Assembly: GCA_035653615.1 (NCBI GenBank)
Contig: DASRBN010000032.1
Location: 62,001 to 126,000 of the forward strand
Reading direction: 5' to 3'
From: Ktedonobacteraceae bacterium
GTDB lineage: Bacteria; Chloroflexota; Ktedonobacteria; Ktedonobacterales; Ktedonobacteraceae
Length of the DNA stretch: 64,000 nucleotides
The notes beneath the pieces are model-generated. The model was not told the origin of the DNA, did no database searches, and saw only the letters and a list, made by a program, of their open reading frames with translations. This document shows, one piece after another, positions 1 through 64,000 of this stretch (the first letter of the stretch is position 1; every line of letters begins with the position of its first letter). The position numbers were made by a program, and so were the translations under genes.

Positions 1-1098
1 CGCCTGCTGCAAGACCTGCCCAACCGAAAAAGCCTCGGCCACATCGGCATTGATATCATACTTGCTGCCGCCATATTGTGCCAGGTAAGCCTGCACCATC
101 TGCGCATTCTGGAAGGTGTTGGCATCTGGATACCAGCTATTGGGCACAAAGATGTCCTGAGTGTATTGAACTCCGCCTACCGCCTTGATGAAATCCTGCC
201 CCTGATCTGGCCCAGCAGTAGCGATAATGGCTTGCGGATTATAGTGGTCTTTCTTGAAGATATTCAGATAGGCAACTGCATCGGGGAACTGTGTACCTAA
301 CAATACCACCTGCGCGTGTGAGTCCACAATCTTTTGTGCCACCCCAGGAATAAACTTTGTGACGTAATTGGGATCGTCAGCCGAGTATGGGTTATCGACA
401 TTCGAGTAGACCGTTTTGATGCCACCATGCTCCATCATACCCTCCGCTATGCGCAACTGTGGCTGCGTGAACGGGTCATCAGAAGTGGCATAGGCGGCAG
501 TCGTGGGCCGGTAGGGTTTGCCATTGAGCGTGAGCGGCAGTGAGAGGATGTAATCGGCGAACGTCTCCAGGTTATTGGCTGCCGGCACACTGGTGCTGAA
601 GATATTAGTGTGATGAGCGTCAAATACCGAGGGACCTCCACCCGAACCCTCAACGAATGCGTAAACAGCATGCGAGGCATTGCCGCCATCGGCCACGATT
701 GCTGCCGTCCTTGTGAGCAGTGTCGAGAATGGCCCAACCAGCAGGTCTACGTGATCCTTGTCAATCAGCGTTTTGTAGTTTGCAGTCACCTGAGTCGGGT
801 CGCTGTTGTCGTGCAGGATCACCAGCCGCACGGGACGACCAAGTATGCCGCCGCTGTTATTGACCATTTGTGCCCAGAGCTGATATCCCTTTTCGACGGC
901 TTTGCCGTCATCGCCGAAATCGCCTGAATTGGAGAACGAAGCGCCGATGGTGATGGGTGTCGAATCAGTAAAGTTCGTCGAGCCGGTGCTGCCGCCGGAA
1001 CTACAGGCGCTCAACACGGTCAGGATGATGACCATGATAGAAACGATCGGTATGGCCCCTCTAGACTTTATAGTGAAGCCCGTTAGAATGTCTTTCAT
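1..1098 (-). CDS. ABC transporter substrate-binding lipoprotein, copy 1 (3' end cut by window edge)
   Basis: Solute-binding protein of a branched-chain amino acid/amide-type ABC transporter (periplasmic-binding fold type 1, LivJ/Peripla_BP_6-like), presumably tethered outside the membrane. The frame is open from the ATG at 1098 to base 1, so the gene runs off the left edge. The start is supported by GGGGAGAG six bases upstream. The N-terminus has a short basic region, a hydrophobic stretch and the lipobox LSAC, followed by TPITIGAS and GYQLWAQ, which also occur in the paralogue at 1436-2740. No transporter permease or ATPase gene is in view. The natural ligand cannot be told from sequence. 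Confidence in the fold is high, in the substrate low. Confidence 0.85.
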   Translation of the reverse strand, partial: MKDILTGFTIKSRGAIPIVSIMVIILTVLSACSSGGSTGSTNFTDSTPITIGASFSNSGDFGDDGKAVEKGYQLWAQMVNNSGGILGRPVRLVILHDNSDPTQVTANYKTLIDKDHVDLLVGPFSTLLTRTAAIVADGGNASHAVYAFVEGSGGGPSVFDAHHTNIFSTSVPAANNLETFADYILSLPLTLNGKPYRPTTAAYATSDDPFTQPQLRIAEGMMEHGGIKTVYSNVDNPYSADDPNYVTKFIPGVAQKIVDSHAQVVLLGTQFPDAVAYLNIFKKDHYNPQAIIATAGPDQGQDFIKAVGGVQYTQDIFVPNSWYPDANTFQNAQMVQAYLAQYGGSKYDINADVAEAFSVGQVLQQA

Positions 1099-1326
1099 TT
1101 CTCTCCCCTCGGTTGCTGCGAGATAGCCTGGGCAGGGACCTTTGTGGTTGCCTTTTGCGAGAAGACGCGCTCCACTGGCCTATGCGAACGCCCATGGAGT
1201 ACACCCCTACCCTATACGAAGCTCAATCGGGATTGCTCAGTAAATCAACGAGTTTTACTTTACCTGAATTTATGGGAAAATGGAACTTTCGGGGGGAAGA
1301 GTCACCAAAATTTCCTATACGAATCG

Positions 1327-1395
1327 GTAAAAAGGGCAAAAGGAACCGCCCGTTTTTCCTTCTCAAAAACGGTTAGTTCCTTTTGCCCTTTATTT
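1327..1395 (-). terminator. Rho-independent terminator behind substrate-binding gene copy 2
   Basis: Two perfect 16-bp arms (1331-1346 and 1376-1391, AAAGGGCAAAAGGAAC and its complement) enclose a second short stem (CCGTTTT/AAAACGG). Read on the minus strand the structure ends in a TTTTT run, as expected for termination after the gene ending at 1436. The rest of 1099-1435 holds the leader of copy 1 and no other gene that I can see. Confidence 0.7.
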
Positions 1396-1435
1396 AAAAC
1401 TCTCCGGCGGACGAATACAGCAGTCTCCTGGTTGC

Positions 1436-2740
1436 TTAATAATTCGTGGCTTTAGGAAACTCGGGATTCTCCGCGGCCGCCGAAGAGGGATACACCGGGA
1501 TGAAATTTCCATTTTGCCATTGGAACAGGTAGGCCAGCGCCTCGCTATTCATTCCATGGAGATTGGTGGGAAATTCTGCCGGACCCTGCACCGTGTTGAA
1601 AACATCGTTATGCAGTTCAGTGATCAATTTCGTATTGTCGAGGCTATGGATTCTGGTAATCGCCTGCTCCAGGACCTGCCCGGTGGAGTAGGCCTCGGCC
1701 ACGTCGGCATTGATATCGTTCTCGTTGCCGCCATATTGCGCCAGGTAAGCCTGCACCATCTGCGCATTCCCGAACGTATTGGCCTGGGGATACCAGCCAT
1801 TGGGCACGAACATACCCTCGGTATATTTGACTCCGCCAACTCCTTTGATGAAATCCCGGCCCTGGTCGGGACCTGCCGTGGCGATGATGGCTTGCGGATT
1901 GTAGTGATCTTTCTTGAAGACACTCAGGTAGGCGATCACGTCGGGGAACTGCGTGCCCAAGAGCACCACCTGGGCTTTTGAGTTCACAATCTTTTGCGCC
2001 ACCCCAGGAATAAACTTCGTGACGTAATTGGGATCATCGGCTGAATAAGGATTGTCAGCATTCGAGTACACCGTCTTGATTCCGCCCCGCTCCATCATCG
2101 TTTCGGCCAGTTGTAGTTGTGGCTGCGTGAACGGGTCGTCAGACGTCGCATAGGCGGCGGTTACGGGCCGGTAGGGTTTGCCATTGAGCGTGAGCGGCAG
2201 CGAGAGGATGTAATCGGCGAACGTCTCCAGGTTGTTCGCTGCCGGAAGAGTCACGCAGAAGAGATCATCGAAGCCATACCCCTGCGTCGGATCGAACAGT
2301 GAAGGGCCACCACCCTCGCCTTCCACAAACGCGTAATGGTACTTGTGCGCTTCTGTGGACGCGGGCTTGGTCAGAAACGTGGAGAAAGGCCCAAAGAGCA
2401 AATCGACATGATCTTTGGTAATCAAGGTATCGTAGTTAGCTTTCACCTTGTCCTGTGTACTGTCGTCGTTAAGGATGACCAGCTTGACCGGGCGCCCCAA
2501 CAATCCGCCGCTATTGTTGATGGTTTGCGCCCAGAGTTGGTACCCCCGAAGAACTGCCGCCGCATCGGCTGCGAAGTCGCCTTTGATCGAGATTGATGCT
2601 CCAATGGTAATCGGTGTTGGATTAGCGAAGGTAGGTGCTGAACTGCCCTGGCTACATGCGCTTAATCCTGCCAGCATCATGGCCAGGATGCCAATGATGG
2701 AAAAGCATTTTTTGCTCCCTGAAGTGTGATGCACTCCCAT
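1436..2740 (-). CDS. ABC transporter substrate-binding lipoprotein, copy 2
   Basis: Full-length 434-aa paralogue of the gene at 1-1098, probably binding an amino acid, amide or similar small solute for an ABC importer. The start at 2740 (MGVHHTSG) is preferred over the upstream ATG because AGAAAGGA lies just before it. A hydrophobic segment ends in the lipobox LSAC, then SQGSSAPTF. The mature part shows TPITIGASI, GGLLGRPVKLVILNDDS and LLFGPFSTFLT, typical of the type 1 periplasmic-binding fold. Both copies share long identical stretches, so a tandem duplication is likely. A terminator lies between them, suggesting separate transcription. No membrane components are adjacent, so it may serve a transporter encoded elsewhere or act as a sensor. 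Confidence 0.88.
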   Translation of the reverse strand: MGVHHTSGSKKCFSIIGILAMMLAGLSACSQGSSAPTFANPTPITIGASISIKGDFAADAAAVLRGYQLWAQTINNSGGLLGRPVKLVILNDDSTQDKVKANYDTLITKDHVDLLFGPFSTFLTKPASTEAHKYHYAFVEGEGGGPSLFDPTQGYGFDDLFCVTLPAANNLETFADYILSLPLTLNGKPYRPVTAAYATSDDPFTQPQLQLAETMMERGGIKTVYSNADNPYSADDPNYVTKFIPGVAQKIVNSKAQVVLLGTQFPDVIAYLSVFKKDHYNPQAIIATAGPDQGRDFIKGVGGVKYTEGMFVPNGWYPQANTFGNAQMVQAYLAQYGGNENDINADVAEAYSTGQVLEQAITRIHSLDNTKLITELHNDVFNTVQGPAEFPTNLHGMNSEALAYLFQWQNGNFIPVYPSSAAAENPEFPKATNY

Positions 2741-3002
2741 ATTTTTCCTTTCTCCCCCCAGTTGCAGCAAGTAATGTCCTTACTGCTAACACATCTCTTT
2801 CCTGCTCTTATCCTTCTAAGTAACCCAGGTAACTAAAGATTCTTTTGTATTAGTTTACCTTATTCGTATGAAAAAATGATACGATGTGACCTCAAGGGTA
2901 ACCTGATTTTCCTATAAGCATTAAGCAGGTAATCACCGGATCAAATAGATTGTGAATCCGGCGCGAATCTGCGATAATACAGTCATTGAAAGGAGCGTTT
3001 CC

Positions 3003-4589
3003 GTGCCTACAAACTCCATATCCAACTGGCCTTTTTCGAAGGTATTGATTGCTAATCGCGGCGAAATTGCCGTGCGTGTAATTCGCGCGTGCCGCGAGCT
3101 TGGCCTGACAAGTGTGGCTGTGTATAGTGATGTTGATCGCAACGCCTTGCACGTGCGTATGGCCGACGAGGCATATCATATCGGTCCATCACAGGCTTCA
3201 AAGAGCTATTTACATATTCCTACCATCATCGAAACCGCTAAGCGGGCGGGCGCGCAGGCCATCCATCCCGGCTATGGCTTTCTCTCGGAGAACGCCGCGT
3301 TCGTGGAGGCGTGTAACGAGGCGGGGTTGATTTTTGTCGGGCCACCCGCGGCAGTGCAGCGAGGGGTGGGCGAGAAGACGGCCGCGCGCCAGATGGCGAA
3401 GGCAGTGGACGTGCCGATTGTGCCCGGCGCCATGACCGATGAACTGGATGACGCGCAGATTGCGGAGGCGGCCGCGCGCATCGGCTATCCTCTATTGCTG
3501 AAAGCGGCCGCTGGCGGTGGCGGCAAGGGCATCCGCTTCGTGCGCGACCCCAAAGACCTGCCGGCTTCCCTGCGCACGGCGCGCAGCGAGGCCAAAAGCG
3601 CTTTTGGCGATGATCGTGTCTACCTGGAAAAGGCCATCCATCCCGCGCGGCATATCGAGGTGCAGTTCATCGCCGATACGCATGGCAATGTCGTGCATCT
3701 GGGCGAGCGCGAGTGCAGCATCCAGCGCCGCCATCAAAAATTGATCGAGGAATCGCCCTCTCCCGTACTGGACGAAGAACTACGCCAGCGCATGACGGCC
3801 GCGACCATCAACCTGATTCGCTCCATTTCCTACATCAATGCCGGGACCGCCGAATTTTTGCTCGGCCCCGACCGCAATTTCTATTTCCTGGAAGTCAACG
3901 CCAGAATCCAGGTGGAACACCCGGTGACGGAGCTGCGCACCGGCATCGACCTGGTGCAGGAGCAGTTTCGCGTGGCCGCCGGACTACCGCTCTCATTTAC
4001 GCAGGCAGATATCCAGTTCAATGGAGCGGCGATTGAGTGCCGCATTTCGGCGGAAGACCCCGAAAATCGCTTTTTACCGGCCACGGGCACGGTGCTGGAA
4101 TTGCAGGAGCCGGCAGGTCCCGGCGTGCGCGTCGATAGCGGCTTATATAAGGGTTTGCAGGTGCCGCTTTTCTATGATCCCCTGCTCTCCAAGTTGATTG
4201 TATGGGGCAAGGATCGCGCGCAGGCCATTGCGCGCTTGCGCCGCGCGCTTTATGAATACCGCATTATGGGCGTGCGCACGACGCTGCCTTTCGCGCGCTG
4301 GCTGATGGATAACCCACGCTTTCAAGCAGGAGATATGTCCACAGATTTTATCGCGGAAGAATGGGATACGCGAAATGTAGAAGCGCCAGCGGTTTCAACG
4401 GCTGCGGGTGAGGCTCCCGAAGGTGAGCCTGGCCTGGAGGAAGTGGCAGCTCTCGCGGCGAGTCTCTTGATGAACGAGCAGGTGGAAGAGGAGAAATTGC
4501 GACGGCGACCGGCGGGCGAAGATGGCGCCGGTGATGGCAGGAGTCGCTGGCGCGAGAGGGGATGGCGCGAGGCCATGCGCAGTTTGTAG
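3003..4589 (+). CDS. accC: Acetyl-/propionyl-CoA carboxylase, biotin carboxylase subunit
   Basis: ATP-grasp enzyme that carboxylates biotin on a carrier protein with bicarbonate and ATP, feeding acetyl- or propionyl-CoA carboxylation. I choose GTG at 3003 because AAAGGAG lies seven bases upstream; the open frame extends to 2952 without a better site. The 528-aa product has the N-terminal domain (KVLIANRGEIAVRV), the glycine-rich ATP loop (AGGGGKGIRFV), the active-site region (YFLEVNARIQVEHPVTE) and the C-terminal domain to about residue 450. It then carries about 75 extra residues, first acidic (EAPEGEPGLEE) then arginine-rich, longer than the roughly 450 residues of E. coli AccC. No carrier protein or carboxyltransferase gene adjoins it. 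Confidence 0.93.
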   Translation: MPTNSISNWPFSKVLIANRGEIAVRVIRACRELGLTSVAVYSDVDRNALHVRMADEAYHIGPSQASKSYLHIPTIIETAKRAGAQAIHPGYGFLSENAAFVEACNEAGLIFVGPPAAVQRGVGEKTAARQMAKAVDVPIVPGAMTDELDDAQIAEAAARIGYPLLLKAAAGGGGKGIRFVRDPKDLPASLRTARSEAKSAFGDDRVYLEKAIHPARHIEVQFIADTHGNVVHLGERECSIQRRHQKLIEESPSPVLDEELRQRMTAATINLIRSISYINAGTAEFLLGPDRNFYFLEVNARIQVEHPVTELRTGIDLVQEQFRVAAGLPLSFTQADIQFNGAAIECRISAEDPENRFLPATGTVLELQEPAGPGVRVDSGLYKGLQVPLFYDPLLSKLIVWGKDRAQAIARLRRALYEYRIMGVRTTLPFARWLMDNPRFQAGDMSTDFIAEEWDTRNVEAPAVSTAAGEAPEGEPGLEEVAALAASLLMNEQVEEEKLRRRPAGEDGAGDGRSRWRERGWREAMRSL

Positions 4590-4635
4590 ACCAGCGGCAT
4601 TGGGATCAAGCGATGATTTTCGAAATTTGTGACGA

Positions 4636-4724
4636 GGGGGCCGATCAATCGGCGCTGCCCACGATCAATCGGGGCCTACGGGTAGGGGCCGGTTCACCGT
4701 ACCCATCGCCGATTGATCGGCCCT
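4636..4724. repeat. GGGGCCGATCAATCGGC palindromic repeat, copy 1
   Basis: Imperfect palindrome between convergent genes. It contains GGGGGCCGATCAATCGGCG on the left and CGCCGATTGATCGGCCC on the right, around a CCTACGGGTAGGGGCC centre. The same arrangement recurs at 6203-6238, 6276-6364, 13482-13525, 27793-27840, 27882-27946, 47332-47366, 50209-50280 and 62887-62986. Confidence 0.85.
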
Positions 4725-4742
4725 GGACTGGCGCTTCCCCAT

Positions 4743-5324
4743 TCATTGGTGAACTTTGGCGAAAACCGGGCTGGCATTGGGAAGCAGGCCATAATTGCTG
4801 ACACCGAATGGCCAGTAGATGAAATCTGCCTTGCCAATGATGTTCTGCCGCGGCACAAATCCCCATTCGCGTGAGTCGGAACTGTTGCCGCGATTGTCTC
4901 CCATCACAAAATATTCGTTCGGCCCTACAATGCGATTAACGATGGGGGAGAAAGGATTGAATGGATCGCTCTTATTGATGTATGGCTCGTTCAGCGTCAC
5001 CCCATCAACGGTTACGCGCTGCCCGACGACGCTGATGATGTCACCGGGAATAGCGATGATGCGCTTTATGTAGTCCACCTGCGGGTTGAGCGGGTATTCG
5101 AAGACGATGATATCACCTCGCTCGGGCGCGTGAAAGAAGTAAGCCGCTTTATCGACGAGGATATATTCCTGGTTGTGCAGTGTTGGTTCCATGCTCGGTC
5201 CATCGATGCGAAAATTCTGGACGGCGAAACGCAGCACAAGAAACATCAAAAGAGTAAGGGTCAGTATTTCTAAAAGCTCGCGCACAAAGCGGTGCCGGTT
5301 CTGGCGCGTGGTTTCTCGTTTCAA
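4743..5324 (-). CDS. lepB: Signal peptidase I
   Basis: Membrane-anchored serine protease that removes signal peptides from exported proteins. The 193-aa product has a basic N-terminus, one membrane helix (about residues 17-36), the nucleophile box DGPSMEPTL (Ser44), the general-base region DYIKRIIAIPGD (Lys87) and the conserved GDNRGNSSDSREWG motif. Length fits the short Gram-positive-like class with a single membrane segment. It is convergent with the biotin carboxylase gene, with a palindromic repeat between them. The assignment is secure. Confidence 0.95.
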   Translation of the reverse strand: MKRETTRQNRHRFVRELLEILTLTLLMFLVLRFAVQNFRIDGPSMEPTLHNQEYILVDKAAYFFHAPERGDIIVFEYPLNPQVDYIKRIIAIPGDIISVVGQRVTVDGVTLNEPYINKSDPFNPFSPIVNRIVGPNEYFVMGDNRGNSSDSREWGFVPRQNIIGKADFIYWPFGVSNYGLLPNASPVFAKVHQ

Positions 5325-5417
5325 GTGTTATCCTCGTGTTATCTGGCTCAGGATTTCTTCTTTCAGCATCTTCCCTAATTATTATACGCGGCTTCCACAT
5401 CATTCGTTGTACCTGAT

Positions 5418-6128
5418 TTACTCTTCCGGCGCTCGCCATGCAACGGGCATGGGAGGAATGTTTTCCCAGTCAATACGTCTTGCCGCGCCGATATCGCGCA
5501 GGTGCGTGTGATCATTGAGTTGAACCAATCCCCAGAGCGTTTCCGCTTTCCCGTTAACGTAAAAGGTGCTTTTGTGCCAGTGGGTAATCGAGGTGTTATG
5601 AGCGATGATCGGAAATTGACGCCATATGCCGAGGTGAAAGAAGTAGGTGAACGTTACTTGAATAATGCCACCATGGCAGACAATCACGATTGTTTTTCCT
5701 TCATATTGCCGGGTAATGCGATCAATGCCATGGCAGGCGCGCATGACGAACTCCATCAAACTATCAGCGTTGGGGGCCAGCTTGCGAAATGGTTCCTGAT
5801 CCCAATCCGTCCGGCCAAAACGCTCAATAATTTGCGCGAAGGTCAGGCCCTCGCACTCGCCCAGATTAAGCTCCTGGACCTCGTCATCGATCAGCACTGG
5901 CAAGTCCAGCGCCGGAGCGATGATATCAGCTGTTTCTCTGGCACGTTTCAGCGGGCTGGAGATCAAGACATCGGCCTGTATCTCGCCGGTGGTGGCTAAC
6001 CGGTCGCGCAGGCGTTCGGCCTGCATAATCCCCAGCCCTGAGAGGCCCGAATCGGGAGTGATCGAGCCGATGATGCCCGGCTGGAGCCCATCAGCCTGGC
6101 CGTGACGGATTAAGTAGAGGTGTGTCAT
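5418..6128 (-). CDS. Histidine phosphatase family protein (phosphoglycerate mutase-like)
   Basis: Member of the branch-1 histidine phosphatases, which use a phosphohistidine intermediate. The N-terminal motif YLIRHGQAD supplies the catalytic His and Arg. SSPLKRARETADI and HGGIIQ carry the other conserved Arg, Glu and His residues. The 236-aa start at 6128 (MTHLYLIRHG) places the motif at the usual distance from the N-terminus; the open frame upstream to 6233 runs into a copy of the palindromic repeat and is probably not translated. A GAGAAAG site lies about 11 bases before this ATG. The substrate could be a sugar phosphate, a cobalamin intermediate or another phosphomonoester and cannot be fixed here. 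Confidence 0.85.
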   Translation of the reverse strand: MTHLYLIRHGQADGLQPGIIGSITPDSGLSGLGIMQAERLRDRLATTGEIQADVLISSPLKRARETADIIAPALDLPVLIDDEVQELNLGECEGLTFAQIIERFGRTDWDQEPFRKLAPNADSLMEFVMRACHGIDRITRQYEGKTIVIVCHGGIIQVTFTYFFHLGIWRQFPIIAHNTSITHWHKSTFYVNGKAETLWGLVQLNDHTHLRDIGAARRIDWENIPPMPVAWRAPEE

Positions 6129-6202
6129 AATTTGAGTATCTTTCTCTAGAGTAATTGGGGCCAGATCATGAGTTTTAGCAAAATATTGTGGGAAACCTGC
6201 CT

Positions 6203-6238
6203 GGGCCGATGAATCGGCGATGGGCATGATCAATCGGC
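6203..6238. repeat. Half copy of the GGGGCCGATCAATCGGC repeat
   Basis: GGGCCGATGAATCGGCGATGG followed by ATGATCAATCGGC matches the left half of the palindromic family. It lies directly upstream of the histidine phosphatase gene and next to the full copy at 6276-6364. Confidence 0.75.
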
Positions 6239-6275
6239 AACAGCATCCCTGCGCTGCCGCTCAACTTGCACACTG

Positions 6276-6364
6276 GGGCCGATCAAACGGCGGTGGGCGC
6301 GGTCAATCGTCCCCTACGAGCCGTAGGGGACGATTGACCGCGCCCACCGCCGTTTGATCGGCCC
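6276..6364. repeat. Perfect palindromic copy of the GGGGCCGATC repeat family
   Basis: Two 43-bp arms (6276-6318 and 6322-6364) are exact reverse complements around a 3-nt loop AGC. The left arm starts GGGCCGATCAAACGGCGG. This is the best preserved copy in the window and would form a long hairpin in RNA or a cruciform in DNA. It lies upstream of the histidine phosphatase and downstream of the PHP gene, both on the minus strand. Confidence 0.9.
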
Positions 6365-6423
6365 GCGTCCAACTACCAGAATATTTCATCAAACTGCATA
6401 ATCTGGCCCCTACCTTCTCCCCA

Positions 6424-7308
6424 TTACTTCTCCTGCACAGGAGGGGGTAGCTCGAAAGACGGGGGCTTCTTGCCTCGTCGTTTAGCTGCCTCGGCCTTCA
6501 GGCGTTCAACCGCCTCGTAGGGGACGTGGCGACCGCCAAGCGGCGTGGGATGGATGCCAGGGCCATGGAAGTCGGTGCCGCCCGTTGGAATAAGGTTGTA
6601 TTCATTGGCAAGGGCGAGCAAGGCCTGCTCTTCTTCAGGTGTATAGGGGCCGTAGTAGGTCTCAAGGCCGACCATGCCGGCTTCGCACAGGCCGGGTAGC
6701 CAGTTGCGCAGTTCGTCGAGGCCGGGAAGTTCGGCAGGATGGGCCAGCACCGGCAGGCCGTTGGCGCTGGCGATGAGGCGCACAGCATCTTCCGGGGTAA
6801 GCCGGTAGCGAGGGACATAGGCATAGCAGTTTGTGCCGATATATTTGTCGAAAGCCTCGCCGATGGTCTGGACATAGCCAGCTTCCAGAAGGGCCTTGGC
6901 AACGTGCGGCCTGCCTACCGCTCCCTGCGCTATCTCGCGCACGCGGTCCCAGGAGACATTGATGCCCTGCTCGTTCAGCTTTTCAACGATACGCTGCCCG
7001 CGCCGCTCGCGTGCATCACGCAGCACCTTAATGATGGCCTGAAATTCCGGGCGCGCATATTCAATGAAATATCCGAGCACATGTACTTCTCCGCCGCTGA
7101 CATCGGTATTGATTTCGATGCCGGGGATAAAGTCTATATCCAGCGTACGAGCCGCCTGTGATGCCTCATTGACACCATCAGTCGTATCATGATCGGTCAA
7201 AGCAAGAACGCGCAGGCCGATCTCTTTGGCGCGGCGCAGCAGTTCGGTCGGCGAGTAAATACCATCCGAAGCAGTCGAATGGGTGTGAAGATCAATGTAA
7301 TTTGTCAT
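6424..7308 (-). CDS. PHP-domain phosphoesterase (YciV/TrpH-like)
   Basis: Metal-dependent phosphoesterase of the PHP family; relatives cleave 3',5'-nucleoside bisphosphates or act as 5'-3' nucleases. The 294-aa protein begins MTNYIDLHTHSTASDG, giving the HxH metal pair, followed by LALTDHDTTDG, HVLGYF, VLAHPAE and GTDFHG, which together supply the metal ligands. The start at 7308 brings the HxH motif to residues 7-9; the upstream ATG at 7344 would add 12 non-conserved residues. No strong ribosome site is visible. It precedes the histidine phosphatase gene with a palindromic repeat between. The precise substrate is not deducible. Confidence 0.85.
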   Translation of the reverse strand: MTNYIDLHTHSTASDGIYSPTELLRRAKEIGLRVLALTDHDTTDGVNEASQAARTLDIDFIPGIEINTDVSGGEVHVLGYFIEYARPEFQAIIKVLRDARERRGQRIVEKLNEQGINVSWDRVREIAQGAVGRPHVAKALLEAGYVQTIGEAFDKYIGTNCYAYVPRYRLTPEDAVRLIASANGLPVLAHPAELPGLDELRNWLPGLCEAGMVGLETYYGPYTPEEEQALLALANEYNLIPTGGTDFHGPGIHPTPLGGRHVPYEAVERLKAEAAKRRGKKPPSFELPPPVQEK

Positions 7309-7360
7309 ACAAATAAGCAGCCTGATGAATTTTGACAGCCACAATCAGTAAGCGATCAAG

Positions 7361-7470
7361 CCTGTCATTCTTCGCTGCGCTCAGAATGACAGGGCCAAAT
7401 TGGTTGTTAACATTCAGAATGACAGAGCCAAATTGGTTGTTAACATTCAGAATGACAGGGCCAATTTAGA
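7361..7470. repeat. CATTCTGAGCG repeat followed by a 33-bp tandem repeat
   Basis: 7361-7393 is a compact inverted copy of the second repeat family (CCTGTCATTCT ... AGAATGACAGG). The segment starting at 7381 is then repeated with a 33-bp period (7381-7413, 7414-7446, partial 7447-7468). The tandem units contain AGAATGACAG plus GGTTGTTAACAT, so slippage appears to have expanded one end of the element. Confidence 0.8.
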
Positions 7471-7565
7471 TTGTCAAAATTCATCAGGCGGCCTTTCCTC
7501 CTGATTCTAGAGCTACACTAAAATGAACAACAGCATAGCCGGCGAAGCCTTGCGGCTTGCCGGGT

Positions 7566-9128
7566 TTATTTGGCGTAATCAATTGCGCGCGTCTCGCGAA
7601 CCACGACTACCTTGATTTGCCCAGGATAATCGAGGCTTTCCTCGATCTTGTGGGCAATATCGCTGGCCAGGCGATTCGCGGTGTATTCGTCGATTTCTTC
7701 GGGCTTGACGATGATGCGCACCTCGCGACCGGCCTGGATCGCGAACGATTTTTCCACGCCGGTAAACGAATTGGCGATATTCTCAAGCGCTTCCAGGCGC
7801 TTGATGTACAGGTCGATGGTTTCCCGGCGCGCGCCGGGACGCGCGGCGGAGATCGCATCTGCCGCCTGCACGATGGCGGCTTCCAGGCTCTGCGGCTCGG
7901 ATTCGGTAGCATGGTGCGCGACTATGGCGTGAATGATCCTGGGCGATTTGCCAAAACGACGCGCGATCTCGCCACCGATGATGGCGTGAGGCCCCTCTAC
8001 CTCCTGATCGATGGCTTTGCCCATATCGTGCAGCAAAGCCGCCGTTTTGCACACGTTGACATCCGCGCCCAGTTCATAGGCCATGGTCGCGGCCAGAATG
8101 GAGACCTCGACGGAGTGCGCGAGTACATTCTGCCCGTAACTGGTGCGGAAGTGTAAGCGGCCCAGGATTTTGAGCAATTCGGGCTGCAGGCCATGGACAT
8201 TGGCCTCCATCGCCGCGCGCTCGCCCGCTTCGCGCACGATGATATCCACTTCCTGCTTCGCTTTGGCAACCACGTCCTCAATACGAGCAGGGTGAATGCG
8301 CCCGTCAATAATCAACTTCGTCAATGCAAGACGGGCCACCTCGCGGCGCACGGGGTCGAAACCCGATAGAATGACCGCTTCCGGCGTATCATCGATGATG
8401 AGATCAACACCCGTGGCAGCTTCAAGCGCCCGGATATTGCGCCCCTCGCGACCGATGATGCGGCCTTTCATTTCATCATTCGGCAAGGGTACCACCGAGA
8501 CAACAGCCTCGGCTACCTGGTCGGAGGCGCAGCGCTGGATGGCCAGCGTAATGATTTCGCGCGCGCGGGCATCGGCCTCTTCGCGGGCCGCTTCCTCAAT
8601 TGCGCGAATTCTGCGTGCCGCCTCAGCACGCACTTGATTTTCAATACGAGAAAGTAAGATTTCTCTCGCTTGCTCTTCGGTGAGCCGTGAAATGCGCTCA
8701 AGCTCGTTGAGTTGTTCGAGCTTTACCTCCTCCAACTCTTCACGGGTTTGCTCGGCAGCACGTTCGCGCGCGCTAAGCTTGCGCTCACGCTGCTCCAGCG
8801 CATCGATTTTTCGATCCAGAACCTCTTCTTTTTGCTGCAAGCGCCGTTCCTGGCGCTGCAGTTCTGCACGCCGTTCGGCATTGTCACGTTCCAGGGCCGC
8901 GCGGAAGCGGGCGGTTTCGTCACGTGCCTCATGCAGTGCCTCACGCTGTTGCGCCTGAAGATCGAGCAGTCGCTGCTCATTGACCTCCTTTTCGAGACGC
9001 AGGCGTTCTTCAAATTTTTGTTTATTTCGTGTCGTCCCGAGTAAATACCCGGCGTAGAGAGCAACCCCCGCTCCCAAAACCAGGGCAATCAGGACGAGGA
9101 CGATATCCAACGTCGTTAGCGATGACAC
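7566..9128 (-). CDS. rny: Ribonuclease Y
   Basis: Membrane-anchored endoribonuclease that starts mRNA decay in many bacteria lacking RNase E. The 520-aa product has an N-terminal membrane helix (about residues 8-28), a long charged coiled coil (about 35-195), a KH RNA-binding domain ([19 protein letters not shown]) and an HD domain with [10 protein letters not shown] and AHHATES. Length and order match the family exactly. It is transcribed toward the PHP gene across a repeat-containing gap of about 260 bases. The assignment is secure. Confidence 0.96.
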
Positions 9129-9308
9129 TCGGCCTACCTCCAGTAGTCAGGTACACAGGCCTTAAAAGGCGCGAAAAAAAGATATAATGATAGCATACGA
9201 ATGCCAGATGGCGATGTAATTTAGGTATGCTACGCCAAGCATACTATATAGGAGCCAATCTGTACTGTCAAGCGTAAGTCAACCATCAACTTTTCCAGGA
9301 GTGGAAAT

Positions 9309-9791
9309 ATGGATTCTCAACCATTGAATAAAGAGCACGAATCTTTACGGGATACTCCCGTTGTCACCAATTTTCTGATGCGTACTGACAGCCCTGACAA
9401 TGATGAACCGCGCATCTTGATTGTGCGCCGCAGCCAGCGCGTGGGCAGCTATAATGCGCGCTGGGGAGGCATCAGCGGCTTCGTCGAGAAGGGCGTGACG
9501 CCCGACGAGCAGGCCTATACCGAAATCCGTGAAGAGACAAGCTTGCAGCGCGACCAGGTGCGCATGCTTAAGCGAGGCGCGGTTGTAGAATATGTCGATG
9601 CCTCAATAGGAAGGCACTGGTTCGTTCATCCTTTCCTGTTCGAAGTGCTGACTCCCGATGCCATTCACACTGATTGGGAGGCCGAAGAAATGCGCTGGAT
9701 CAAACCATCGGAACTCGATCAATACGAAACAGTTCCCAAACTAAAGGAAGCGTATGAATCGGCAATAAATGGGGAAGAAGTCTTTCACTAG
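9309..9791 (+). CDS. Nudix hydrolase
   Basis: 160-aa Nudix-fold protein, a family that hydrolyses nucleoside diphosphates linked to another moiety. The Nudix box is present as GFVEKGVTPDEQAYTEIREE. The EIREE core that binds the metal is intact, while the early conserved Glu is Val and the Arg before EIREE is Thr, so specificity may be unusual. A pyrimidine- or Nudix-like tail (EAEEMRWIKPSEL) follows. The start at 9309 follows CAGGAGTGGAAAT, a good ribosome site. The gene ends one base before a 66-bp perfect palindrome shared with the convergent PRC-barrel gene. Substrate unknown. Confidence 0.85.
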   Translation: MDSQPLNKEHESLRDTPVVTNFLMRTDSPDNDEPRILIVRRSQRVGSYNARWGGISGFVEKGVTPDEQAYTEIREETSLQRDQVRMLKRGAVVEYVDASIGRHWFVHPFLFEVLTPDAIHTDWEAEEMRWIKPSELDQYETVPKLKEAYESAINGEEVFH

Positions 9792-9857
9792 GTTTGTGAT
9801 GCAAGCGGGCATATTTTTCATCGCGCGATGAAAAATATGCCCGCTTGCATCACAAAC
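9792..9857. terminator. 66-bp perfect palindrome between convergent genes (probable bidirectional terminator)
   Basis: Bases 9792-9824 and 9825-9857 are exact reverse complements without a loop (centre TCATCGCGCGATGA). The palindrome begins immediately after the Nudix stop codon and ends nine bases before the stop of the opposing gene. There is no terminal T-run outside the stem, but TTTTT and AAAAA tracts lie inside the arms. Its position suggests shared termination. Confidence 0.6.
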
Positions 9858-9866
9858 TTCTCTTTC

Positions 9867-10382
9867 TCATTGAAGCGTTTGCGCCACCTCGTCGGGAATG
9901 ACCAGAACATGCTGGCCATAATGGATATCCTGCGCCTTAATCATCGTCGAAGAGTGAATGCCGAGGTGCTGGAGCAGACCACCACTGAGCACGACCCCGG
10001 TGATCTGTACGGTGGACGGATTGCTCGTATCAAGCAGCACCTCTCCAACACTGCCAACCACAGTTCCGCTCGCGCTCATGACCCTGAAGGTGGGTAGAGT
10101 CTCACCGTCTGGAAGCGAAGAGAGCTGGCTATCTTCCGATGCGCTTTGTATAGCTTCCTCGTTAGCGCAGGTAATCGCATCCTGTCCAATGCCTCGAATA
10201 TCGGACACATGCAGTATCTTATGGCTGAACAGGCCTGCCTTCACCCGGAAAGCATAGACCTGAGAGGTCGCCGGATCAAAGTAAAAATTGTCAACCGAGC
10301 CTATTTTAGTGCCATTCGCAAGGCTGACTACGGCTATTCCGCGCAAGTCCGACCATTTTCTTGCTGCCTGAGGATTTTCCAT
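9867..10382 (-). CDS. PRC-barrel domain protein
   Basis: 171-aa protein with at least one PRC-barrel-like beta domain (KWSDLRGIAVVSLANGTKIGSVDNFYFDP) and a second similar half (RVMSASGTVVGSVGEVLLD). PRC-barrel domains occur in RimM and photosynthetic reaction-centre H subunits and usually mediate protein or RNA contacts. The start at 10382 (MENPQAARKW) has AGGAG seven bases upstream and is preferred to the ATG at 10415. There is no signal peptide. The gene stands alone between the Nudix gene and the thiolase. Exact role unknown. Confidence 0.75.
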   Translation of the reverse strand: MENPQAARKWSDLRGIAVVSLANGTKIGSVDNFYFDPATSQVYAFRVKAGLFSHKILHVSDIRGIGQDAITCANEEAIQSASEDSQLSSLPDGETLPTFRVMSASGTVVGSVGEVLLDTSNPSTVQITGVVLSGGLLQHLGIHSSTMIKAQDIHYGQHVLVIPDEVAQTLQ

Positions 10383-10501
10383 AGGTATGCTCCTGAAGAT
10401 CAATGTATCCTGCACCTATTACGTTCTAGTACTATTCTACCTGGCCGTTCCGGGCTGGCGAGGTATGCTCTCCCCGTTGGCAGCGGCGCGAACGCTCAGG
10501 A

Positions 10502-11716
10502 TTACTCGACCCCGGCCGGGGTTGAAATATCGATGATCGTCGCGATCCCCTGGCCCACGCCTATGCACATGGTTGCCAGGCCATAGCGACCGCCGCGCCG
10601 CTCCAGCTCATGCAATAATGTGACGACCAGGCGCGCTCCGCTGCAGCCAAGCGGATGACCAAGCGCGATGGCACCGCCGTTGACATTGAGCTTTTCCTGG
10701 TCGATCTCCAGTTCTCTTATGCATTGCAGGGTCTGGGCGGCAAAAGCCTCGTTCAGTTCGATCAAATCGATATCCTTGATGCTCAGACCGGCGCGCTGTA
10801 AGACCTTGCGCGTGGCAGGAATGGGACCGAGGCCCATATACGCCGGATCGACACCCGCTACTGCGGTGGCCACAATGCGCGCGCGAGGGCGCAGGCCGAG
10901 TTCCCGGGCACGGCTCAGGGATGTCAGCACCAGGGCAGCCGCGCCATCATTGATTCCCGAAGAGTTGCCTGCCGTCACGCTTCCATCTTTGCGAAAGACG
11001 GGCTTGAGCGCGGCCAGCTTCTCCAATGTGGTATCCGGGCGCGGCTGCTCATCCTGGGCAACGATAACCGGCTCCCCCTTTTTCTGCGGGATGGTCACCG
11101 GCACGATTTCTTCCGCGAAACGGCCTGCCCACTGCGCGGCTACCGCTCGCTGGTGGCTGCGCAGCGCGTAAGCATCCTGATCGGCGCGGCTGACCGAGTA
11201 ACGCTCGGCCACATTCTCCGCCGTTTCACCCATACTGTAGGGATGATGCATGGCGGAGAGGCGAGGATTGACGAAGCGCCAGCCAAGGGTGGTATCCTGC
11301 AGGTTCATGCTGCGACTGAAGGCGCTATCGGCCTTGCCCAGCACAAATGGCGCGCGCGTCATACTCTCCACGCCCCCCGCCACAAACGTGTCACCCGCGC
11401 CGGTCGCGATGGCCTGAGCGGCGCTATTAATGGCCTGCAAGCCGGAGCCGCATAGCCGGTTAACGGTCTGCCCGGCAACGTGAACCGGCAGACCGGCCAG
11501 CAACAACGCCATACGGGCAACGTTGCGGTTGTCCTCGCCGGCCTGGTTCGCGCAGCCAAGAATAACATCTTCAACACTACCGGCATCAATACCCGCCCGG
11601 CGTACCGCTTCCGCTATCACCAGCGCGGCCAGGTCATCCGGGCGCACATCCTTCAAACTCCCCGCATAGCGTCCGATGGGAGTACGTACCGCTGAGAGGA
11701 TAACCGCTTCTTCCAT
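10502..11716 (-). CDS. Acetyl-CoA C-acyltransferase (thiolase)
   Basis: 404-aa thiolase that either cleaves 3-ketoacyl-CoA (beta-oxidation) or condenses two acetyl-CoA. The nucleophilic cysteine is in [11 protein letters not shown] (Cys89). The second active site is [17 protein letters not shown] with the catalytic His, and the C-terminal MCIGVGQG carries the second Cys. Length is typical. AGGGGAG about ten bases before the ATG overlaps the end of the upstream enoyl-CoA hydratase gene; only six bases separate the two reading frames, so they form an operon. Together they point to fatty-acid or aromatic-acid beta-oxidation. Which direction is physiological is not visible. Confidence 0.93.
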
Positions 11717-11722
11717 AGATTT

Positions 11723-12502
11723 TTATCTCCCCTGGAAATTCGCTTTCCGCTTTTCGAGGAAAGCGCGCATGCCTTCGCGCATATCTTCGGTGGCGAAGAG
11801 CAGGAAGAAGTTCCTGCGCTCCAGCTCCAGGCCTTCGGTGAGCGAGGTTTCAAACGCGGCCTGGACTGCTTCTTTTGCCAGGCGCACGGCGATAGGGGCC
11901 TGGGCAGCCACCGTTTTGGCGAGTTTAACCGCTTCCGCCAGGTGTTCGCCCCTTGGCACGACACGATTTACCAGGCCCAGATTGGCCAGTTCCTGCGCCG
12001 GAATCTGCGCGCCGGTCAGTACCATTTCCATGGTGCGGTATTTGCCGATGGTGCGCGCCAGGCGTTGCGTTCCACCGGCTCCGGGGATGACGCCGAGCAG
12101 AATTTCGGGCTGGCCAAACTTTGCATTCTCAGAAGCGACGATCATGTCGCAATGCATGGCCAGTTCGCAGCCACCGCCAAGCGCGTAGCCACCGACAGCC
12201 GCGATCAGGGGCTTGTGAATCCCCCGGATGCGCTGCCAGGCTTCAAAGCCACCTAGCATCATGTCGATGGGCGATTTATCGGACATTTCCTTGATATCGG
12301 CCCCCGCCGCAAAAGCCCTGTCGCCAGCGCCGGTAATGACTATGCACCTGATATCATCATCGTTGTCAAATGCTTCCAACGCGCTGGCAAGCTCGCTCAC
12401 AACATGATGATTGAGGGCATTGAGGACTTCCGGGCGATTGAGGGTGACGATGCCGACGCGCTCATCACGATCAACTAAAATATATTGGTAATTTTCTGGC
12501 AT
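11723..12502 (-). CDS. Enoyl-CoA hydratase/isomerase (crotonase family)
   Basis: 259-aa crotonase that adds water to trans-2-enoyl-CoA. It shows the CoA-binding motif AFAAGADIKEMS and the oxyanion and catalytic region PEILLGVIPGAGGTQRLAR, in which the conserved Glu residues are kept (Q-P-E-I). Length and motif spacing are those of short-chain enoyl-CoA hydratases. A GAGGAG site lies just before the ATG. It is the first gene of a two-gene operon with the thiolase at 10502-11716. Confidence 0.92.
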   Translation of the reverse strand: MPENYQYILVDRDERVGIVTLNRPEVLNALNHHVVSELASALEAFDNDDDIRCIVITGAGDRAFAAGADIKEMSDKSPIDMMLGGFEAWQRIRGIHKPLIAAVGGYALGGGCELAMHCDMIVASENAKFGQPEILLGVIPGAGGTQRLARTIGKYRTMEMVLTGAQIPAQELANLGLVNRVVPRGEHLAEAVKLAKTVAAQAPIAVRLAKEAVQAAFETSLTEGLELERRNFFLLFATEDMREGMRAFLEKRKANFQGR

Positions 12503-12569
12503 ACTTCTCCTCGCGAAATAATGGTGGTATATGACGATACTGTTTGTAGTATATCACGCGAAAATGGGA

Positions 12570-12760
12570 GAGATTCTTCGCTACGCTTCAGAATGACATG
12601 GCCCCGGACACACCTGGATGTCTCCGGGGCCATGTCATTCTGAGCGAGTAAGCCAAAGTCCTGAGCGGATTTCCCCCTTGCCGTGCCCTAACTGGAGTGT
12701 CGGGGGCCATCCATTCTGGGCGAGTAAGCCAAAGTCCTGAGCGGAGCGAACGGGGAAGAA
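12570..12760. repeat. Two degenerate CATTCTGAGCG repeats
   Basis: The gap between the hydratase and the membrane-protein gene holds AGATTCTTCGCTACGCTTCAG with GAATGACATG, its inverse GGCCATGTCATTCTGAGCGAG, and a second copy around 12710-12760 (CCATTCTGGGCGAGTAAGCC, GGGGAAGAATCTCC). No coding sequence is evident in 12503-12780. Confidence 0.75.
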
Positions 12761-12780
12761 TCTCCACAACGAGCAACCCC

Positions 12781-14532
12781 TTACCCAGTCGGCACAGGAA
12801 TAAACAGCACCATGCCATCCAAGGTATATTCGCGGAATTGCTTGCCGTGTTCTTTGTTATATTGCTCAAACGAGGCAATCTCCCATGGCTCGTTCGCGGG
12901 GAAAAGAAATGGCACTGTTGGGTTGATCACGTTGGGATTGGGCTGGACGGCACGCGCATCGGGAAGATATGCATCGCTGCCTATAGTGGATGGGTAAGGT
13001 GGTTTAGCACACAGAATTTGTTCCTGGCTCTGAAAGAGGAGCCGGTAGCAGGTCCAATATTCCAGGTACACGCGCGTTATTTTCATCCTTAGCAGGTCGT
13101 TGACCAGCTGCATCTGTTGCTGTTCGTCCGCGTAAGCGGCGGGTACAGTAGTCACCGTCCAGGCGGTGCTGGCCAGGGCAACCAGAATGACCAGGACCAG
13201 CGCGGTACAGCTGAGCCATTTTGTTGTCAATCCAGACCATCTCGGCGTGAGAGAAACTTTCTCCAGGCCCGTGAGCCTCCAGAGGGGCCAGAGAATGGCA
13301 GGCGTGGCGACCAGCATGCCGACCAGGTAACGCGTGCTCCACGGCTTTAACCCCGAAAGAGGGCTGCGCAGGTAGAGGAAGATGATCAGCGCGTCAGTCA
13401 ATAAGAGCATCAAACGCGCAAACTGGCGCGCTGTTTCCCGCTGCATTTCGGGGTTAAACGATTGGCCTTGAGCGGCGTGTTGGGCCGATGAATCGTGGGT
13501 GGGCGCGATCAATCGGTCCCTACGGAGCTTCCAGAAAGCGCTGCTCGCCAGTACCATGCCTACCGCTAACAAAAGAATATAGGCAACTCCCCAGCTTCCC
13601 TGGAGAACGCTGCAGGATACGGTCAACGAGGTGCGAGGGCCGTAATAGGGCAGATCGTAGACCGTGCAGATCGGTTGAATCCAGGTTGTGAGCGGAATGC
13701 CCCACATAAACGTACTGATGAACTGTTTTCTGAAGAGATGGCTCAGCGCCGCCGGACTGGCACCCGCCATGATGCTTGCTCCGCTCTGAAAAGATATCGC
13801 GTGGGGAATAGCGGAATAGCCCGGTATCAAAAGAAACCCACCGAGCAGGAAGCCGGCCAGCAAGCAAGGAATAGCCAGCGTGCGCCACTCGCGATAACAG
13901 AAAACAAGGATCAAGAGACCGCTGCACACCACGAACGGCAGCACTAAAATATGCACCCAGAGCGCGATGCCCGCCGTCCAACCCCAGGCAAAATAAAGCA
14001 GGTAGCGCCAGCGTTTGTGTTCGCCTGCCGTTGCCGCCAGTCGATACGCCAGCAGCATCATTAGCGCGCCGAAGAGGATCAGTTCCATAGCGCCGCCAAT
14101 GGCACGCAGTTGCTGGATCAGCATATCGGTCGTCGCGAAAGCCAGCAAAAGCAGGGTCAATAGCGCCAGGCGTTTACTGTAGAGCAGGCTGGTTAGCCAG
14201 TACATGACGATCATAAAGAGCGCGAACATGATGATCATGCCGATACGCAGCGTAAAAATTGAGACGCCAAAAAGTCGGAAAAAAGGCGCGGCAATATACG
14301 CTTCGAGTACGCCCAGGTAGTCCTGGCCATAATGATAGATGGGATGCTGGCCCTGGAAAGCGATGTGCATGCCAGCTATACCCATCTTCCCCTCGTCGCT
14401 ATTCGTCTCGGGAAAATAAAATAGCACCAGGATGGTACGGAAGATGACGGACAGCGCGATAATGACGCTTGCCGCGATGCCATATGGCCCCATCCGTACA
14501 TATTTCGAGAGGTTTCGTATCCTGTTTCTCAT
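12781..14532 (-). CDS. Multi-pass membrane glycosyltransferase-like protein (GT-C / family 39 type)
   Basis: 583-aa integral membrane protein with about ten hydrophobic helices. After the first helix comes NSDEGKMGIAG (Asp near residue 46), then GQHPIYHYGQDYLGVLEAY, matching the first extracytoplasmic loop of lipid-linked sugar transferases (ArnT/PMT-like), where the acidic residue is catalytic. A soluble C-terminal part of about 100 residues follows. The start has AGAGGAG upstream. The gene is unusual in containing a copy of the dispersed palindromic repeat at 13482-13525, coding residues about 337-351 in a loop between helices. Acceptor and donor are unknown. Confidence 0.72.
   Translation of the reverse strand: MRNRIRNLSKYVRMGPYGIAASVIIALSVIFRTILVLFYFPETNSDEGKMGIAGMHIAFQGQHPIYHYGQDYLGVLEAYIAAPFFRLFGVSIFTLRIGMIIMFALFMIVMYWLTSLLYSKRLALLTLLLLAFATTDMLIQQLRAIGGAMELILFGALMMLLAYRLAATAGEHKRWRYLLYFAWGWTAGIALWVHILVLPFVVCSGLLILVFCYREWRTLAIPCLLAGFLLGGFLLIPGYSAIPHAISFQSGASIMAGASPAALSHLFRKQFISTFMWGIPLTTWIQPICTVYDLPYYGPRTSLTVSCSVLQGSWGVAYILLLAVGMVLASSAFWKLRRDRLIAPTHDSSAQHAAQGQSFNPEMQRETARQFARLMLLLTDALIIFLYLRSPLSGLKPWSTRYLVGMLVATPAILWPLWRLTGLEKVSLTPRWSGLTTKWLSCTALVLVILVALASTAWTVTTVPAAYADEQQQMQLVNDLLRMKITRVYLEYWTCYRLLFQSQEQILCAKPPYPSTIGSDAYLPDARAVQPNPNVINPTVPFLFPANEPWEIASFEQYNKEHGKQFREYTLDGMVLFIPVPTG
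13482..13525. repeat. Palindromic repeat inserted in frame inside a coding gene
   Basis: GGGCCGATGAATCG, GGTGGGCGCGATCAATCGG and TCCCTACGG match the left half of the repeat family. The copy lies within the membrane glycosyltransferase gene and is translated as part of RRDRLIAPTHDSSAQ without breaking the frame. Confidence 0.8.
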
Positions 14533-14770
14533 GTCTCTCCTCTTGTTTCGCTTCTGTCACAAGGGTGGTTGGGAAGAGGGCGACTACAAAGTACGCCCTT
14601 ACAATGACCACGAGGCCCCTACAAAAACTTTACATGAATTTAAGACGATTACTTACGCTCAAAAAGCTCGTTTCATTTCGGGTAATAGTATTTTTTCTTC
14701 GCACCCCAACCAGGACAGGGACGAGTCGCTGTCCCTACTGGACTTTTCCAATCGAAGCGGGGAATCCGTT

Positions 14771-14845
14771 CCTGTCATTCTGAGCGCAGCGAAGAATCCC
14801 AGCGTCCCAAGGTGCAGATTCTTCGCTGCGCTCAGAATGACAGGG
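14771..14845. repeat. Inverted pair of CATTCTGAGCGCAGCGAAGAATC repeats
   Basis: CCTGTCATTCTGAGCGCAGC is followed after a short spacer by its reverse complement GCTGCGCTCAGAATGACAGG, forming a hairpin. It lies in the 430-base gap between the membrane protein and otsB (14533-14963), in which I see no gene. Confidence 0.85.
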
Positions 14846-14963
14846 CTAGAGATTGATTGCTGCATTCGGTTGTCAGAATTCATTGGGACCGGTCAAGCAG
14901 GGCCCAGGTACGAGGTCATATAATACGTACAGTAGTAGAAAAATTTGACAAAAGTAGGAATAT

Positions 14964-15755
14964 ATGCCGCTTACAGATATACACACAGTTCTCTCGCAGC
15001 GCCCTCGTGGGCTTGTTCTGGACATTGATGGGACGCTGAGTCCTATCGCGCCTACGCCGGAAGAGGCGCGTCTTTATCCCGGTGTAGCTTCTTTATTGGA
15101 GCGCGCGCGGGAGCATGCTCATGTTGCTATTGTCACGGGACGCAGCATAGAAAGCGGCGCGGCAATAGTGAATGTTGAGGGATTGACCTATGTCGGCAAT
15201 CACGGCCTGGAATGGTGCGATGGCTTGCCCTCGACGCACAAGGTACAAATAGTGCCGCAGGCGCTGCCATTCGTGGAGCCAGGCAAACAATTGCTGGACC
15301 TGGCGGAACTGGAACTCGTCGCAATGCCAGGAGTACTGATAGAACGCAAGCGTACCGGCGGATCAATACACTATCGCCTTTCTCCCGACCCGGAAGAGGC
15401 ACGTGAAAAGATACTGGCGCTGCTGGCAGAGCCTGCGCGGGAGCTGCATATGCGTTTGAGCGAGGGCAAATATGTAGTGGAGATCAGGACACCACTGTCA
15501 ATAGACAAAGGAGTGTCTTTGCGACGTTTCGTAGAGCTTCACCAGTTGCGGGGCGTGATCTATGCCGGAGATGACCGCACCGATCTGGATGCCGTCCTGG
15601 AGGTAGCACGCTTGCGACAAGATGGCTTAGCGGCCCTGGCGATTGTTGTTGAGCATAACGATACGCTGCCAGCACTGCTGGAGCGCGCGGATATCATCGT
15701 GCATGGAGTGGAGGGTATGGTGGCACTACTGCGCCAGATAGTCGATGAATTGTAA
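14964..15755 (+). CDS. otsB: Trehalose-6-phosphate phosphatase
   Basis: 263-aa HAD-family phosphatase that converts trehalose 6-phosphate to trehalose. Motif I is LVLDIDGTLSPIAPTPEEA with the nucleophilic and acid/base aspartates, HAD motif II/III features appear as VTGRS and the distal Lys region, and the final metal motif is YAGDDRTDLDA. AGTAGGA precedes the ATG at 14964. It converges with the synthase gene otsA on the opposite strand, 69 bases away, so the two steps of trehalose synthesis are adjacent but not in one operon. Confidence 0.92.
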   Translation: MPLTDIHTVLSQRPRGLVLDIDGTLSPIAPTPEEARLYPGVASLLERAREHAHVAIVTGRSIESGAAIVNVEGLTYVGNHGLEWCDGLPSTHKVQIVPQALPFVEPGKQLLDLAELELVAMPGVLIERKRTGGSIHYRLSPDPEEAREKILALLAEPARELHMRLSEGKYVVEIRTPLSIDKGVSLRRFVELHQLRGVIYAGDDRTDLDAVLEVARLRQDGLAALAIVVEHNDTLPALLERADIIVHGVEGMVALLRQIVDEL

Positions 15756-15824
15756 AATGTGCGGGGCAGGAATCAGAGCGAGAGGCCAGGGCGACCGCGA
15801 GGGGCGCCCTTTCATAGAAGAACC

Positions 15825-17396
15825 TTATCCCGCATTCGAAGACACCTCCTTCAATGGAAGGGGCAAGGGAGCAGAAGTGGCCGTATCCAGCAGCGCGTTG
15901 ATATCTTCTACCTGCCGGCGCAACCAGTGGCTCAGGTCATGCTGCTCGACTTCCTGCCGCGCCAGCGTCGCTAACCTGTGGCGTTCCTGGGGAGGCAGCA
16001 TCAGGGCCTTATAGAGGGCGTGGGCGGTCTCGGCTGTATCGGTAGGCGAGGTAGGAATACAGGCCTTCGCCATTTGCTGGTAAACTCCGGCTGTGCGCGA
16101 TAGTACCAGGACACCATCCTTTTTGTTGACGACAGGCCCTTCCTTGGCAACCAGGTTCATACCGTCAATAATCGGATTCACCAGCAGCACGTCATAAAAT
16201 TGCATAGCGGCAAGGGCTTCTACGCGATCGTTCTGGAAAAACGCATGAATGGGCGTCCACGTATCCGTCCCGTATTTCTGATTGATCTCTTCTATCAGCT
16301 TCACAATCTCAGCATTGTGGCGCTGGTACACCGTCAATGATTGGCGCGATGGGACGAGAAAGGCCAGAAAATTGACTTTGCCTTGCAATTCGGGATGCTC
16401 ATCGAGCATCTGGGCAAATGCCTGGAAGCCGCGCAGGATGTTTTTTGTCGGCTCAACACGATCAACACGCACAATGGTCTTCTCATTAAGCAGGGGGCGC
16501 ATCTTCTCAGCGGCTCTTTTTCCGGCAGCGCTCTGTACAATTTTGCGCTCCTGGACGACAGAAATGGAAATGGGATAAGCGTTTACCTGGGTAGTGCGCC
16601 CGCGCCAGTAAATGGTTCCCCCGCCTTTCACGGTATCGTGTTCAACTTCAACCCCTTCGAGGAACATCTCCGCACCCTGCAAGAAATTACTGGCGTCATT
16701 CTCGGTCTGGAAACCAAGAATATCATTGCCAACGAGACCACTAAAGATAGCATACGCAATATTACTGGGCAAGAAATTCCAGTAACGCCCCTCGGGCCAC
16801 GGAATATGAATAAAATGCTGCAAAACGACGGAGGGATAGCAGGCGCGAATCATCGCGGGCGCGAGATACAGGTGGTAGTCATGCAGCATAACAACGGCCG
16901 GGGTTTCCTCGCGTTGAAGCTCCTCGCATACGGCATCCGCGATGGCCTGATTGGCCTTACTATAGCCATTTTTCCACGCATCTTGAATCACCTCATCGCT
17001 CAGTTTTTCCGTATGAAGATCGTAGAGGTAGTGCTGTAAAAACCAGAGTAACTGGTTACTGATCTTCTCATAGTGTTTGCGGTAAACAAGCCTGGGAATG
17101 GTGACGTAGCGAAGCTGCATCTTTTGACCGGGCAATGGGGAGGGCAGTAATCCATCCTGGGATTCTTTAAATGCAATACGATCTCCTTCGGTCATCGACA
17201 AGGCTACCCAGGTGACATTATTGGAGTTGCCAGCATCTGCGAGCGCTGTGACCATTCCGCCTGCTCCCCTGCGGTATTTGAGCGTTTTGCCCTGACTTAA
17301 GAAGAATTCGACGGGGCCGCGGTTGGTGGCAATGATAAGACGATCAGCGTGTATCAAGCGAGAAGGCCTTTTTTGTAGCGCCATCTGCGTCGACAT
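15825..17396 (-). CDS. otsA: Trehalose-6-phosphate synthase (GT20)
   Basis: 523-aa glycosyltransferase joining a nucleotide-activated glucose to glucose 6-phosphate, the first step of trehalose synthesis. Family signatures are NRGPVEFF, VMLHDYHLYLAPAMIR, FIHIPWPEGRYW, RVEPTKNILRGF and NPIIDGMNLVAKEGPVVN, in the usual order. The start at 17396 (MSTQMALQK) has AGAAAGGA upstream; the ATG at 17459 would add 21 unlike residues. It faces otsB convergently. Trehalose presumably serves as osmo- or desiccation protectant. Confidence 0.94.
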   Translation of the reverse strand: MSTQMALQKRPSRLIHADRLIIATNRGPVEFFLSQGKTLKYRRGAGGMVTALADAGNSNNVTWVALSMTEGDRIAFKESQDGLLPSPLPGQKMQLRYVTIPRLVYRKHYEKISNQLLWFLQHYLYDLHTEKLSDEVIQDAWKNGYSKANQAIADAVCEELQREETPAVVMLHDYHLYLAPAMIRACYPSVVLQHFIHIPWPEGRYWNFLPSNIAYAIFSGLVGNDILGFQTENDASNFLQGAEMFLEGVEVEHDTVKGGGTIYWRGRTTQVNAYPISISVVQERKIVQSAAGKRAAEKMRPLLNEKTIVRVDRVEPTKNILRGFQAFAQMLDEHPELQGKVNFLAFLVPSRQSLTVYQRHNAEIVKLIEEINQKYGTDTWTPIHAFFQNDRVEALAAMQFYDVLLVNPIIDGMNLVAKEGPVVNKKDGVLVLSRTAGVYQQMAKACIPTSPTDTAETAHALYKALMLPPQERHRLATLARQEVEQHDLSHWLRRQVEDINALLDTATSAPLPLPLKEVSSNAG

Positions 17397-18145
17397 ACGG
17401 TCAATCCTTTCTGCTAGTGACTCGTTGTCTTGCGATCTGGAGCATCCTGCACCCAGCATTCAGATTCACTGTACAGGCGACCACAAAGTAGAGAGCTGTA
17501 CCCGGCAGGCTGTAGGTGCATGCACCACTTAACTGCCCCTACGAATCGACCGGCCTATGGTTCAAATAACATCAAAATAGCCGGCTGTATTGCAAACACG
17601 AGTCTTACTCATTCAGTTGGACTTCTTAAAAAGCACGAAGAAATACCTTTGGCCTATTACCAGCACTTTGTCCAGATGTATCACTTTCCAAACCTACAAA
17701 AGGTTTCAGGATGAATGTTCCCCTGGGGCTTTTCCGCATTCCTGTACCAGACAGGGGACGCATTTGAGGAAAATATCCCGGCATTCTCTTCTCTTATTTC
17801 CGACTAACCGACTAATATACGCCTGAAAGGCCATTTGAGTTGCAAATTGCTCGTGCTTTCATTGCTCCCTGGCCTTCCTGCACTCTCCACAAGCGCATAC
17901 TCAATCTCTATCCGCACGAGCAGGAGCGCCCGCGTCCGCCGCAAGCCGTGTCATCCTTCGCTTTCGCTCAGAATGACACGCCACTGGCAAAAATTTGACG
18001 GACACCCATACGGCTCTAAGCCTGCGCCTGTACGAACCGAATATGCTATACTCTCTCAAGAAAACACCTGGAATTGGGAACGGCACCGGCGGGACGCGAT
18101 GAACGCCCCTACGTCCCAATCTTCAGCATCGAAAGGGTTCTGTTT
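17397..18145. other. Gene-free region with one CATTCTGAGCG repeat
   Basis: About 750 bases between the divergent otsA and rph genes without a convincing reading frame. At 17949-17982 lies an inverted copy of the second repeat family (TGTCATCCTTCGC ... GCTCAGAATGACA). Promoters for both flanking genes should be here but no clear -35/-10 pair could be singled out by eye. Confidence 0.6.
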
Positions 18146-18856
18146 ATGACACGGATTGATGGGCGCTCTCAGATACAACTTCGCCCGGTAAAACTCACCG
18201 TCGATTATTTGGATTACGCCGAAGGCTCTGTTCTGATTGAAGCCGGAAAGACGCGCGTGTTGTGCGCGGCCAGCGTGGAAGAAAAGGTACCACCATTTCT
18301 GGAGGGAACCGGTAAGGGCTGGGTTACGGCGGAATATGCGATGCTGCCGCGCGCAACGCATACGCGCAGTTCTCGCGAGCGTGAGGGTAGGGTGAGCGGC
18401 CGCACGCAGGAAATTCAGCGACTGATCGGGCGCTCATTGCGCGCGGTCGTAGATATGCAACAGTTGGGAGCACGCACGATTACGCTGGATTGTGATGTAT
18501 TGCAGGCCGATGGAGGCACGCGCACGGCTTCGATTACCGGCGCGTACGTGGCATTGTACCGCGCCTGCTCGCTATTAGTGACGCGAGGCCTGCTGGCAGC
18601 GCACCCGGTACGCACAGCTGTAGCGGCGGTGAGTGTGGGCATCGTAGGCGGCGAGATTATGCTGGACCTGTGCTATGAAGAGGATTCACGCGCCGACGTT
18701 GACTTCAACGTGGTGATGACAGCACAACACCAGTTCGTGGAGGTGCAGGGAACCGGCGAGGGCGGCGTTTTCGACCGTGGCTCCATGGATAAGCTCATCT
18801 CGCTGGCCGAACAGGGGATTGACCAGTTGCTCGAGTTGCAGAAGCAGTACTTGTGA
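18146..18856 (+). CDS. rph: Ribonuclease PH
   Basis: 236-aa phosphorolytic 3'-5' exoribonuclease that trims tRNA precursors, active as a ring hexamer. Recognisable are the N-terminal [16 protein letters not shown], the RNA-binding segment [34 protein letters not shown] and the catalytic region [19 protein letters not shown]. The ATG at 18146 has AAAGGG eight bases before it and gives the normal length; an in-frame extension to 18074 is not conserved in type. It is followed by a membrane protein gene on the same strand. Confidence 0.95.
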
Positions 18857-19119
18857 TTCTGGACAGGCTGGTACCAAAGTACCGTCCTTCGCCTATTCAA
18901 TGGCAGGCATACGTTTTTGGCAATATGACAGGTGAAGATTGGCGGAGATTGTAGATGTATCAGCATAGCCCATTACTACTTATTGCAAGCTTGAAAGCTT
19001 GTAGTCACCTGTGAAGGCATGTTAGAATTCCTCATCAGAGTAGTATTGGGTAGGGGCGATCACGTAGTCGCCTGGCGATCTACCTGCTGGATCAGAGGTA
19101 GGGTCGAGAGGAGCGCAAA

Positions 19120-20265
19120 TTGAACGCGAATACAGGCCGGAAATGGTTCTGGCGCATTGTCGATTTTATCAATCCTTTGCGCGACCCAAGTCTAACTGTA
19201 GCAGCTGTATTGACATTCATTGAGGAAGCAGGGCAACACGACGCCTGGTACTGGATTATCCTTGTCGGGCTGCTGAACTGGCTGGCAGTGCGCGGCGTGG
19301 TCTGGCTGGTAGTACACTTTACATTTGCCAGTACGTTTATTACGCGCCGTTTGTGGTGGGCTATCAAACACCCCCGCCTGGCCTGGCGTATCCTGGATGC
19401 GATTGGGCATGAGGAAATTGTGATCGGCGGTCTACCCGCGCTATCCGAAGGCATGGTGCTGCCGGATGGCTCGACTATTTTGAGCTTAAGTCCCTCGTTC
19501 GCTACCAGTGGCATGCATGTGATTGGTGAGATACCGGCGGGGACGGAGATACCCATGCTGAGCATGCCCAACGGCCAGCTCGCTCCCAACCTGGCGGCTC
19601 TGGCCGGTTCTGGTATTTTCCCCTCTTCTACCACGGGCGCGCTGGCGGGAATGAATAATTCGCCGCAGATGGGCTTTCCGACGATGAATGGGACGGGTTA
19701 TAACGGCTATGCCAATGGACAGACTCCCGACGGCTTGCCGCAGGCTTTTCCACAGCGTCCTTCGGAAGAGGAAGAGCGCCTGCGCGAGCAATTAGCGCTC
19801 TTTTCGCGCCTGATGGATGACTGGATACAATTTACCGAGGAGAAGTGGCGCACGGTGAGCGATAGCCAGCTCGGTTGGAAGCCGTTGCGCGGCAGGTGGA
19901 GCAATTGGGAAGATATTTTCCAGGATGTCTATGCCGCCAAAACATCTGATCCTATGGCGCAGGCGGCGCAGGTGGCAGGCGAGGCAACCGCGAGGCGCTT
20001 TGAATTTTCCAAAGAGAAAGGGTCTGCGGCTTCCGCCGTGGCCTGCTTCTTGCGCGATATGATGACGCTGCGGCAGGGATTAGAGATATTGCAGACGAAC
20101 CCGGAGAATGCTTCGGAAACGCCGAGCATACAGCCGGCAGTGCAACCCCCACTACAATTCTCCGGCAATACCGGTCCTCTAAAAGGAGGACGAGCCGGTT
20201 CGCCTCGTGGCTCGCTCATTCGCCGCCCATCGCCAATTTACGTGGACGCCGACGCCAACAAGTAG
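19120..20265 (+). CDS. Membrane-anchored protein of unknown function
   Basis: 381-aa protein starting at TTG 19120, supported by AGAGGAG seven bases upstream. An N-terminal part holds one or two hydrophobic helices (YWIILVGLLNWLAVRGVVWL), then a beta-rich segment, a Gly/Asn/Met/Pro-rich linker (about residues 165-215), a charged helical segment (EEEERLREQLALFSRLMDD) with a Trp-rich stretch (GWKPLRGRWSNWEDIFQD), and a basic, proline-rich tail. I do not recognise the family. It lies about 260 bases behind rph on the same strand. Confidence 0.65.
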   Translation: MNANTGRKWFWRIVDFINPLRDPSLTVAAVLTFIEEAGQHDAWYWIILVGLLNWLAVRGVVWLVVHFTFASTFITRRLWWAIKHPRLAWRILDAIGHEEIVIGGLPALSEGMVLPDGSTILSLSPSFATSGMHVIGEIPAGTEIPMLSMPNGQLAPNLAALAGSGIFPSSTTGALAGMNNSPQMGFPTMNGTGYNGYANGQTPDGLPQAFPQRPSEEEERLREQLALFSRLMDDWIQFTEEKWRTVSDSQLGWKPLRGRWSNWEDIFQDVYAAKTSDPMAQAAQVAGEATARRFEFSKEKGSAASAVACFLRDMMTLRQGLEILQTNPENASETPSIQPAVQPPLQFSGNTGPLKGGRAGSPRGSLIRRPSPIYVDADANK

Positions 20266-20346
20266 GGGCGCACTCTGGTGGTCGCCCTTGCTTCATTTGC
20301 ACTTGTGGCCCCACCTCGTCAGGTCCTATCCTATTCTCCTTCAAAG

Positions 20347-23300
20347 CTAGACCTGAACAACAGCTGGTTGAGCTGCCGATGGTTCAGGCGCGGGCAGCCG
20401 GGCCATGGCGGATTCAACCAGTTTTGTTGATGCGAGTACGCGACTCAGCAGTACGGCCAGCAGCGAACCTGTTCCAATGAGCAGCCAGCCCAGGGGAGAT
20501 GGCAGGACGAGGTGCAGGAAAGTACGCAGAGGCGGTATGGCAAAGGAGGCGGTCAGGACCGCCAGGGAGCCTGTCACCGCTGCGGCGACGGGTCGCGTGA
20601 GTGTGCCTTCTGATCGACCCGCGTCAAGTGTCTGGGCCAGCTGGTTGGCGATGATGGTGCCGAAGGCGACGGAACGTGCCTGCTGCAATCCACCCGCTCC
20701 GAGCATGATGAGATAAGCTCCCAAAGAAGGCAGGGCGGTGGAGATGCCACGACGTAGAACCTCATTGCGCAAGGGTACATCAAGGGCCGTTGCGCCTTCT
20801 CTTCTTAACCCGGCCAGATTGCGATCTTCGGGCCGCTGCAGGGCTACGGCCAGCGCGGGTAGGATATCGGTGATGGCGTTGACGGCCAGAATCTGCGTTG
20901 CCGTGAGCGGCGTGCCGGTACCGAGTAGACTGGCGCCGACGACGAGACCAAGCTCACCAATATTACCACCGAGCAAGAGTCCTAGGGCACGACGGATGTT
21001 GCGCCAGAAGCTGCGCCCCTCGACGAAGGCTTCGACGAGCGTGGAAAAATCGTCGTCGGCAATCACAATGTCGGCGGTCTGGCGAGCGACCTCTGTACCA
21101 CCCTGGCCCATGGCGACGCCGACATCGGCCAGGCGCAAAGCGGGGGCATCATTGACGCCGTCACCTGTCATGGCTACAGCGTGACCATGCCTTTGCAGGC
21201 TCTCGATGATTCGCAGCTTATCGAGCGGCGTGGCGCGGGCTATGACAACGGCGTGTTCAAGGCGTTCATCCAGTTCTCCATTCTGCAACTCGGCTATCTC
21301 AGCGGCGGTAAGCACGACGCCGGAGCCATTGAGCAAACCAGCCTCGTGGGCGATGGCGCGTGCGGTAGAGGGATGATCGCCGGTAATCATGATCACGCGA
21401 ACTCCAGCTTCCTGGCAGCGCCTGACAGCCGCACGTACAGTGTCTCGCAGGGGATCGCTGATACCTACAAAGCCGAGGGCAGTCAGCTTCTGAGGATTCT
21501 CAAGCTCTACATCCGGTGGCCCTTCAGCGACCATAAGGACGCGCAGGCCGCGCTCGGCGAGTTGCTGGGAGCGATTGAGCAACATTTTTCGCCGCTCTTC
21601 GTCCAGGGGACGTTTCTCGCCATGCTCAACAATATAACTGCACCTGGAGATGAGGGCTTCGGGTGCGCCTTTGATGCAGAGGCGACCACCGGCAATCGTG
21701 GCATGGAATGCGCGCACCGGGTCGAACGATAGTTCGGCCTCGTGCCTGACGTACAATCTGCCATTGAGACCGGCATTGATGGCTCCATGAACGACGGCGA
21801 TGTCGGTGGGATGCGACCCGGCATCTGGCGCGTCGGGATGCGGGCTGGCAACGGCGGCAGTGAGCAGAACGTGCTGCAATTCGGGAGACAGGTTATGCGA
21901 TAGCCGGGCTTCCCGGTCCAGGCTGGCTACCAGACTTAGCTCCAGGCGGCCCCTGGTCATGGTGCCCGTCTTGTCGGTGCAGGCTACATCGACGCGGCCA
22001 AGCGCCTCGACCGACGATAGACGGCGCACGACGGCATCGCGGGCGGCCAGGCGGCGCGCGACCCCTGCTTCACCAACACGGGCAAGGAGCGGTAAACCCT
22101 CGGGAACTCCAGCCAGGGCGATGGTGGCGCCTGTTGCCAGCAGAGCAGCAAGTGGTTGCCCCCACAGGAAGCCGGAGACGACAACCGCGGCACCACCCGC
22201 GACAGAGAGCGGGAGGATAAGTTGCAAGATGCGGCTCAAACGCACGCCAAGGGGACTGACCTCTGTTTCATCCTGGGAAAGCGCGGCGGTGGTGGCTCCC
22301 ATGCGCGTCTGCTGCCCAACGGCTACTACCACGGCACGCCCGGTGCCGGTGGTCACATCTGTGCCTTCAAGGACGATATGGCTGGCGTCTGTATCGCCCT
22401 CAGCAACTTTCTGCACGGGCAGCGATTCGCCGGTCAAAGATGCTTCGTCCACTTCGAGGCCCTGGGCGCTGATGACGCGAGCATCGGCGGCTACGCGGTC
22501 TCCGGGGGCAAGCAGCAGAATGTCGCCGGGTACGACCTGGCTGGCGGGAATAACCCGTGGGGCATTATCGCGCAGGACACGGGCATTCGAGGTGCCAATT
22601 TGCTTGAGGGCTTCGGCGACCTGGTTGGCCTTATGCTCTTGCCAGACGCCTACGGCGATGTTGGCGGCGATGGTGCCGGTGATAATGACGACATCCCCGG
22701 TGGCTCCCAGGAAGAGCGAGAGGACGGCGCCCGCGGCCATAATGCCGATGAGTGGAGAGCGAACCTGTTCGAGCAGGGCGGCCAGGAATTGATTGCGGCC
22801 AGATTGCGTCCGCACCGGGTGCCATCGCTGCTGGGCCTCGGAACTGCTGAGGCCCTGTTCGGAAGTGCGCAGGGTACGCAGGACATCTTCGACACTGCGT
22901 CTTCCCCAGCGTTCGGGCCTGGGGTCTACGAGGCGCGAGATACTTGACCTGGGACGTTCACCCCCACGCAATCGCATCCAGGCATCTCCAACTGCGCTCA
23001 GCGCGGTAATATAGGTTGCGCGTCCGGCCAGTTCTATGCCGGGAGCGCCCCGGAATCCCCATACCGCGCCAACGATATTGGATACCGTCGAAAGGGCAAC
23101 GGAATCACGTACCGCGGCTTCACGACGGGCACCTGCATCGATGATCGCGGCAAGGGCATCAAGGTCGGGCGCGAGTAGATCCGCGCGAGCAGGCAGGCGA
23201 TAACGATCATCTGTCATTCCTATTGCCAGGTCGCACTCGGCAAATCCCGCCGCGGCACCCGCATTATCCGAGACAAAGGCGACTCGAACGCCTTGCTGCT

Positions 23301-25206
23301 GCCTGGCACGAATGGCGCTGACCGCGTCGTCGCTTTCGAGCAGGGTGATGTTGGCGCGATGGGCAAGCGCCTGGGCCGCAAGCTGGTCGCCACTGGCAAG
23401 GACACCAAGTTCTACTCCGTACACGCGACATATCTGGACGAGGTTCTGAATTCCAGGCGCGAGGCGCGGGCGTATGGCGAGAATACCAAGCGGCTTTTCC
23501 TCACCTTCAGAGCGCAGCACCAACACATAATTGCCGCGCTGGCGCAGGCGCGCGGCTTCCGGTATTGAAGCCCAATCCTCGATGGAGCCCAGCGAATACT
23601 TTTTTCCCGCGATCTGAGCGGTGGCAGTTTTGCCGTCAAATGCGCCATCAGTCGCGGGCGCGCTGCCGGCCGGCCTGAAGATTCCCCCCCATGGCGAACC
23701 GGCGGCGGCTGATACTCCCGCGGCATAGCTGAGGATTTCGGCCATGTCGTACTGTTTGTTGAGCGATAGGGCCGTATTGAGTTCGAGCCGGTCGGTGAGC
23801 AGGCGAGTACCATCCAGCAGCAGGAGACCGGGAAGGCGAATGGGCCGGTTTGTGCGCGTACCGACGATTGTCACGCCCGCGCGGATGATCCTTGCCGATG
23901 CGCTGAGTTCGGCGCTATCCAGGCCGATCAACGCGGTACGCGGATTGGCCAGTAGCAGCGCGGCCAGCGTGCGGTTGAATGAGCGCGTGAAGAGGGCGGT
24001 GAGCCCGGCGTAGGCGAGGGAAAGCGGCCCTACCACGCGCTGGTAGCGGTCGAGGAGCGACGGGGCAACAGGGGCCGGGCGCGGTTGCGGGATAAACGCT
24101 TCGAAAGAATTTTCATGATCCAGTTTCAAGACGAATGGGCCACCATACAGCCGCGCGCCGGGTTGGACGGTTCCACTCGGAGCGACCGGAGTTGGCATGC
24201 CGTCGCGTCCAATAGCGGTTCCGGTTCCCTCTATGACTGTCGCCGCCAGAGGCGTTCGCTCGCCGGTTTCCAGGTGAATAACGGCATCCGGCTGCGCTGA
24301 GGGTGCCTCGGCTATCCTCTTCTCGTGCTGTTTCCATGCGGTCCTGCGAGCCCATGTTTCCGTAAGCAGCCGCAGAGCTTCCGCGCCGGTCAGGGCGAGA
24401 CCAAAGGGACTGCCGGCAAGCGTGAGGGTGATGATGGCAGGGACGCTGACGAGTAAATCTGCGCCTGTGCGTCCCAGCAGCCTGCGCAATCCAAAGCGAA
24501 TAGGGGGAATACCTTGCAAAATGGAGATCAGACTGGCGACTTGCAGCGCGGCCCCGGAGCCTGGAAGCGGTTCTGTTACGGAAAAGAGCCGGCGCCCGGC
24601 AAGCAGTCCAAGTCCAAGGGCGACGCCAATGGTACGAGCGCTGCTCTGAATCAGCGGGCCTGGATCAAGTGGGTACGCGGGACGATCCTCACCTGGAAGG
24701 TCGGGCAATTCCATGCCGGATATCTCGGAAATCAGGTCCTCTAAATCCGCCTCATGTTCATCGAATTCTACGAGGACACGCCCTGTGAGCGGATTGGCTT
24801 TCGCGCGCACGCCGGGATGTCGCTCGAGTCGCTCAACCACGCGCTTTGCCATGTGGGGGTCGCGGTCCATGCCACGCACGGCTATACGAGCGCGCACGCC
24901 CCCCCCATGTTTTTCGCGCACGGCAGGCGGGGGAGAAGATTGCTCCTTCTGGGCATGAATCATATCCAGATCGAGCGAGTATACCTCTTTAACGAGCGTT
25001 TGCTCATCTATGAGAGCCGGGTCGAATTGGATAAGAATATTGCCGGTGATGGAATTTGCCTGTACGTTCTTGACGCCATGTACCTGCCGGAGCTGTGTTT
25101 CAAGGCTCCGATTTCCCTGCCCTGACCACGCGGGCACGTGTACGCGAATGCGGCCCGGGATGGTGTGGAGAACACGAGGTTCCTCTGCAACCGCTGCACT
25201 CATCAT
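20347..25206 (-). CDS. Double P-type cation-transporting ATPase (CtpI-like)
   Basis: 1619-aa protein built of two P-type ATPase-like halves. The start has two HMA-like ferredoxin-fold domains (TIPGRIRVHVPAW and HPGVRAKANPLTGRVLVEF) without CxxC. A first, degenerate pump half (about residues 190-780) lacks DKTGT and TGDGVND. The second half (about 800-1590) is complete: LTGESLPVQ, PEGLPLL, ACTDKTGTMTRG (phosphorylated Asp1078), TGDGVNDAPALRLADVG. PEGLP and overall pattern point to a type II (Ca/Mg/Mn-like) pump rather than a heavy-metal exporter. The size and organisation resemble mycobacterial CtpI. It is the last gene of an operon with a coiled-coil and a DUF5132-like protein. The ion is unknown. 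Confidence 0.85.
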   Translation of the reverse strand: MMSAAVAEEPRVLHTIPGRIRVHVPAWSGQGNRSLETQLRQVHGVKNVQANSITGNILIQFDPALIDEQTLVKEVYSLDLDMIHAQKEQSSPPPAVREKHGGGVRARIAVRGMDRDPHMAKRVVERLERHPGVRAKANPLTGRVLVEFDEHEADLEDLISEISGMELPDLPGEDRPAYPLDPGPLIQSSARTIGVALGLGLLAGRRLFSVTEPLPGSGAALQVASLISILQGIPPIRFGLRRLLGRTGADLLVSVPAIITLTLAGSPFGLALTGAEALRLLTETWARRTAWKQHEKRIAEAPSAQPDAVIHLETGERTPLAATVIEGTGTAIGRDGMPTPVAPSGTVQPGARLYGGPFVLKLDHENSFEAFIPQPRPAPVAPSLLDRYQRVVGPLSLAYAGLTALFTRSFNRTLAALLLANPRTALIGLDSAELSASARIIRAGVTIVGTRTNRPIRLPGLLLLDGTRLLTDRLELNTALSLNKQYDMAEILSYAAGVSAAAGSPWGGIFRPAGSAPATDGAFDGKTATAQIAGKKYSLGSIEDWASIPEAARLRQRGNYVLVLRSEGEEKPLGILAIRPRLAPGIQNLVQICRVYGVELGVLASGDQLAAQALAHRANITLLESDDAVSAIRARQQQGVRVAFVSDNAGAAAGFAECDLAIGMTDDRYRLPARADLLAPDLDALAAIIDAGARREAAVRDSVALSTVSNIVGAVWGFRGAPGIELAGRATYITALSAVGDAWMRLRGGERPRSSISRLVDPRPERWGRRSVEDVLRTLRTSEQGLSSSEAQQRWHPVRTQSGRNQFLAALLEQVRSPLIGIMAAGAVLSLFLGATGDVVIITGTIAANIAVGVWQEHKANQVAEALKQIGTSNARVLRDNAPRVIPASQVVPGDILLLAPGDRVAADARVISAQGLEVDEASLTGESLPVQKVAEGDTDASHIVLEGTDVTTGTGRAVVVAVGQQTRMGATTAALSQDETEVSPLGVRLSRILQLILPLSVAGGAAVVVSGFLWGQPLAALLATGATIALAGVPEGLPLLARVGEAGVARRLAARDAVVRRLSSVEALGRVDVACTDKTGTMTRGRLELSLVASLDREARLSHNLSPELQHVLLTAAVASPHPDAPDAGSHPTDIAVVHGAINAGLNGRLYVRHEAELSFDPVRAFHATIAGGRLCIKGAPEALISRCSYIVEHGEKRPLDEERRKMLLNRSQQLAERGLRVLMVAEGPPDVELENPQKLTALGFVGISDPLRDTVRAAVRRCQEAGVRVIMITGDHPSTARAIAHEAGLLNGSGVVLTAAEIAELQNGELDERLEHAVVIARATPLDKLRIIESLQRHGHAVAMTGDGVNDAPALRLADVGVAMGQGGTEVARQTADIVIADDDFSTLVEAFVEGRSFWRNIRRALGLLLGGNIGELGLVVGASLLGTGTPLTATQILAVNAITDILPALAVALQRPEDRNLAGLRREGATALDVPLRNEVLRRGISTALPSLGAYLIMLGAGGLQQARSVAFGTIIANQLAQTLDAGRSEGTLTRPVAAAVTGSLAVLTASFAIPPLRTFLHLVLPSPLGWLLIGTGSLLAVLLSRVLASTKLVESAMARLPAPEPSAAQPAVVQV

Positions 25207-25232
25207 ATGCCCAGTTTCTTTCTAGAGGTCGC

Positions 25233-25631
25233 CTATCTTTTCCGCTCTTGTCGTATGTTTTGTGCCTCGGCCCACATATCTTCGACCTCTTCACGCGCGC
25301 GAGCAGCCATGCGCCTTACTTGCAGGCTGGTGATAGCTGTGAAGTGACCGATGCGTTGCGCCAGCTGATCCACCACTTCCTCGGCTCGCTGCGTTGCCAG
25401 TTTGCCACCTTCTTCAGCGCGGGCAATAGCCGGCTGTTCAGACTTTTTTCCAGGCGATGTGCTGGGTTGATCTAAGCGATCTGCCTCTTCGCGTATGGAG
25501 GAAGCAGCCTGCTGAATGCGTTGCGTGGTAAGGGCAGCGAACAGGTTAAGGCGCTGGCCTAGATTATCTAACAAGGCCTCGGCCCGCTCCGTCGCCGGTT
25601 GTTTGGGAGCTTGGCCCGGCGCCTGGCTCAT
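25233..25631 (-). CDS. Small coiled-coil protein of the P-type ATPase operon
   Basis: 132-aa soluble, strongly helical protein without a signal peptide. It contains two similar halves (ALLDNLGQRLNLFAALTTQR and VVDQLAQRIGHFTAITSLQV), each following an alanine/glutamate-rich segment, so it looks like an internal duplication. Its ATG overlaps the stop of the upstream gene by four bases (ATGA-type coupling) and its stop is 26 bases from the ATPase start. I do not recognise the family; a structural or chaperone role for the ATPase is an inference from context. Confidence 0.7.
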   Translation of the reverse strand: MSQAPGQAPKQPATERAEALLDNLGQRLNLFAALTTQRIQQAASSIREEADRLDQPSTSPGKKSEQPAIARAEEGGKLATQRAEEVVDQLAQRIGHFTAITSLQVRRMAARAREEVEDMWAEAQNIRQERKR

Positions 25632-25981
25632 GAAGCTGTTCCCCCCTGATCCTCTGTAGAAGATTTTGTATGATGTGCCGTAGTCTTCCCTGTCGTTTTG
25701 CTCTGACCCGTGCTGGCAGCTGAGGTCTCAGCTGACGAGGCGCTGGCTTTTGCCTGGTTCATGGCGTTCTGCGCGGCATTTGATGCGGTAGCTCCTGCCT
25801 GCTGAACGTTTTGACCAATACCACGCGCCACTGAAGTGATGGCGTCGCCGGCGACAAGAACGCCTGCCGTGGCATACACTGCTCCGCGCCGTATCCATCC
25901 TCTCACTGTAGGTGAGAAGACCGCGGCAGCGACGGCGGCTACGATTGCTACTTCAGGATCGGTAAAGTCTTCCAGTGCCAT
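25628..25981 (-). CDS. DUF5132-like small membrane protein
   Basis: 117-aa protein beginning MALEDFTDPEVAIVAAVAAAVFSP, a short acidic head followed by a membrane-compatible helix, then a helical region and a low-complexity Ala/Ser/Thr tail. The pattern recalls DUF5132 proteins found near P-type ATPases. AAGGAGAGC before the ATG at 25981 decides the start. It is the first gene of the three-gene operon and overlaps the next gene by four bases. Function unknown. Confidence 0.65.
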   Translation of the reverse strand: MALEDFTDPEVAIVAAVAAAVFSPTVRGWIRRGAVYATAGVLVAGDAITSVARGIGQNVQQAGATASNAAQNAMNQAKASASSAETSAASTGQSKTTGKTTAHHTKSSTEDQGGTAS

Positions 25982-27747
<1,766 letters not shown>

Positions 27748-27792
27748 GAAATAGCTGATGGACGCGAGCCGATTCATGAGCGCCACGCCGAA

Positions 27793-27946
27793 TCCGTAGG
27801 GGCCGGTTCACCGTACACACCGCCGATTTATCGGCTCGCGTCCATTGCCGGAATAAGTTGTTCAATTTCATTATTGGATGTGGGGACCGATAAATCGGCG
27901 CTGGGCACGATCAATCGGCCCCGCAGCCGTAGGGGCCGATTGATTA
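27793..27946. repeat. Two partial copies of the GGGGCCGATC palindromic repeat
   Basis: 27793-27840 resembles a right half (CCGTAGGGGCCGGTTCACCG ... CCGCCGATTTATCGG); 27882-27946 resembles a left half with centre (GGGGACCGATAAATCGGCG, ACGATCAATCGGCCCC, CCGTAGGGGCCGATTGATT). They flank a unique spacer. The whole gap 27748-28216 carries no other gene that I can see. Confidence 0.8.
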
Positions 27947-28216
27947 ATTCGTTCGTCACATTCCCTCATCTGCCCACTCTCCACAAACTCTTCCCCTGAC
28001 TACGTTTATTTCAGCAGGATTTCTCATGCTACGCATCTGGTATGCAAAAGATGTATGAAATGTTTTAAGCGTGCGTTTTGAGCGTAAAACCGGGCGGAAA
28101 TCTTGTTTTTGCCGGGTACTGGCAGTGGAAATACTGCCCTGTAGCTCGCCGGATAGACCAAAAGTCCTGTATATTGTGGGGGCGATCTTCCGATTGTCCT
28201 GCCATTGGAGAATCGT

Positions 28217-30610
28217 ATGCAACGTAATCTTGTACGCAATGTGCTATTTATCGCTACCAGTGTTGTACTCATTTGCGCCGGTCTGCTGGCGATGCGCCTG
28301 GCAGCACGCGCAGATCAGAATTCACCATCGTCTTTGAATGGGAATTTCGTGCCCATGATTGCGCAGGCTCAATACTTACAGGCCAGCGATCCCAATCAGC
28401 AGTTGAAGCTCTCTATCGGTCTGCAATTACGCGATGCATCAGATCTGGATACCCTTTTAAGCGCTATTTATAACCCTCAATCTTCGCAATATCACCACTA
28501 CCTGACGCCTGGCGAGTTCGAACAGTTATTTGCCCCAACGTCAGACCAGGTGCAGCAGGTCGTTGCCTATTTACAGAGCCAGGGTTTGACGGTCAACAGC
28601 GTCGCGCCCAACAATCTGCTCATCGATGCCACAGGCACGGTTAGCGCCGTGCAGCAGGCCTTCAATACGCAGATCAATAATTACCAGCTGGGCGGCCAGA
28701 TTTTCTATGCCAATGCGACTCCACCCAGCGTGCCCTCTTCAATTAGCCAGTACATCGCCTCCATCGGCGGTCTTGACGATAGCGTGCAATATTCGCCGCT
28801 TTATTCACGCCTGGCCTCTTCCAGTGTGCATACCGGGCAAAGCCGCATTCATACGTCGCTATTAGCCGGACCTACAAGTGGTTACGGTCCGCAGGATTTG
28901 TCCAACGCTTATGATGCGGCACCCTTGCAGAGCGCCGGAATGCTGGGCGATCATCAGACCATCGCGCTCTTCGAACTCGATGGCTACCAGGCCAGCGACG
29001 TTGCACAGTATTTCCAGTATTACAATCTCGGCACGCCGAATCTCAGCAACGTGCTGGTCGATAATTTCAGTGGCAACCCGGGACAGGGCGCGATTGAGGT
29101 TGAACTAGATATCGAGGTCGCGGCGGCCATGGCACCGCATGCCAGTCAGATTGTCTACGAAGGTCCCAATACGACACAGGGACTGAACGATACATATAAC
29201 CAGATCGTGCATGACGACAAGGCGCAGATTGTGAGCATCAGCTGGGGATTGTGCGAGACCAGCACCGGCCCGGCAGAGTTGCAGACGCTGGACAACATAT
29301 TTAAGCAGGGAGCGGCAGAAGGCATGGCGTTCTTCGCGGCCTCTGGCGATTCGGGCGCGTACGATTGCGCCGATAGTAACCTGGCTGTGGACTCGCCCGC
29401 CGATGATCCCTATGTGACCGGTGTGGGGGGCACTACTTTGCAGGTCAATGGGGGCGCGTATGGCGGCGAGTCGGTGTGGTCAAATCCGAACGATACGCAT
29501 CGCAGTCCCAAGGGCGCGGGCAGCGGCGGCGGCGTCAGCAATACCTTCCAGATGCCTTCGTGGCAAACAGGAGCGGGTATCATCAGCAGTTACAGTAGCG
29601 GCACGCCCTGCCATGCTCCAAATGGCCAGTATTGCCGCGAGGTGCCGGATATCACGGCGGACGGCGATCCGGCGACGGGCTATGCCATGTACTGCACGGT
29701 GGTGAACGCGGGCTGTCCTTCCGGTGGCTGGTTAACGGTTGGTGGTACGAGCGGCGCAGCCCCGTTATGGGCGGGCAGCGCGGCCTTAATCAACCAGTAT
29801 TTGCAGGCACAGGGCAAGCCGCCTATCGGCAACGCCAACCCTACGCTTTATAGCCTGTTTAACGCGCAACAGCAATTGCCGGCGTTCCATGATATTACCA
29901 GCGGCAACAATCTCTATTATCCGGCAACAAGTGGCTACGACATGGGAAGCGGCATAGGGTCGCCCGACATCAACAATATCGCCCACGATCTTGCCTTGCT
30001 CAATGGTGGCGGCACACCCACTCCTACACCCTCGCCGACCAGTACCCCTTCGCCATCTCCATCTCCTTCGCCATCACCAACCAGCACGCCCTCACCGACG
30101 CCATCCCCTTCGCCGTCTCCGACACCCCCACCGCCATTGATCCAGAACGGCGGATTCGAGAGCGGATTGCCTCCCTGGCAGCAATCCTCATCCGGCGGCT
30201 ACCAGCTCGTCAGTAATTTTAACGCGCACACGGGACAGAACAGCGCTTACCTGTGTGGTTATCCAGGTTGCGATGATCGCATCTGGCAGATCTTCACCGT
30301 ACCGACCAGCTATACAAAGATCACCATCACCTACTGGTGGTATTCGGATACGAATAAGACGGGCAATCAATGTTTTGATTACTTCTATAGCCAGGTGCAT
30401 ACGACCAGCGGAGCCACGATTGCGAATATGCAGACGAGTTGCAATACGCAGGTGACGAACTACTGGGTAGCGAAAACCTACGATCTCTCATCAGCTCTCG
30501 CGGCATATAAGGGCAAGCAGGTGATGCTCTTCTTCCGCGGCACCAACATGCCGAACCAGTACCAGCCAACTGATTTCTTCGTAGATGATGTGGTTATTAG
30601 TGTGCAGTAG
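28217..30610 (+). CDS. Secreted sedolisin-type serine-carboxyl protease (S53, kumamolisin-like)
   Basis: 797-aa exported acid protease. An N-terminal hydrophobic segment (LFIATSVVLICAGLLAMRLA) is followed by a pro-kumamolisin activation domain (about residues 40-190) with YHHYLTPGEFEQLFAP, and a subtilisin-fold catalytic domain. Catalytic Glu and Asp lie in GAIEVELDIEVAAAM, the oxyanion Asp in AASGDSGAYDC, and the nucleophile in VGGTSGAAPLWAG. A Pro/Thr/Ser linker (TPTPSPTSTPSPSPSPS) leads to a C-terminal beta-sandwich (NGGFESGLPPW), likely a substrate-binding module. GGAG before ATG 28217 supports the start. Typical of acidic-soil heterotrophs; probably degrades extracellular protein. Confidence 0.93.
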   Translation: MQRNLVRNVLFIATSVVLICAGLLAMRLAARADQNSPSSLNGNFVPMIAQAQYLQASDPNQQLKLSIGLQLRDASDLDTLLSAIYNPQSSQYHHYLTPGEFEQLFAPTSDQVQQVVAYLQSQGLTVNSVAPNNLLIDATGTVSAVQQAFNTQINNYQLGGQIFYANATPPSVPSSISQYIASIGGLDDSVQYSPLYSRLASSSVHTGQSRIHTSLLAGPTSGYGPQDLSNAYDAAPLQSAGMLGDHQTIALFELDGYQASDVAQYFQYYNLGTPNLSNVLVDNFSGNPGQGAIEVELDIEVAAAMAPHASQIVYEGPNTTQGLNDTYNQIVHDDKAQIVSISWGLCETSTGPAELQTLDNIFKQGAAEGMAFFAASGDSGAYDCADSNLAVDSPADDPYVTGVGGTTLQVNGGAYGGESVWSNPNDTHRSPKGAGSGGGVSNTFQMPSWQTGAGIISSYSSGTPCHAPNGQYCREVPDITADGDPATGYAMYCTVVNAGCPSGGWLTVGGTSGAAPLWAGSAALINQYLQAQGKPPIGNANPTLYSLFNAQQQLPAFHDITSGNNLYYPATSGYDMGSGIGSPDINNIAHDLALLNGGGTPTPTPSPTSTPSPSPSPSPSPTSTPSPTPSPSPSPTPPPPLIQNGGFESGLPPWQQSSSGGYQLVSNFNAHTGQNSAYLCGYPGCDDRIWQIFTVPTSYTKITITYWWYSDTNKTGNQCFDYFYSQVHTTSGATIANMQTSCNTQVTNYWVAKTYDLSSALAAYKGKQVMLFFRGTNMPNQYQPTDFFVDDVVISVQ

Positions 30611-30709
30611 GCGCTGTGGAGGATGAAGAGACTCAGCTTTTCCTATCTCACTTTCTAATTGATGTTTAAACTGTCGTCATTTTGGGCGAAACTTAGGTAC
30701 ACTAAAATA

Positions 30710-30741
30710 AACTCAGTAATCCTTGAGAGAGGATTGCTGAG
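30710..30741 (-). terminator. Probable terminator of the TetR gene
   Basis: ACTCAGTAATCCT and AGGATTGCTGAGT form a 13-bp stem with one wobble and a short loop. On the minus strand it is followed by TTTATTTT, fitting termination behind the gene ending at 30787. Confidence 0.55.
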
Positions 30742-30786
30742 TTGGAATGAGGATCGACTCCTGGCCGAGTGGTGACACGCCATCTT

Positions 30787-31374
30787 TTAGTCCCGACTCG
30801 GCTTCGTTCTGATGCCGGCGATGACGAGATCGAGCATGCGGTTAGCCCCATCAGGGTCGGACGCATGTTCATTCACCAGGGCGATTCCGTAGACGAGTCG
30901 TATCACGTCGAGAATATGGACATCCGTTCGGATTTGGTCTGCGGCCTGGGCGCGGAGCAAGAGAACTTCTCCCGCCTCGTGCATCGCTTTGTTCGCCTCA
31001 TAGATTCTCGTTCCTGGAACGTGCTTGGCAGCCATGATGGCTGCTCCCATACTCCGCCCTCGAGCCGCGAAGTCCATCTGCAGGCGAAGCCAGCTGACCA
31101 GGGCATCGAAAGGAACCGGAGCGCTGGCAAGTTCTTCTGCACGCGCCCTCAGTTCATTGGTCTCATCCAGGAACACGGCCTCAAGGAGATCCTGACGCGT
31201 GGGGAAGTGGCGGTACAGCGTTCCAATGGCGACCCCAGCTGATTTAGCAATGTCCTCCAGGACAATGTCAGCGCCGCGCTCTGAAACCGCGACTCGCGCT
31301 GTCTTCAGCAAACTGGCATAGTTGCGCTGGGCATCAGCTCGCATTGGGCGGTTGGCTGGTGTTGACTTGTGCAT
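30787..31374 (-). CDS. TetR-family transcriptional regulator
   Basis: 195-aa repressor-type regulator. The N-terminal helix-turn-helix reads IVLEDIAKSAGVAIGTLYRHF followed by PTRQDLLEAVF; the remaining helices form a ligand-binding domain of unknown specificity. The start at 31374 (MHKSTPANRP) has AAAGGAGG at a good distance and is preferred over the frame extension to 31416. It is divergent from the NAD(P)-binding protein gene at 31537, and three similar GAGG...CCTC sites lie between the two, so it very likely controls that gene and itself. Confidence 0.88.
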   Translation of the reverse strand: MHKSTPANRPMRADAQRNYASLLKTARVAVSERGADIVLEDIAKSAGVAIGTLYRHFPTRQDLLEAVFLDETNELRARAEELASAPVPFDALVSWLRLQMDFAARGRSMGAAIMAAKHVPGTRIYEANKAMHEAGEVLLLRAQAADQIRTDVHILDVIRLVYGIALVNEHASDPDGANRMLDLVIAGIRTKPSRD

Positions 31375-31409
31375 TTCATGCTCCTCCTTTCTCCTTGAGC
31401 TAGTGGTCC

Positions 31410-31488
31410 TTGACAAAGTGAGGATGCCTCCGTTACTATATGAGAAGTAACATGAGGGTTCCTCCGTTTAATAGAGGGAGGTGCCTCA
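31410..31488 (+). promoter_or_regulatory. Promoter with three candidate TetR operators
   Basis: TTGACA (31410-31415) and TACTAT (31434-31439) with an 18-base spacer form a sigma-70-like promoter for the gene at 31537. The site TGAGGATGCCTCC (31419-31431) lies exactly between them. A second site TGAGGGTTCCTCC occupies 31453-31465, and an inverted relative GGAGGTGCCTCA occupies 31477-31488. The arrangement suggests repression by the divergent TetR protein. Confidence 0.6.
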
Positions 31489-31536
31489 TTTTATCATATT
31501 CACGATCGATATTACCAGGAGAAGGAGAACTTTCTT

Positions 31537-32358
31537 ATGCATGTTTTCGTCACAGGAGCAACAGGTTACATCGGTACCGCTGTCGTCCATGAACTCATCG
31601 GTGCCGGTCATCAGGTCGTCGGTCTTACCCGTTCAGACAAGGGTGCCGAGGCACTGAAGGAAGTTGGGGCCGAGGTGCATCGCGGTACCCTTGACGACCT
31701 CGACAGCCTTCGCACCGCTGCGGCTGCAGTGGATGGCGTTATTCACCTGGCGTTTGAGCATAACTTCTCGGACTTCGCAGCCTCGCTCACCACCGATCTG
31801 CGTGCCGTCAAGACGATGGGGGCGGCGCTGGAAGGCACGGGCAAGCCATTCGTGACCACCGCTCACCTCAACGGAGAGGCATCTGATAACGCGGTACTCG
31901 CACTGACTGGAGTGCGATCATCGGTCGTCTCTCTCTGTCCATCCGTGCATGACCAGGGCGACAAGGGCTTCGTGCCGATGCTGATCACCATCGCTCGCGC
32001 GAAGGGCGTCTCTGCCTATATCGGCGATGGATCCAATCGCTGGCCTGCCGTCCATCGCCTCGATGCGGCGCGCCTGTACCGTCTGGCACTGGAAAGCGCC
32101 CCGGCGGGGTCACTGCTTCAAGGAGTTGGCGACGAGGGTGTGCCATTCCGCGACATTGCCAGCGTCATCGGTCGCTACCTGAACCTACCGGTAGTCAGCA
32201 TTTCCCGTGAAGAGGCAGATGCCCACTTCGGCTTCCTCGGCGCCCTGGCAGCGCTCGACATCCCGAGATCGAGTGTACAGACCCAGGAACTCTTGGGATG
32301 GCAGCCTGTGCATTTGCGACTTCTCCCGGACCTCGAACAGCACTACTTCACCAACTGA
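31537..32358 (+). CDS. NAD(P)-binding SDR/NmrA-type epimerase-like protein
   Basis: 273-aa extended short-chain dehydrogenase-like protein with the Rossmann motif FVTGATGYIGTAVV at the N-terminus, which binds NAD(P). The usual YxxxK catalytic motif is not apparent, so it may be an atypical reductase or redox sensor. It has GTGATGYIG-type glycine spacing of extended SDRs and a C-terminal substrate region (LGWQPVHLRLLPDLEQHYF). GGAGAAGGAG precedes the ATG. It is divergently transcribed from a TetR regulator, as is common for xenobiotic-inducible reductases. Substrate unknown. Confidence 0.8.
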   Translation: MHVFVTGATGYIGTAVVHELIGAGHQVVGLTRSDKGAEALKEVGAEVHRGTLDDLDSLRTAAAAVDGVIHLAFEHNFSDFAASLTTDLRAVKTMGAALEGTGKPFVTTAHLNGEASDNAVLALTGVRSSVVSLCPSVHDQGDKGFVPMLITIARAKGVSAYIGDGSNRWPAVHRLDAARLYRLALESAPAGSLLQGVGDEGVPFRDIASVIGRYLNLPVVSISREEADAHFGFLGALAALDIPRSSVQTQELLGWQPVHLRLLPDLEQHYFTN

Positions 32359-32402
32359 TGTGAGGCTCAGGGTCACTCCTCACGACGACAGGTTTTGAGT
32401 AG

Positions 32403-32816
32403 GAACGACCTGGAAGACAGTCAGATCGATGCAGCCCGGCTGCGCGAGGTGTTTGTGGGCTTCGCGCCCCTGCCTTAAGCAGGCGAGTTCGTGTTTCTGG
32501 GCGTGGACGCCAGTAACCTGTATCGCCCAGAGGCCGATACAGCCGGGCCGTACGCTGGACTTAAGTGGTGGCCTGTGCGCGCAATCTGCTGGTCCTGGTT
32601 CGTCCCCCGGTGGAAAGCTGCTACGGTCCATGGGAAAACCGGCGTGAGTTCCTAACGCTGGCACAGGTGCGATGGGCCATGCCCTCCCTTTTGTGCCATT
32701 TAGACACACCTGCTCGCCCACCGAAACCACGCGGAAAAGCATCAGGACGGACCAAGGGCTTTCATCCCAGGAGTCGGACTCGTTATCCGGTCATTTACAA
32801 AACGAGCAACAAGTAG
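32403..32816 (+). pseudogene. Transposase remnant (NF041680-like family)
   Basis: Fragments of a transposase in two frames. The first (from 32403) reads LREVFVGFAPLP, a stop, then GEFVFLGVDASNLYRPEADT; after a shift near 32570 a second frame reads YGPWENRREFLTLAQVRWA and ends GRTKGFHPRSRTRYPVIYK before TAG at 32814. The proline/arginine-rich end is characteristic of this putative transposase group. N-terminal part and element ends are missing, with at least one stop and one frameshift, so it is dead. Confidence 0.7.
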
Positions 32817-33171
32817 GAAAAGAGCAAAAAGGAAGCCGGCAATCATGAGCATATAATGCTTCACACGCGTATCGATAGTGGTTCCGAACTGCTCTCCAAT
32901 GAGTTTCTATAATTGTGGCTTGCCACTCGTCATTCTCTACAGGAGGAGACGAAGAGGTAGCGAAGTATTGGACTGCTGTTGCCAGGGGTATCACTATCAT
33001 TTCATATACTTCCCCTTTAGCTAATCCAGTGCTTAGTGGGCCAAACGGGTCAAAAATCGATAGTACCCGGCCATTGCTGAGACGTAGCTTTAAAAAGCGA
33101 TCGTATACCTTCCCGTTGTAGGTTGCCCCTTCCTCATTCTCAATCAACACTCCTTTAATAAAATCTCCCAT
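32791..33171 (-). CDS. Hypothetical protein next to RHS fragment
   Basis: 126-aa protein starting MGDFIKGVLIENEEGATY with a strong AAGGAGG site. The first 85 residues look like a compact beta-rich domain (LKLRLSNGRVLSIFDPFGP, GEVYEMIVIPL). The Cys/Arg/His-rich last 40 residues (CRLPFCSFPTCCSFCK) look like read-through into the adjoining transposase remnant, whose 3' end overlaps this frame on the other strand, so the true C-terminus has probably been replaced. Its place directly behind an RHS tip gene would suit an immunity protein, but no family was recognised. Confidence 0.55.
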   Translation of the reverse strand: MGDFIKGVLIENEEGATYNGKVYDRFLKLRLSNGRVLSIFDPFGPLSTGLAKGEVYEMIVIPLATAVQYFATSSSPPVENDEWQATIIETHWRAVRNHYRYACEALYAHDCRLPFCSFPTCCSFCK

Positions 33172-33241
33172 TGATCCTCCTTGTTGTAGCTGCTAGTTTA
33201 GGGTGAATATGGCATAGCAGTGACTATGAAACCATTCTCGC

Positions 33242-34090
33242 TCACCACGAGAGACAGATATAGGAAGGATACTGCACCCAGATATGCAAATTGCCCTGCG
33301 AATCAATATTGCCATACTCATTATTTTGTCCCTCAATCATCTGCCCCGACGGGTCACTCCTGGTCTCCGGATTCCCGCCGACATACATATAGGGGTTCAT
33401 CCCCTGCCAGTTCCCCTGCACCTTGTCCGCCGACAAAAACACCCCGGATACTGGGTCATAATAGCGCGCGTGGAAGTAGTCCAGGCCGGTCAAGCTATCA
33501 TTGTACTGTCCAATGAAGCCCTTCGCCGTGTTGATGCTGCCGGAAGAGTAGCGCCCGTTGCCATAGGGGCCGAAGAGTTGATTGCCCTGCACCGAGGCGC
33601 CGCCTGCCGACCAACTGATCTCCGAGAGGATGCTGCCCAGCGCGTCGGTCAGCAAAAAGGGGGTATTGTTGGCGTCCACGTCTCCGATCAGACGGCTGCC
33701 CAGGACGTAGTAATACGTGTTGGACTGGTTGCTGCCACTGCCGCTGTACTGGTGTTCTTCCAGCCCGAAGGGGTAGACGATGAGGGTGGTACCGGTGCTG
33801 CTGGTCGAACGGCGCAGCACCCGGTTGCCGGTGGCGTCGTAGAGGTATTGCTCCTGGTTGCTGCTGCTGGCGTACCATTGCGTCAGGTGATCCAAAATGT
33901 CATAGGTCAGCGTGCCGGTGGTGCTGCTGTAGGTGCGACCGGTGACGTTGCCCCACTGGTCGTAGCTCGTGGTGTAGCCCTGCCCCGTTTGATTGCTACA
34001 GGTGGCGCCCAGGCTGTAGAGGCCGGTCAATTGATGTGGCGCGCTGCTGTTGCAGTAGAGATACTGGTACGGCGTGCTGCCGCCATTCAA
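33242..34090 (-). pseudogene. RHS repeat protein, C-terminal core fragment
   Basis: 282 aa from the C-terminal part of an RHS/YD-repeat protein: SYDQWGNVTGRTYS, EQYLYDATGNRVLRRS and the hallmark core motif ARYYDPVSGVFLSAD, then a short variable tip (SGQMIEGQNNEYGNIDSQGN). The frame continues upstream of 34090 (YSRYLNAVAYTHLGQLWQG) to a stop near 34176, beyond which no RHS sequence is seen. The N-terminal delivery region and most YD repeats are therefore lost. Full-length relatives are polymorphic toxins or surface proteins. The tip is too short to predict a toxin activity. Confidence 0.8.
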
Positions 34091-34246
34091 GGGACCTTGC
34101 CAGAGTTGGCCCAGGTGCGTGTAGGCGACGGCGTTGAGATAACGGCTGTATGATCGCAGTAAGCGGCCTGCTAGCTAGCAGCGCGCCGCCCATTCCACAC
34201 TCGTTTAGAACTCGGGTTGAAGCCACTGAGTCGAACTGTTGTCATC

Positions 34247-34720
34247 CTACGCGTTCGCTTTGAAGACACATATCCCTTTAATTGCAGCATGACGAAATGC
34301 CGGGTCCTTCACATCAGGAAAATATCCCTCAATTGCAAAACACAGGCCTGGAAGATCTCGTATCACGAGATTATCTTCCTCATCTTCTTCCACCGGACCA
34401 ATTTGCCTTTCGACATCGGCAACCGTTGATCCCAGGCCAATTGTATCCATCAACTTTCCACGATAGCCATCATGAACCATAAAGGGCAAGAGCAATTCTC
34501 TGGTCCACGGTGTATCCCAATAACCTAGAGCAAAGATAGCAAGCAGGGTATCGTTTTGGTTCTGGGCCTCCCTCAAGATGTGTACCAACGTCTCCAGGTT
34601 GAAGCTTCCCCAACGATCAAGAAAAATCTTCACAGTTCTTTCGGGATATGCCTCTCCTAATTCTTTGAGGGCATAATCTATATGGTCAGGCCAGCTAATC
34701 GTAGATTCATTGTTGTCCAT
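34247..34720 (-). CDS. Small acidic protein, possible RHS immunity-type protein
   Basis: 157-aa acidic cytoplasmic protein (MDNNESTISWPDHIDYALKE) with alpha-helical repeats in the first half (LVHILREAQNQNDTLLAIFAL, HEAT-like) and an acidic second half (GPVEEDEEDNLVIRDLPG). AAGGAG precedes the ATG. It lies behind the broken end of the RHS gene on the same strand; small acidic helical proteins in that position are often immunity proteins, but this is inference only. A transposon ends 66 bases upstream of its start and may have cut it from its promoter. Confidence 0.6.
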   Translation of the reverse strand: MDNNESTISWPDHIDYALKELGEAYPERTVKIFLDRWGSFNLETLVHILREAQNQNDTLLAIFALGYWDTPWTRELLLPFMVHDGYRGKLMDTIGLGSTVADVERQIGPVEEDEEDNLVIRDLPGLCFAIEGYFPDVKDPAFRHAAIKGICVFKANA

Positions 34721-34781
34721 CTAGTGGCTCCTTGCTTTTTCTCAACCTACTGGCTCCTCTGTCATCAGTGATCATGCCTAT

Positions 34782-34786
34782 TGATC
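34782..34786. repeat. Target site duplication, left copy (TGATC)
   Basis: TGATC directly precedes the left transposon end at 34787 and is repeated directly after the right end at 45414-45418. A 5-bp duplication is the known signature of Tn7/Tn5053-type transposition. Confidence 0.88.
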
Positions 34787-34857
34787 TGTCACTTTCAACT
34801 TTCGTCTGCACTGATGTGGAATTCGTCTGCACTCGGTCAGTGCAGGCGAATTCCACA
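34787..34857. repeat. Left end of transposon: TIR plus internal transposase-binding repeats
   Basis: TIR 34787-34813 carries TTTCGTCTGCACTG. A second TTCGTCTGCACT occurs at 34822-34833 and an inverted third copy at 34839-34850. The last two lie in a 19-bp-arm hairpin (34815-34833 and 34839-34857, one mismatch, 5-nt loop CGGTC). Repeated motifs of this kind are the expected TniA/TnsB binding sites. Confidence 0.82.
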
Positions 34858-34895
34858 ACAAGGGGTCAGCACCAAATGAAGGGCTTGGAGGAGAA

Positions 34896-35204
34896 TCATT
34901 CCCCAAGACGTGGGTAGGGAAACCAATAGGGGCGATAGCTGCCATCTTTGTGACATAATTCTGAGGCTGTGGCCTGGCAGAGAATATCCTGGTCCCAATA
35001 GACCCAGATCACCGCTTCACTCATGGGTGATGGACGAACGGTCACCGCTTCATTTGGCCAGTAATGGAGTACATCGTCCCGCTCGTCACGATAATGCCAG
35101 CCGTGCCACTCCAACGTTCCATCACTCCCCACTGAGGCTTCATAGGCTGGCAGCACTTCTCGCAAACTGGGGAGAAACCGGCAGGGATCATCATCCAGAC
35201 GCAT
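34896..35204 (-). CDS. Mu-C-like beta-barrel fragment, in frame with upstream inactive-integrase gene
   Basis: 102 aa (or the last part of a 408-aa protein) following the gene at 35220-36122 in the same reading frame after a single TGA. The segment DGTLEWHGWHYRDERDDVL ... EAVIWVYWDQDILCQATASEL follows the pattern of the C-terminal beta-barrel of Mu/TniA transposases (G-x-x-Y ... W-V-Y ... C-x-A), as also seen in TniA here (YAGERYWHPELAVLVGE). Only a weak ribosome site precedes ATG 35204, which favours origin by a stop codon within a longer gene or stop-codon read-through. It is the last gene before the left end. Confidence 0.6.
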   Translation of the reverse strand: MRLDDDPCRFLPSLREVLPAYEASVGSDGTLEWHGWHYRDERDDVLHYWPNEAVTVRPSPMSEAVIWVYWDQDILCQATASELCHKDGSYRPYWFPYPRLGE

Positions 35205-35219
35205 CCGCCATCCAGCTTG

Positions 35220-36122
35220 TCAGGCCGCCCGTTGCTTCGCGAGAAACGGAGCATAGCCAAAAGTACGCTCACACGCTCGATCAAACAGACGCAGATACTG
35301 GACGGGATCAAGCACCCGACCGGTCAGTTCCTGCTCCCATTGCTGTACGAAGGCGAATTCGTATGGCGTCACTGCTTCTACCTCGGTTCCCCAGACTTTG
35401 GCAGCCTGGATCATCTCGACTGGCAATGGCTGTTGTACGCGTAAGCGGACTGGCGGATGTAAGCACCAGCGATCCTGGCGGAAAAATACCAGCGCATCAT
35501 AGAGCGCGAAGAGCACATCGGCGTCACCTGGCGGCTCGTGTGTCCTCCGAAAGGCCAGGACTTTTTGCGTGGGTTCGTCGATCACCAAGATCAGAAAAGG
35601 CATCATCGTGCTGTGCGCTGTCCGCATCCGAACAGCGGTCTGTTGCCAGCCAATGCGCCAGGTGGTCGCTTGTCTTTGAACCGGGTCACTCGACAGCATG
35701 GAGGCGCGGCGACGCCCGAAGAAACAGCAAACCCCAGTCACCACATCGAACGGTAACGCGCAAGTTCCAACGTTGAGCGCCATGCGGCGTAAGATTTCCT
35801 CCACCGTTGCAACGCGCCGGAAGAGGGGTGAGACATAGAGGGCCTCGATCAACTCCACCATCGGCTGCGTCACATTGGAGAAAAAGGTGGTCAGGGTCGC
35901 TTCTTGTGTCGACGGGGATGCATCTGGCAAGAAGACATGCGACATCCGCTCCTGGATCAGCCCCCACGTATCCATCCCCTTGATCCAGGGAAGAATCTCG
36001 TACACCTGGGGTACATAGGCTGCCACTTCTACTAATTGCTCAAGGAGGCGCGGAATCTGGTGGACCGGATCTTCGGCGAGCCAGGCGGGCGCCTCGGGCT
36101 GGCAAAACGGATTCGGCCTCAT
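35220..36122 (-). CDS. Inactive TniA-like integrase-fold protein, third gene of tni operon
   Basis: 300-aa protein whose ATG overlaps the tniB stop by four bases. Residues 154-265 align by eye with the TniA catalytic core: WRIG versus WQID, FLILVIDEPTQKVLAFRR versus YLTLVIDSVSRLVMAGRF, EPP versus DPP, PVRLRVQQ versus PDEIWVDN and FVQQWEQEL versus GIVERFHETL. The DDE residues are replaced by Gly158, Gln230 and Gln260/261, so it cannot be a transposase. Residues 1-150 are helical with no zinc-binding CxxC/HxxC, unlike TniQ. It occupies the operon position of tniQ. A regulatory, architectural or target-choosing role is inference. The family was not otherwise recognised. Confidence 0.65.
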   Translation of the reverse strand: MRPNPFCQPEAPAWLAEDPVHQIPRLLEQLVEVAAYVPQVYEILPWIKGMDTWGLIQERMSHVFLPDASPSTQEATLTTFFSNVTQPMVELIEALYVSPLFRRVATVEEILRRMALNVGTCALPFDVVTGVCCFFGRRRASMLSSDPVQRQATTWRIGWQQTAVRMRTAHSTMMPFLILVIDEPTQKVLAFRRTHEPPGDADVLFALYDALVFFRQDRWCLHPPVRLRVQQPLPVEMIQAAKVWGTEVEAVTPYEFAFVQQWEQELTGRVLDPVQYLRLFDRACERTFGYAPFLAKQRAA

Positions 36123-37012
36123 GAGCGAGGGGGCCGTTGTTCTGAGGCAGCCTCATGGGACCCGGCAGGTGAGGGAGGCGGCGGGTGGCGCGGGGTCGGA
36201 ACCTGCGGAATCAGCGTTAAGCGCAGCGTCTCGGCGAGAATAGTCGGCGTGATGCGTTCGACCTGACGGGCATGTGCAATCTGGCTGGCATATTGCAGCA
36301 CCACCCGCAGCTTGCGAAAGGAGGGACACACGCGCTGCCAGAGTTGGAAGCCCATCTCGCGATCGGCTGCATCTTCGGACTGATACTGCCAGTAGGGCAA
36401 CGTCAGAGCAGGCAGCACCGTCGTCAACACCTCCTCCTGGGTGAGCGTCAGAAATTCCATATGCAGGCCAACCCGGCTGACAAACTTCTCATGGCGGGTG
36501 ATCACCCGCAGGATGCGAGGAAGTCCCACGATCACGATGGGGCAGCCGGTGCGGTCGAAGATATGACGCAACAGTTCAAAGCTTTCAATGTTCAGCCAGT
36601 CCCCTTCATCGACCAGCACCAGGTCAAGATCGGTGCGCCGAATGGCTTCGGTGGCGACCGCTTCCATATCATAGACATTGTGACTCGCGTGTTCTCCATT
36701 GAGCGTAGTAATCAACGTTTTCGCCACGGCTTTGGCCGTCGAACGTGGGCTGACTTTGATGCTCACACAGGCTGGAAAGCCGCTGTAGGCCCGAGGGGTC
36801 AGCGCTTGCAGATAGGTCTGCACGGCAATGGTCTTGCCCACTCCTGCATCTCCCGTGACCACACCCATCGTGGCGTAGCCAGTCTCTTCACGCGACTGCA
36901 TCATAAACTGCATACAAGCATGAAAGCGTTTGACACTCTGCGTCATGATGGGTACCTGGCCGGTTGGCAAGCGATTTTCAAAATCGAGGTCATCGGCGTA
37001 TTCAGGAATCAT
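36119..37012 (-). CDS. tniB: TniB/TnsC-like AAA+ ATPase
   Basis: 297-aa ATPase that in this superfamily forms filaments on target DNA and activates the DDE transposase. Walker A is GDAGVGKT (residues 54-61), Walker B LVLVDEGD (131-138), followed by sensor-1-type IVIVGLP and a C-terminal lid with an arginine (RKLRVVLQYASQIAHAR). The start at 37012 (MIPEYADDLD) has AGAAAGGA upstream and overlaps the end of tniA by 11 bases; its stop overlaps the next gene by four. Translational coupling is therefore likely. A Pro/Ser-rich tail of about 30 residues is extra. Confidence 0.9.
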   Translation of the reverse strand: MIPEYADDLDFENRLPTGQVPIMTQSVKRFHACMQFMMQSREETGYATMGVVTGDAGVGKTIAVQTYLQALTPRAYSGFPACVSIKVSPRSTAKAVAKTLITTLNGEHASHNVYDMEAVATEAIRRTDLDLVLVDEGDWLNIESFELLRHIFDRTGCPIVIVGLPRILRVITRHEKFVSRVGLHMEFLTLTQEEVLTTVLPALTLPYWQYQSEDAADREMGFQLWQRVCPSFRKLRVVLQYASQIAHARQVERITPTILAETLRLTLIPQVPTPRHPPPPSPAGSHEAASEQRPPRS

Positions 37013-38105
37013 GGGGGGCGTCCTTTCTGGCCTGCGCAGCGCGGGCCACCAAAAAATCAAAGAGGTCTGGGGCGCGAGGGGAGGAAAGAGGAGCAACCAG
37101 GACCTCGTGTGGTGGCGTGGCCTGTCGTCCCTTGCGTTGCTCTGTTGTCAATGGATGAGGCGTTTCGAGGGCCTCCCGCGCGGCGTTGATGCGGCGGCAT
37201 GCCTGTCCTCGCTGGCGACGTTGTGCCTCGACGACCTCCTTTCGCTGGACCGCCTGCCCTTTCGGCGAGGACAGCGCGAAGGCGGTGCAACGCCACTGCT
37301 CCCCGAAGAAGACCTCCAGTTCGTCGGGAGCGGTATAGCAGGGGGCTGCGCGCACCAGCACCTCCTCGCCCACCAGCACCGCCAGTTCGGGATGCCAATA
37401 CCGCTCCCCGGCATACTTGATGCCCTCCTTGAGGACGTGCCGGTGGGTCAGTTCTTTGAGCAGCATATCCAGGAGGCGCTCATCAACCGGTAGCGGTGTG
37501 GCGTGCTCCTGCCAGAAGGCGAAGGGCGTCTGTCCGGTCGCGCTGTGCATCTCCTGGTGATACTGGTCGATGAAGGTCCGAAAGCGCTGCTCCAGGTCAG
37601 CGAGGGAGAGTTCGGCCTTGGCAGCGGGGTTGCGCTCCACGACGTTTCTGCCCACATAGCCGGGAAGTGTGGCCCACAGACGCGTGTCCAGCGTCTCATG
37701 AAAGCGTTCGACGATCCCGCGTATTTGTGGCTCATGTGGAGGTCCGGGAAAGAGTGTGATGCCCAACCCGTGCGCTAATTGCTGCACATGATGGGCAATC
37801 AGGTCTTTTCCGTTGTCCACCCAGATTTCATCGGGAACGCCCCCAAACGGCTTCTGTTCGGACGTCCGTATGGCGTCGCGGATCGCAGCCGCCACCATGA
37901 AGCGATCCGGGGGATCATAGCTGAAGCGTCCAGCCATCACCAGGCGCGAGACGCTGTCGATCACCAGGGTCAAATACGGGCGCACTTCCCCCGAAAGCGT
38001 GCGATGGGAAGGCGCGCGGAGATCGCGGACCAGCACATGCAAGGGAGCCTTGTGATCAATCTGCCAGACGATGCGGTGGGCATCATGCGGAATGGGGTAC
38101 GTCAA
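37002..38105 (-). CDS. tniA: TniA/TnsB-type DDE transposase, catalytic part (frame 2)
   Basis: Retroviral-integrase-fold transposase core. Counting from TTG 38105: Asp17 (WQIDHKA), Asp97 (IWVDNGKD) and Glu133 (RGIVERFHET) form the DDE triad with the classical D-35-E spacing. A Mu-type C-terminal beta-barrel follows (IKYAGERYWHPELAVLVGE), then a basic tail that should contact the ATPase. The open frame begins at 38270 but its first 55 residues are the shadow of the N-terminal half. Homology suggests one protein joined by a +1 shift at CTT-G-ACG (about 38104-38108). Independent start at TTG is possible since GGGAGGAGGAG lies upstream, though 19 bases away. Confidence 0.85.
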   Translation of the reverse strand: MTYPIPHDAHRIVWQIDHKAPLHVLVRDLRAPSHRTLSGEVRPYLTLVIDSVSRLVMAGRFSYDPPDRFMVAAAIRDAIRTSEQKPFGGVPDEIWVDNGKDLIAHHVQQLAHGLGITLFPGPPHEPQIRGIVERFHETLDTRLWATLPGYVGRNVVERNPAAKAELSLADLEQRFRTFIDQYHQEMHSATGQTPFAFWQEHATPLPVDERLLDMLLKELTHRHVLKEGIKYAGERYWHPELAVLVGEEVLVRAAPCYTAPDELEVFFGEQWRCTAFALSSPKGQAVQRKEVVEAQRRQRGQACRRINAAREALETPHPLTTEQRKGRQATPPHEVLVAPLSSPRAPDLFDFLVARAAQARKDAPHDS

Positions 38106-38967
38106 GGCGATAGCGATTGCGGAACTCCTCCTCCCGTCCATCGGCCAGCAGACGCACCGGGGCTGGGATCTGCGCGCAGATGGAGCGCACCTGCCAGAGG
38201 CTGGGGGCTGCTTCCCCCGTCGAGGTCGCGTGCTGGCAGGCCAGCTCATACACAAAGCGCACGGGAGCATCCAGGTGCGTGAGGCGCAGGTCTTCGACGA
38301 TCTGCACCATCTGCGGACTCACGCCATGATGCTTGCCCTTGTCCCCGCGTCCACGTGGTGCCAGCCCGACCAATCCGTCACGCCGGAAGCGCGTGTGGTA
38401 GTCCCGCAAGGTACGCAAGCTGACCCCGACCATCTCCGCGCGTTGCGCCAGAACGGTATTGGAGACGTGTGCCTGCTCGGCCAACTCCCCAAGCAAGGCG
38501 CGGCGGCGGAAGAGTCCGTCACGTTGTGCTTCTGTAAGCGCGCCTAGATCAGACGGTACGCGGGGCACAACCACACGTCTGGCAGGAGCGAGACCTACCA
38601 TCCCACCCAGACGATAGCGACGGAGCCACCGCCGTGCCTGAAGGATGGTCCAGCCAGCCCTTTCAGCCAGAGCGCGGAGATCCTCACCGGTGATGGTTTC
38701 CGCTTCTGCAAGCTCCCCTAAGACTGCGTAGCGCCTCTCGATGAGCGCCAAGGTCGCTTCAGGAAGTTCAGGCCACTCAGTCGGGACCAGCGCGTCCAGT
38801 CCTCCACGCAAATAGCAGGTGTGCCACCTGCGCAGCAGAGCCACCGGGACGCCTACCTGGCGAGCTCGCGCGGCGAGCCTCGTCCCGCTGAGGTCCTCGA
38901 CCGTCGTTCCGAGCAGCTGCGAGCGGCGACGGGCTTCCGCCGCCTTGAGCTGTGCCAGCGGTAGCAT
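38083..38967 (-). CDS. tniA: TniA/TnsB-type transposase, DNA-binding N-terminal part (frame 1)
   Basis: 294-aa part starting at 38967 (MLPLAQLKAAEARR) with AGGAGG seven bases upstream. It has three helix-turn-helix-like modules of the same pattern: ARARQVGVPVALLRRW, ALAERAGWTILQARRW and AQRAEMVGVSLRTLRDY, each followed by an RxxGLxxLxP-type turn. These should bind the repeated end motifs. It ends with FRNRYRLDVPHSA and TGA at 38083, where the catalytic part continues in the +1 frame (YRL then TYPIPHD). Together they would give about 660 residues, near the size of TnsB. Either a recent one-base insertion, an assembly error, or programmed frameshifting. Confidence 0.82.
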   Translation of the reverse strand: MLPLAQLKAAEARRRSQLLGTTVEDLSGTRLAARARQVGVPVALLRRWHTCYLRGGLDALVPTEWPELPEATLALIERRYAVLGELAEAETITGEDLRALAERAGWTILQARRWLRRYRLGGMVGLAPARRVVVPRVPSDLGALTEAQRDGLFRRRALLGELAEQAHVSNTVLAQRAEMVGVSLRTLRDYHTRFRRDGLVGLAPRGRGDKGKHHGVSPQMVQIVEDLRLTHLDAPVRFVYELACQHATSTGEAAPSLWQVRSICAQIPAPVRLLADGREEEFRNRYRLDVPHSA

Positions 38968-39207
38968 CTCTATCCCTCCTGAGAAGAGCTCTCCTCGCCG
39001 ATGGTGTAGAGAGGATTGCTCACGGTTGGAACAGCAAGTCGCAAGAAGCGTCTCACCCAAAAGGCCTGGCACCCCGGCGGAGGTGTTCTGTGCCTCTTCC
39101 TCAGTTCACCATCGCGTTGCGCCTCCCAGAGGAGTGCTCAATCCACAAGCTGGCGAGGCCGCGGCCTGAGCGAGGCTTAGGCCGCCAACACAAGGAACGA
39201 TTGCTGG

Positions 39208-39819
39208 CTACGTCCTGGTAGACAGGCCAGGCGCCTGCTCTTCTGTGTACCCTGCCTCCTGGGAGGAGACGCGCGCCTGGCCTGAACGCACCAGCATCTG
39301 CGCCAGGATCACACCTACCAGCAGTGCCATGACCAGGGTGATGATGGACCAGAGCCAATCCGGCTTCTCCACCATCAGAAAGACGATACCCAGCCCCAGC
39401 GTCGTCATGCTGATCACGGATGTCCAGTGCAGCGGATGGTTCAGCTCGCGTCTGAAATCGGGGGGAATCGGTCCTTGTCCCAGCGCCGTCGCCCGCTGGG
39501 CGATGCGCCGGGCATGTGTCCCATTGAAGGCCGCACCTATAATACTCAAGAGAACCAGCAAGCCCAGTGACAGATCGATCCAGGCGTGACTCCATCCCCA
39601 GAAGCCAATCGTCATCGCCAGCCCTGCACCGAGGATGAGCAAGGACGTGATGGGCAACACCACATCCAGCAGCTTGCTGGCGCTGCTCCACGCGCGCACC
39701 GTCTCGACAGTATGTGCGTTGCGGACCCCCACCATAATCGCCACCTCAACGGCGAACGCCATAAAGAGGCCCAGGACGCCGAGAATGTGGACAAAGAGGA
39801 CGAGATGATACCAATCCAT
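39208..39819 (-). CDS. DUF2269-type integral membrane protein (cargo)
   Basis: 203-aa protein with four to five membrane helices: YHLVLFVHILGVLGLFMAF, LDVVLPITSLLILGAGLAM, WIDLSLGLLVLLSII, TSVISMTTLGLGIVFLM and IITLVMALLVGVILAQML. The opening WYHLVLFVHILG resembles DUF2269 membrane proteins with a conserved His in helix 1. AAAGGAG before the ATG. It is the last gene of the cargo block controlled presumably by the LuxR-type regulator and is followed by tniA. Biochemical role unknown. Confidence 0.7.
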   Translation of the reverse strand: MDWYHLVLFVHILGVLGLFMAFAVEVAIMVGVRNAHTVETVRAWSSASKLLDVVLPITSLLILGAGLAMTIGFWGWSHAWIDLSLGLLVLLSIIGAAFNGTHARRIAQRATALGQGPIPPDFRRELNHPLHWTSVISMTTLGLGIVFLMVEKPDWLWSIITLVMALLVGVILAQMLVRSGQARVSSQEAGYTEEQAPGLSTRT

Positions 39820-39944
39820 AGTGTTCAGCTCCTTTCGTCAATAACCAGTTGCTCATGATTCACATTCGCGCGGTGAAAATCATTCCACGGATAAACGATC
39901 CTGGCTTCCTTTTTTTGGCAGAGCGAGTATCGATTGCTCTGAAC

Positions 39945-40172
39945 TCATTGATGCTCCTGCTCCTCCGTGGAACCGGAGATGCGATTCACGGACAACAGCG
40001 GGATGGACAGGTCGCGCACCTTCATCAGCACGCCATGCAACGCCGCCTCATCGACCAGTTTCCCGCGCAGCAGGGTCGTGCCGCCTTCCTCATGGGTGAT
40101 CGCCAACCCCTCGAACCAGGTCGACCAATGGTGATCGAGATGTGCTTGCACACGAATTTCGTACATACTCAT
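39945..40172 (-). CDS. 75-aa YEIRV-type small protein (cargo)
   Basis: Short soluble protein starting MSMYEIRVQAHLDHHWSTWF, with AGGAGAAAG upstream. The pattern Y-E-I-R-V ... H-L-D ... W ... W-F-G/E-G-L followed by G-T-T-L-L-x-G and VRDLSIPLLSV is one I recall from small Chloroflexota proteins found beside MalT-type LuxR regulators. The fold looks ferredoxin-like (beta-alpha-beta). It lies between the SnoaL-like and DUF2269 genes on the same strand. Function unknown. Confidence 0.7.
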   Translation of the reverse strand: MSMYEIRVQAHLDHHWSTWFEGLAITHEEGGTTLLRGKLVDEAALHGVLMKVRDLSIPLLSVNRISGSTEEQEHQ

Positions 40173-40374
40173 AGCGCTGACTTTCTCCTGCTGAGCAAGA
40201 TCTATTTACCATCGTTTGGAGAGACACGGATCGATGAGCAACCGGTTCACGGAGCAACCATGTGCCGTCCCATCGATCTTGCGTTGTGTCTGCCTGAAGT
40301 GTAACCGCAGCAGTGGGTGAGATGCATCCCTCCAAAGTGCTATTGAGGGGTTGATTGTCGTATATGAAGAGATG

Positions 40375-40806
40375 CTAGCTGGACTGCCCGGGTAATGGAA
40401 CCACACCCAACTGTTGCATGAGGCTCATGACATTCATCAACAGCCGACTTTCTTTGAGTTTCCCATCAACCCAGATATCAAACACCATCGCAGGGACCGT
40501 CACCCCCTTTCCCGTGGGAGGAATACCCAGAAACACCCCCTGGTGGGTACCGCGCCAGGTATTGTAGCTTGCCACCTTCTCCCCTTCAGCCACCAGTTCT
40601 TCAATGGTCCATTCAAAGTCGGGAAACGCTGTATGCACCATGGTGAGCGTATCTATCAGCCCCTGGCGCCCCTGCTGTTGCCCGGGAAGTGGATCATGCT
40701 CGATATAGTCGAGTGCCACCAGTTCATGAGCAACCGCTATATTTCCTTTGTTCATGACCTCGTCAACAAAGCGCCGCATAAGCGCTTTGTTCTCTTCTGC
40801 TGACAT
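40375..40806 (-). CDS. SnoaL-like ester cyclase family protein (cargo)
   Basis: 143-aa protein of the NTF2-like fold. The start MSAEENKALMRRFVDEVMNKGN, the HDPLPGQQQGRQGL segment and the repeated strands (VASYNTWRGTHQGVFLGIPPTGK) match the SnoaL-like polyketide cyclase/ester cyclase group, which binds or rearranges small hydrophobic compounds. AAGGAG precedes the ATG. It lies directly behind the LuxR-type regulator gene within the transposon. Substrate unknown; enzymes of this family are often mis-named and may only bind ligands. Confidence 0.82.
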   Translation of the reverse strand: MSAEENKALMRRFVDEVMNKGNIAVAHELVALDYIEHDPLPGQQQGRQGLIDTLTMVHTAFPDFEWTIEELVAEGEKVASYNTWRGTHQGVFLGIPPTGKGVTVPAMVFDIWVDGKLKESRLLMNVMSLMQQLGVVPLPGQSS

Positions 40807-40964
40807 TGGTTGTTCTCCTTCTCGAAATAATGATGCATGTCGTGAGGTATTTCATCATTGCCTCTGACCACAGTGTATGTGAGTAGAGGGTTGGAAGACA
40901 ATGAACCAAGGTGGATACTGGAGGTTTATTTTTTGCGCGACTTTTGGGTAGAAGAAAAAAAACA

Positions 40965-43900
40965 TTAGAGGAGGTGCAGGGATCGCGCACGAGCGAGGGC
41001 CTGTGTGCGGCTCTGTACCCCTAGCTTGCCGCAGATGTTATACACGTACTTCTTGACGGTACCCGTACTCACGATCAGGCGTTGGGCAATTTCGCGATTG
41101 GAAGCCCCTTCGGCCAGTAACTGCAACACCTCCTGTTCGCGCTTCGTGAGGGGTTCGATGAGTCCATCGGGGTGAGAGAGGAAACGAGCCGTGTCTTCGC
41201 CTGCCGGCTCCCCAAAAGCTGCGAGCAGTGTAGCGGCAGAGTGCGGGCTGACCCCGCGTGCGAGCAAGTGGCGCAACAGGTCCCGCACCGGTGTCCCCTC
41301 ATCGACAAAGAGGCGGACGTACCCCTGCGGTTCGGCGAGGGACAGGGCACGGGAGAGCGCAGAGCAGGCCGCGTTCCGCTCACGTTGTGCAGCCCACGCC
41401 AGCGCCTCCAGGAGCAGGAGTTCCAGCACACTCCTTCTGCGCGCTTTCGCCTCAGCGTCCCGCAGCCGTCGCTCCAACCTGTGAGAGATCTCCTGCCAGC
41501 GGGAAGCAGATGGGTTCTCACGCCCCTCTACAATGCCTATGCGCAGCAAGGTCAGATAGGCTCGTTCGTTCTGGTACCTGAGATCGTCATCTGTGACCGT
41601 GAGGCCGCAGTGTTCCGCCCAGCCCTTCGCTGCCAGAAGGTTGCCCTGCATCAGTTCCATGTGGGCACGCCAGGCGCTCGCGCTCGCCATCAGGGAGGGA
41701 GCGAGGTGACGGGCGCCAGCCAGGTGCGTGAACGTGTCCAATGCTGCGAGCGCCTGCGGATACTGGCCGCGTGCCAGATACAGGCGCGCGAGCGTGGTGT
41801 AACCGAGCATGAGGACGTGGCCTTCCGCCGTCAGACCGCCCTCGACCAGTTCCATACCCTGTTCCAGGAGATGGGCAGCCTGGTCCAACTCGTTCCACTC
41901 CCGCAGAATATCAGCCAGCCCGAAGAAGTAGACCAGGCTTCCGGTGATAGCCTGCAAGTCCTCGGGCCGCGGTGCAACCTGCGCCGCTTGCTCGAACGTC
42001 GCTGCTGCCTGGCGCAGCCTCCCCTGCATAGCCTGAAGCTGGGCCAGATTGGTAAGGCTTCGCATGGTCATGGACTGATTCTCGGAGGTCTTGAGCACTG
42101 TCACCATCTCCAGGGCCAGCCGCTCCTGCGGCGCGGTCACGTCCCCATCTGCAAGGAATGCCTGGGCAACGTTCAAGCGGGAAATCGGCCCCGGTGTCCT
42201 CTCTGGATGCGGCAGCAAGACGAGCGCTTGCTGGGCCTGCGCCACCGAGCGAGCAAGATCGCCCGAGAAGCGAGCCATCACCCCGCGCGTCGCAGCGATA
42301 TGGCCCCGAAGAAAAGCCGTCTGTTCGGAAGGTGGCTGCCCGTCGAGGCAGCGCTCCGCCATCTGCAGGCGTGCCTCGGCCTCCTCTAACCGATTGGTAA
42401 ACATCAGGGCGATGGCGTGAATGATGCAGAGCAAGGGGCGCGTGCAGACGAACGATTCAGGCAGGCGAGCAAGCCAACCAAGCACGCGCTGCACCTCCAT
42501 GCCAAGTCCTGCCCAACTGTTCACATCGATGCGCTCGATCAGATCGGCGGCGCGCTCGATATCTGCAGCAGCGAAGGCGTGCTGGACCGCTTCGGCGAAC
42601 AATCTCTGCTGCTCATACCAGCGGCTGGCGCGTACGTGCAGGTGAGGGACCAATGACGGATCGTTCTGCTGCAAGCGTGTGCGCAGCACTTCGGCAAACA
42701 GGTGGTGATAGCGATACCAGCGCTGCTCATCATCCAGCGCCACCACAAAGAGGTTGGCCTGCTCGAGTGCAGCCAGCCGTGACTGGCTCTCTGGTTGTCC
42801 GGTCACGGCATCGCAGAGAGGGCCACTGAGCCGCTCGAGGATGGAGGTGGCGAGCAGAAACGACTGCACCTCGCGTGGTTGGCGCGAGAAGACCTCTGCA
42901 GTGAGATAATCAAGGATGAAGCGATGACTGCCGGTGAAGGCGCGGAGAAAGGCGGCAACATCACTCCTGCCGGACAAGGAAAGGGCTGCGAGCTGCAGTC
43001 CGGCAATCCATCCTTCTGTCCGCTGGTCGAGCGCAGCCAGGGCTTCAGCCGGCAGGTCAAGCCGCATCACGGTATGTAAAAACTCACGCGCCTCATCGAG
43101 ATCAAACCGCAGATCGGCGGCCCGGACCTCGGTCAGCTGTCCACGCGCCCGCAGTCGCATCAATGGCAGTGGCGGGTCGGCGCGAGTAGCCATGACCAGG
43201 TGCATCTGCGGTGGCAGATGCTCCAACAAGAAAGCTACTCCACCGTGAATGGTCTCGGTCTCAATCACATGATAGTCGTCCAAAACGAGCGCAAACGGAT
43301 CGGTCACCGACTCAAGCACGTCGTTGATAAGCAAGGCGAGGACGCGCTCCAGGGCAATACCTGGTGACGTTTCGAGCAGTGCTCGTGCCGTCGTCCCCAG
43401 TTGCGGATGCAGGGTTTGCAAGGAGGCAAGGAAGTAGGAGAAGAAACGGATTGGCTCGTTCTCCCCGGGTTCAAGCGAGAGCCAGGCGACCGGCGTCCCA
43501 CTTTCGGCCAGCCATTGAGCTAACAATGTGGTTTTGCCGAAGCCGGCTGGGGCTGAGATAAGGGTCAGGGCAGACTCCATGCCCTGCTGCAGGCGCTCGA
43601 CGAGGTGGGCACGGGAGACCAGGCGGCTACGCGGGCGAGGTGGGTGGAGTTTGGTCGCAAGCAGTGGATCATGCGGCAGGCGCTGCTCATCCATGGGTAT
43701 GGCGTGAGAGGGTTCAGCAGGTTCAGCGGTAGAGCCTGCCGCTGAAGGGAAGGCAGCGGCAACCTCCTCTAAGCGAGCGAGGGTGAGATCGGCGCTGCGC
43801 CCCAGGTACTTCTTCGCCATCTTCGGGCCAATGCGCCGGTAGGCATACCAATACTGAGCTCCCCTGGGCCTGGCCTCTTTGCGCACCGTCAACTGCCCCT

Positions 43901-44057
43901 GTTGCCCTTGAAATGAGAAGGAGGAAACGCCTTCTAGCCAGGCGAACCATCCGTTATCATCGAATGGGAAAGGAGGGGAGACGCTACGACCCTCTTCCTC
44001 CAGTTCATAGGCTTGGCGATCAGTGTGCCAACGCAGGCGGGGATGGGACGCCGCCAT
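40965..44057 (-). CDS. LuxR-family MalT-type ATP-dependent transcriptional activator (cargo)
   Basis: 1030-aa signal-integrating activator (STAND class). N-terminal segment with YWYAYRRIGPKMAKKYLG (about residues 69-85), seen to my knowledge mainly in Ktedonobacteria; NTPase domain with Walker A APAGFGKTTLL (168-178) and FALVLDDYHVI; winged helix; TPR-like sensor repeats (about 520-900); C-terminal LuxR helix-turn-helix LTKREQEVLQLLAEGASNRE and TVKKYVYNICGKLGV. The start at 44057 follows AAAGGGG; an ATG at 44093 would lie inside the upstream inverted repeat. Likely activates the three downstream cargo genes on binding a small ligand. Confidence 0.88.
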   Translation of the reverse strand: MAASHPRLRWHTDRQAYELEEEGRSVSPPFPFDDNGWFAWLEGVSSFSFQGQQGQLTVRKEARPRGAQYWYAYRRIGPKMAKKYLGRSADLTLARLEEVAAAFPSAAGSTAEPAEPSHAIPMDEQRLPHDPLLATKLHPPRPRSRLVSRAHLVERLQQGMESALTLISAPAGFGKTTLLAQWLAESGTPVAWLSLEPGENEPIRFFSYFLASLQTLHPQLGTTARALLETSPGIALERVLALLINDVLESVTDPFALVLDDYHVIETETIHGGVAFLLEHLPPQMHLVMATRADPPLPLMRLRARGQLTEVRAADLRFDLDEAREFLHTVMRLDLPAEALAALDQRTEGWIAGLQLAALSLSGRSDVAAFLRAFTGSHRFILDYLTAEVFSRQPREVQSFLLATSILERLSGPLCDAVTGQPESQSRLAALEQANLFVVALDDEQRWYRYHHLFAEVLRTRLQQNDPSLVPHLHVRASRWYEQQRLFAEAVQHAFAAADIERAADLIERIDVNSWAGLGMEVQRVLGWLARLPESFVCTRPLLCIIHAIALMFTNRLEEAEARLQMAERCLDGQPPSEQTAFLRGHIAATRGVMARFSGDLARSVAQAQQALVLLPHPERTPGPISRLNVAQAFLADGDVTAPQERLALEMVTVLKTSENQSMTMRSLTNLAQLQAMQGRLRQAAATFEQAAQVAPRPEDLQAITGSLVYFFGLADILREWNELDQAAHLLEQGMELVEGGLTAEGHVLMLGYTTLARLYLARGQYPQALAALDTFTHLAGARHLAPSLMASASAWRAHMELMQGNLLAAKGWAEHCGLTVTDDDLRYQNERAYLTLLRIGIVEGRENPSASRWQEISHRLERRLRDAEAKARRRSVLELLLLEALAWAAQRERNAACSALSRALSLAEPQGYVRLFVDEGTPVRDLLRHLLARGVSPHSAATLLAAFGEPAGEDTARFLSHPDGLIEPLTKREQEVLQLLAEGASNREIAQRLIVSTGTVKKYVYNICGKLGVQSRTQALARARSLHLL

Positions 44058-44063
44058 CGCATG

Positions 44064-44149
44064 GTTCCCCTTTCTTGTACTGCTGCTACCCAACAGGGTT
44101 CTCTGTCATAGTATACCTGTTGGGTAGCAGCAGTACAAGAAGGGGGAAC
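44064..44149. promoter_or_regulatory. Large inverted repeat upstream of the LuxR-type gene
   Basis: Perfect 24-bp arms at 44074-44097 and 44116-44139 (CTTGTACTGCTGCTACCCAA and complement), extending to about 34 bp with one mismatch so that the AAGAAAGGGGAAC ribosome site of the luxR gene is itself mirrored. The 18-base spacer reads GTTCTCTGTCATAGTATA. Probable operator for autoregulation or a leader hairpin that hides the ribosome site. Confidence 0.6.
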
Positions 44150-44338
44150 TTGCGCGAAGGTTGAGCACTTCGTATAGAACATTTCCCACATCTGCTGATA
44201 GCCACATGCGAGAACAGAGTTTCCCGCTGTAGTGTGATATACTCGGGGCAGGCTTCACGCTCAGCAGCGATTCCCGAAAGCCTTGCTAAGCGGGAAAAAT
44301 TACAGCGAGAAATATTTTTGCGGAGTTTGGAGAACATG

Positions 44339-45338
44339 ATGCAACACGTGACCTCCTTGAAAACGGATCGTTCTGATCAGTCGCCTCATGAGTTCCTGGA
44401 GAACTGGCGGCGATTTTTACAGGAGCATGATCATGCAGCAGGGACGGTCAAAAAGTATACCCAGGCCGTTGCGCATTTCCTGGCCTGGTATGAGCAGGAA
44501 GAACGCATTCCCCTGCAACTGACAACCCTTACGCCGATCGCACTGATTGGCTACCGCAACGAACTCCAACACGAGCAGCACAAATCTGTCAGCACCATCA
44601 ACCTGCGCGTGAGCGCCTTGTGCGCCTGGTGCGCCTGGCTCGTCGACCAGGGCTATCTGCCGCTTGATCCAGCAGCACGTGTCAAGCTGGTCAGTGGAGC
44701 AGTCGGCTCCAAGCGCGAAGGACTTTCCTCGTCTCAGGTCAATGCGCTGCTTCGCCAGGCGCAGGCCTCCCGCGACCCGGCACGCAATTACGCCATTGTG
44801 CAGGTCTTGTTGCAAACGGGCATCCGCTTGAGCGAGTGCAGCGGTCTCACCCTGGGTGATATCACCTTCGGAGAACGCAGTGGTCTGCTGCTGATCCGCG
44901 CCGGCAAAGGCAATAAGGTCCGTTCGGTGCCGCTCAATGCCTCGGCGCGCGAGGCCCTGGCCGCCTATGTGGCGCCACGCCTGGAGGTGGAAAGGGTGTC
45001 ACTCAAGACGGTGGCGGCGAAGTGGCCCAAACCACTATCGCCACGCTCCTTTGAGTCAGTGTGGCTCAGTCAGAAAGGTGGAGCCCTCACCGATGGGACA
45101 GATGATTGCCGAGCTGGTGGAGGCTGCAGGTGAACTGGTCCCCGAGGAGACCAGCGCTCACCACCTGCGCCACACCTTTGCCCGCAGTTACCTGGCGCAA
45201 TATCCAGGAGACCTGGTCGGGCTGGCAGCGCTGTTGGGGCATCGCTCGCTCGATACCACCCGACTCTATAGTGAGCCGTCGGTCTCGACCCTTTCGACTC
45301 GCGTTGAACGACTCTCACTGAATGCCTATTCGGGATGA
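44339..45338 (+). pseudogene. Tyrosine recombinase (XerC/phage-integrase-like), frameshifted; possible transposon resolvase
   Basis: Site-specific recombinase split over two frames. Frame 1 from ATG 44339 (TTTGGAGAAC upstream) has a SAM-like N-terminal domain (EFLENWRRFLQEH, STINLRVSALCAWC) and catalytic Arg163 (LLQTGIRLSECSGL) and Lys190 (AGKGNKVRSVPL). It loses the frame near 45092; the +1 frame continues MGQMIAELVEAAGE, SAHHLRHTFARSYL (HxxR), LLGHRSLDTTRLYS (His and nucleophilic Tyr) to 45338. All active-site residues survive, so the damage is a single net +1 change or a sequencing error. Standing at the right end in a family that normally encodes the serine resolvase TniR, it may have resolved cointegrates. 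Confidence 0.82.
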
Positions 45339-45363
45339 GAGGCAAGGGAAGACACTCGTTTGC

Positions 45364-45413
45364 CAGTGCAGACGAAAACCACAATCCAGTGCAGACGAAA
45401 GTTACAAGTGACA
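45364..45413. repeat. Right end of transposon: TIR plus internal repeat
   Basis: TIR 45387-45413 is the reverse complement of TGTCACTTGTAACTTTCG plus TCTGCACTG. A second CAGTGCAGACGAAAA lies at 45364-45378. Both match the motif of the left end. Confidence 0.88.
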
Positions 45414-45418
45414 TGATC
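45414..45418. repeat. Target site duplication, right copy (TGATC)
   Basis: Direct repeat of 34782-34786, immediately outside the right terminal repeat. Confidence 0.88.
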
Positions 45419-45475
45419 AAAGCTTTCCACCAGAGCCAGTCAATAGTTGCTAATCCTGCTAAACAGCATTATTTA

Positions 45476-45766
45476 TCATAAAATCACATCCTTCCGGACC
45501 GCCTCAAGGTTCGACTGCGTTAATACCTTGACGGTAAAATCTAGCCCATTATCCATGAGTTGGTTCACCCTGTTTATGATCTCGACGGCCTGATCAACTG
45601 CTTGCGGCTCTATTTGACCCGTTGCTGCACTACTAAAGCTGACCTCAGGCATAACTTTCCGGCCAGTGACCGGGTGGCAATAGATAGCATGTAGACGATG
45701 ACAAGCATTGTCCTGATTGCTCCTCTGGAAGGTCTGGTGCCTGGAAATCATAGCATTGCCATCCAA
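45476..45766 (-). CDS. Possible small hypothetical protein
   Basis: Up to 96 aa. The first 35 residues (His/Asn/Arg-rich) look non-natural, while GQIEPQAVDQAVEIINRVNQ and LDFTVKVLTQSNLEAVRKD look like a genuine amphipathic helical region, perhaps the remnant of a longer protein. No clear ribosome site. The rest of 45339-45937 holds the transposon end, the target duplication and a 53-bp tandem repeat. Confidence 0.35.
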   Translation of the reverse strand: MDGNAMISRHQTFQRSNQDNACHRLHAIYCHPVTGRKVMPEVSFSSAATGQIEPQAVDQAVEIINRVNQLMDNGLDFTVKVLTQSNLEAVRKDVIL

Positions 45767-45800
45767 CGTGCTATACTATAGGCAGGAAGACTTCCTATAC

Positions 45801-45900
45801 GTCCGGCGGGATAGGTTCTAGAGGACAGGCACCAGGTGCTGTCCCTACAGGTTGTCCAGCGGGATGTGTTCTAGAGGGCAGGCACCAGGCGCTGTCCTAT
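45801..45900. repeat. 53-bp tandem repeat upstream of glycosyltransferase
   Basis: Two units (45801-45853 and 45854-45900) sharing GTCC-GCGGGAT, GTTCTAGAGG and CAGGCACCAGG-GCTGTCC. They sit directly before the GT4 gene, so they lie in its promoter or leader. Confidence 0.75.
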
Positions 45901-45937
45901 AACCAGTATGTTATTTTCGTACAAGGATGATCACAGT

Positions 45938-47251
45938 ATGATTGATTCAGAGGGGGCTATTTCGCCTGCTAATACGCTTTTTGTGATGCTCTGTTTCGAG
46001 GGGCCGGATGTCTATTCGACGGCCGGGGGGCTTGGTACGCGGGTGACGGAGTTGAGCGAGGCTCTGGCAATACAGGGCTATACGACCTATCTCTTTTTCA
46101 TCGGCGATCCAACCAAGCCGGCGACGGAAGCGCGCGTCGATGGACGGCTGATCCTCAAACGCTGGTCGCAGTGGGTGAGCAAGTATTATCTGAATGGGGT
46201 CTATGACGGCGAAGAGGCCAAGCTCTATGATTTCAATGAGAGCATTCCGTATTATGTCTATAGCGAGATTGTGCGCCAGGCGGTGGCCGAGGGCAAGACG
46301 GTCGTCATTATGGGCGAAGACTGGCATACCGCCGAGGTGATGTGCCGCACTTCCGACCTGTTGCACTGGTTTGGCGTGCGGCAGAGGGTTTTGATGCTGT
46401 GGAATCTCAATAGCCTGATGTCGCTGCATCGCATCAATTGGGGCCGCCTCAATTTTGTTACGACGATCTGCACGGTCAGTAAATATATGAAGCACCGGAT
46501 GTGGAGCTATGGGGTGAACCCGCTGGTGATTCCGAACGGTATTCCGACGCGCCATTTGAACCCGGTGAACGAGGATGATGTGACGCGGTTGCGTGAAATC
46601 GCGCGCGGGGGCGATCCACGTCGCCTTTTCCTGTTCAAGATCGGGCGCTTCGATCCTGATAAGCGCTGGATCATGGCAGTCGAGGCCGTGGCGCGTCTGA
46701 AATATAGCGGTTACCCGGTGACGTTTTATGTACGCGGGGGCATTGAGCCGCATGGAGCCGATGTGCTGCGCTATGCCTACAACCTGGGGCTGACGATTAC
46801 CGATGTGGTAGCACAGCGCCCGACGTTGGAGCAATGCCTGGATGCAATGGCGAACGCGGCGCCCGCCGATATTTATAACCTGCGCTTCTTCCTGCCGGAA
46901 GAGTTTGTGCGCACGATCTACCGCGCAGCCGATTCGACGCTCGCTAATAGCGGGCACGAGCCGTTTGGCCTGGTGGCGCTCGAAGTGATGGCGGCCCAGG
47001 GCATCGCCGTTACAGGCAGCACGGGCGAGGATTACGCCATCTCTTTCGAAAATGCCATCGTTACCGAGACCGATGACCCCGAAGAAATCGTCGGTTACCT
47101 GATCTATTTGCGCCGGCATCCAGAGGAGCAGGAGCGCATTCGCTGCGCCGGGCGCAACACCGCCGAGCAGTTCTTATGGGATAAGGTCATCGAGAACCTT
47201 GTCAGTAAATTGGAATTTCTCGCGCGTAAACAGGATATACGATTCGTATAA
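45938..47251 (+). CDS. Glycosyltransferase, GT4/glycogen-synthase-like
   Basis: 437-aa GT-B-fold enzyme. N-terminal FVMLCFEGPDVYSTAGGLGT resembles the substrate-loop KxGGL region of starch/glycogen synthases; the C-terminal half has LVIPNGIP, LFLFKIGRFDPDKRWIMAVE and the donor-site region NSGHEPFGLVALEVMAAQG with the conserved E-x7-E. AAGGA lies nine bases before the ATG at 45938, preferred to 45908. It is followed 208 bases later on the same strand by a GH57 enzyme, a known partnership in alpha-glucan metabolism. Acceptor is presumably a glucan or maltooligosaccharide. Confidence 0.85.
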   Translation: MIDSEGAISPANTLFVMLCFEGPDVYSTAGGLGTRVTELSEALAIQGYTTYLFFIGDPTKPATEARVDGRLILKRWSQWVSKYYLNGVYDGEEAKLYDFNESIPYYVYSEIVRQAVAEGKTVVIMGEDWHTAEVMCRTSDLLHWFGVRQRVLMLWNLNSLMSLHRINWGRLNFVTTICTVSKYMKHRMWSYGVNPLVIPNGIPTRHLNPVNEDDVTRLREIARGGDPRRLFLFKIGRFDPDKRWIMAVEAVARLKYSGYPVTFYVRGGIEPHGADVLRYAYNLGLTITDVVAQRPTLEQCLDAMANAAPADIYNLRFFLPEEFVRTIYRAADSTLANSGHEPFGLVALEVMAAQGIAVTGSTGEDYAISFENAIVTETDDPEEIVGYLIYLRRHPEEQERIRCAGRNTAEQFLWDKVIENLVSKLEFLARKQDIRFV

Positions 47252-47331
47252 AGCTTTCTCCATTCTTATGGGGTTTGGGAAATGGCCCACCCCGGAAGCG
47301 ATGATGCACCTTAACGAAATACTTTAGTAAT

Positions 47332-47366
47332 GGGCGTAGGGGCCGATTTATCGGCCTCCGCGTCAA
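47332..47366. repeat. Fragment of the GGGGCCGATC repeat
   Basis: GGGCGTAGGGGCCGATTTATCGGCCTCCGCGTC-type sequence corresponds to the centre and right half of the family, in the gap between the GT4 and GH57 genes. Confidence 0.7.
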
Positions 47367-47459
47367 TACCTGATTATTTTGTTAAACAACATTATCTGGC
47401 CCCTGTACCTCCCCAGGGGATGGAGAGTCGATAGAGCCGATGAAAATGGAGACGCTTGT

Positions 47460-48914
47460 ATGGTTGCGGAACTGGCAATCTATACCGTGGTACACCAGCC
47501 GCGCCGCTTGAAACTGCCGGCGCAGCCTATTCCACGGGGAGCTTCGATTGAAGATATTGCGCGTTGCCTTTTCGATGAACGCCTGAACGAACGCTACTTT
47601 CACCAGGTGGCGAAAAATAGTTACTACCCTGCCGGGCGCATGTTCCTGGACCTGGTGCGCAAGGGCATGAAGCTGGCGATAGGGTTTTCGCTCTCTTTTT
47701 TGCGCCAGGCGATGCTGTGGGATGAGGGCCTGCTGGAGTTGTTCCGCGAACTGGTGACAGAGGAAGATGTGGAGATCATCGGCGTTGAGCCATATCATAG
47801 TTTCCAGTTCCTGCTCGATTGCCCTGCTTTTGTGACGCGTATGCGCTGGATGGCTGACGAGCTGGAGCGTATTTTTGGCAAACGACCGGTGGTTACCGAT
47901 ACGACCGAAATGAGCATGTCGGCGTCCATCTATGATGCGCTTGATAGCGCGGGTTTTCGTGGCGCGCTGATGGATGGCCGTCCGTGGGTGCTGCAATGGC
48001 GGGAGAGTACGCATCTCTATCGTTACGGCGACGAAAAACCCTATCCACGCCCTATCGAGACGAAACGCCGCAATGGGGACGCACAGAAACAACTATTTGC
48101 CCCTCAACCTGCTACACCGCGCAGGCGAGGCAAAACGTCTCCCAACAATAACAGCGAAGTGGAGAGCGATCCTTACCTGCTCGCTCGTCACGTGGAGTTG
48201 AGCGACGATGTGGGTTTCCGCTTCTCAGATCGCGGCTGGGCAGGCTACCCGCTCTACGCCGACACATACGCGCAGTGGATTGCCAGCACGCCGGGCGACT
48301 TCGTCTTGCTGGGCTGGGATTTTGAAACCTTTGGCGAGCATCATCACGCGGAAAGCGGCATCTTTGATTTCATGCGCGCGCTCCCGCGTGAGCTGCTGAA
48401 GCGGGGAGTGAGCTTTGCGACGCCCTGCGCATTGATTGACCGCTACGGCAATGCCGGGAAGATCTATCACCTGCCGCTGCCAGTGTATCCGAGTACGTGG
48501 GCCGGCAGCGGTGGCCTCGACTTTTTTCTGGGCAACAGCGCCCAGCGCACGCTGTTCGATCTCATGCGCTACGTCTATGAAGTAGCACAACTGACTGAAA
48601 ATCCCGATCTGCTTGACCTTGCCGGTTGGTTAACACAGTCCGACAACCTGCACATGATCCAGTGGTTTGGACGTAGCGGTTCGGAGAGCGAGGTTTCGGC
48701 CCATTTCACGCCGCAGGAATGGTGGTCTCTGGGCAACGACGGCATCATTTCCGAGCAGCAGCGGGTCTACCTGAACGCGCTGTACGCGATGGAACCATAT
48801 CTTCCGCCGCGCCTGATACGCCGGGCCAGGCAAAAGAACGGCAACAAGATACCACGCAGGAAAAGCATACCGTCGACGGCGGACGTAACCAGGTTAGCGC
48901 GCAATGTGAGCTGA
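47460..48914 (+). CDS. Glycoside hydrolase family 57 enzyme
   Basis: 484-aa enzyme of the GH57 (beta/alpha)7-barrel group, which holds amylases, 4-alpha-glucanotransferases and branching enzymes. The nucleophile region is VVTDTTEMSMSAS (Glu) and the acid/base region LLGWDFETFGEHHH (Asp). N-terminal YTVVHQPRRLKLPAQPIP and DERLNERYFHQVAKNSYYPA fit the alpha-amylase-like subgroup. TGGAG before ATG 47460 decides the start. The preceding GT4 gene suggests synthesis or remodelling of an intracellular alpha-glucan. Confidence 0.85.
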   Translation: MVAELAIYTVVHQPRRLKLPAQPIPRGASIEDIARCLFDERLNERYFHQVAKNSYYPAGRMFLDLVRKGMKLAIGFSLSFLRQAMLWDEGLLELFRELVTEEDVEIIGVEPYHSFQFLLDCPAFVTRMRWMADELERIFGKRPVVTDTTEMSMSASIYDALDSAGFRGALMDGRPWVLQWRESTHLYRYGDEKPYPRPIETKRRNGDAQKQLFAPQPATPRRRGKTSPNNNSEVESDPYLLARHVELSDDVGFRFSDRGWAGYPLYADTYAQWIASTPGDFVLLGWDFETFGEHHHAESGIFDFMRALPRELLKRGVSFATPCALIDRYGNAGKIYHLPLPVYPSTWAGSGGLDFFLGNSAQRTLFDLMRYVYEVAQLTENPDLLDLAGWLTQSDNLHMIQWFGRSGSESEVSAHFTPQEWWSLGNDGIISEQQRVYLNALYAMEPYLPPRLIRRARQKNGNKIPRRKSIPSTADVTRLARNVS

Positions 48915-50009
48915 CTACCCCCACCAGAACGAGACGGCAATAATGCCATACAATCCGATCAATGTCAGGCCCTCGAGCCAGGTTGACTCACCATCGTAGG
49001 TGATGATCGTGCTTAATATGGCTGTCAGCGCCAGCGAGACGACCAGCAAGGGGGCCAGCACCAGCGTCAGGTGCGCGCCGCCTATCACAAAGCTTAACAG
49101 TACAAGCACCGGAATCAGGCCCAATGCCACCTGCAACGAGCTATTGAGGATCACGCTGATGGCGTAGTCCGCCTTATTGCGTAGCGCGAACTGGATGCCG
49201 ACCACATTTTCTACGGCGTTGCCTGCCAGCGCGACGATGACCAGGCCGGTAAAGGCCGGCGAGATGTGCAGGATGGTGATCGCCGGTGTCAACGCGCCCA
49301 CGAACCAGTCCGAGACGAAGGCCGCGCCGACGCCCGCGCCTACTAACATGGCGACGGTAAACCAGAGCGGCCATAGATGGAGCGAGGCCGTGTTTCTCTT
49401 CTGCGCGTCTTCAGGCAGACTGGTTGGGCCACCTTGCAAAGAGACGGGGATGCTGGCGATGAATACTACCAGCAGGATAATTGCGCAAGCGATGCTCAGT
49501 CCTTCCTTATGTCCTGCCGCCGGAGTATGCAGCCCATTGACGAGCGTTGGCACGGCCAGCGCAGCAACGGCCAGCATAGTGAGAACGGCGATAGTACGTG
49601 GGGCCTGCGATGCAAATCGCTGTGTGCCATTGCGCAGCCCACCCACGAAGAAGGCCAGGCCCAGCACGAACAGGCTGTTCCCCAGGATCGAGCCGACCAG
49701 CGCCGCCTGCACTACATCGACCAGCCCGGCGCGCAGGGCAAAGATGCCTACAAAGAGTTCGGGCAGGTTGCCAAGCGCGGATTGCAAGACGCCGGTTGCC
49801 CCCGGACCGAGTCGCGAACCGAGTTGATCGGTAGCCTGCCCGACGAGATCGGCCAGCAGGGCAAGCGCTATCCCTGCGACAATAAAAATAAGTACGGCAT
49901 TCACTGAAAATGCCGTCAGAACACCGGATAAGATGCTGAGGATAAGCGCGCCGCCGATTGTCAGCTGCTCTCTCCGGCTCACAAAACCGCCCCTATTTTT
50001 AGATAGCAT
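48915..50009 (-). CDS. Calcium/proton antiporter (CaCA superfamily, Cax-type)
   Basis: 364-aa membrane protein with about eleven helices that exchanges Ca2+ for H+. The two inverted alpha-repeats are visible as GNLPELFVGIFALRAG with SILGNSLFVLGLAF and GNAVENVVGIQFALRNK with SVILNSSLQVALGL; each carries the conserved G-N-x-x-E ion ligand. GAGGAG lies upstream of ATG 50009. The gene converges with the GH57 gene with no spacer. Whether it handles other divalent ions is open. Confidence 0.92.
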   Translation of the reverse strand: MLSKNRGGFVSRREQLTIGGALILSILSGVLTAFSVNAVLIFIVAGIALALLADLVGQATDQLGSRLGPGATGVLQSALGNLPELFVGIFALRAGLVDVVQAALVGSILGNSLFVLGLAFFVGGLRNGTQRFASQAPRTIAVLTMLAVAALAVPTLVNGLHTPAAGHKEGLSIACAIILLVVFIASIPVSLQGGPTSLPEDAQKRNTASLHLWPLWFTVAMLVGAGVGAAFVSDWFVGALTPAITILHISPAFTGLVIVALAGNAVENVVGIQFALRNKADYAISVILNSSLQVALGLIPVLVLLSFVIGGAHLTLVLAPLLVVSLALTAILSTIITYDGESTWLEGLTLIGLYGIIAVSFWWG

Positions 50010-50046
50010 TTGGATTTGAACTCCTCACCAGGATATTTTTCTAACA

Positions 50047-50190
50047 GGTCATTCTGAGCAGCCTCGACCATGTCATGCTAAGTGGCCTCGACCGGGTCAT
50101 TCTGAGCAGCCTCGACCATGTCATTCTGAGCGCAGCGAAGAATCCGCACCCTATCCCACCCGGATTCTTCGCTGCGCTCAGAATGACACG
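50047..50190. repeat. Cluster of CATTCTGAGC repeats
   Basis: Four successive GTCATTCTGAGCAGCCTCGACC-type units (period about 34) lead into a full GTCATTCTGAGCGCAGCGAA copy, followed by its inverse GATTCTTCGCTGCGCTCAG. It lies upstream of the antiporter gene. Confidence 0.85.
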
Positions 50191-50208
50191 GCCAGAGAGG
50201 ACTCCGCC

Positions 50209-50280
50209 GGGGCCGATCAATCGGCGGTGGGCGCGATCAATCGGCCCCTACGGGCCGTAGAGGTCGATTGATCGCGCCCC
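50209..50280. repeat. GGGGCCGATCAATCGGC palindromic repeat
   Basis: Near-complete copy (GGGGCCGATCAATCGGCGG ... CCCCTACGGGCCGTAGAGG ... CGATTGATCGCGCCCC), directly next to the other repeat family and touching the stop codon of the GH3 gene at 50283. Confidence 0.85.
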
Positions 50281-50282
50281 GG

Positions 50283-51650
50283 CTAAGCGGCTGGTCTCTT
50301 CACATCTCCAACCCTTGTGCCATTTACCGCGATACGCTCCCAGGTACCGGTAGTGTTGGGATACGAAGTAAATGCGCCCGCGTTCTCGAGCAATTGCGAG
50401 GCCCTATCGCGCGAGAGTATGTTATATTTCAGCTTCAATTCTAGAATGCGCTGCACCGAGGCGTTGACCTGGTTCATGGATATCTGCCCGCTCTCCACCG
50501 CCTGTTTCAGACCGGTCAGCATCGATTGTGTGTCCGATAGACCGCGCGGCCCCAGAATGAGATCTTCACCGGCCTTCACCGCCAGCACTGCTGCCTGGGC
50601 CAGGCTGTAGGTGTTGCTGATGCCGCCCATCCATAATGTGTCGCTAATGATGACGCCGTTGAAGTGCAGTTGGTCACGTAGCAGGCCGGTGACAACTTTG
50701 GGCGAAAGCGAGGTGGGCAGCTTCGGATCAAGTTGTGGATTGAGGATGTGCGTGACCATCACCATCGGCACAATGCCCTCGTTGATCATTGTGCGGTAGG
50801 GTACGAAATCGACGGCGTTCATGGTTGCCAGGCTGCGGTTCATATAGGGCAAGGAATAATGGGGATCGACCGTAGCGCTGCCCAGGCCGGGGAAGTGTTT
50901 GAGGCAGCCTATTACGCCGCCCTGTGTCAACCCTTGCAGGTAGGCACGGCCCATATTTGTGACCAGCGTCGGGTTGGAGCCGAAGGTACGCATCGGCAGG
51001 CCGGGATTATTGGGATTGGTCAGCACATCGACGATGGGCATGAAGTTGACATTCAACCCCAGAGCCTTCAGGTCTTGCGCGGCGCCGAGGCCCGCATTAA
51101 AAGCAACCTGTGGATTGCCGGTCGCGCCAATTTGCTGTTCGGACGGGCGCTCGCCGGTGATCTGGCGCAGTTCATTGACGATGCCACCCTCGAAATCGGT
51201 GCTGATGAATAGTGGAATCTGGGCCTGGCCCTGCAATGCCTGGTTAAGCTCGAACAACTGGTTGCTCGTCTGAGCATTGCCGTTCTTATTCTCAATTAAA
51301 ACGCCGCTAACGTGATCGGCATGCACCATCTGAATATCATCGGCGGTGAGCGTGGAGCCATAAAACTCGACAATGGTCATCTGGCCCAGCTTCTCATCCA
51401 GGCTCATGTTTTGTACGAGTTCTTGTGCCACGCCACTATCAGATAGCAGCGTGGGCGACGTTGTGGAAACGGTCGTAGGCGTCGGGGATGGCTGCAAAAT
51501 TACAACCGTTGGCTTTGCCCCGTTGGAACCGCTCACACCCGAAAACAGGGGAGAACACCCGCTCAGCGTAATCAACAGGCAAATAAGAGCAAGGACGAAA
51601 GAACCCGTGCGGCCTCCCTGGAAAAACCTATCAGCGTGGAATCGATGCAT
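50283..51650 (-). CDS. Glycoside hydrolase family 3 lipoprotein (beta-N-acetylhexosaminidase-like)
   Basis: 455-aa exported enzyme with lipobox LITLSGC and a Thr/Pro/Ser-rich linker (residues about 50-72). The GH3 barrel shows MSLDEKLGQMTIVEF, STDFEGGIVNELR, the NagZ-type loop CLKHFPGLGSATVDPHYSLP with the His/Asp dyad, and the nucleophile in GVIISDTLWMGG (Asp). These point to a NagZ-like hexosaminidase that cleaves N-acetylglucosamine residues, perhaps in cell-wall or chitin turnover, rather than a beta-glucosidase. The gene is single on the minus strand. Confidence 0.88.
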   Translation of the reverse strand: MHRFHADRFFQGGRTGSFVLALICLLITLSGCSPLFSGVSGSNGAKPTVVILQPSPTPTTVSTTSPTLLSDSGVAQELVQNMSLDEKLGQMTIVEFYGSTLTADDIQMVHADHVSGVLIENKNGNAQTSNQLFELNQALQGQAQIPLFISTDFEGGIVNELRQITGERPSEQQIGATGNPQVAFNAGLGAAQDLKALGLNVNFMPIVDVLTNPNNPGLPMRTFGSNPTLVTNMGRAYLQGLTQGGVIGCLKHFPGLGSATVDPHYSLPYMNRSLATMNAVDFVPYRTMINEGIVPMVMVTHILNPQLDPKLPTSLSPKVVTGLLRDQLHFNGVIISDTLWMGGISNTYSLAQAAVLAVKAGEDLILGPRGLSDTQSMLTGLKQAVESGQISMNQVNASVQRILELKLKYNILSRDRASQLLENAGAFTSYPNTTGTWERIAVNGTRVGDVKRPAA

Positions 51651-51747
51651 TGTCGCGTCCTACCTTTTCCTGCCCGTTGCTCCTGTAGGGGCAGCGCCTT
51701 GTACCTGTCCCTACAAGAGCAACAATACATCATCTTTTCCATGCACG

Positions 51748-53493
51748 TCAAGCGGTTTGAATGTTTGCCAGTTCCTCCAGGCCCAGGTCTTTGATGGCCT
51801 TCTCGCGCAGGATAAACTTCTGCACCTTGCCACTGGCGGTGAGAGGATATGTATCGACGAACAGGAAATAGCGGGGCGTTTTCTGGTGGCTGATGCGTCC
51901 CTTGCAGAAGTCCCGCAATTCCTGCTCGGTCAATTCCTCGCCGTCGCGCGGGCGCACCGCGGCTACCAATTCCTCGCCAAAAAATTTATCGGGGACGCCG
52001 AATACCTGCACATCGGCAACTTTGGGATGCCGGATGAGAAACTCTTCGATCTCGGCGGGGAAGATGTTTTCGCCGCCGCGAATGACCATATCTTTCAGGC
52101 GCCCAACAATGTTGACATAGCCCTGGGCATTCATGGTGGCGAGATCGCCGGTATGCAGCCAGCCCTCGCTATCGATCGCTTCGGCAGTCTTTTCGGGCAT
52201 CTTGTAGTAGCCCTGCATCGCCAGGAAACCACGGCAGCAGAGCTCGCCGCGCTCGCCACAGGAAACAACCTGCTTCGTAACCGGGTCGATAATCTTGACC
52301 TCGACATGCGGCAGAGGTGTGCCAACCGTTGCCGATTTTAATTCGAAGCTGTCGTCTGAGCGCGTCAGCGTAATGGCGGCGCTCGCCTCGGTCTGGCCGA
52401 AGACGATGGCTACGTCCGCTCCCATGAGTTCCTTGACCTGCTCCATCAAATAGACCGGCACCGGCGAACCGCCGCTGATGACCGTTCGCAGCGAGGAAAG
52501 ATCATACTCTTTGAACCGCGGATGCTGCATGATTGCCAGCAGCATGGTAGGCACGCCGCCAAGCATAGTGCAGCGTTCGCTGCTGATGACCTGTAGAGCC
52601 TTTAAGGGATCGAAAGCCATGAGTGGATGCAGTGTCGCGCCCATGGTGAGAGAGGCGAGGATGGCCAGCACGCAGCCGCCGGCGTGAAAGAATGGCATGC
52701 AAGTACAGGTATGATCGTCCTGGCGAATACCCCAACGGTGTGCGAATACCAGCGCATCGTCCACAATGGCATGATGCGGCTGCAATGCGCCCTTGGGAAA
52801 GCCGGTGGTGCCGGAGGTATAGAGCATCTGCGCCGGGTCCGAGGGCAGCACTGTAGCCTGTCGCTCGCGCAACGCCTGCTGGCTGATCTCCGAGCCACCC
52901 GCGACCATTTCGCGAAACAGTGTTGGCCGCCAGTTCGCCTGCTCTAACAATCCGGCAGGAGGAGCGCCCAGCAGCGAGACGTAGCGCAGCATGGGGAAAC
53001 GCTCGCTGCTCACTTCGCCGTTCTTTACTCCGGGAGTGACGAATGAGGAGACGGTGGCGATGCAATCATGGTCGCGTATCTTTGCCATGAAGAAGAGGGC
53101 TACGACATCGCCCTGCTTCAGGATGTATTCGACTTCGGAAGCACGCAGGGCGGGATTGACCGTGACCAGCACCAGGCCCGCCCTGGCAGCGCCCATTTCC
53201 AGCAATATCCAGTCGGGCAGATTGATAGCCCAGGCCGCGACGTGATCTCCCTTTTGCAATCCCAGGGCCATCAGGCCGCGCGCTACTTTGTCGGCCTGCT
53301 CGCGATACTCCTGGTAGGTCCAGCGAATGTCGAGCGCGCCACCAAACTCAGGATAACAGGAATAGACCACGGCTTCTTGCTGCGGAATCTCATCCGCGCG
53401 ACGATCTAAAAGATCACCAACAGTCGTGTTGAGAAGAGAAACGCCCTCGCTTTCGGCCTGCCAATATGACAGCCCATCATTGGTCATGCCCAT
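51748..53493 (-). CDS. Acyl-CoA synthetase (AMP-binding enzyme)
   Basis: 581-aa adenylate-forming enzyme joining a carboxylic acid to CoA with ATP. Motifs: the P-loop-like LYTSGTTGFPKGALQ, the adenine region VFGQTEASAAITL, GWLHTGDLATMN and GRLKDMVIRGGENIFPAEIE, and the catalytic Lys in LTASGKVQKF. The pattern fits medium/long-chain fatty acid synthetases. It is divergent from the CoA-transferase gene at 53687. The acid is not predictable. Confidence 0.93.
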   Translation of the reverse strand: MGMTNDGLSYWQAESEGVSLLNTTVGDLLDRRADEIPQQEAVVYSCYPEFGGALDIRWTYQEYREQADKVARGLMALGLQKGDHVAAWAINLPDWILLEMGAARAGLVLVTVNPALRASEVEYILKQGDVVALFFMAKIRDHDCIATVSSFVTPGVKNGEVSSERFPMLRYVSLLGAPPAGLLEQANWRPTLFREMVAGGSEISQQALRERQATVLPSDPAQMLYTSGTTGFPKGALQPHHAIVDDALVFAHRWGIRQDDHTCTCMPFFHAGGCVLAILASLTMGATLHPLMAFDPLKALQVISSERCTMLGGVPTMLLAIMQHPRFKEYDLSSLRTVISGGSPVPVYLMEQVKELMGADVAIVFGQTEASAAITLTRSDDSFELKSATVGTPLPHVEVKIIDPVTKQVVSCGERGELCCRGFLAMQGYYKMPEKTAEAIDSEGWLHTGDLATMNAQGYVNIVGRLKDMVIRGGENIFPAEIEEFLIRHPKVADVQVFGVPDKFFGEELVAAVRPRDGEELTEQELRDFCKGRISHQKTPRYFLFVDTYPLTASGKVQKFILREKAIKDLGLEELANIQTA

Positions 53494-53686
53494 GATTGCT
53501 CTCCCGTTGAAAGTTGAAGATAGAACAAAGGTCTCCAGGCAAATATGGTGAGATTGTACCAGGGATCACGCTATGAGGAAGCATACTATTTGCCGCGATT
53601 ATTTGCAAGCCTTTCGGAAGGGAATATGATATAGTTTTGTAGGGAAAATCTCCTTGATTCTTCAGACAGCCACAACAGGAGGTAAC

Positions 53687-54814
53687 ATGGAAGCTGCACT
53701 CTCGGATGTTGTTGTGATCGATCTTTCGCGCGTACTGGCCGGGCCGTATTGTACGATGATGCTGGGCGATCTGGGCGCGACGGTGATAAAGGTTGAGCAG
53801 CCGGGCAAGGGAGATGATACACGTTATTTCGGTCCGCCTTATATAGCCGGGGAGAGCGCCTATTACCTGGGCCTCAACCGCAACAAGCGCAGCATTACGC
53901 TGGATTTCAGCACGCCGGAGGGCAGGGAAAGGCTATTAGAGCTTGTGCGCACGGCGACGGTGCTGGTGGAAAACTTCCGCCCTGGGACGCTGGAGAAGCA
54001 GGGGCTTGGCTATGAGGCGCTGAAAGCAATGAATCCGGGATTGATTTACTGCTCTATTAGCGGGTATGGGCAGACGGGTCCGTATGCATCACGCCCGGGC
54101 TATGATTTTGTGGCGCAGGCAGAGTCGGGGATCATGTCGGTGACGGGCGAGATCGATGGAGAGCCGATGCGCGTGGGCGTGCCGGTGGGTGACCTTTCGG
54201 CGGGTATGTTCGCCTGCATGGGCATCCTGGCGGCGCTGCGCGTGCGCGACCGCACGGGGAAAGGCCAGTTTATCGATATCTCGCTGCTGGAGACGACCGT
54301 CTCGCTGCTCAGCAACGTGTCATCGAATTATTTGATATCGGGCGAAGAGGCGAAACGCTATGGCAACGGGCACCCGAATATTGTGCCATACCAGGCGTTT
54401 CGCACGCGCGATGGCTATATCGTAGTGGCCTGCGGCAATGACCGGCTCTACCAGGGACTCTGCCGGTTGCTGGAACGCGCTGACCTGGCGGCGGACCCGC
54501 GTTTTGCGACCAATCCGCAGCGCGTGCGCAACCGCGAAGAGCTGGTGCCGGCCTTGCAGGAAGAATTTTTGCGGCGCGATACCGCCGATTGGCTGCCGGA
54601 ACTGCGGGCCGCGGGCATACCATGCGGCGCTATCAATACGGTGAGCCAGGTATTCAATGACCCACAAATCCAGGCCCGCGGACTGGTCTGGGAATGCGAG
54701 CATCCGACTGCCGGCACAATACGGCTCTCTGGCTCGCCCATTCGCCTCTCTGAGACGCCCCCACGGCTCTATAAAGCGCCGCCACTATTGGGGGAGGACG
54801 ATGAGGCGCTGTAA
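53687..54814 (+). CDS. CaiB/BaiF family CoA-transferase (family III)
   Basis: 375-aa enzyme that moves CoA between carboxylates via a mixed anhydride on a catalytic Asp. It starts MEAALSDVVVIDLSRVLAGP with AGGAGGTAAC upstream, and shows GATVIKVEQPGKGDDTR, LNRNKRSITLDF, NFRPGTLEKQGLGY, GYGQTGPYASRPGYDFVAQA (catalytic Asp region) and TGKGQFIDISLLET. It is divergent from the acyl-CoA synthetase and followed by a DinB-like gene 14 bases on. Likely serves carboxylic acid catabolism. Substrate unknown. Confidence 0.92.
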   Translation: MEAALSDVVVIDLSRVLAGPYCTMMLGDLGATVIKVEQPGKGDDTRYFGPPYIAGESAYYLGLNRNKRSITLDFSTPEGRERLLELVRTATVLVENFRPGTLEKQGLGYEALKAMNPGLIYCSISGYGQTGPYASRPGYDFVAQAESGIMSVTGEIDGEPMRVGVPVGDLSAGMFACMGILAALRVRDRTGKGQFIDISLLETTVSLLSNVSSNYLISGEEAKRYGNGHPNIVPYQAFRTRDGYIVVACGNDRLYQGLCRLLERADLAADPRFATNPQRVRNREELVPALQEEFLRRDTADWLPELRAAGIPCGAINTVSQVFNDPQIQARGLVWECEHPTAGTIRLSGSPIRLSETPPRLYKAPPLLGEDDEAL

Positions 54815-54828
54815 AAGGATAACATTCC

Positions 54829-55326
54829 ATGCCGGATAAACCGCTCACGACTGAGCAAGTTCTGACCTTGCTGCAAGCCACGCCAATGCGCCTCGCTGCG
54901 CTTACCACCGATCTCTCACCAGAAGTGTTGCAGGCAAGGCCCACTTCCGATGAGTGGTCCGCCAACGAGGTGCTGGCCCACCTGCGAGCGTGCGCTGATG
55001 TCTGGGGCAACTGCATTGTGACGATACTCGCAGAGGATAAGCCGGTGCTGCAAGCGATTAATCCTCGCGCCTGGATCAAGCGGACGAACTACCTCGAACT
55101 GGATTTCCACCTCTCGTTGCGCGCCTTTGCTACGCAGCGTGCCGAACTCCTGGCAGTTCTCGAACCCTTACCGGTTGATGCCTGGAAACGTTCGGCAACA
55201 GTGACAGGAGCGGGAAAGGTTCTTGAACGAACCGTACTATTCTATGCGCAGTGGCTGGCTACTCATGAGCGACCACACGTCAAGCAGATCGAGCGCGTTG
55301 TCAAAACAATGCATCCAAAAAGCTAA
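54829..55326 (+). CDS. DinB-family protein
   Basis: 165-aa four-helix-bundle protein of the DinB/DfsB fold. Three histidines in typical places (VLAHLRACADVWG near residue 45; ATHERPHVKQIE near 145-150) would form the metal site; SDEWSANEVLAHL is the family signature. Family members include metal-dependent thiol transferases, and many are uncharacterised. It lies 14 bases behind the CoA-transferase gene, so the two are probably cotranscribed, and overlaps the convergent hydrolase gene by 26 bases. Confidence 0.82.
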   Translation: MPDKPLTTEQVLTLLQATPMRLAALTTDLSPEVLQARPTSDEWSANEVLAHLRACADVWGNCIVTILAEDKPVLQAINPRAWIKRTNYLELDFHLSLRAFATQRAELLAVLEPLPVDAWKRSATVTGAGKVLERTVLFYAQWLATHERPHVKQIERVVKTMHPKS

Positions 55327-55999
55327 ATATCGCATCCACAAATTGCTGGGGCCTCAAAATGAAAAATAAATGACCGCCATTAAAGGCAATCATTTTTGAG
55401 CCGTTGATACCTTTATGCATCTCTTCAGCTAACCAGTAAGGAGCGCTTTTGTCTTGCTTCCCATGCAGGATAAGCGTTGGCACCTGTATCTCGCGAAGCC
55501 TGTCCGTATAGTCAAAGTTTCTCGATGCCTGAAGCTGATGAGCGAATGCATAATACGGATGCGGGCCTCTGATGGCCGGTATTCTAAGCATAAGTGGAAG
55601 CATGCGACGCCGCCAGGTCATGGGAATCCCTTTCATCTTCATGGCTGTCGAAACCAGGATCAGGCTTTTGACCAGTTCAGGATGCTTGAGCGTTAAGGTT
55701 ACTGCGATGCGCCCGCCCATAGATGTGCCGAGAATATGCGCATGTGTAATACCCAGCGCATACAGCAAGCCGACAGTATCCTCGGCCATCATTTCGATGG
55801 AGTAGGGAATATCCGGTTTATCGGTTTGCCCTACTCCACGATTGTCGAACAATATGACCCGGTATTTTGTAGCGAGCTGAGGGAAAATTCCTCTATACAT
55901 CTTATGGTCGCTGTTCAGCCCGGCAATCAGCACCAGCGGTTCGCCTGCGCCGTGAATTTCATAATACATAGTGATATCGTTCAGTTTTACAGTTGGCAT
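55301..55999 (-). CDS. Alpha/beta hydrolase
   Basis: 232-aa alpha/beta-fold hydrolase. MYYEIHGAGEPLVLIAGLNSD includes the oxyanion region, the nucleophile elbow is GTSMGGRIA, and the C-terminal NGGHLFFILRP supplies the His; the acid is likely in LILHGKQDKSAP. The strong AAGGAGG before the ATG fixes the start. It is shorter than most esterases and has a reduced cap. The 3' end overlaps the convergent DinB-like gene. The substrate is unknown. Confidence 0.88.
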   Translation of the reverse strand: MPTVKLNDITMYYEIHGAGEPLVLIAGLNSDHKMYRGIFPQLATKYRVILFDNRGVGQTDKPDIPYSIEMMAEDTVGLLYALGITHAHILGTSMGGRIAVTLTLKHPELVKSLILVSTAMKMKGIPMTWRRRMLPLMLRIPAIRGPHPYYAFAHQLQASRNFDYTDRLREIQVPTLILHGKQDKSAPYWLAEEMHKGINGSKMIAFNGGHLFFILRPQQFVDAIFSFLDALF

Positions 56000-56064
56000 A
56001 CTTTATTCCTCCTTAGTTATGAAAAGACGTGTGTCCCTTGCTGTATTTTTATCCAACCCCATTG

Positions 56065-56982
56065 TTACATTTCCACAAGAATCACTCCCAGGATTACAAG
56101 CGCCAGGCCAATGATTTTCGCCGGCGTCAGGCTTTCGCCCAACAGAAAATATGATAGAACCAGTGTGACGCCTGGAATGATGAAATCACCATATGCTGTG
56201 CGAATGGCTCCGATATGACGAATAAGCCAGAAGGTGAGAAAGAAGCTGATGCAGCTACAAAAGATGGCAAGATAGAGCAGGGCGCCAAGGGTCGCCAGGG
56301 TGGGATCGAGCGGATAACCACGTTCGAATAGCAGGCTCATGATAAGCAGGAACGCGCCACTATAAAAGACCTGCCACGTGGTGAGCACCAGCACGGGAAT
56401 ATCCGGGCTGCTATGCTTGGCGGCGCGAATACCCAGGCCATAAATGACGGCCGAACCAAGAACGGCTAATTCGCCGGCCAGGGCAGGCCCACTGCTGGCA
56501 AATAGTTGCGCGCTGCCGCTAGGAGCGGGAAGGAATGGCAGCCTCCCCAGCAAGACGATCAATACACCCAGCAAGCCTATCGCCAGGCTGGAAACCAGTT
56601 TCCAACCGTGTACCTCGCCCGCATCGCGCAAGGTGAAGAGCGAAGTAAAAATAGGCGTGGTGGACCACATGACGGTCAGCACTCCGACGGGCGCATATGG
56701 GGCGGCGGCAAAAAATATACTGCCCGGAATACCAACCATCAACAACGAGATGATACAGACCTGTAGATGCTGCCGCCAGGTTATCGCTAGCTTTTTGCGC
56801 TGGATAAGCACGATGGATGCCATGATGCAGAAAGCCAGCGAGAAACGCACGCCCGACAGCAACAGGGGCGGGGCATGCTCGACACCTATTTTAGCGGCAA
56901 CCGGAAACGATCCCCAGACCAGCACCATAGCGATAAAATTGAGCAGGATGATAAGGCGCGGTGTAGACGAAGTTGTTTGCAT
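56065..56982 (-). CDS. EamA-family drug/metabolite transporter
   Basis: 305-aa membrane protein with about ten helices in two EamA repeats, the first from FIAMVLVWGSFPVAAKIG and the second from ELAVLGSAVIYGLGIRAA. Members export amino acids, metabolites or drugs by proton exchange. The start at 56982 (MQTTSSTPRL) places the first helix near the N-terminus; the open frame to 57114 crosses a CATTCTGAG repeat and is unlikely to be translated. Substrate unknown. Confidence 0.88.
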   Translation of the reverse strand: MQTTSSTPRLIILLNFIAMVLVWGSFPVAAKIGVEHAPPLLLSGVRFSLAFCIMASIVLIQRKKLAITWRQHLQVCIISLLMVGIPGSIFFAAAPYAPVGVLTVMWSTTPIFTSLFTLRDAGEVHGWKLVSSLAIGLLGVLIVLLGRLPFLPAPSGSAQLFASSGPALAGELAVLGSAVIYGLGIRAAKHSSPDIPVLVLTTWQVFYSGAFLLIMSLLFERGYPLDPTLATLGALLYLAIFCSCISFFLTFWLIRHIGAIRTAYGDFIIPGVTLVLSYFLLGESLTPAKIIGLALVILGVILVEM

Positions 56983-57108
56983 GCAGCGAAAGCCTTTGAG
57001 ATATTTGTGTTTGCCATTCCGTAAGTTAGTATACGATATCGTAGTTACTTCTCCTGGTATTCCCTGGCGGTCCCCAGGACGAGAGAAACCAATCTGGTCT
57101 CCAGGACC

Positions 57109-57136
57109 TGTCATTCTGAGTGAAACGAAGAATCTC
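57109..57136. repeat. CATTCTGAGTGAAACGAAGAATC repeat
   Basis: Single degenerate copy of the second repeat family, between the divergent EamA and lgt genes. Confidence 0.75.
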
Positions 57137-57245
57137 TACCCAACTTTCTGAGGAATCACCAGGACTTCCCTGCTTGCACTTACGTTAAAGGAATACTAAG
57201 ATACGAAAAAAAAGATAGGTCATAGTCAAAGAATCGGAGCATCTC

Positions 57246-58289
57246 ATGCAAACTTCCTTCATCTTAGCCAATATTATTAACTGGGGTTGGCTGAGCATTG
57301 GGCCGCCATACATTTATATCAATATCAATCCCGTTATTGTGCAGATCGGGCCGGTAGCCCTGCGCTGGTATGGATTGATGTATGTCGTGGGCATCGTGAT
57401 CGGTCTGTGGGCTATTCGACATTATACAGAACGCAAGGGTCTTAGCCAGGACATTGTTTACCGCATCTTCTGGTGGTGCCTGGTGGCCGGTTTGATCGGC
57501 GGAAGGCTGTACTTCGTAGTGCAGCAGCCGAACTTTTTTTCCTACTACCTGGCGCAACCACAGCACATCTTCGCGACCTGGGAAGGGGGCATGGCCTTCT
57601 TCGGCGCCATCTTCCTTGTTATTCCTACGATTTTCTGGCGCGCGCGTGTTGAGCGTATCAATCCACTTGTAGCCATCGATGCCGGTGTGCTATTCGCGAT
57701 TGTGGGCCAGATCTTCGGGCGTATCGGCAACCTGATCAACGGCGATATCATCGGCTACCGCAGTACCTTGCCCTGGTCAACCGTCTACCAGAATCCCAAC
57801 AGCTTTGCCTGCCTGAATCCCGCGGCAAATACCTGTAATGTACCTGTTCAACCGGCAGCAGGCTATGAATTGCTTTCCAATATAGCCGTGATGATCTTGA
57901 TGTTCTACCTGGCCTATCGACTGCGCAGGCCTGGCGTCCTGATGCTGATTTACCTGTATGCCTACGTTATCACGCAATTCCTGCTCTTTTTCGTGCGCGA
58001 TAACGTGGTCGTCACCTTCCTGGGCCTCAACTGGGGTCTGAAGCAGGCACAATGGACCTCGCTGGTGGTCTTCATCATCTTGCTTCCCATCACCTACCTG
58101 GTATTCCGCTATTCAAAGCCAGTTCCAAAAGGTGCTGTGGCCGCGACCTACGGCATTCCGCAAAAGCCAAAGCCTGCAGTCGAGGAGCATAAAGAGGATG
58201 ACAGTCAAGCGCAGCAAGTAAAAGATGGGGATGTAGTAGATGAAAGGCGCGAAATGCCCAGGGAAACACGTGAAAAGATAGAAGGATAG
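57246..58289 (+). CDS. lgt: Prolipoprotein diacylglyceryl transferase
   Basis: 347-aa membrane enzyme that attaches diacylglycerol to the lipobox cysteine of prolipoproteins, the first step of lipoprotein maturation; clients in this window include the substrate-binding and GH3 lipoproteins. Seven helices are visible, with LRWYGLMYVVGIVIG, the signature GQIFGRIGNLINGDIIG and WSTVYQ. The C-terminal 55 residues (AVAATYGIPQKPKP ... REMPRETREKIEG) are a charged cytoplasmic tail beyond the usual length. Confidence 0.94.
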   Translation: MQTSFILANIINWGWLSIGPPYIYININPVIVQIGPVALRWYGLMYVVGIVIGLWAIRHYTERKGLSQDIVYRIFWWCLVAGLIGGRLYFVVQQPNFFSYYLAQPQHIFATWEGGMAFFGAIFLVIPTIFWRARVERINPLVAIDAGVLFAIVGQIFGRIGNLINGDIIGYRSTLPWSTVYQNPNSFACLNPAANTCNVPVQPAAGYELLSNIAVMILMFYLAYRLRRPGVLMLIYLYAYVITQFLLFFVRDNVVVTFLGLNWGLKQAQWTSLVVFIILLPITYLVFRYSKPVPKGAVAATYGIPQKPKPAVEEHKEDDSQAQQVKDGDVVDERREMPRETREKIEG

Positions 58290-58365
58290 AGAGTTCAATT
58301 TACTCGGTCGCAATAGAAAAGATTATGAGCGCATTCAGGGCTTGAAAGCTAATCTCACCTCCTGA

Positions 58366-59058
58366 CTAGAGGCTGTAAACCATCTTCCGGTGCAAGACCG
58401 ATATCAGTGTATCGGTCAGCGTAAGAATCGCCTCGAATTGTTCGGCCTGCTGCTCAGCTGATAGGCCCTCCTCTTGCCAGCGGGGTTGCACGTGCTGCGC
58501 GAAAGCCGCCAGTTCGCTGCGCACGAGCTGGCGCATCTGAAAGCGGATCAGGGCGGGAAGCGCTACAGGTAGGCCCAGGTCTTCGAGGCGCTCATAAAGC
58601 TGGAGTAGTAGAATATCGTCGCCGGTAAAGAGTGGCTCTCCATTATCTCCTGCTCGCGTGGGGAAGAGCAGTCCCTGATCCACCAGTTCGTCGATTCGCG
58701 CTTCGGATGCGCCCGACTGCTGCATCAGAGCCTTTTTCGAGATCTGTACATCCTGAGCATTTGAAGTCAGGGGACGCAGCAGGCGCTGTTTGAGCGCCAG
58801 GTTCATCTGCACATCGCCATGCCTGGCGCGCACTTCCAGCAATTGTTTGATACTTTCCAGCGGGAGTTGCTGCTCCTTGAGTTCTTTGATAATGCTCAGT
58901 ACGAGCAGGTGCTCCTGGTTGTAATAGGCGACACGACCATGCATAATCGGCGCTGGCAGCATGCCCTGCGTATTATAAAAGCGGATAGTGCGGCTGGGCA
59001 TGCCTGAAAGGTGTGCAAGCTCATCAATAGTGTGCAAATCATCGATGCTCTGTGACAT
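58366..59058 (-). CDS. MerR-family transcriptional regulator
   Basis: 230-aa regulator. The N-terminal MerR winged helix reads TIDELAHLSGMPSRTIRFYN followed by GRVAYYNQEHLLVLSII, then a coiled coil and a second MerR-like segment (GASEARIDELVDQGLLFPT, FTGDDILLLQLYERL), suggesting a duplicated DNA-binding-like domain instead of a metal-sensor Cys set. The start at 59058 (MSQSIDDLH) has GCGAGG upstream. Ligand and targets unknown; it faces away from lgt. Confidence 0.82.
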   Translation of the reverse strand: MSQSIDDLHTIDELAHLSGMPSRTIRFYNTQGMLPAPIMHGRVAYYNQEHLLVLSIIKELKEQQLPLESIKQLLEVRARHGDVQMNLALKQRLLRPLTSNAQDVQISKKALMQQSGASEARIDELVDQGLLFPTRAGDNGEPLFTGDDILLLQLYERLEDLGLPVALPALIRFQMRQLVRSELAAFAQHVQPRWQEEGLSAEQQAEQFEAILTLTDTLISVLHRKMVYSL

Positions 59059-59267
59059 GAAAATTGTACCTCGCATTGTAACAGCTGTGCAGCTATTCGT
59101 CCGTCCGTGTTGTTTTTAGAGGTGTTGTAACCGTTTTAGCTGTGCCTGAGATATTGTAACATATATACTGTCATATTCAGAAGATGCTTTCAGCGAGCAG
59201 AGCCAATGGGCGGAGCAAGCTCCCCTACCCAGCGACCACCACTACTCCTACCGCTACTGGGGCCGCA

Positions 59268-61610
59268 TTACGAGTCCAGCGCCGCCTGCACAGCATTTAG
59301 CAACGTGTCGGCGGGACAGGGTTTGGAGAGGAAATCATACGCGCCCAGAGCAAAGGCCTGCTGTATGTGTTTGTCCGCCGAACGCGAGGTCAACAGAATA
59401 GTTTTGAGTTTGGAGAACGACGGATGCGTATGTATGATGGTGAGGAGATCGAAGCCATTCAGGTTGGGCATCTCTACGTCCAGCAATAGCACGTCGGGCG
59501 AGTGCGCCTGGATAAGCTCTAGCGCCTCCATACCATCACGGGCTTCGTATAATTGATAGCCCACGCGCCCCAGGGTGTGGCGAAGGGATTGACGGATGGA
59601 GACGGAATCGTCGGCGATCAGGATTTTCGCATAGGCCAGCTCTGGATGGTTTTGCGTTTGTGCCTGCGCTGATGGCAATGATACTTTGACCGGCTCTTTT
59701 TGCTTTTGCGCCTTCTCACTGTGCATGATGAGCTCAGGCAAATCGACGATCAGCAATATATTGCCCGTACCATCGACAGCTGTCCCTAGAATGCCTGGCC
59801 GCTGCAAATAGTCCGCCAGAGGTTTCATCACCAGGTCTACCTGCCCCAGTATTTCGTCCACCTGGACTGCCTGTTGCGCAAGAATTAGCCGGGGGTGAAT
59901 CGTTTGTGGGATACTTCTTGCCACGGGAAAATCCAACAACGCATTGAGGTCATAGAGCCTGGCGACTTCGCGCTGGCTGTAATCGATATGATCCACCTGT
60001 GAGAACGGTATCACAACTGATTGATTACCGGTGCGGACAAGCAGTCCCTGCACCATGCTTCGCGAACGAGGGAAGCGCATCTGAAATGCGATGCCCTCCG
60101 TTGAGTCGCGGCGCGGTGTGATAGAGCCATGTAAATTGTGAATGGCGCTGTTGAGTGCTTCAATGATGCCACCCGGCACCGGAATCGAAAAACCCGCGTC
60201 AATTGCCACTTCGTGATCGCTAGAATGAGCCGCAAGCGTAATTCTTCCGGCCTCTGCCGCGTGTACCTGCGCCGTCATAGCGGCGAGGACGCCCCCGGTC
60301 ACCAGGTCGAGCAAAGGATTTGCCAGCGCATCCAGGATATCCTGGTCAATGTCTGTTGCCTCGCCGGAGACTTCAAAGTGGATAATGTGCTTTTCCCCTG
60401 TGATGCTCCGGGCGGCGCTTCTCAGGCGATCCACAAGGAGAGAAAATGGGGCTGTGTGCAGCGAGAGCGCATCATTACGTATCTGGATGACCTGTTCCTT
60501 GTGCTGCTTAAGCAGGGAGTTCAGCCGCGCGAATGCCTGGCGTAGCTGGGCAGCGGCAGTGGCAACATCGGCAATCGCTTCATTGAGCGAAATCGCAAAT
60601 ACATTGCTTTCGCTAAAGCGGTCAACCTCCATCTCATCCCAGTCAGCCAATGCATGCATAGCCGGAATGTGTTGCGAGGATGACGCAACCTTGAACTTAC
60701 GAGCATGCCCTGTGCGCTGCATGGATTCGCTCAGAATGCGCTCTATAAGCGAGGACGCCGGCTGGTCTTCAAGTATATTCCCCGTGGTATCTGCTTCTCT
60801 CGTAGCGAAAGAAGTATACATCGTCTCTAGACGGCGTAGACGGGCCTGGGCATTCTGCAATTCGGCGAGCGCTGCCTCAACCTCCTGCCGGGCGCGCTCC
60901 AGGGGCGTTTGTAACTCCAGTATCCGTTCAGTATGCAGCCTAAGCCGGTCCAGATGCTGGCTATTGATATGAGCAAGAGCAAGTGAGCGAGCAGCGGGAT
61001 AAGCTTCTATATTCCTGGCTATAGCCGGTTGCTCTATGCCTGATACCGGAACATCAGATATGGCGGTACTCAGGTTCCTGTACTCTTCTTCAAGCTCAAT
61101 AAGGGGCGCCTGGTTCTCACTGCCCTCGGAGACAACACTTTCGAGCGTTGTCTCCAGGGCCTGCACTGCATGTGACAACGCAAGCAGGCCTGCCTCGTAT
61201 GCTATTGAGCGATTCTTGACCTGCTTGATGACCACCTCGATATGACGGGCAATGGCGGATAGCGCATTGCAGCCCATTGCGCCTGCCGTCCCTTTCAGCT
61301 TATGGGCCGCGCGCTGCATCAATGTAAAAGCAGGCGCATCCAGTTGCTCGTTTTGTTGCAATTGCGGAAGGGCCTGGCGCATGCTACCAATATCTTCCCC
61401 GGCTTCGGTGACGAACAGCACGAGCATGTCTTCTTCTATGGAATTCGAATCCGGTGCCTGAGCAGGAGATGCGGAAATTGAGGGAGTAGCCGGGGCTTCT
61501 GCTGTGGCCGGTACGGGTTCCATATCCTCCATAGCAAGGAAAGCATCGAGGACTGCCTGGTCTTCAGGCGAAAGCTTGTTCTCTTCGGAAAAGGGGAAAA
61601 TCTCATCCAT
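59268..61610 (-). CDS. CheA/ChpA-like hybrid: Hpt, degenerate kinase core, CheW-like and REC domains
   Basis: 780-aa signalling protein. Order: disordered Pro/Ala-rich head; Hpt domain with AAHKLKGTAGAMG (His103, about residues 60-155); helical linker; dimer/kinase-like region (about 300-510); CheW-like domain (VQGLLVRTGNQSVVIPFSQ, about 515-645); REC domain (ILIADDSVSIRQ, LLLDVEMPN with Asp711, SKPCP). The ATP-binding N and G boxes expected of CheA (HxxRNxxDHG, DxGxG) are not recognisable; ILDALANPLLDL stands in the N-box position. It overlaps the upstream cheW-type gene by eight bases. It may relay phosphate rather than make it. Confidence 0.82.
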   Translation of the reverse strand: MDEIFPFSEENKLSPEDQAVLDAFLAMEDMEPVPATAEAPATPSISASPAQAPDSNSIEEDMLVLFVTEAGEDIGSMRQALPQLQQNEQLDAPAFTLMQRAAHKLKGTAGAMGCNALSAIARHIEVVIKQVKNRSIAYEAGLLALSHAVQALETTLESVVSEGSENQAPLIELEEEYRNLSTAISDVPVSGIEQPAIARNIEAYPAARSLALAHINSQHLDRLRLHTERILELQTPLERARQEVEAALAELQNAQARLRRLETMYTSFATREADTTGNILEDQPASSLIERILSESMQRTGHARKFKVASSSQHIPAMHALADWDEMEVDRFSESNVFAISLNEAIADVATAAAQLRQAFARLNSLLKQHKEQVIQIRNDALSLHTAPFSLLVDRLRSAARSITGEKHIIHFEVSGEATDIDQDILDALANPLLDLVTGGVLAAMTAQVHAAEAGRITLAAHSSDHEVAIDAGFSIPVPGGIIEALNSAIHNLHGSITPRRDSTEGIAFQMRFPRSRSMVQGLLVRTGNQSVVIPFSQVDHIDYSQREVARLYDLNALLDFPVARSIPQTIHPRLILAQQAVQVDEILGQVDLVMKPLADYLQRPGILGTAVDGTGNILLIVDLPELIMHSEKAQKQKEPVKVSLPSAQAQTQNHPELAYAKILIADDSVSIRQSLRHTLGRVGYQLYEARDGMEALELIQAHSPDVLLLDVEMPNLNGFDLLTIIHTHPSFSKLKTILLTSRSADKHIQQAFALGAYDFLSKPCPADTLLNAVQAALDS

Positions 61611-62160
61611 GATGAGCGGCTGTTCCTATCTGCCGCACGACATCGGCAAGTAACATCGACATATTTATGATGGGCAAGTCAGATTTGTACACCTGGTTCT
61701 CGATCCCCCCGCTGAGATGCACAAGCAGGCCGACGCTGACATCGGGAAGCTGTGGATCATTGGCGACAAGTAGCATACCACGAGCAGGATCGATGCCGAC
61801 CTGGCCGGTGGTCGTCTCACACAGATAGGCATTCAGATCGAGAACGGCAATGGCCTGGCCGCGCCACATCATAATGCCCAGCATCCATCGTGGAATGTCC
61901 GGTAACAGGGCAAAGTGTCGCGGCGCATCCAGAACTTCGCAAACGGCCTGCAGCGGGATGAGGAATGTTCCGCAGTTCAGCTTGCATTCAAGGTATTGCG
62001 GCGAGCGTATTTCTTCACCAGGAGAAACGCTGGAAATAGCGTTGGCCCGTTCGCGCGCATAATCCCAGAACTCCTCGTCGCTCATCAACTCGAGGCTTTG
62101 TGGGTTTATGTGGCGCCGGGGCAGCTGAAGCCGTGCATCGTCTGTGATATGTTCTTCCAT
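61603..62160 (-). CDS. CheW-domain coupling protein
   Basis: 185-aa adaptor. A short N-terminal helical extension (LMSDEEFWDYARERANAI) precedes the CheW SH3-like domain: YLECKLNCGTFLIPLQAVCEVLD, WMLGIMMWRGQAIAVLDLNAYL and SVGLLVHLSGG. CheW proteins link receptors to CheA kinases. Its stop overlaps the start of the hybrid gene and it lies 14 bases behind the response regulator, so the three are an operon. No chemoreceptor or flagellar gene is in view; a role in twitching, development or second-messenger control is possible. Confidence 0.88.
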   Translation of the reverse strand: MEEHITDDARLQLPRRHINPQSLELMSDEEFWDYARERANAISSVSPGEEIRSPQYLECKLNCGTFLIPLQAVCEVLDAPRHFALLPDIPRWMLGIMMWRGQAIAVLDLNAYLCETTTGQVGIDPARGMLLVANDPQLPDVSVGLLVHLSGGIENQVYKSDLPIINMSMLLADVVRQIGTAAHHG

Positions 62161-62174
62161 GAAAATATGAAAAT

Positions 62175-62564
62175 TTATGAAAGTGACGGAGCACCCAGGT
62201 AAGAGCGTATCACAGACATTATCTCTTGTGTTTTGAACGGTTTCGTAATATAGTCCTTTGCTCCTACAAGACGACCCTTGATGCGGTCAATTACCCCGTC
62301 ACGCGTTGAAAGCATGACGATGACGGTATTATTAAACTGGTGCTTTGTCTTGAGATAACGGGCTACTGTATAGCCGTCCATTTTAGGTAGATTGATATCT
62401 AATATCACCAGGTCAGGTGGGCGATGTCGTCTTTCACTTAGCGCGCGCAAGGCCTCAACCCCATCCTCATAACTCACGGATTCGATGCCTTCGCGCTTCA
62501 GGCTGGTTTCTATGATCTTACGAACCGTTACAGAATCGTCAATGACCATCACCAGTTTACTCAT
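62175..62564 (-). CDS. Single-domain response regulator (CheY-like)
   Basis: 129-aa receiver domain without output domain. MSKLVMVIDDSVTVRKIIET gives the acidic pair, LVILDINLPKMDG the phosphorylated Asp56, VIVMLSTRDG the Thr/Ser site and YITKPFKT the Lys. The start at 62564 has GAGAGGA upstream and is preferred to the ATG at 62654. First gene of the operon with the CheW and hybrid CheA-like genes; probably receives phosphate from His103 of the latter, PilG/CheY-style. Confidence 0.92.
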   Translation of the reverse strand: MSKLVMVIDDSVTVRKIIETSLKREGIESVSYEDGVEALRALSERRHRPPDLVILDINLPKMDGYTVARYLKTKHQFNNTVIVMLSTRDGVIDRIKGRLVGAKDYITKPFKTQEIMSVIRSYLGAPSLS

Positions 62565-63013
62565 GTTAACATCCTCTCTCTTCTCCACACTACCATCCAG
62601 CGCCAGATCATACGCATACCGGCATACATACATGCATGATCCAGCTCTCGTCACGTCCTTATTAAGAGTGCCGCCTGAGTTTATTACGATAGATCACCCA
62701 TCGGCCGGAGCCAACGAAATAGCCCGTCACAAGTACTTGCCCTTGTAATGGTCGGTGTCGTGCCCATCGAAGAGAATTCATGTAACCCAGGCAGAAATAT
62801 GAATCTAAAGCAAATAGTATCATACAAGTGTACGGAGTGCAACGTTTTGGTATAAAGAAACAATTAAATTTTTCGATATCGCCGGGATATGGCCGATGAA
62901 TCGGGGCCTACGACCCGCGGGTCGGTCGATTTCCGGTCCCGGTAGGGGCGGATTGATCGCGCCCAGCGCCGATTCATCGGCTATCGCGGGTTAGCAAAAA
63001 TCATAATCGACCC
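62565..63013. other. Intergenic region with a palindromic repeat
   Basis: About 450 bases without a gene. 62887-62986 is a divergent copy of the GGGGCCGATC family (GGCCGATGAATCGGGGCC ... GGTAGGGGCGGATTGATCGCG ... GCCGATTCATCGGC). The remainder must contain the promoter of the chemotaxis-like operon, not identified. Confidence 0.75.
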
Positions 63014-64000
63014 CTACGTGTTTGCTACTGGAAGGGTAAAAGTAAAGGTGCTGCCACGCCCGACCACGCTTTCGGCGCTGATGCGACCCCCATGCGCCTC
63101 TACAACGTGGCGAGCAATAGCCAGGCCCAACCCACTGCCGCCTCCACCAGGACCGGTGGCGTACATTTTCGAACGCGAGCGGTTTACTTTGTAAAATCGT
63201 TCGAAGATGCGCGGCAGGTCCTCCGCCGGAATGCCAACGCCCGTATCGCGCACAAAGAAGATTTGCGCCTCCCCTCCGGCTTGCAGCTTCGTACCAACGA
63301 CGACAGTTCCTTCCGATGGAGTAAATTTGATGGCGTTATGTACAAGATTGACAAGCACACGCACTATTTGCTTGCTGTCCGCCGCAACGCGCGTCTTCCC
63401 GTCCTGTATCTCGCTACGCAGGGTTACGCGATAGCGTTGCGCCTGCGGTATCATGCGCGCCATCACCTCACGTACCAGCAGTTCGGCTTCGACGGGTTCA
63501 ATGAGCATAGGCATCTGGCCTGATTCGATGCGTGAGAGTTCAAGCAGTTCCGACACCAGGTCTGTCAGGTGTTCGACCTCGTTTTCGATGCGCTCAACAA
63601 AGATTTGCGCCTGCTCAGGATCGGTTTCAATAGCATCTTCCAATGTCTCTGCCAGCAGTCGAACGGAGGCCAGCGGGGTGCGCAGTTCATGCGAGATATT
63701 GGCAACGAAATCACGCCGCACCCGCTCCAGGCGGCGCAACTCGGTTAAATCCTCGATCAAAATCACGAAATACTGGTAGCGCCGCGCCTGCGCCTCGGCG
63801 TCTTCCTGCCTGCTCGACTTGCGCAAAGGTGTATGCTCCACCGGAGAGACCGATACTTTCCAGAAAATCGTCCCATTGGCTTTTGAATACTCGCCACTGA
63901 GAGGAGTGCCCGCCTCAAGACTCTCCTGCACCAGTTGCAGGATAGCGAGATCGGGAATGAGCTGATCCAGCTTCAGGCCCTGCCACGGTTCCGGCCTTTC
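63014..64000 (-). CDS. Sensor histidine kinase, C-terminal part (cut by window edge)
   Basis: The open frame runs to the right edge, so the N-terminus is missing. The visible 328 codons hold the end of a PAS-like segment (WQGLKLDQLIPDLA, FWKVSVSPVEHT), then the dimerisation domain with FVANISHELRTPLASVRLL (phospho-accepting His) and the ATPase domain with NLVHNAIKFTP (N box), VRDTGVGIPAEDL (G1) and GGSGLGLAIARHVVEAHGG (G2). The arrangement matches PhoR/WalK-type class I kinases. The partner response regulator should lie beyond the window. Confidence 0.92.
   Translation of the reverse strand, partial: ERPEPWQGLKLDQLIPDLAILQLVQESLEAGTPLSGEYSKANGTIFWKVSVSPVEHTPLRKSSRQEDAEAQARRYQYFVILIEDLTELRRLERVRRDFVANISHELRTPLASVRLLAETLEDAIETDPEQAQIFVERIENEVEHLTDLVSELLELSRIESGQMPMLIEPVEAELLVREVMARMIPQAQRYRVTLRSEIQDGKTRVAADSKQIVRVLVNLVHNAIKFTPSEGTVVVGTKLQAGGEAQIFFVRDTGVGIPAEDLPRIFERFYKVNRSRSKMYATGPGGGGSGLGLAIARHVVEAHGGRISAESVVGRGSTFTFTLPVANT

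Follow-up and report, generated by a model that had tools for sequence, protein, structure and literature searches.

A casmuC-like, catalytically inactive TniA paralogue in a broken, CRISPR-less transposon of a Ktedonobacteraceae bacterium, and candidate homing spacers in two Cas-bearing relatives

The closest described relatives of the element considered here are the CasMu-I systems, which, as described by Altae-Tran 2023 (PMC10910872), comprise MuA-like and MuB-like genes, an inactivated transposase paralogue called casmuC, an HTH gene, and type I-A-like cas genes without cas3. Contact between CasMuC and Cas8 figures there as an AlphaFold prediction, and the main text presents a homing spacer for one CasMu-V element only. 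A 2025 classification (PMC12669027) lists the I-A CASTs as associated with Mu-like transposons, devoid of TniQ-TnsD, and experimentally uncharacterised. The Tn7-like CASTs (I-F3, I-B, I-D and V-K) are a more distant comparison: casmuC elements resemble them in a TnsB/TnsC-type core, in the multiple transposase sites of their ends, and in what appears to be RNA-guided homing beside a conserved gene by means of a wobble-tolerant spacer, but differ in having no TniQ, an inactive transposase paralogue standing in its place. Wobble-tolerant homing guides have been described for I-F3 CASTs (PMC11406308). An inactivated recombinase domain is also reused for target selection in TnsF of Tn6022 (PMC10293859), with the difference that TnsF, which acts with TniQ, is descended from a tyrosine recombinase, and casmuC from the DDE transposase itself.

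The stretch of DNA analysed here (the window; 64,000 nucleotides of contig DASRBN010000032.1) contains one minus-strand operon of tniA, tniB and a third gene, which is casmuC, its identity with the published CasMuC being judged from architecture only. The first-pass annotation had supposed that an inactive TniA-like subunit in the position of TniQ was a layout undescribed in Tn7-like elements. This supposition was overtaken by the literature: the layout of two Cas-bearing relatives, described below, matches CasMu-I and casmuC, and the idea of a dead paralogue substituting for TniQ is therefore already in print. What is new is a complete but broken casmuC element without cas genes or array, together with homing spacers in the two Cas-bearing relatives. 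The features of the window element are the following.

34782-34786, no strand: GATCA copy of the target-site duplication, directly outside the right end
34787-34860, no strand: right end (RE), terminus AAGTGACA, with transposase-site repeats TTTCGTCTGCAC / TTCGTCTGCAC at 21-bp spacing and one inverted site
34896-35204, minus strand: casmuC part 2, a 102-aa open reading frame, the Mu-C barrel tail, in unchanged frame after the TGA (Pfam Mu-transpos_C, E 2e-4; family alignment)
35220-36122, minus strand: casmuC part 1, 300 aa: a helical region at the N-terminus plus the RNase H core, catalytically dead (AlphaFold model), stopping at the TGA
36119-37012, minus strand: tniB, intact, a TnsC/MuB-like AAA+ ATPase (Pfam AAA_22, 3e-17; TniB, 2e-8)
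37002-38105, minus strand: tniA, catalytic half: Mu-C barrel and an rve core bearing the triad motifs QID..VDN..ERF
38083-39072, minus strand: tniA, DNA-binding half containing HTH repeats; its frame differs from that of the catalytic half
39208-39819, minus strand: cargo, membrane protein (by eye; without a Pfam match)
40375-40806, minus strand: cargo, SnoaL-like protein (PF07366, E 2e-36)
40965-44093, minus strand: cargo, MalT-like LuxR-family regulator, 1042 aa (PF17874, 3e-58; GerE, 3e-18)
44234-45133, plus strand: tyrosine recombinase, first part (PF00589 positions 3-112), frame lost ahead of the C-terminal catalytic motif
44937-45338, plus strand: tyrosine recombinase, second part (PF00589 positions 112-167), with the HxxR...Y motif; its frame differs from that of the first part
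45363-45413, no strand: left end (LE), TGTCACTTGTAACTTTCGTCTGCACTGG, with two transposase sites; 25 of the 28 terminal bases as in the right end
45414-45418, no strand: GATCA, the left copy of the duplication, directly outside the left end

The element is complete: it extends over 10,627 bp (34787-45413) between the termini TGTCACTTTCAACTTTCGTCTGCACTGA at 34787 and TGTCACTTGTAACTTTCGTCTGCACTGG at 45413, and the 5-bp duplication flanks it on both sides. The site TTTCGTCTGCACTG has three exact occurrences in the 6.6-Mb genome, all of them in the ends of this element. With its TGT...ACA ends, repeated transposase sites and 5-bp target duplication, the element has the attributes of a transposon of the Tn7/Mu type. 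Read from the left end, the gene order is tyrosine recombinase, MalT-like regulator, SnoaL-like protein, membrane protein, tniA, tniB, casmuC, right end.

The genes have fared less well than the ends. The third gene begins at 36122, in a four-base ATGA overlap with the tniB stop codon (36119-36122). It had been annotated as a single minus-strand open reading frame, 34896-36122, coupled to tniB: strand, coupling and position hold, but an in-frame TGA at 35220-35222 cuts the frame into a 300-residue part (35220-36122), which retains the whole of the dead RNase H core, and a 102-residue tail (34896-35204) with the barrel, which has no further stop and an ATG five codons past the TGA. The tniB frame starts with an ATG at 37012 (the longest open reading frame is from a TTG at 37096). 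In tniA, a +1 shift near 38105 (about 38105-38110), absent from the first-pass annotation, separates the catalytic half from an HTH half that ends at 38083. The TGA and the frameshifts are read from one assembly, which is their sole basis. Three broken genes combined with intact ends and an intact duplication indicate that the transposon was mobile in the past and has since begun to decay; the copy in the window is a CRISPR-less relative, probably inactive, and, its casmuC being broken and its element lacking CRISPR, does not serve as a functional example. The frameshifted tyrosine recombinase (44234-45338) lies beside the left end and is perhaps a cointegrate resolvase. A tyrosine recombinase is present also in two other TniA-TniB elements (L034, L038), which resemble the window element in core and recombinase and differ from it in that no inactive paralogue is seen beside their tniB; their TniA is active-looking and 26-27% identical to that of the Cas-bearing relative L012.

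A search of the window by tblastn with all cas proteins of the two Cas-bearing relatives (L008, L012) detected no cas gene; there is no CRISPR array in the window, no Cas7 match in its genome, and no HTH regulator gene beside its tniA. Thus the window element lacks three attributes of CasMu-I (I-A-like cas genes, array, HTH regulator) and differs further in being broken and in carrying a tyrosine recombinase and other cargo. The host genome has two distinct CRISPR loci (L047:49-1644 and L046), one of type I-D, in which 22 or more repeats are present, and one of type III. Both were rejected as guide sources for the window element, being located on other contigs; the I-D spacers in the examined host stretch gave no match to the flanks of the element (best 21/38).

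That the third gene is homologous to the TniA core, as first proposed, is borne out by profile alignment and by predicted structure. The casmuC family aligns with TniA by hhalign at E 2.9e-12 over 319 columns; a five-member family profile matches the TnsB of a V-K CAST in the PDB at E 7e-4 and also matches active TniA proteins weakly. (Against the same profile the window copy, with its one internal TGA, scores E 4e-158, a partly circular figure because the window sequence is one of the five rows.) An AlphaFold model of the window protein, made by reading through the TGA, has a mean pLDDT of 62, with 70-87 across most of the RNase H core; the model of the L012 protein has a pLDDT of 78. In both, the strands and helices are arranged in the order typical of RNase H and are followed by a barrel, and the best structural matches of both are the TnsB of ShCAST (V-K), the TnsB of Tn7, and MuA (Z 11-13.9 across 204-225 residues; also by Foldseek). 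A fold unrelated to RNase H, which would have spoken against the original proposal, is accordingly not what is predicted, and the Mu-C-like barrel that had been placed after the core is recovered both by the Pfam match of the tail and in the predicted structures.

The residues originally named at the DDE positions of the window gene (Gly158, Gln230, Gln260/261) are correct. Across the window, L008, L012, L013, L004 and L030, in that order, the alignment, read by eye, has G/A/V/A/I/V at the first aspartate position and Q/G/G/M/R/G at the glutamate position; at the second aspartate position, which adjoins a gap and is less certain, it has Q/A/N/V/E/S. An intact triad is present in none of the six sequences. 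Loss of the triad is therefore a property of the family and not a peculiarity of the window copy, and what is conserved in the position of TniQ, after tniB, is an inactive TniA-like subunit. The four intact members are open reading frames of 403-405 residues, without the triad, without most of the N-terminal HTH region of TniA, and without its C-terminal tail. The casmuC homologues are a real family of inactive TniA paralogues.

The family is sparsely distributed. With the window protein alone as query, full-length relatives came up in three further genomes of Chloroflexota (G001, G056 at E 5.8e-15, and G101), and alignment searches added G445 and G408. In all, casmuC is present in 4/400 sampled Chloroflexota genomes, plus G445 and G408 among 158 genomes of one class; the class-level search around G056 covered a single genome. 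Weak profile matches in G400, G402, G419, G450 and G461 were counted as ordinary TniA proteins, G419 and G461 after reading in full and the other three by frame length only. The searches made of plasmid, phage and viral collections found no casmuC gene. Within the family, tniA in L030 (2106-5216) is joined by a deletion almost directly to casmuC, without tniB; casmuC and HTH fragments occur in that genome on a different contig (L031:9380-9885).

Two relatives are CasMu-I elements by their gene content: L008 (with L011, contig JAHJIN010000470.1 of a Chloroflexi MAG) and L012 (Candidatus Chloroheliaceae, JACAUC010000002.1). Each has a divergent HTH gene, tniA, tniB, casmuC, cas6, a cas8-like gene, cas7, cas5, a mini-array and the right end, in that order; L012 has a second cas6 after cas5, ahead of the mini-array. 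Their cas proteins match Cas6, Cas7/DevR and Cas5a, and Cas8a weakly (5.6e-4). No cas3 and no tniQ was among the genes scanned in the two element stretches. With MuA-like and MuB-like genes, an inactivated paralogue, the HTH gene, I-A-like cas genes without cas3, and an array, they thus have the published CasMu-I constitution. The repeats of the mini-arrays are 37 nt long, and their hairpins are no stronger than in shuffled sequences. The left end was found in neither element, and the L012 contig begins near the HTH gene. (L008 has two tandem tniB genes at 8092-9979, the second more diverged.)

Two features of arrangement run through the family: casmuC follows tniB in the window, L008, L012 and L013, and precedes the cas genes in L008 and L012. 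Its overlap with tniB is four bases in the window and in L012, and one base in L013. Nor do these elements contain the TniQ/TnsD that marks a Tn7-like CAST, as judged by the genes scanned in them. A TniQ hidden elsewhere in the genome was considered and rejected: the genomes of the window, L012 and L013 have no reported TniQ match. In G056 there is a weak match only, on another contig.

The mini-arrays say something about how these two elements came to be where they are. The last spacer of the L012 mini-array (10986-11164) matches the right flank at 32 of 36 positions (11881-11916), positions 18, 24, 25 and 36 of the spacer being mismatched; the next best place scores 21, and shuffled spacers reach at most 23. 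The last spacer of the L008 mini-array (15677-15849), whose last repeat is degenerate, matches the right flank at 26 of 37 positions (16101-16137), against a shuffled maximum of 24 and an equal 26/37 match inside the element at 15533. Eight of the 11 mismatches between the L008 spacer and its target are at third-codon positions; in translation the spacer gives IDLIVLGYMAVG, and the target gene IDLIVLGYMAGG at the corresponding place. Both protospacers are on the coding strand and fall at the 3' end of the gene adjoining the right end, with their PAM-distal side towards the element; the distances to the right terminus are 37 and 39 bp, with the termini of L008 and L012 set by analogy, without a duplication. 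These flank matches are direct sequence evidence that the two elements were placed by their own guides; the evidence is strong for L012 and moderate for L008. Relative to the main text of PMC10910872, homing spacers in two CasMu-I-type elements are new (cases given only in the supplement would be missed by this comparison). They would provide such elements with a target rule: the 3' end of a gene, with 37-39 bp between the right end and the PAM-distal side of the protospacer.

What might a transposase paralogue without a catalytic triad be kept for? We put at roughly three in four the probability that CasMuC is an adaptor between Cascade and transposase and that the copy in the window is a relic in decay, CRISPR-less and probably inactive. 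CasMuC is a TniA paralogue that has shed its catalytic triad and most of the end-binding HTH region and has kept the RNase H/Mu-barrel body. In the Cas-bearing relatives it most likely replaces TniQ, and would link a crRNA-guided, cas3-less, I-A-like Cascade to the TniB/TniA complex; the integration complex would next place the right end some 37-39 bp away from the protospacer, measured from its PAM-distal end. The 10,627-bp element of the window inserted with a 5-bp duplication, and its casmuC, tniA and tyrosine recombinase genes are all interrupted. Such a scheme would amount to a TniQ-free wiring of RNA-guided transposition through reuse of a dead copy of the transposase.

Rates of divergence bear on the adaptor proposal. 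Identities between the window and L008 are 52.3% for TniA, 47.1% for TniB (against tniB1 of L008) and 29.8% for CasMuC; between L008 and L012, both Cas-bearing, they are 48.0, 46.4 and 48.2%. Accelerated divergence is confined to casmuC and to the window lineage, the window TniA and TniB being as near to L008 as are those of L012. A change of pace in casmuC only, in a lineage without cas genes, is as expected of a protein whose partner would be the Cas complex, and offers independent evolutionary evidence tying the job of the gene to that complex. In G001, which belongs to the same taxonomic order as the window, a cas6 cut after its first ~60 residues directly follows casmuC (L010:1466-1645), and loss of the cas module in place therefore does occur; the CRISPR-less state of the window element may likewise be derived.

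The readings that compete with an adaptor differ in how much of this they accommodate. CasMuC might instead be a core subunit for transposition or target capture that works without CRISPR, some members having recruited cas genes later, so that the cas-less elements (the window and ZM16-3) would represent the original state. Two elements, the window's and that of ZM16-3 (L009/L013), do have casmuC beside the right end without cas genes, and the clean duplication of the former suggests that a cas-less form may have moved. In ZM16-3, moreover, casmuC is intact, normally diverged and not accelerated relative to tniB (the interruption there is on the tniA side); this is not predicted by a model in which CasMuC is an adaptor and nothing else, and a CRISPR-independent selector therefore stays under consideration at lower odds. 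(ZM16-3 also has an unrelated transposase-like open reading frame between the end of tniA and tniB, at L009:766-1719.) But the cut cas6 of G001 attests to loss of cas genes in place, such loss could have followed insertion, and the casmuC of the window is both broken and accelerated; the trees built for TniA, TniB and CasMuC did not settle whether the cas-less members are basal. We regard this reading as unlikely, and equally doubtful its corollary of a standing cas-less lineage in which the dead transposase and TniB choose the target and CRISPR was added later. Were it true, the dead paralogue would be a CRISPR-independent target selector.

Inactive transposase derivatives are known to act as inhibitors, and CasMuC could be an immunity factor or dominant-negative regulator, an inactive subunit that joins or caps the transposase and so stops self-insertion or limits copy number. 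The predicted fold would fit into a transposase tetramer, and casmuC is present in a single copy in the window's genome; but its fixed place between tniB and cas6, its translational overlap with tniB, and its faster divergence in the absence of cas speak for a connection with cas and not for copy control, which makes a regulator improbable. Still less probable is that the split genes work, casmuC and tniA each being read as two pieces by re-initiation, a leaky TGA-C or frameshifting. Both breaks do lie at domain boundaries (RNase H/barrel in casmuC, HTH/core in tniA), and the tail is free of further stops, with an ATG close after the TGA; against this, the tyrosine recombinase is a third frameshifted gene with its break inside the catalytic domain, the +1 shift in tniA has no recognised slip site, and casmuC and tniA are unbroken in relatives. 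Least credible of all is that casmuC is simply an active transposase in decay: the window copy is indeed broken, but triad-less casmuC adjoins an active-looking tniA in L008 and L012, and we reject the idea on the strength of the four intact relatives, from which all three acidic residues are likewise gone.

Elsewhere in the window, an 801-aa open reading frame (28205-30610) resembles, by eye, a secreted peptidase with a Pro/Thr/Ser-rich linker.
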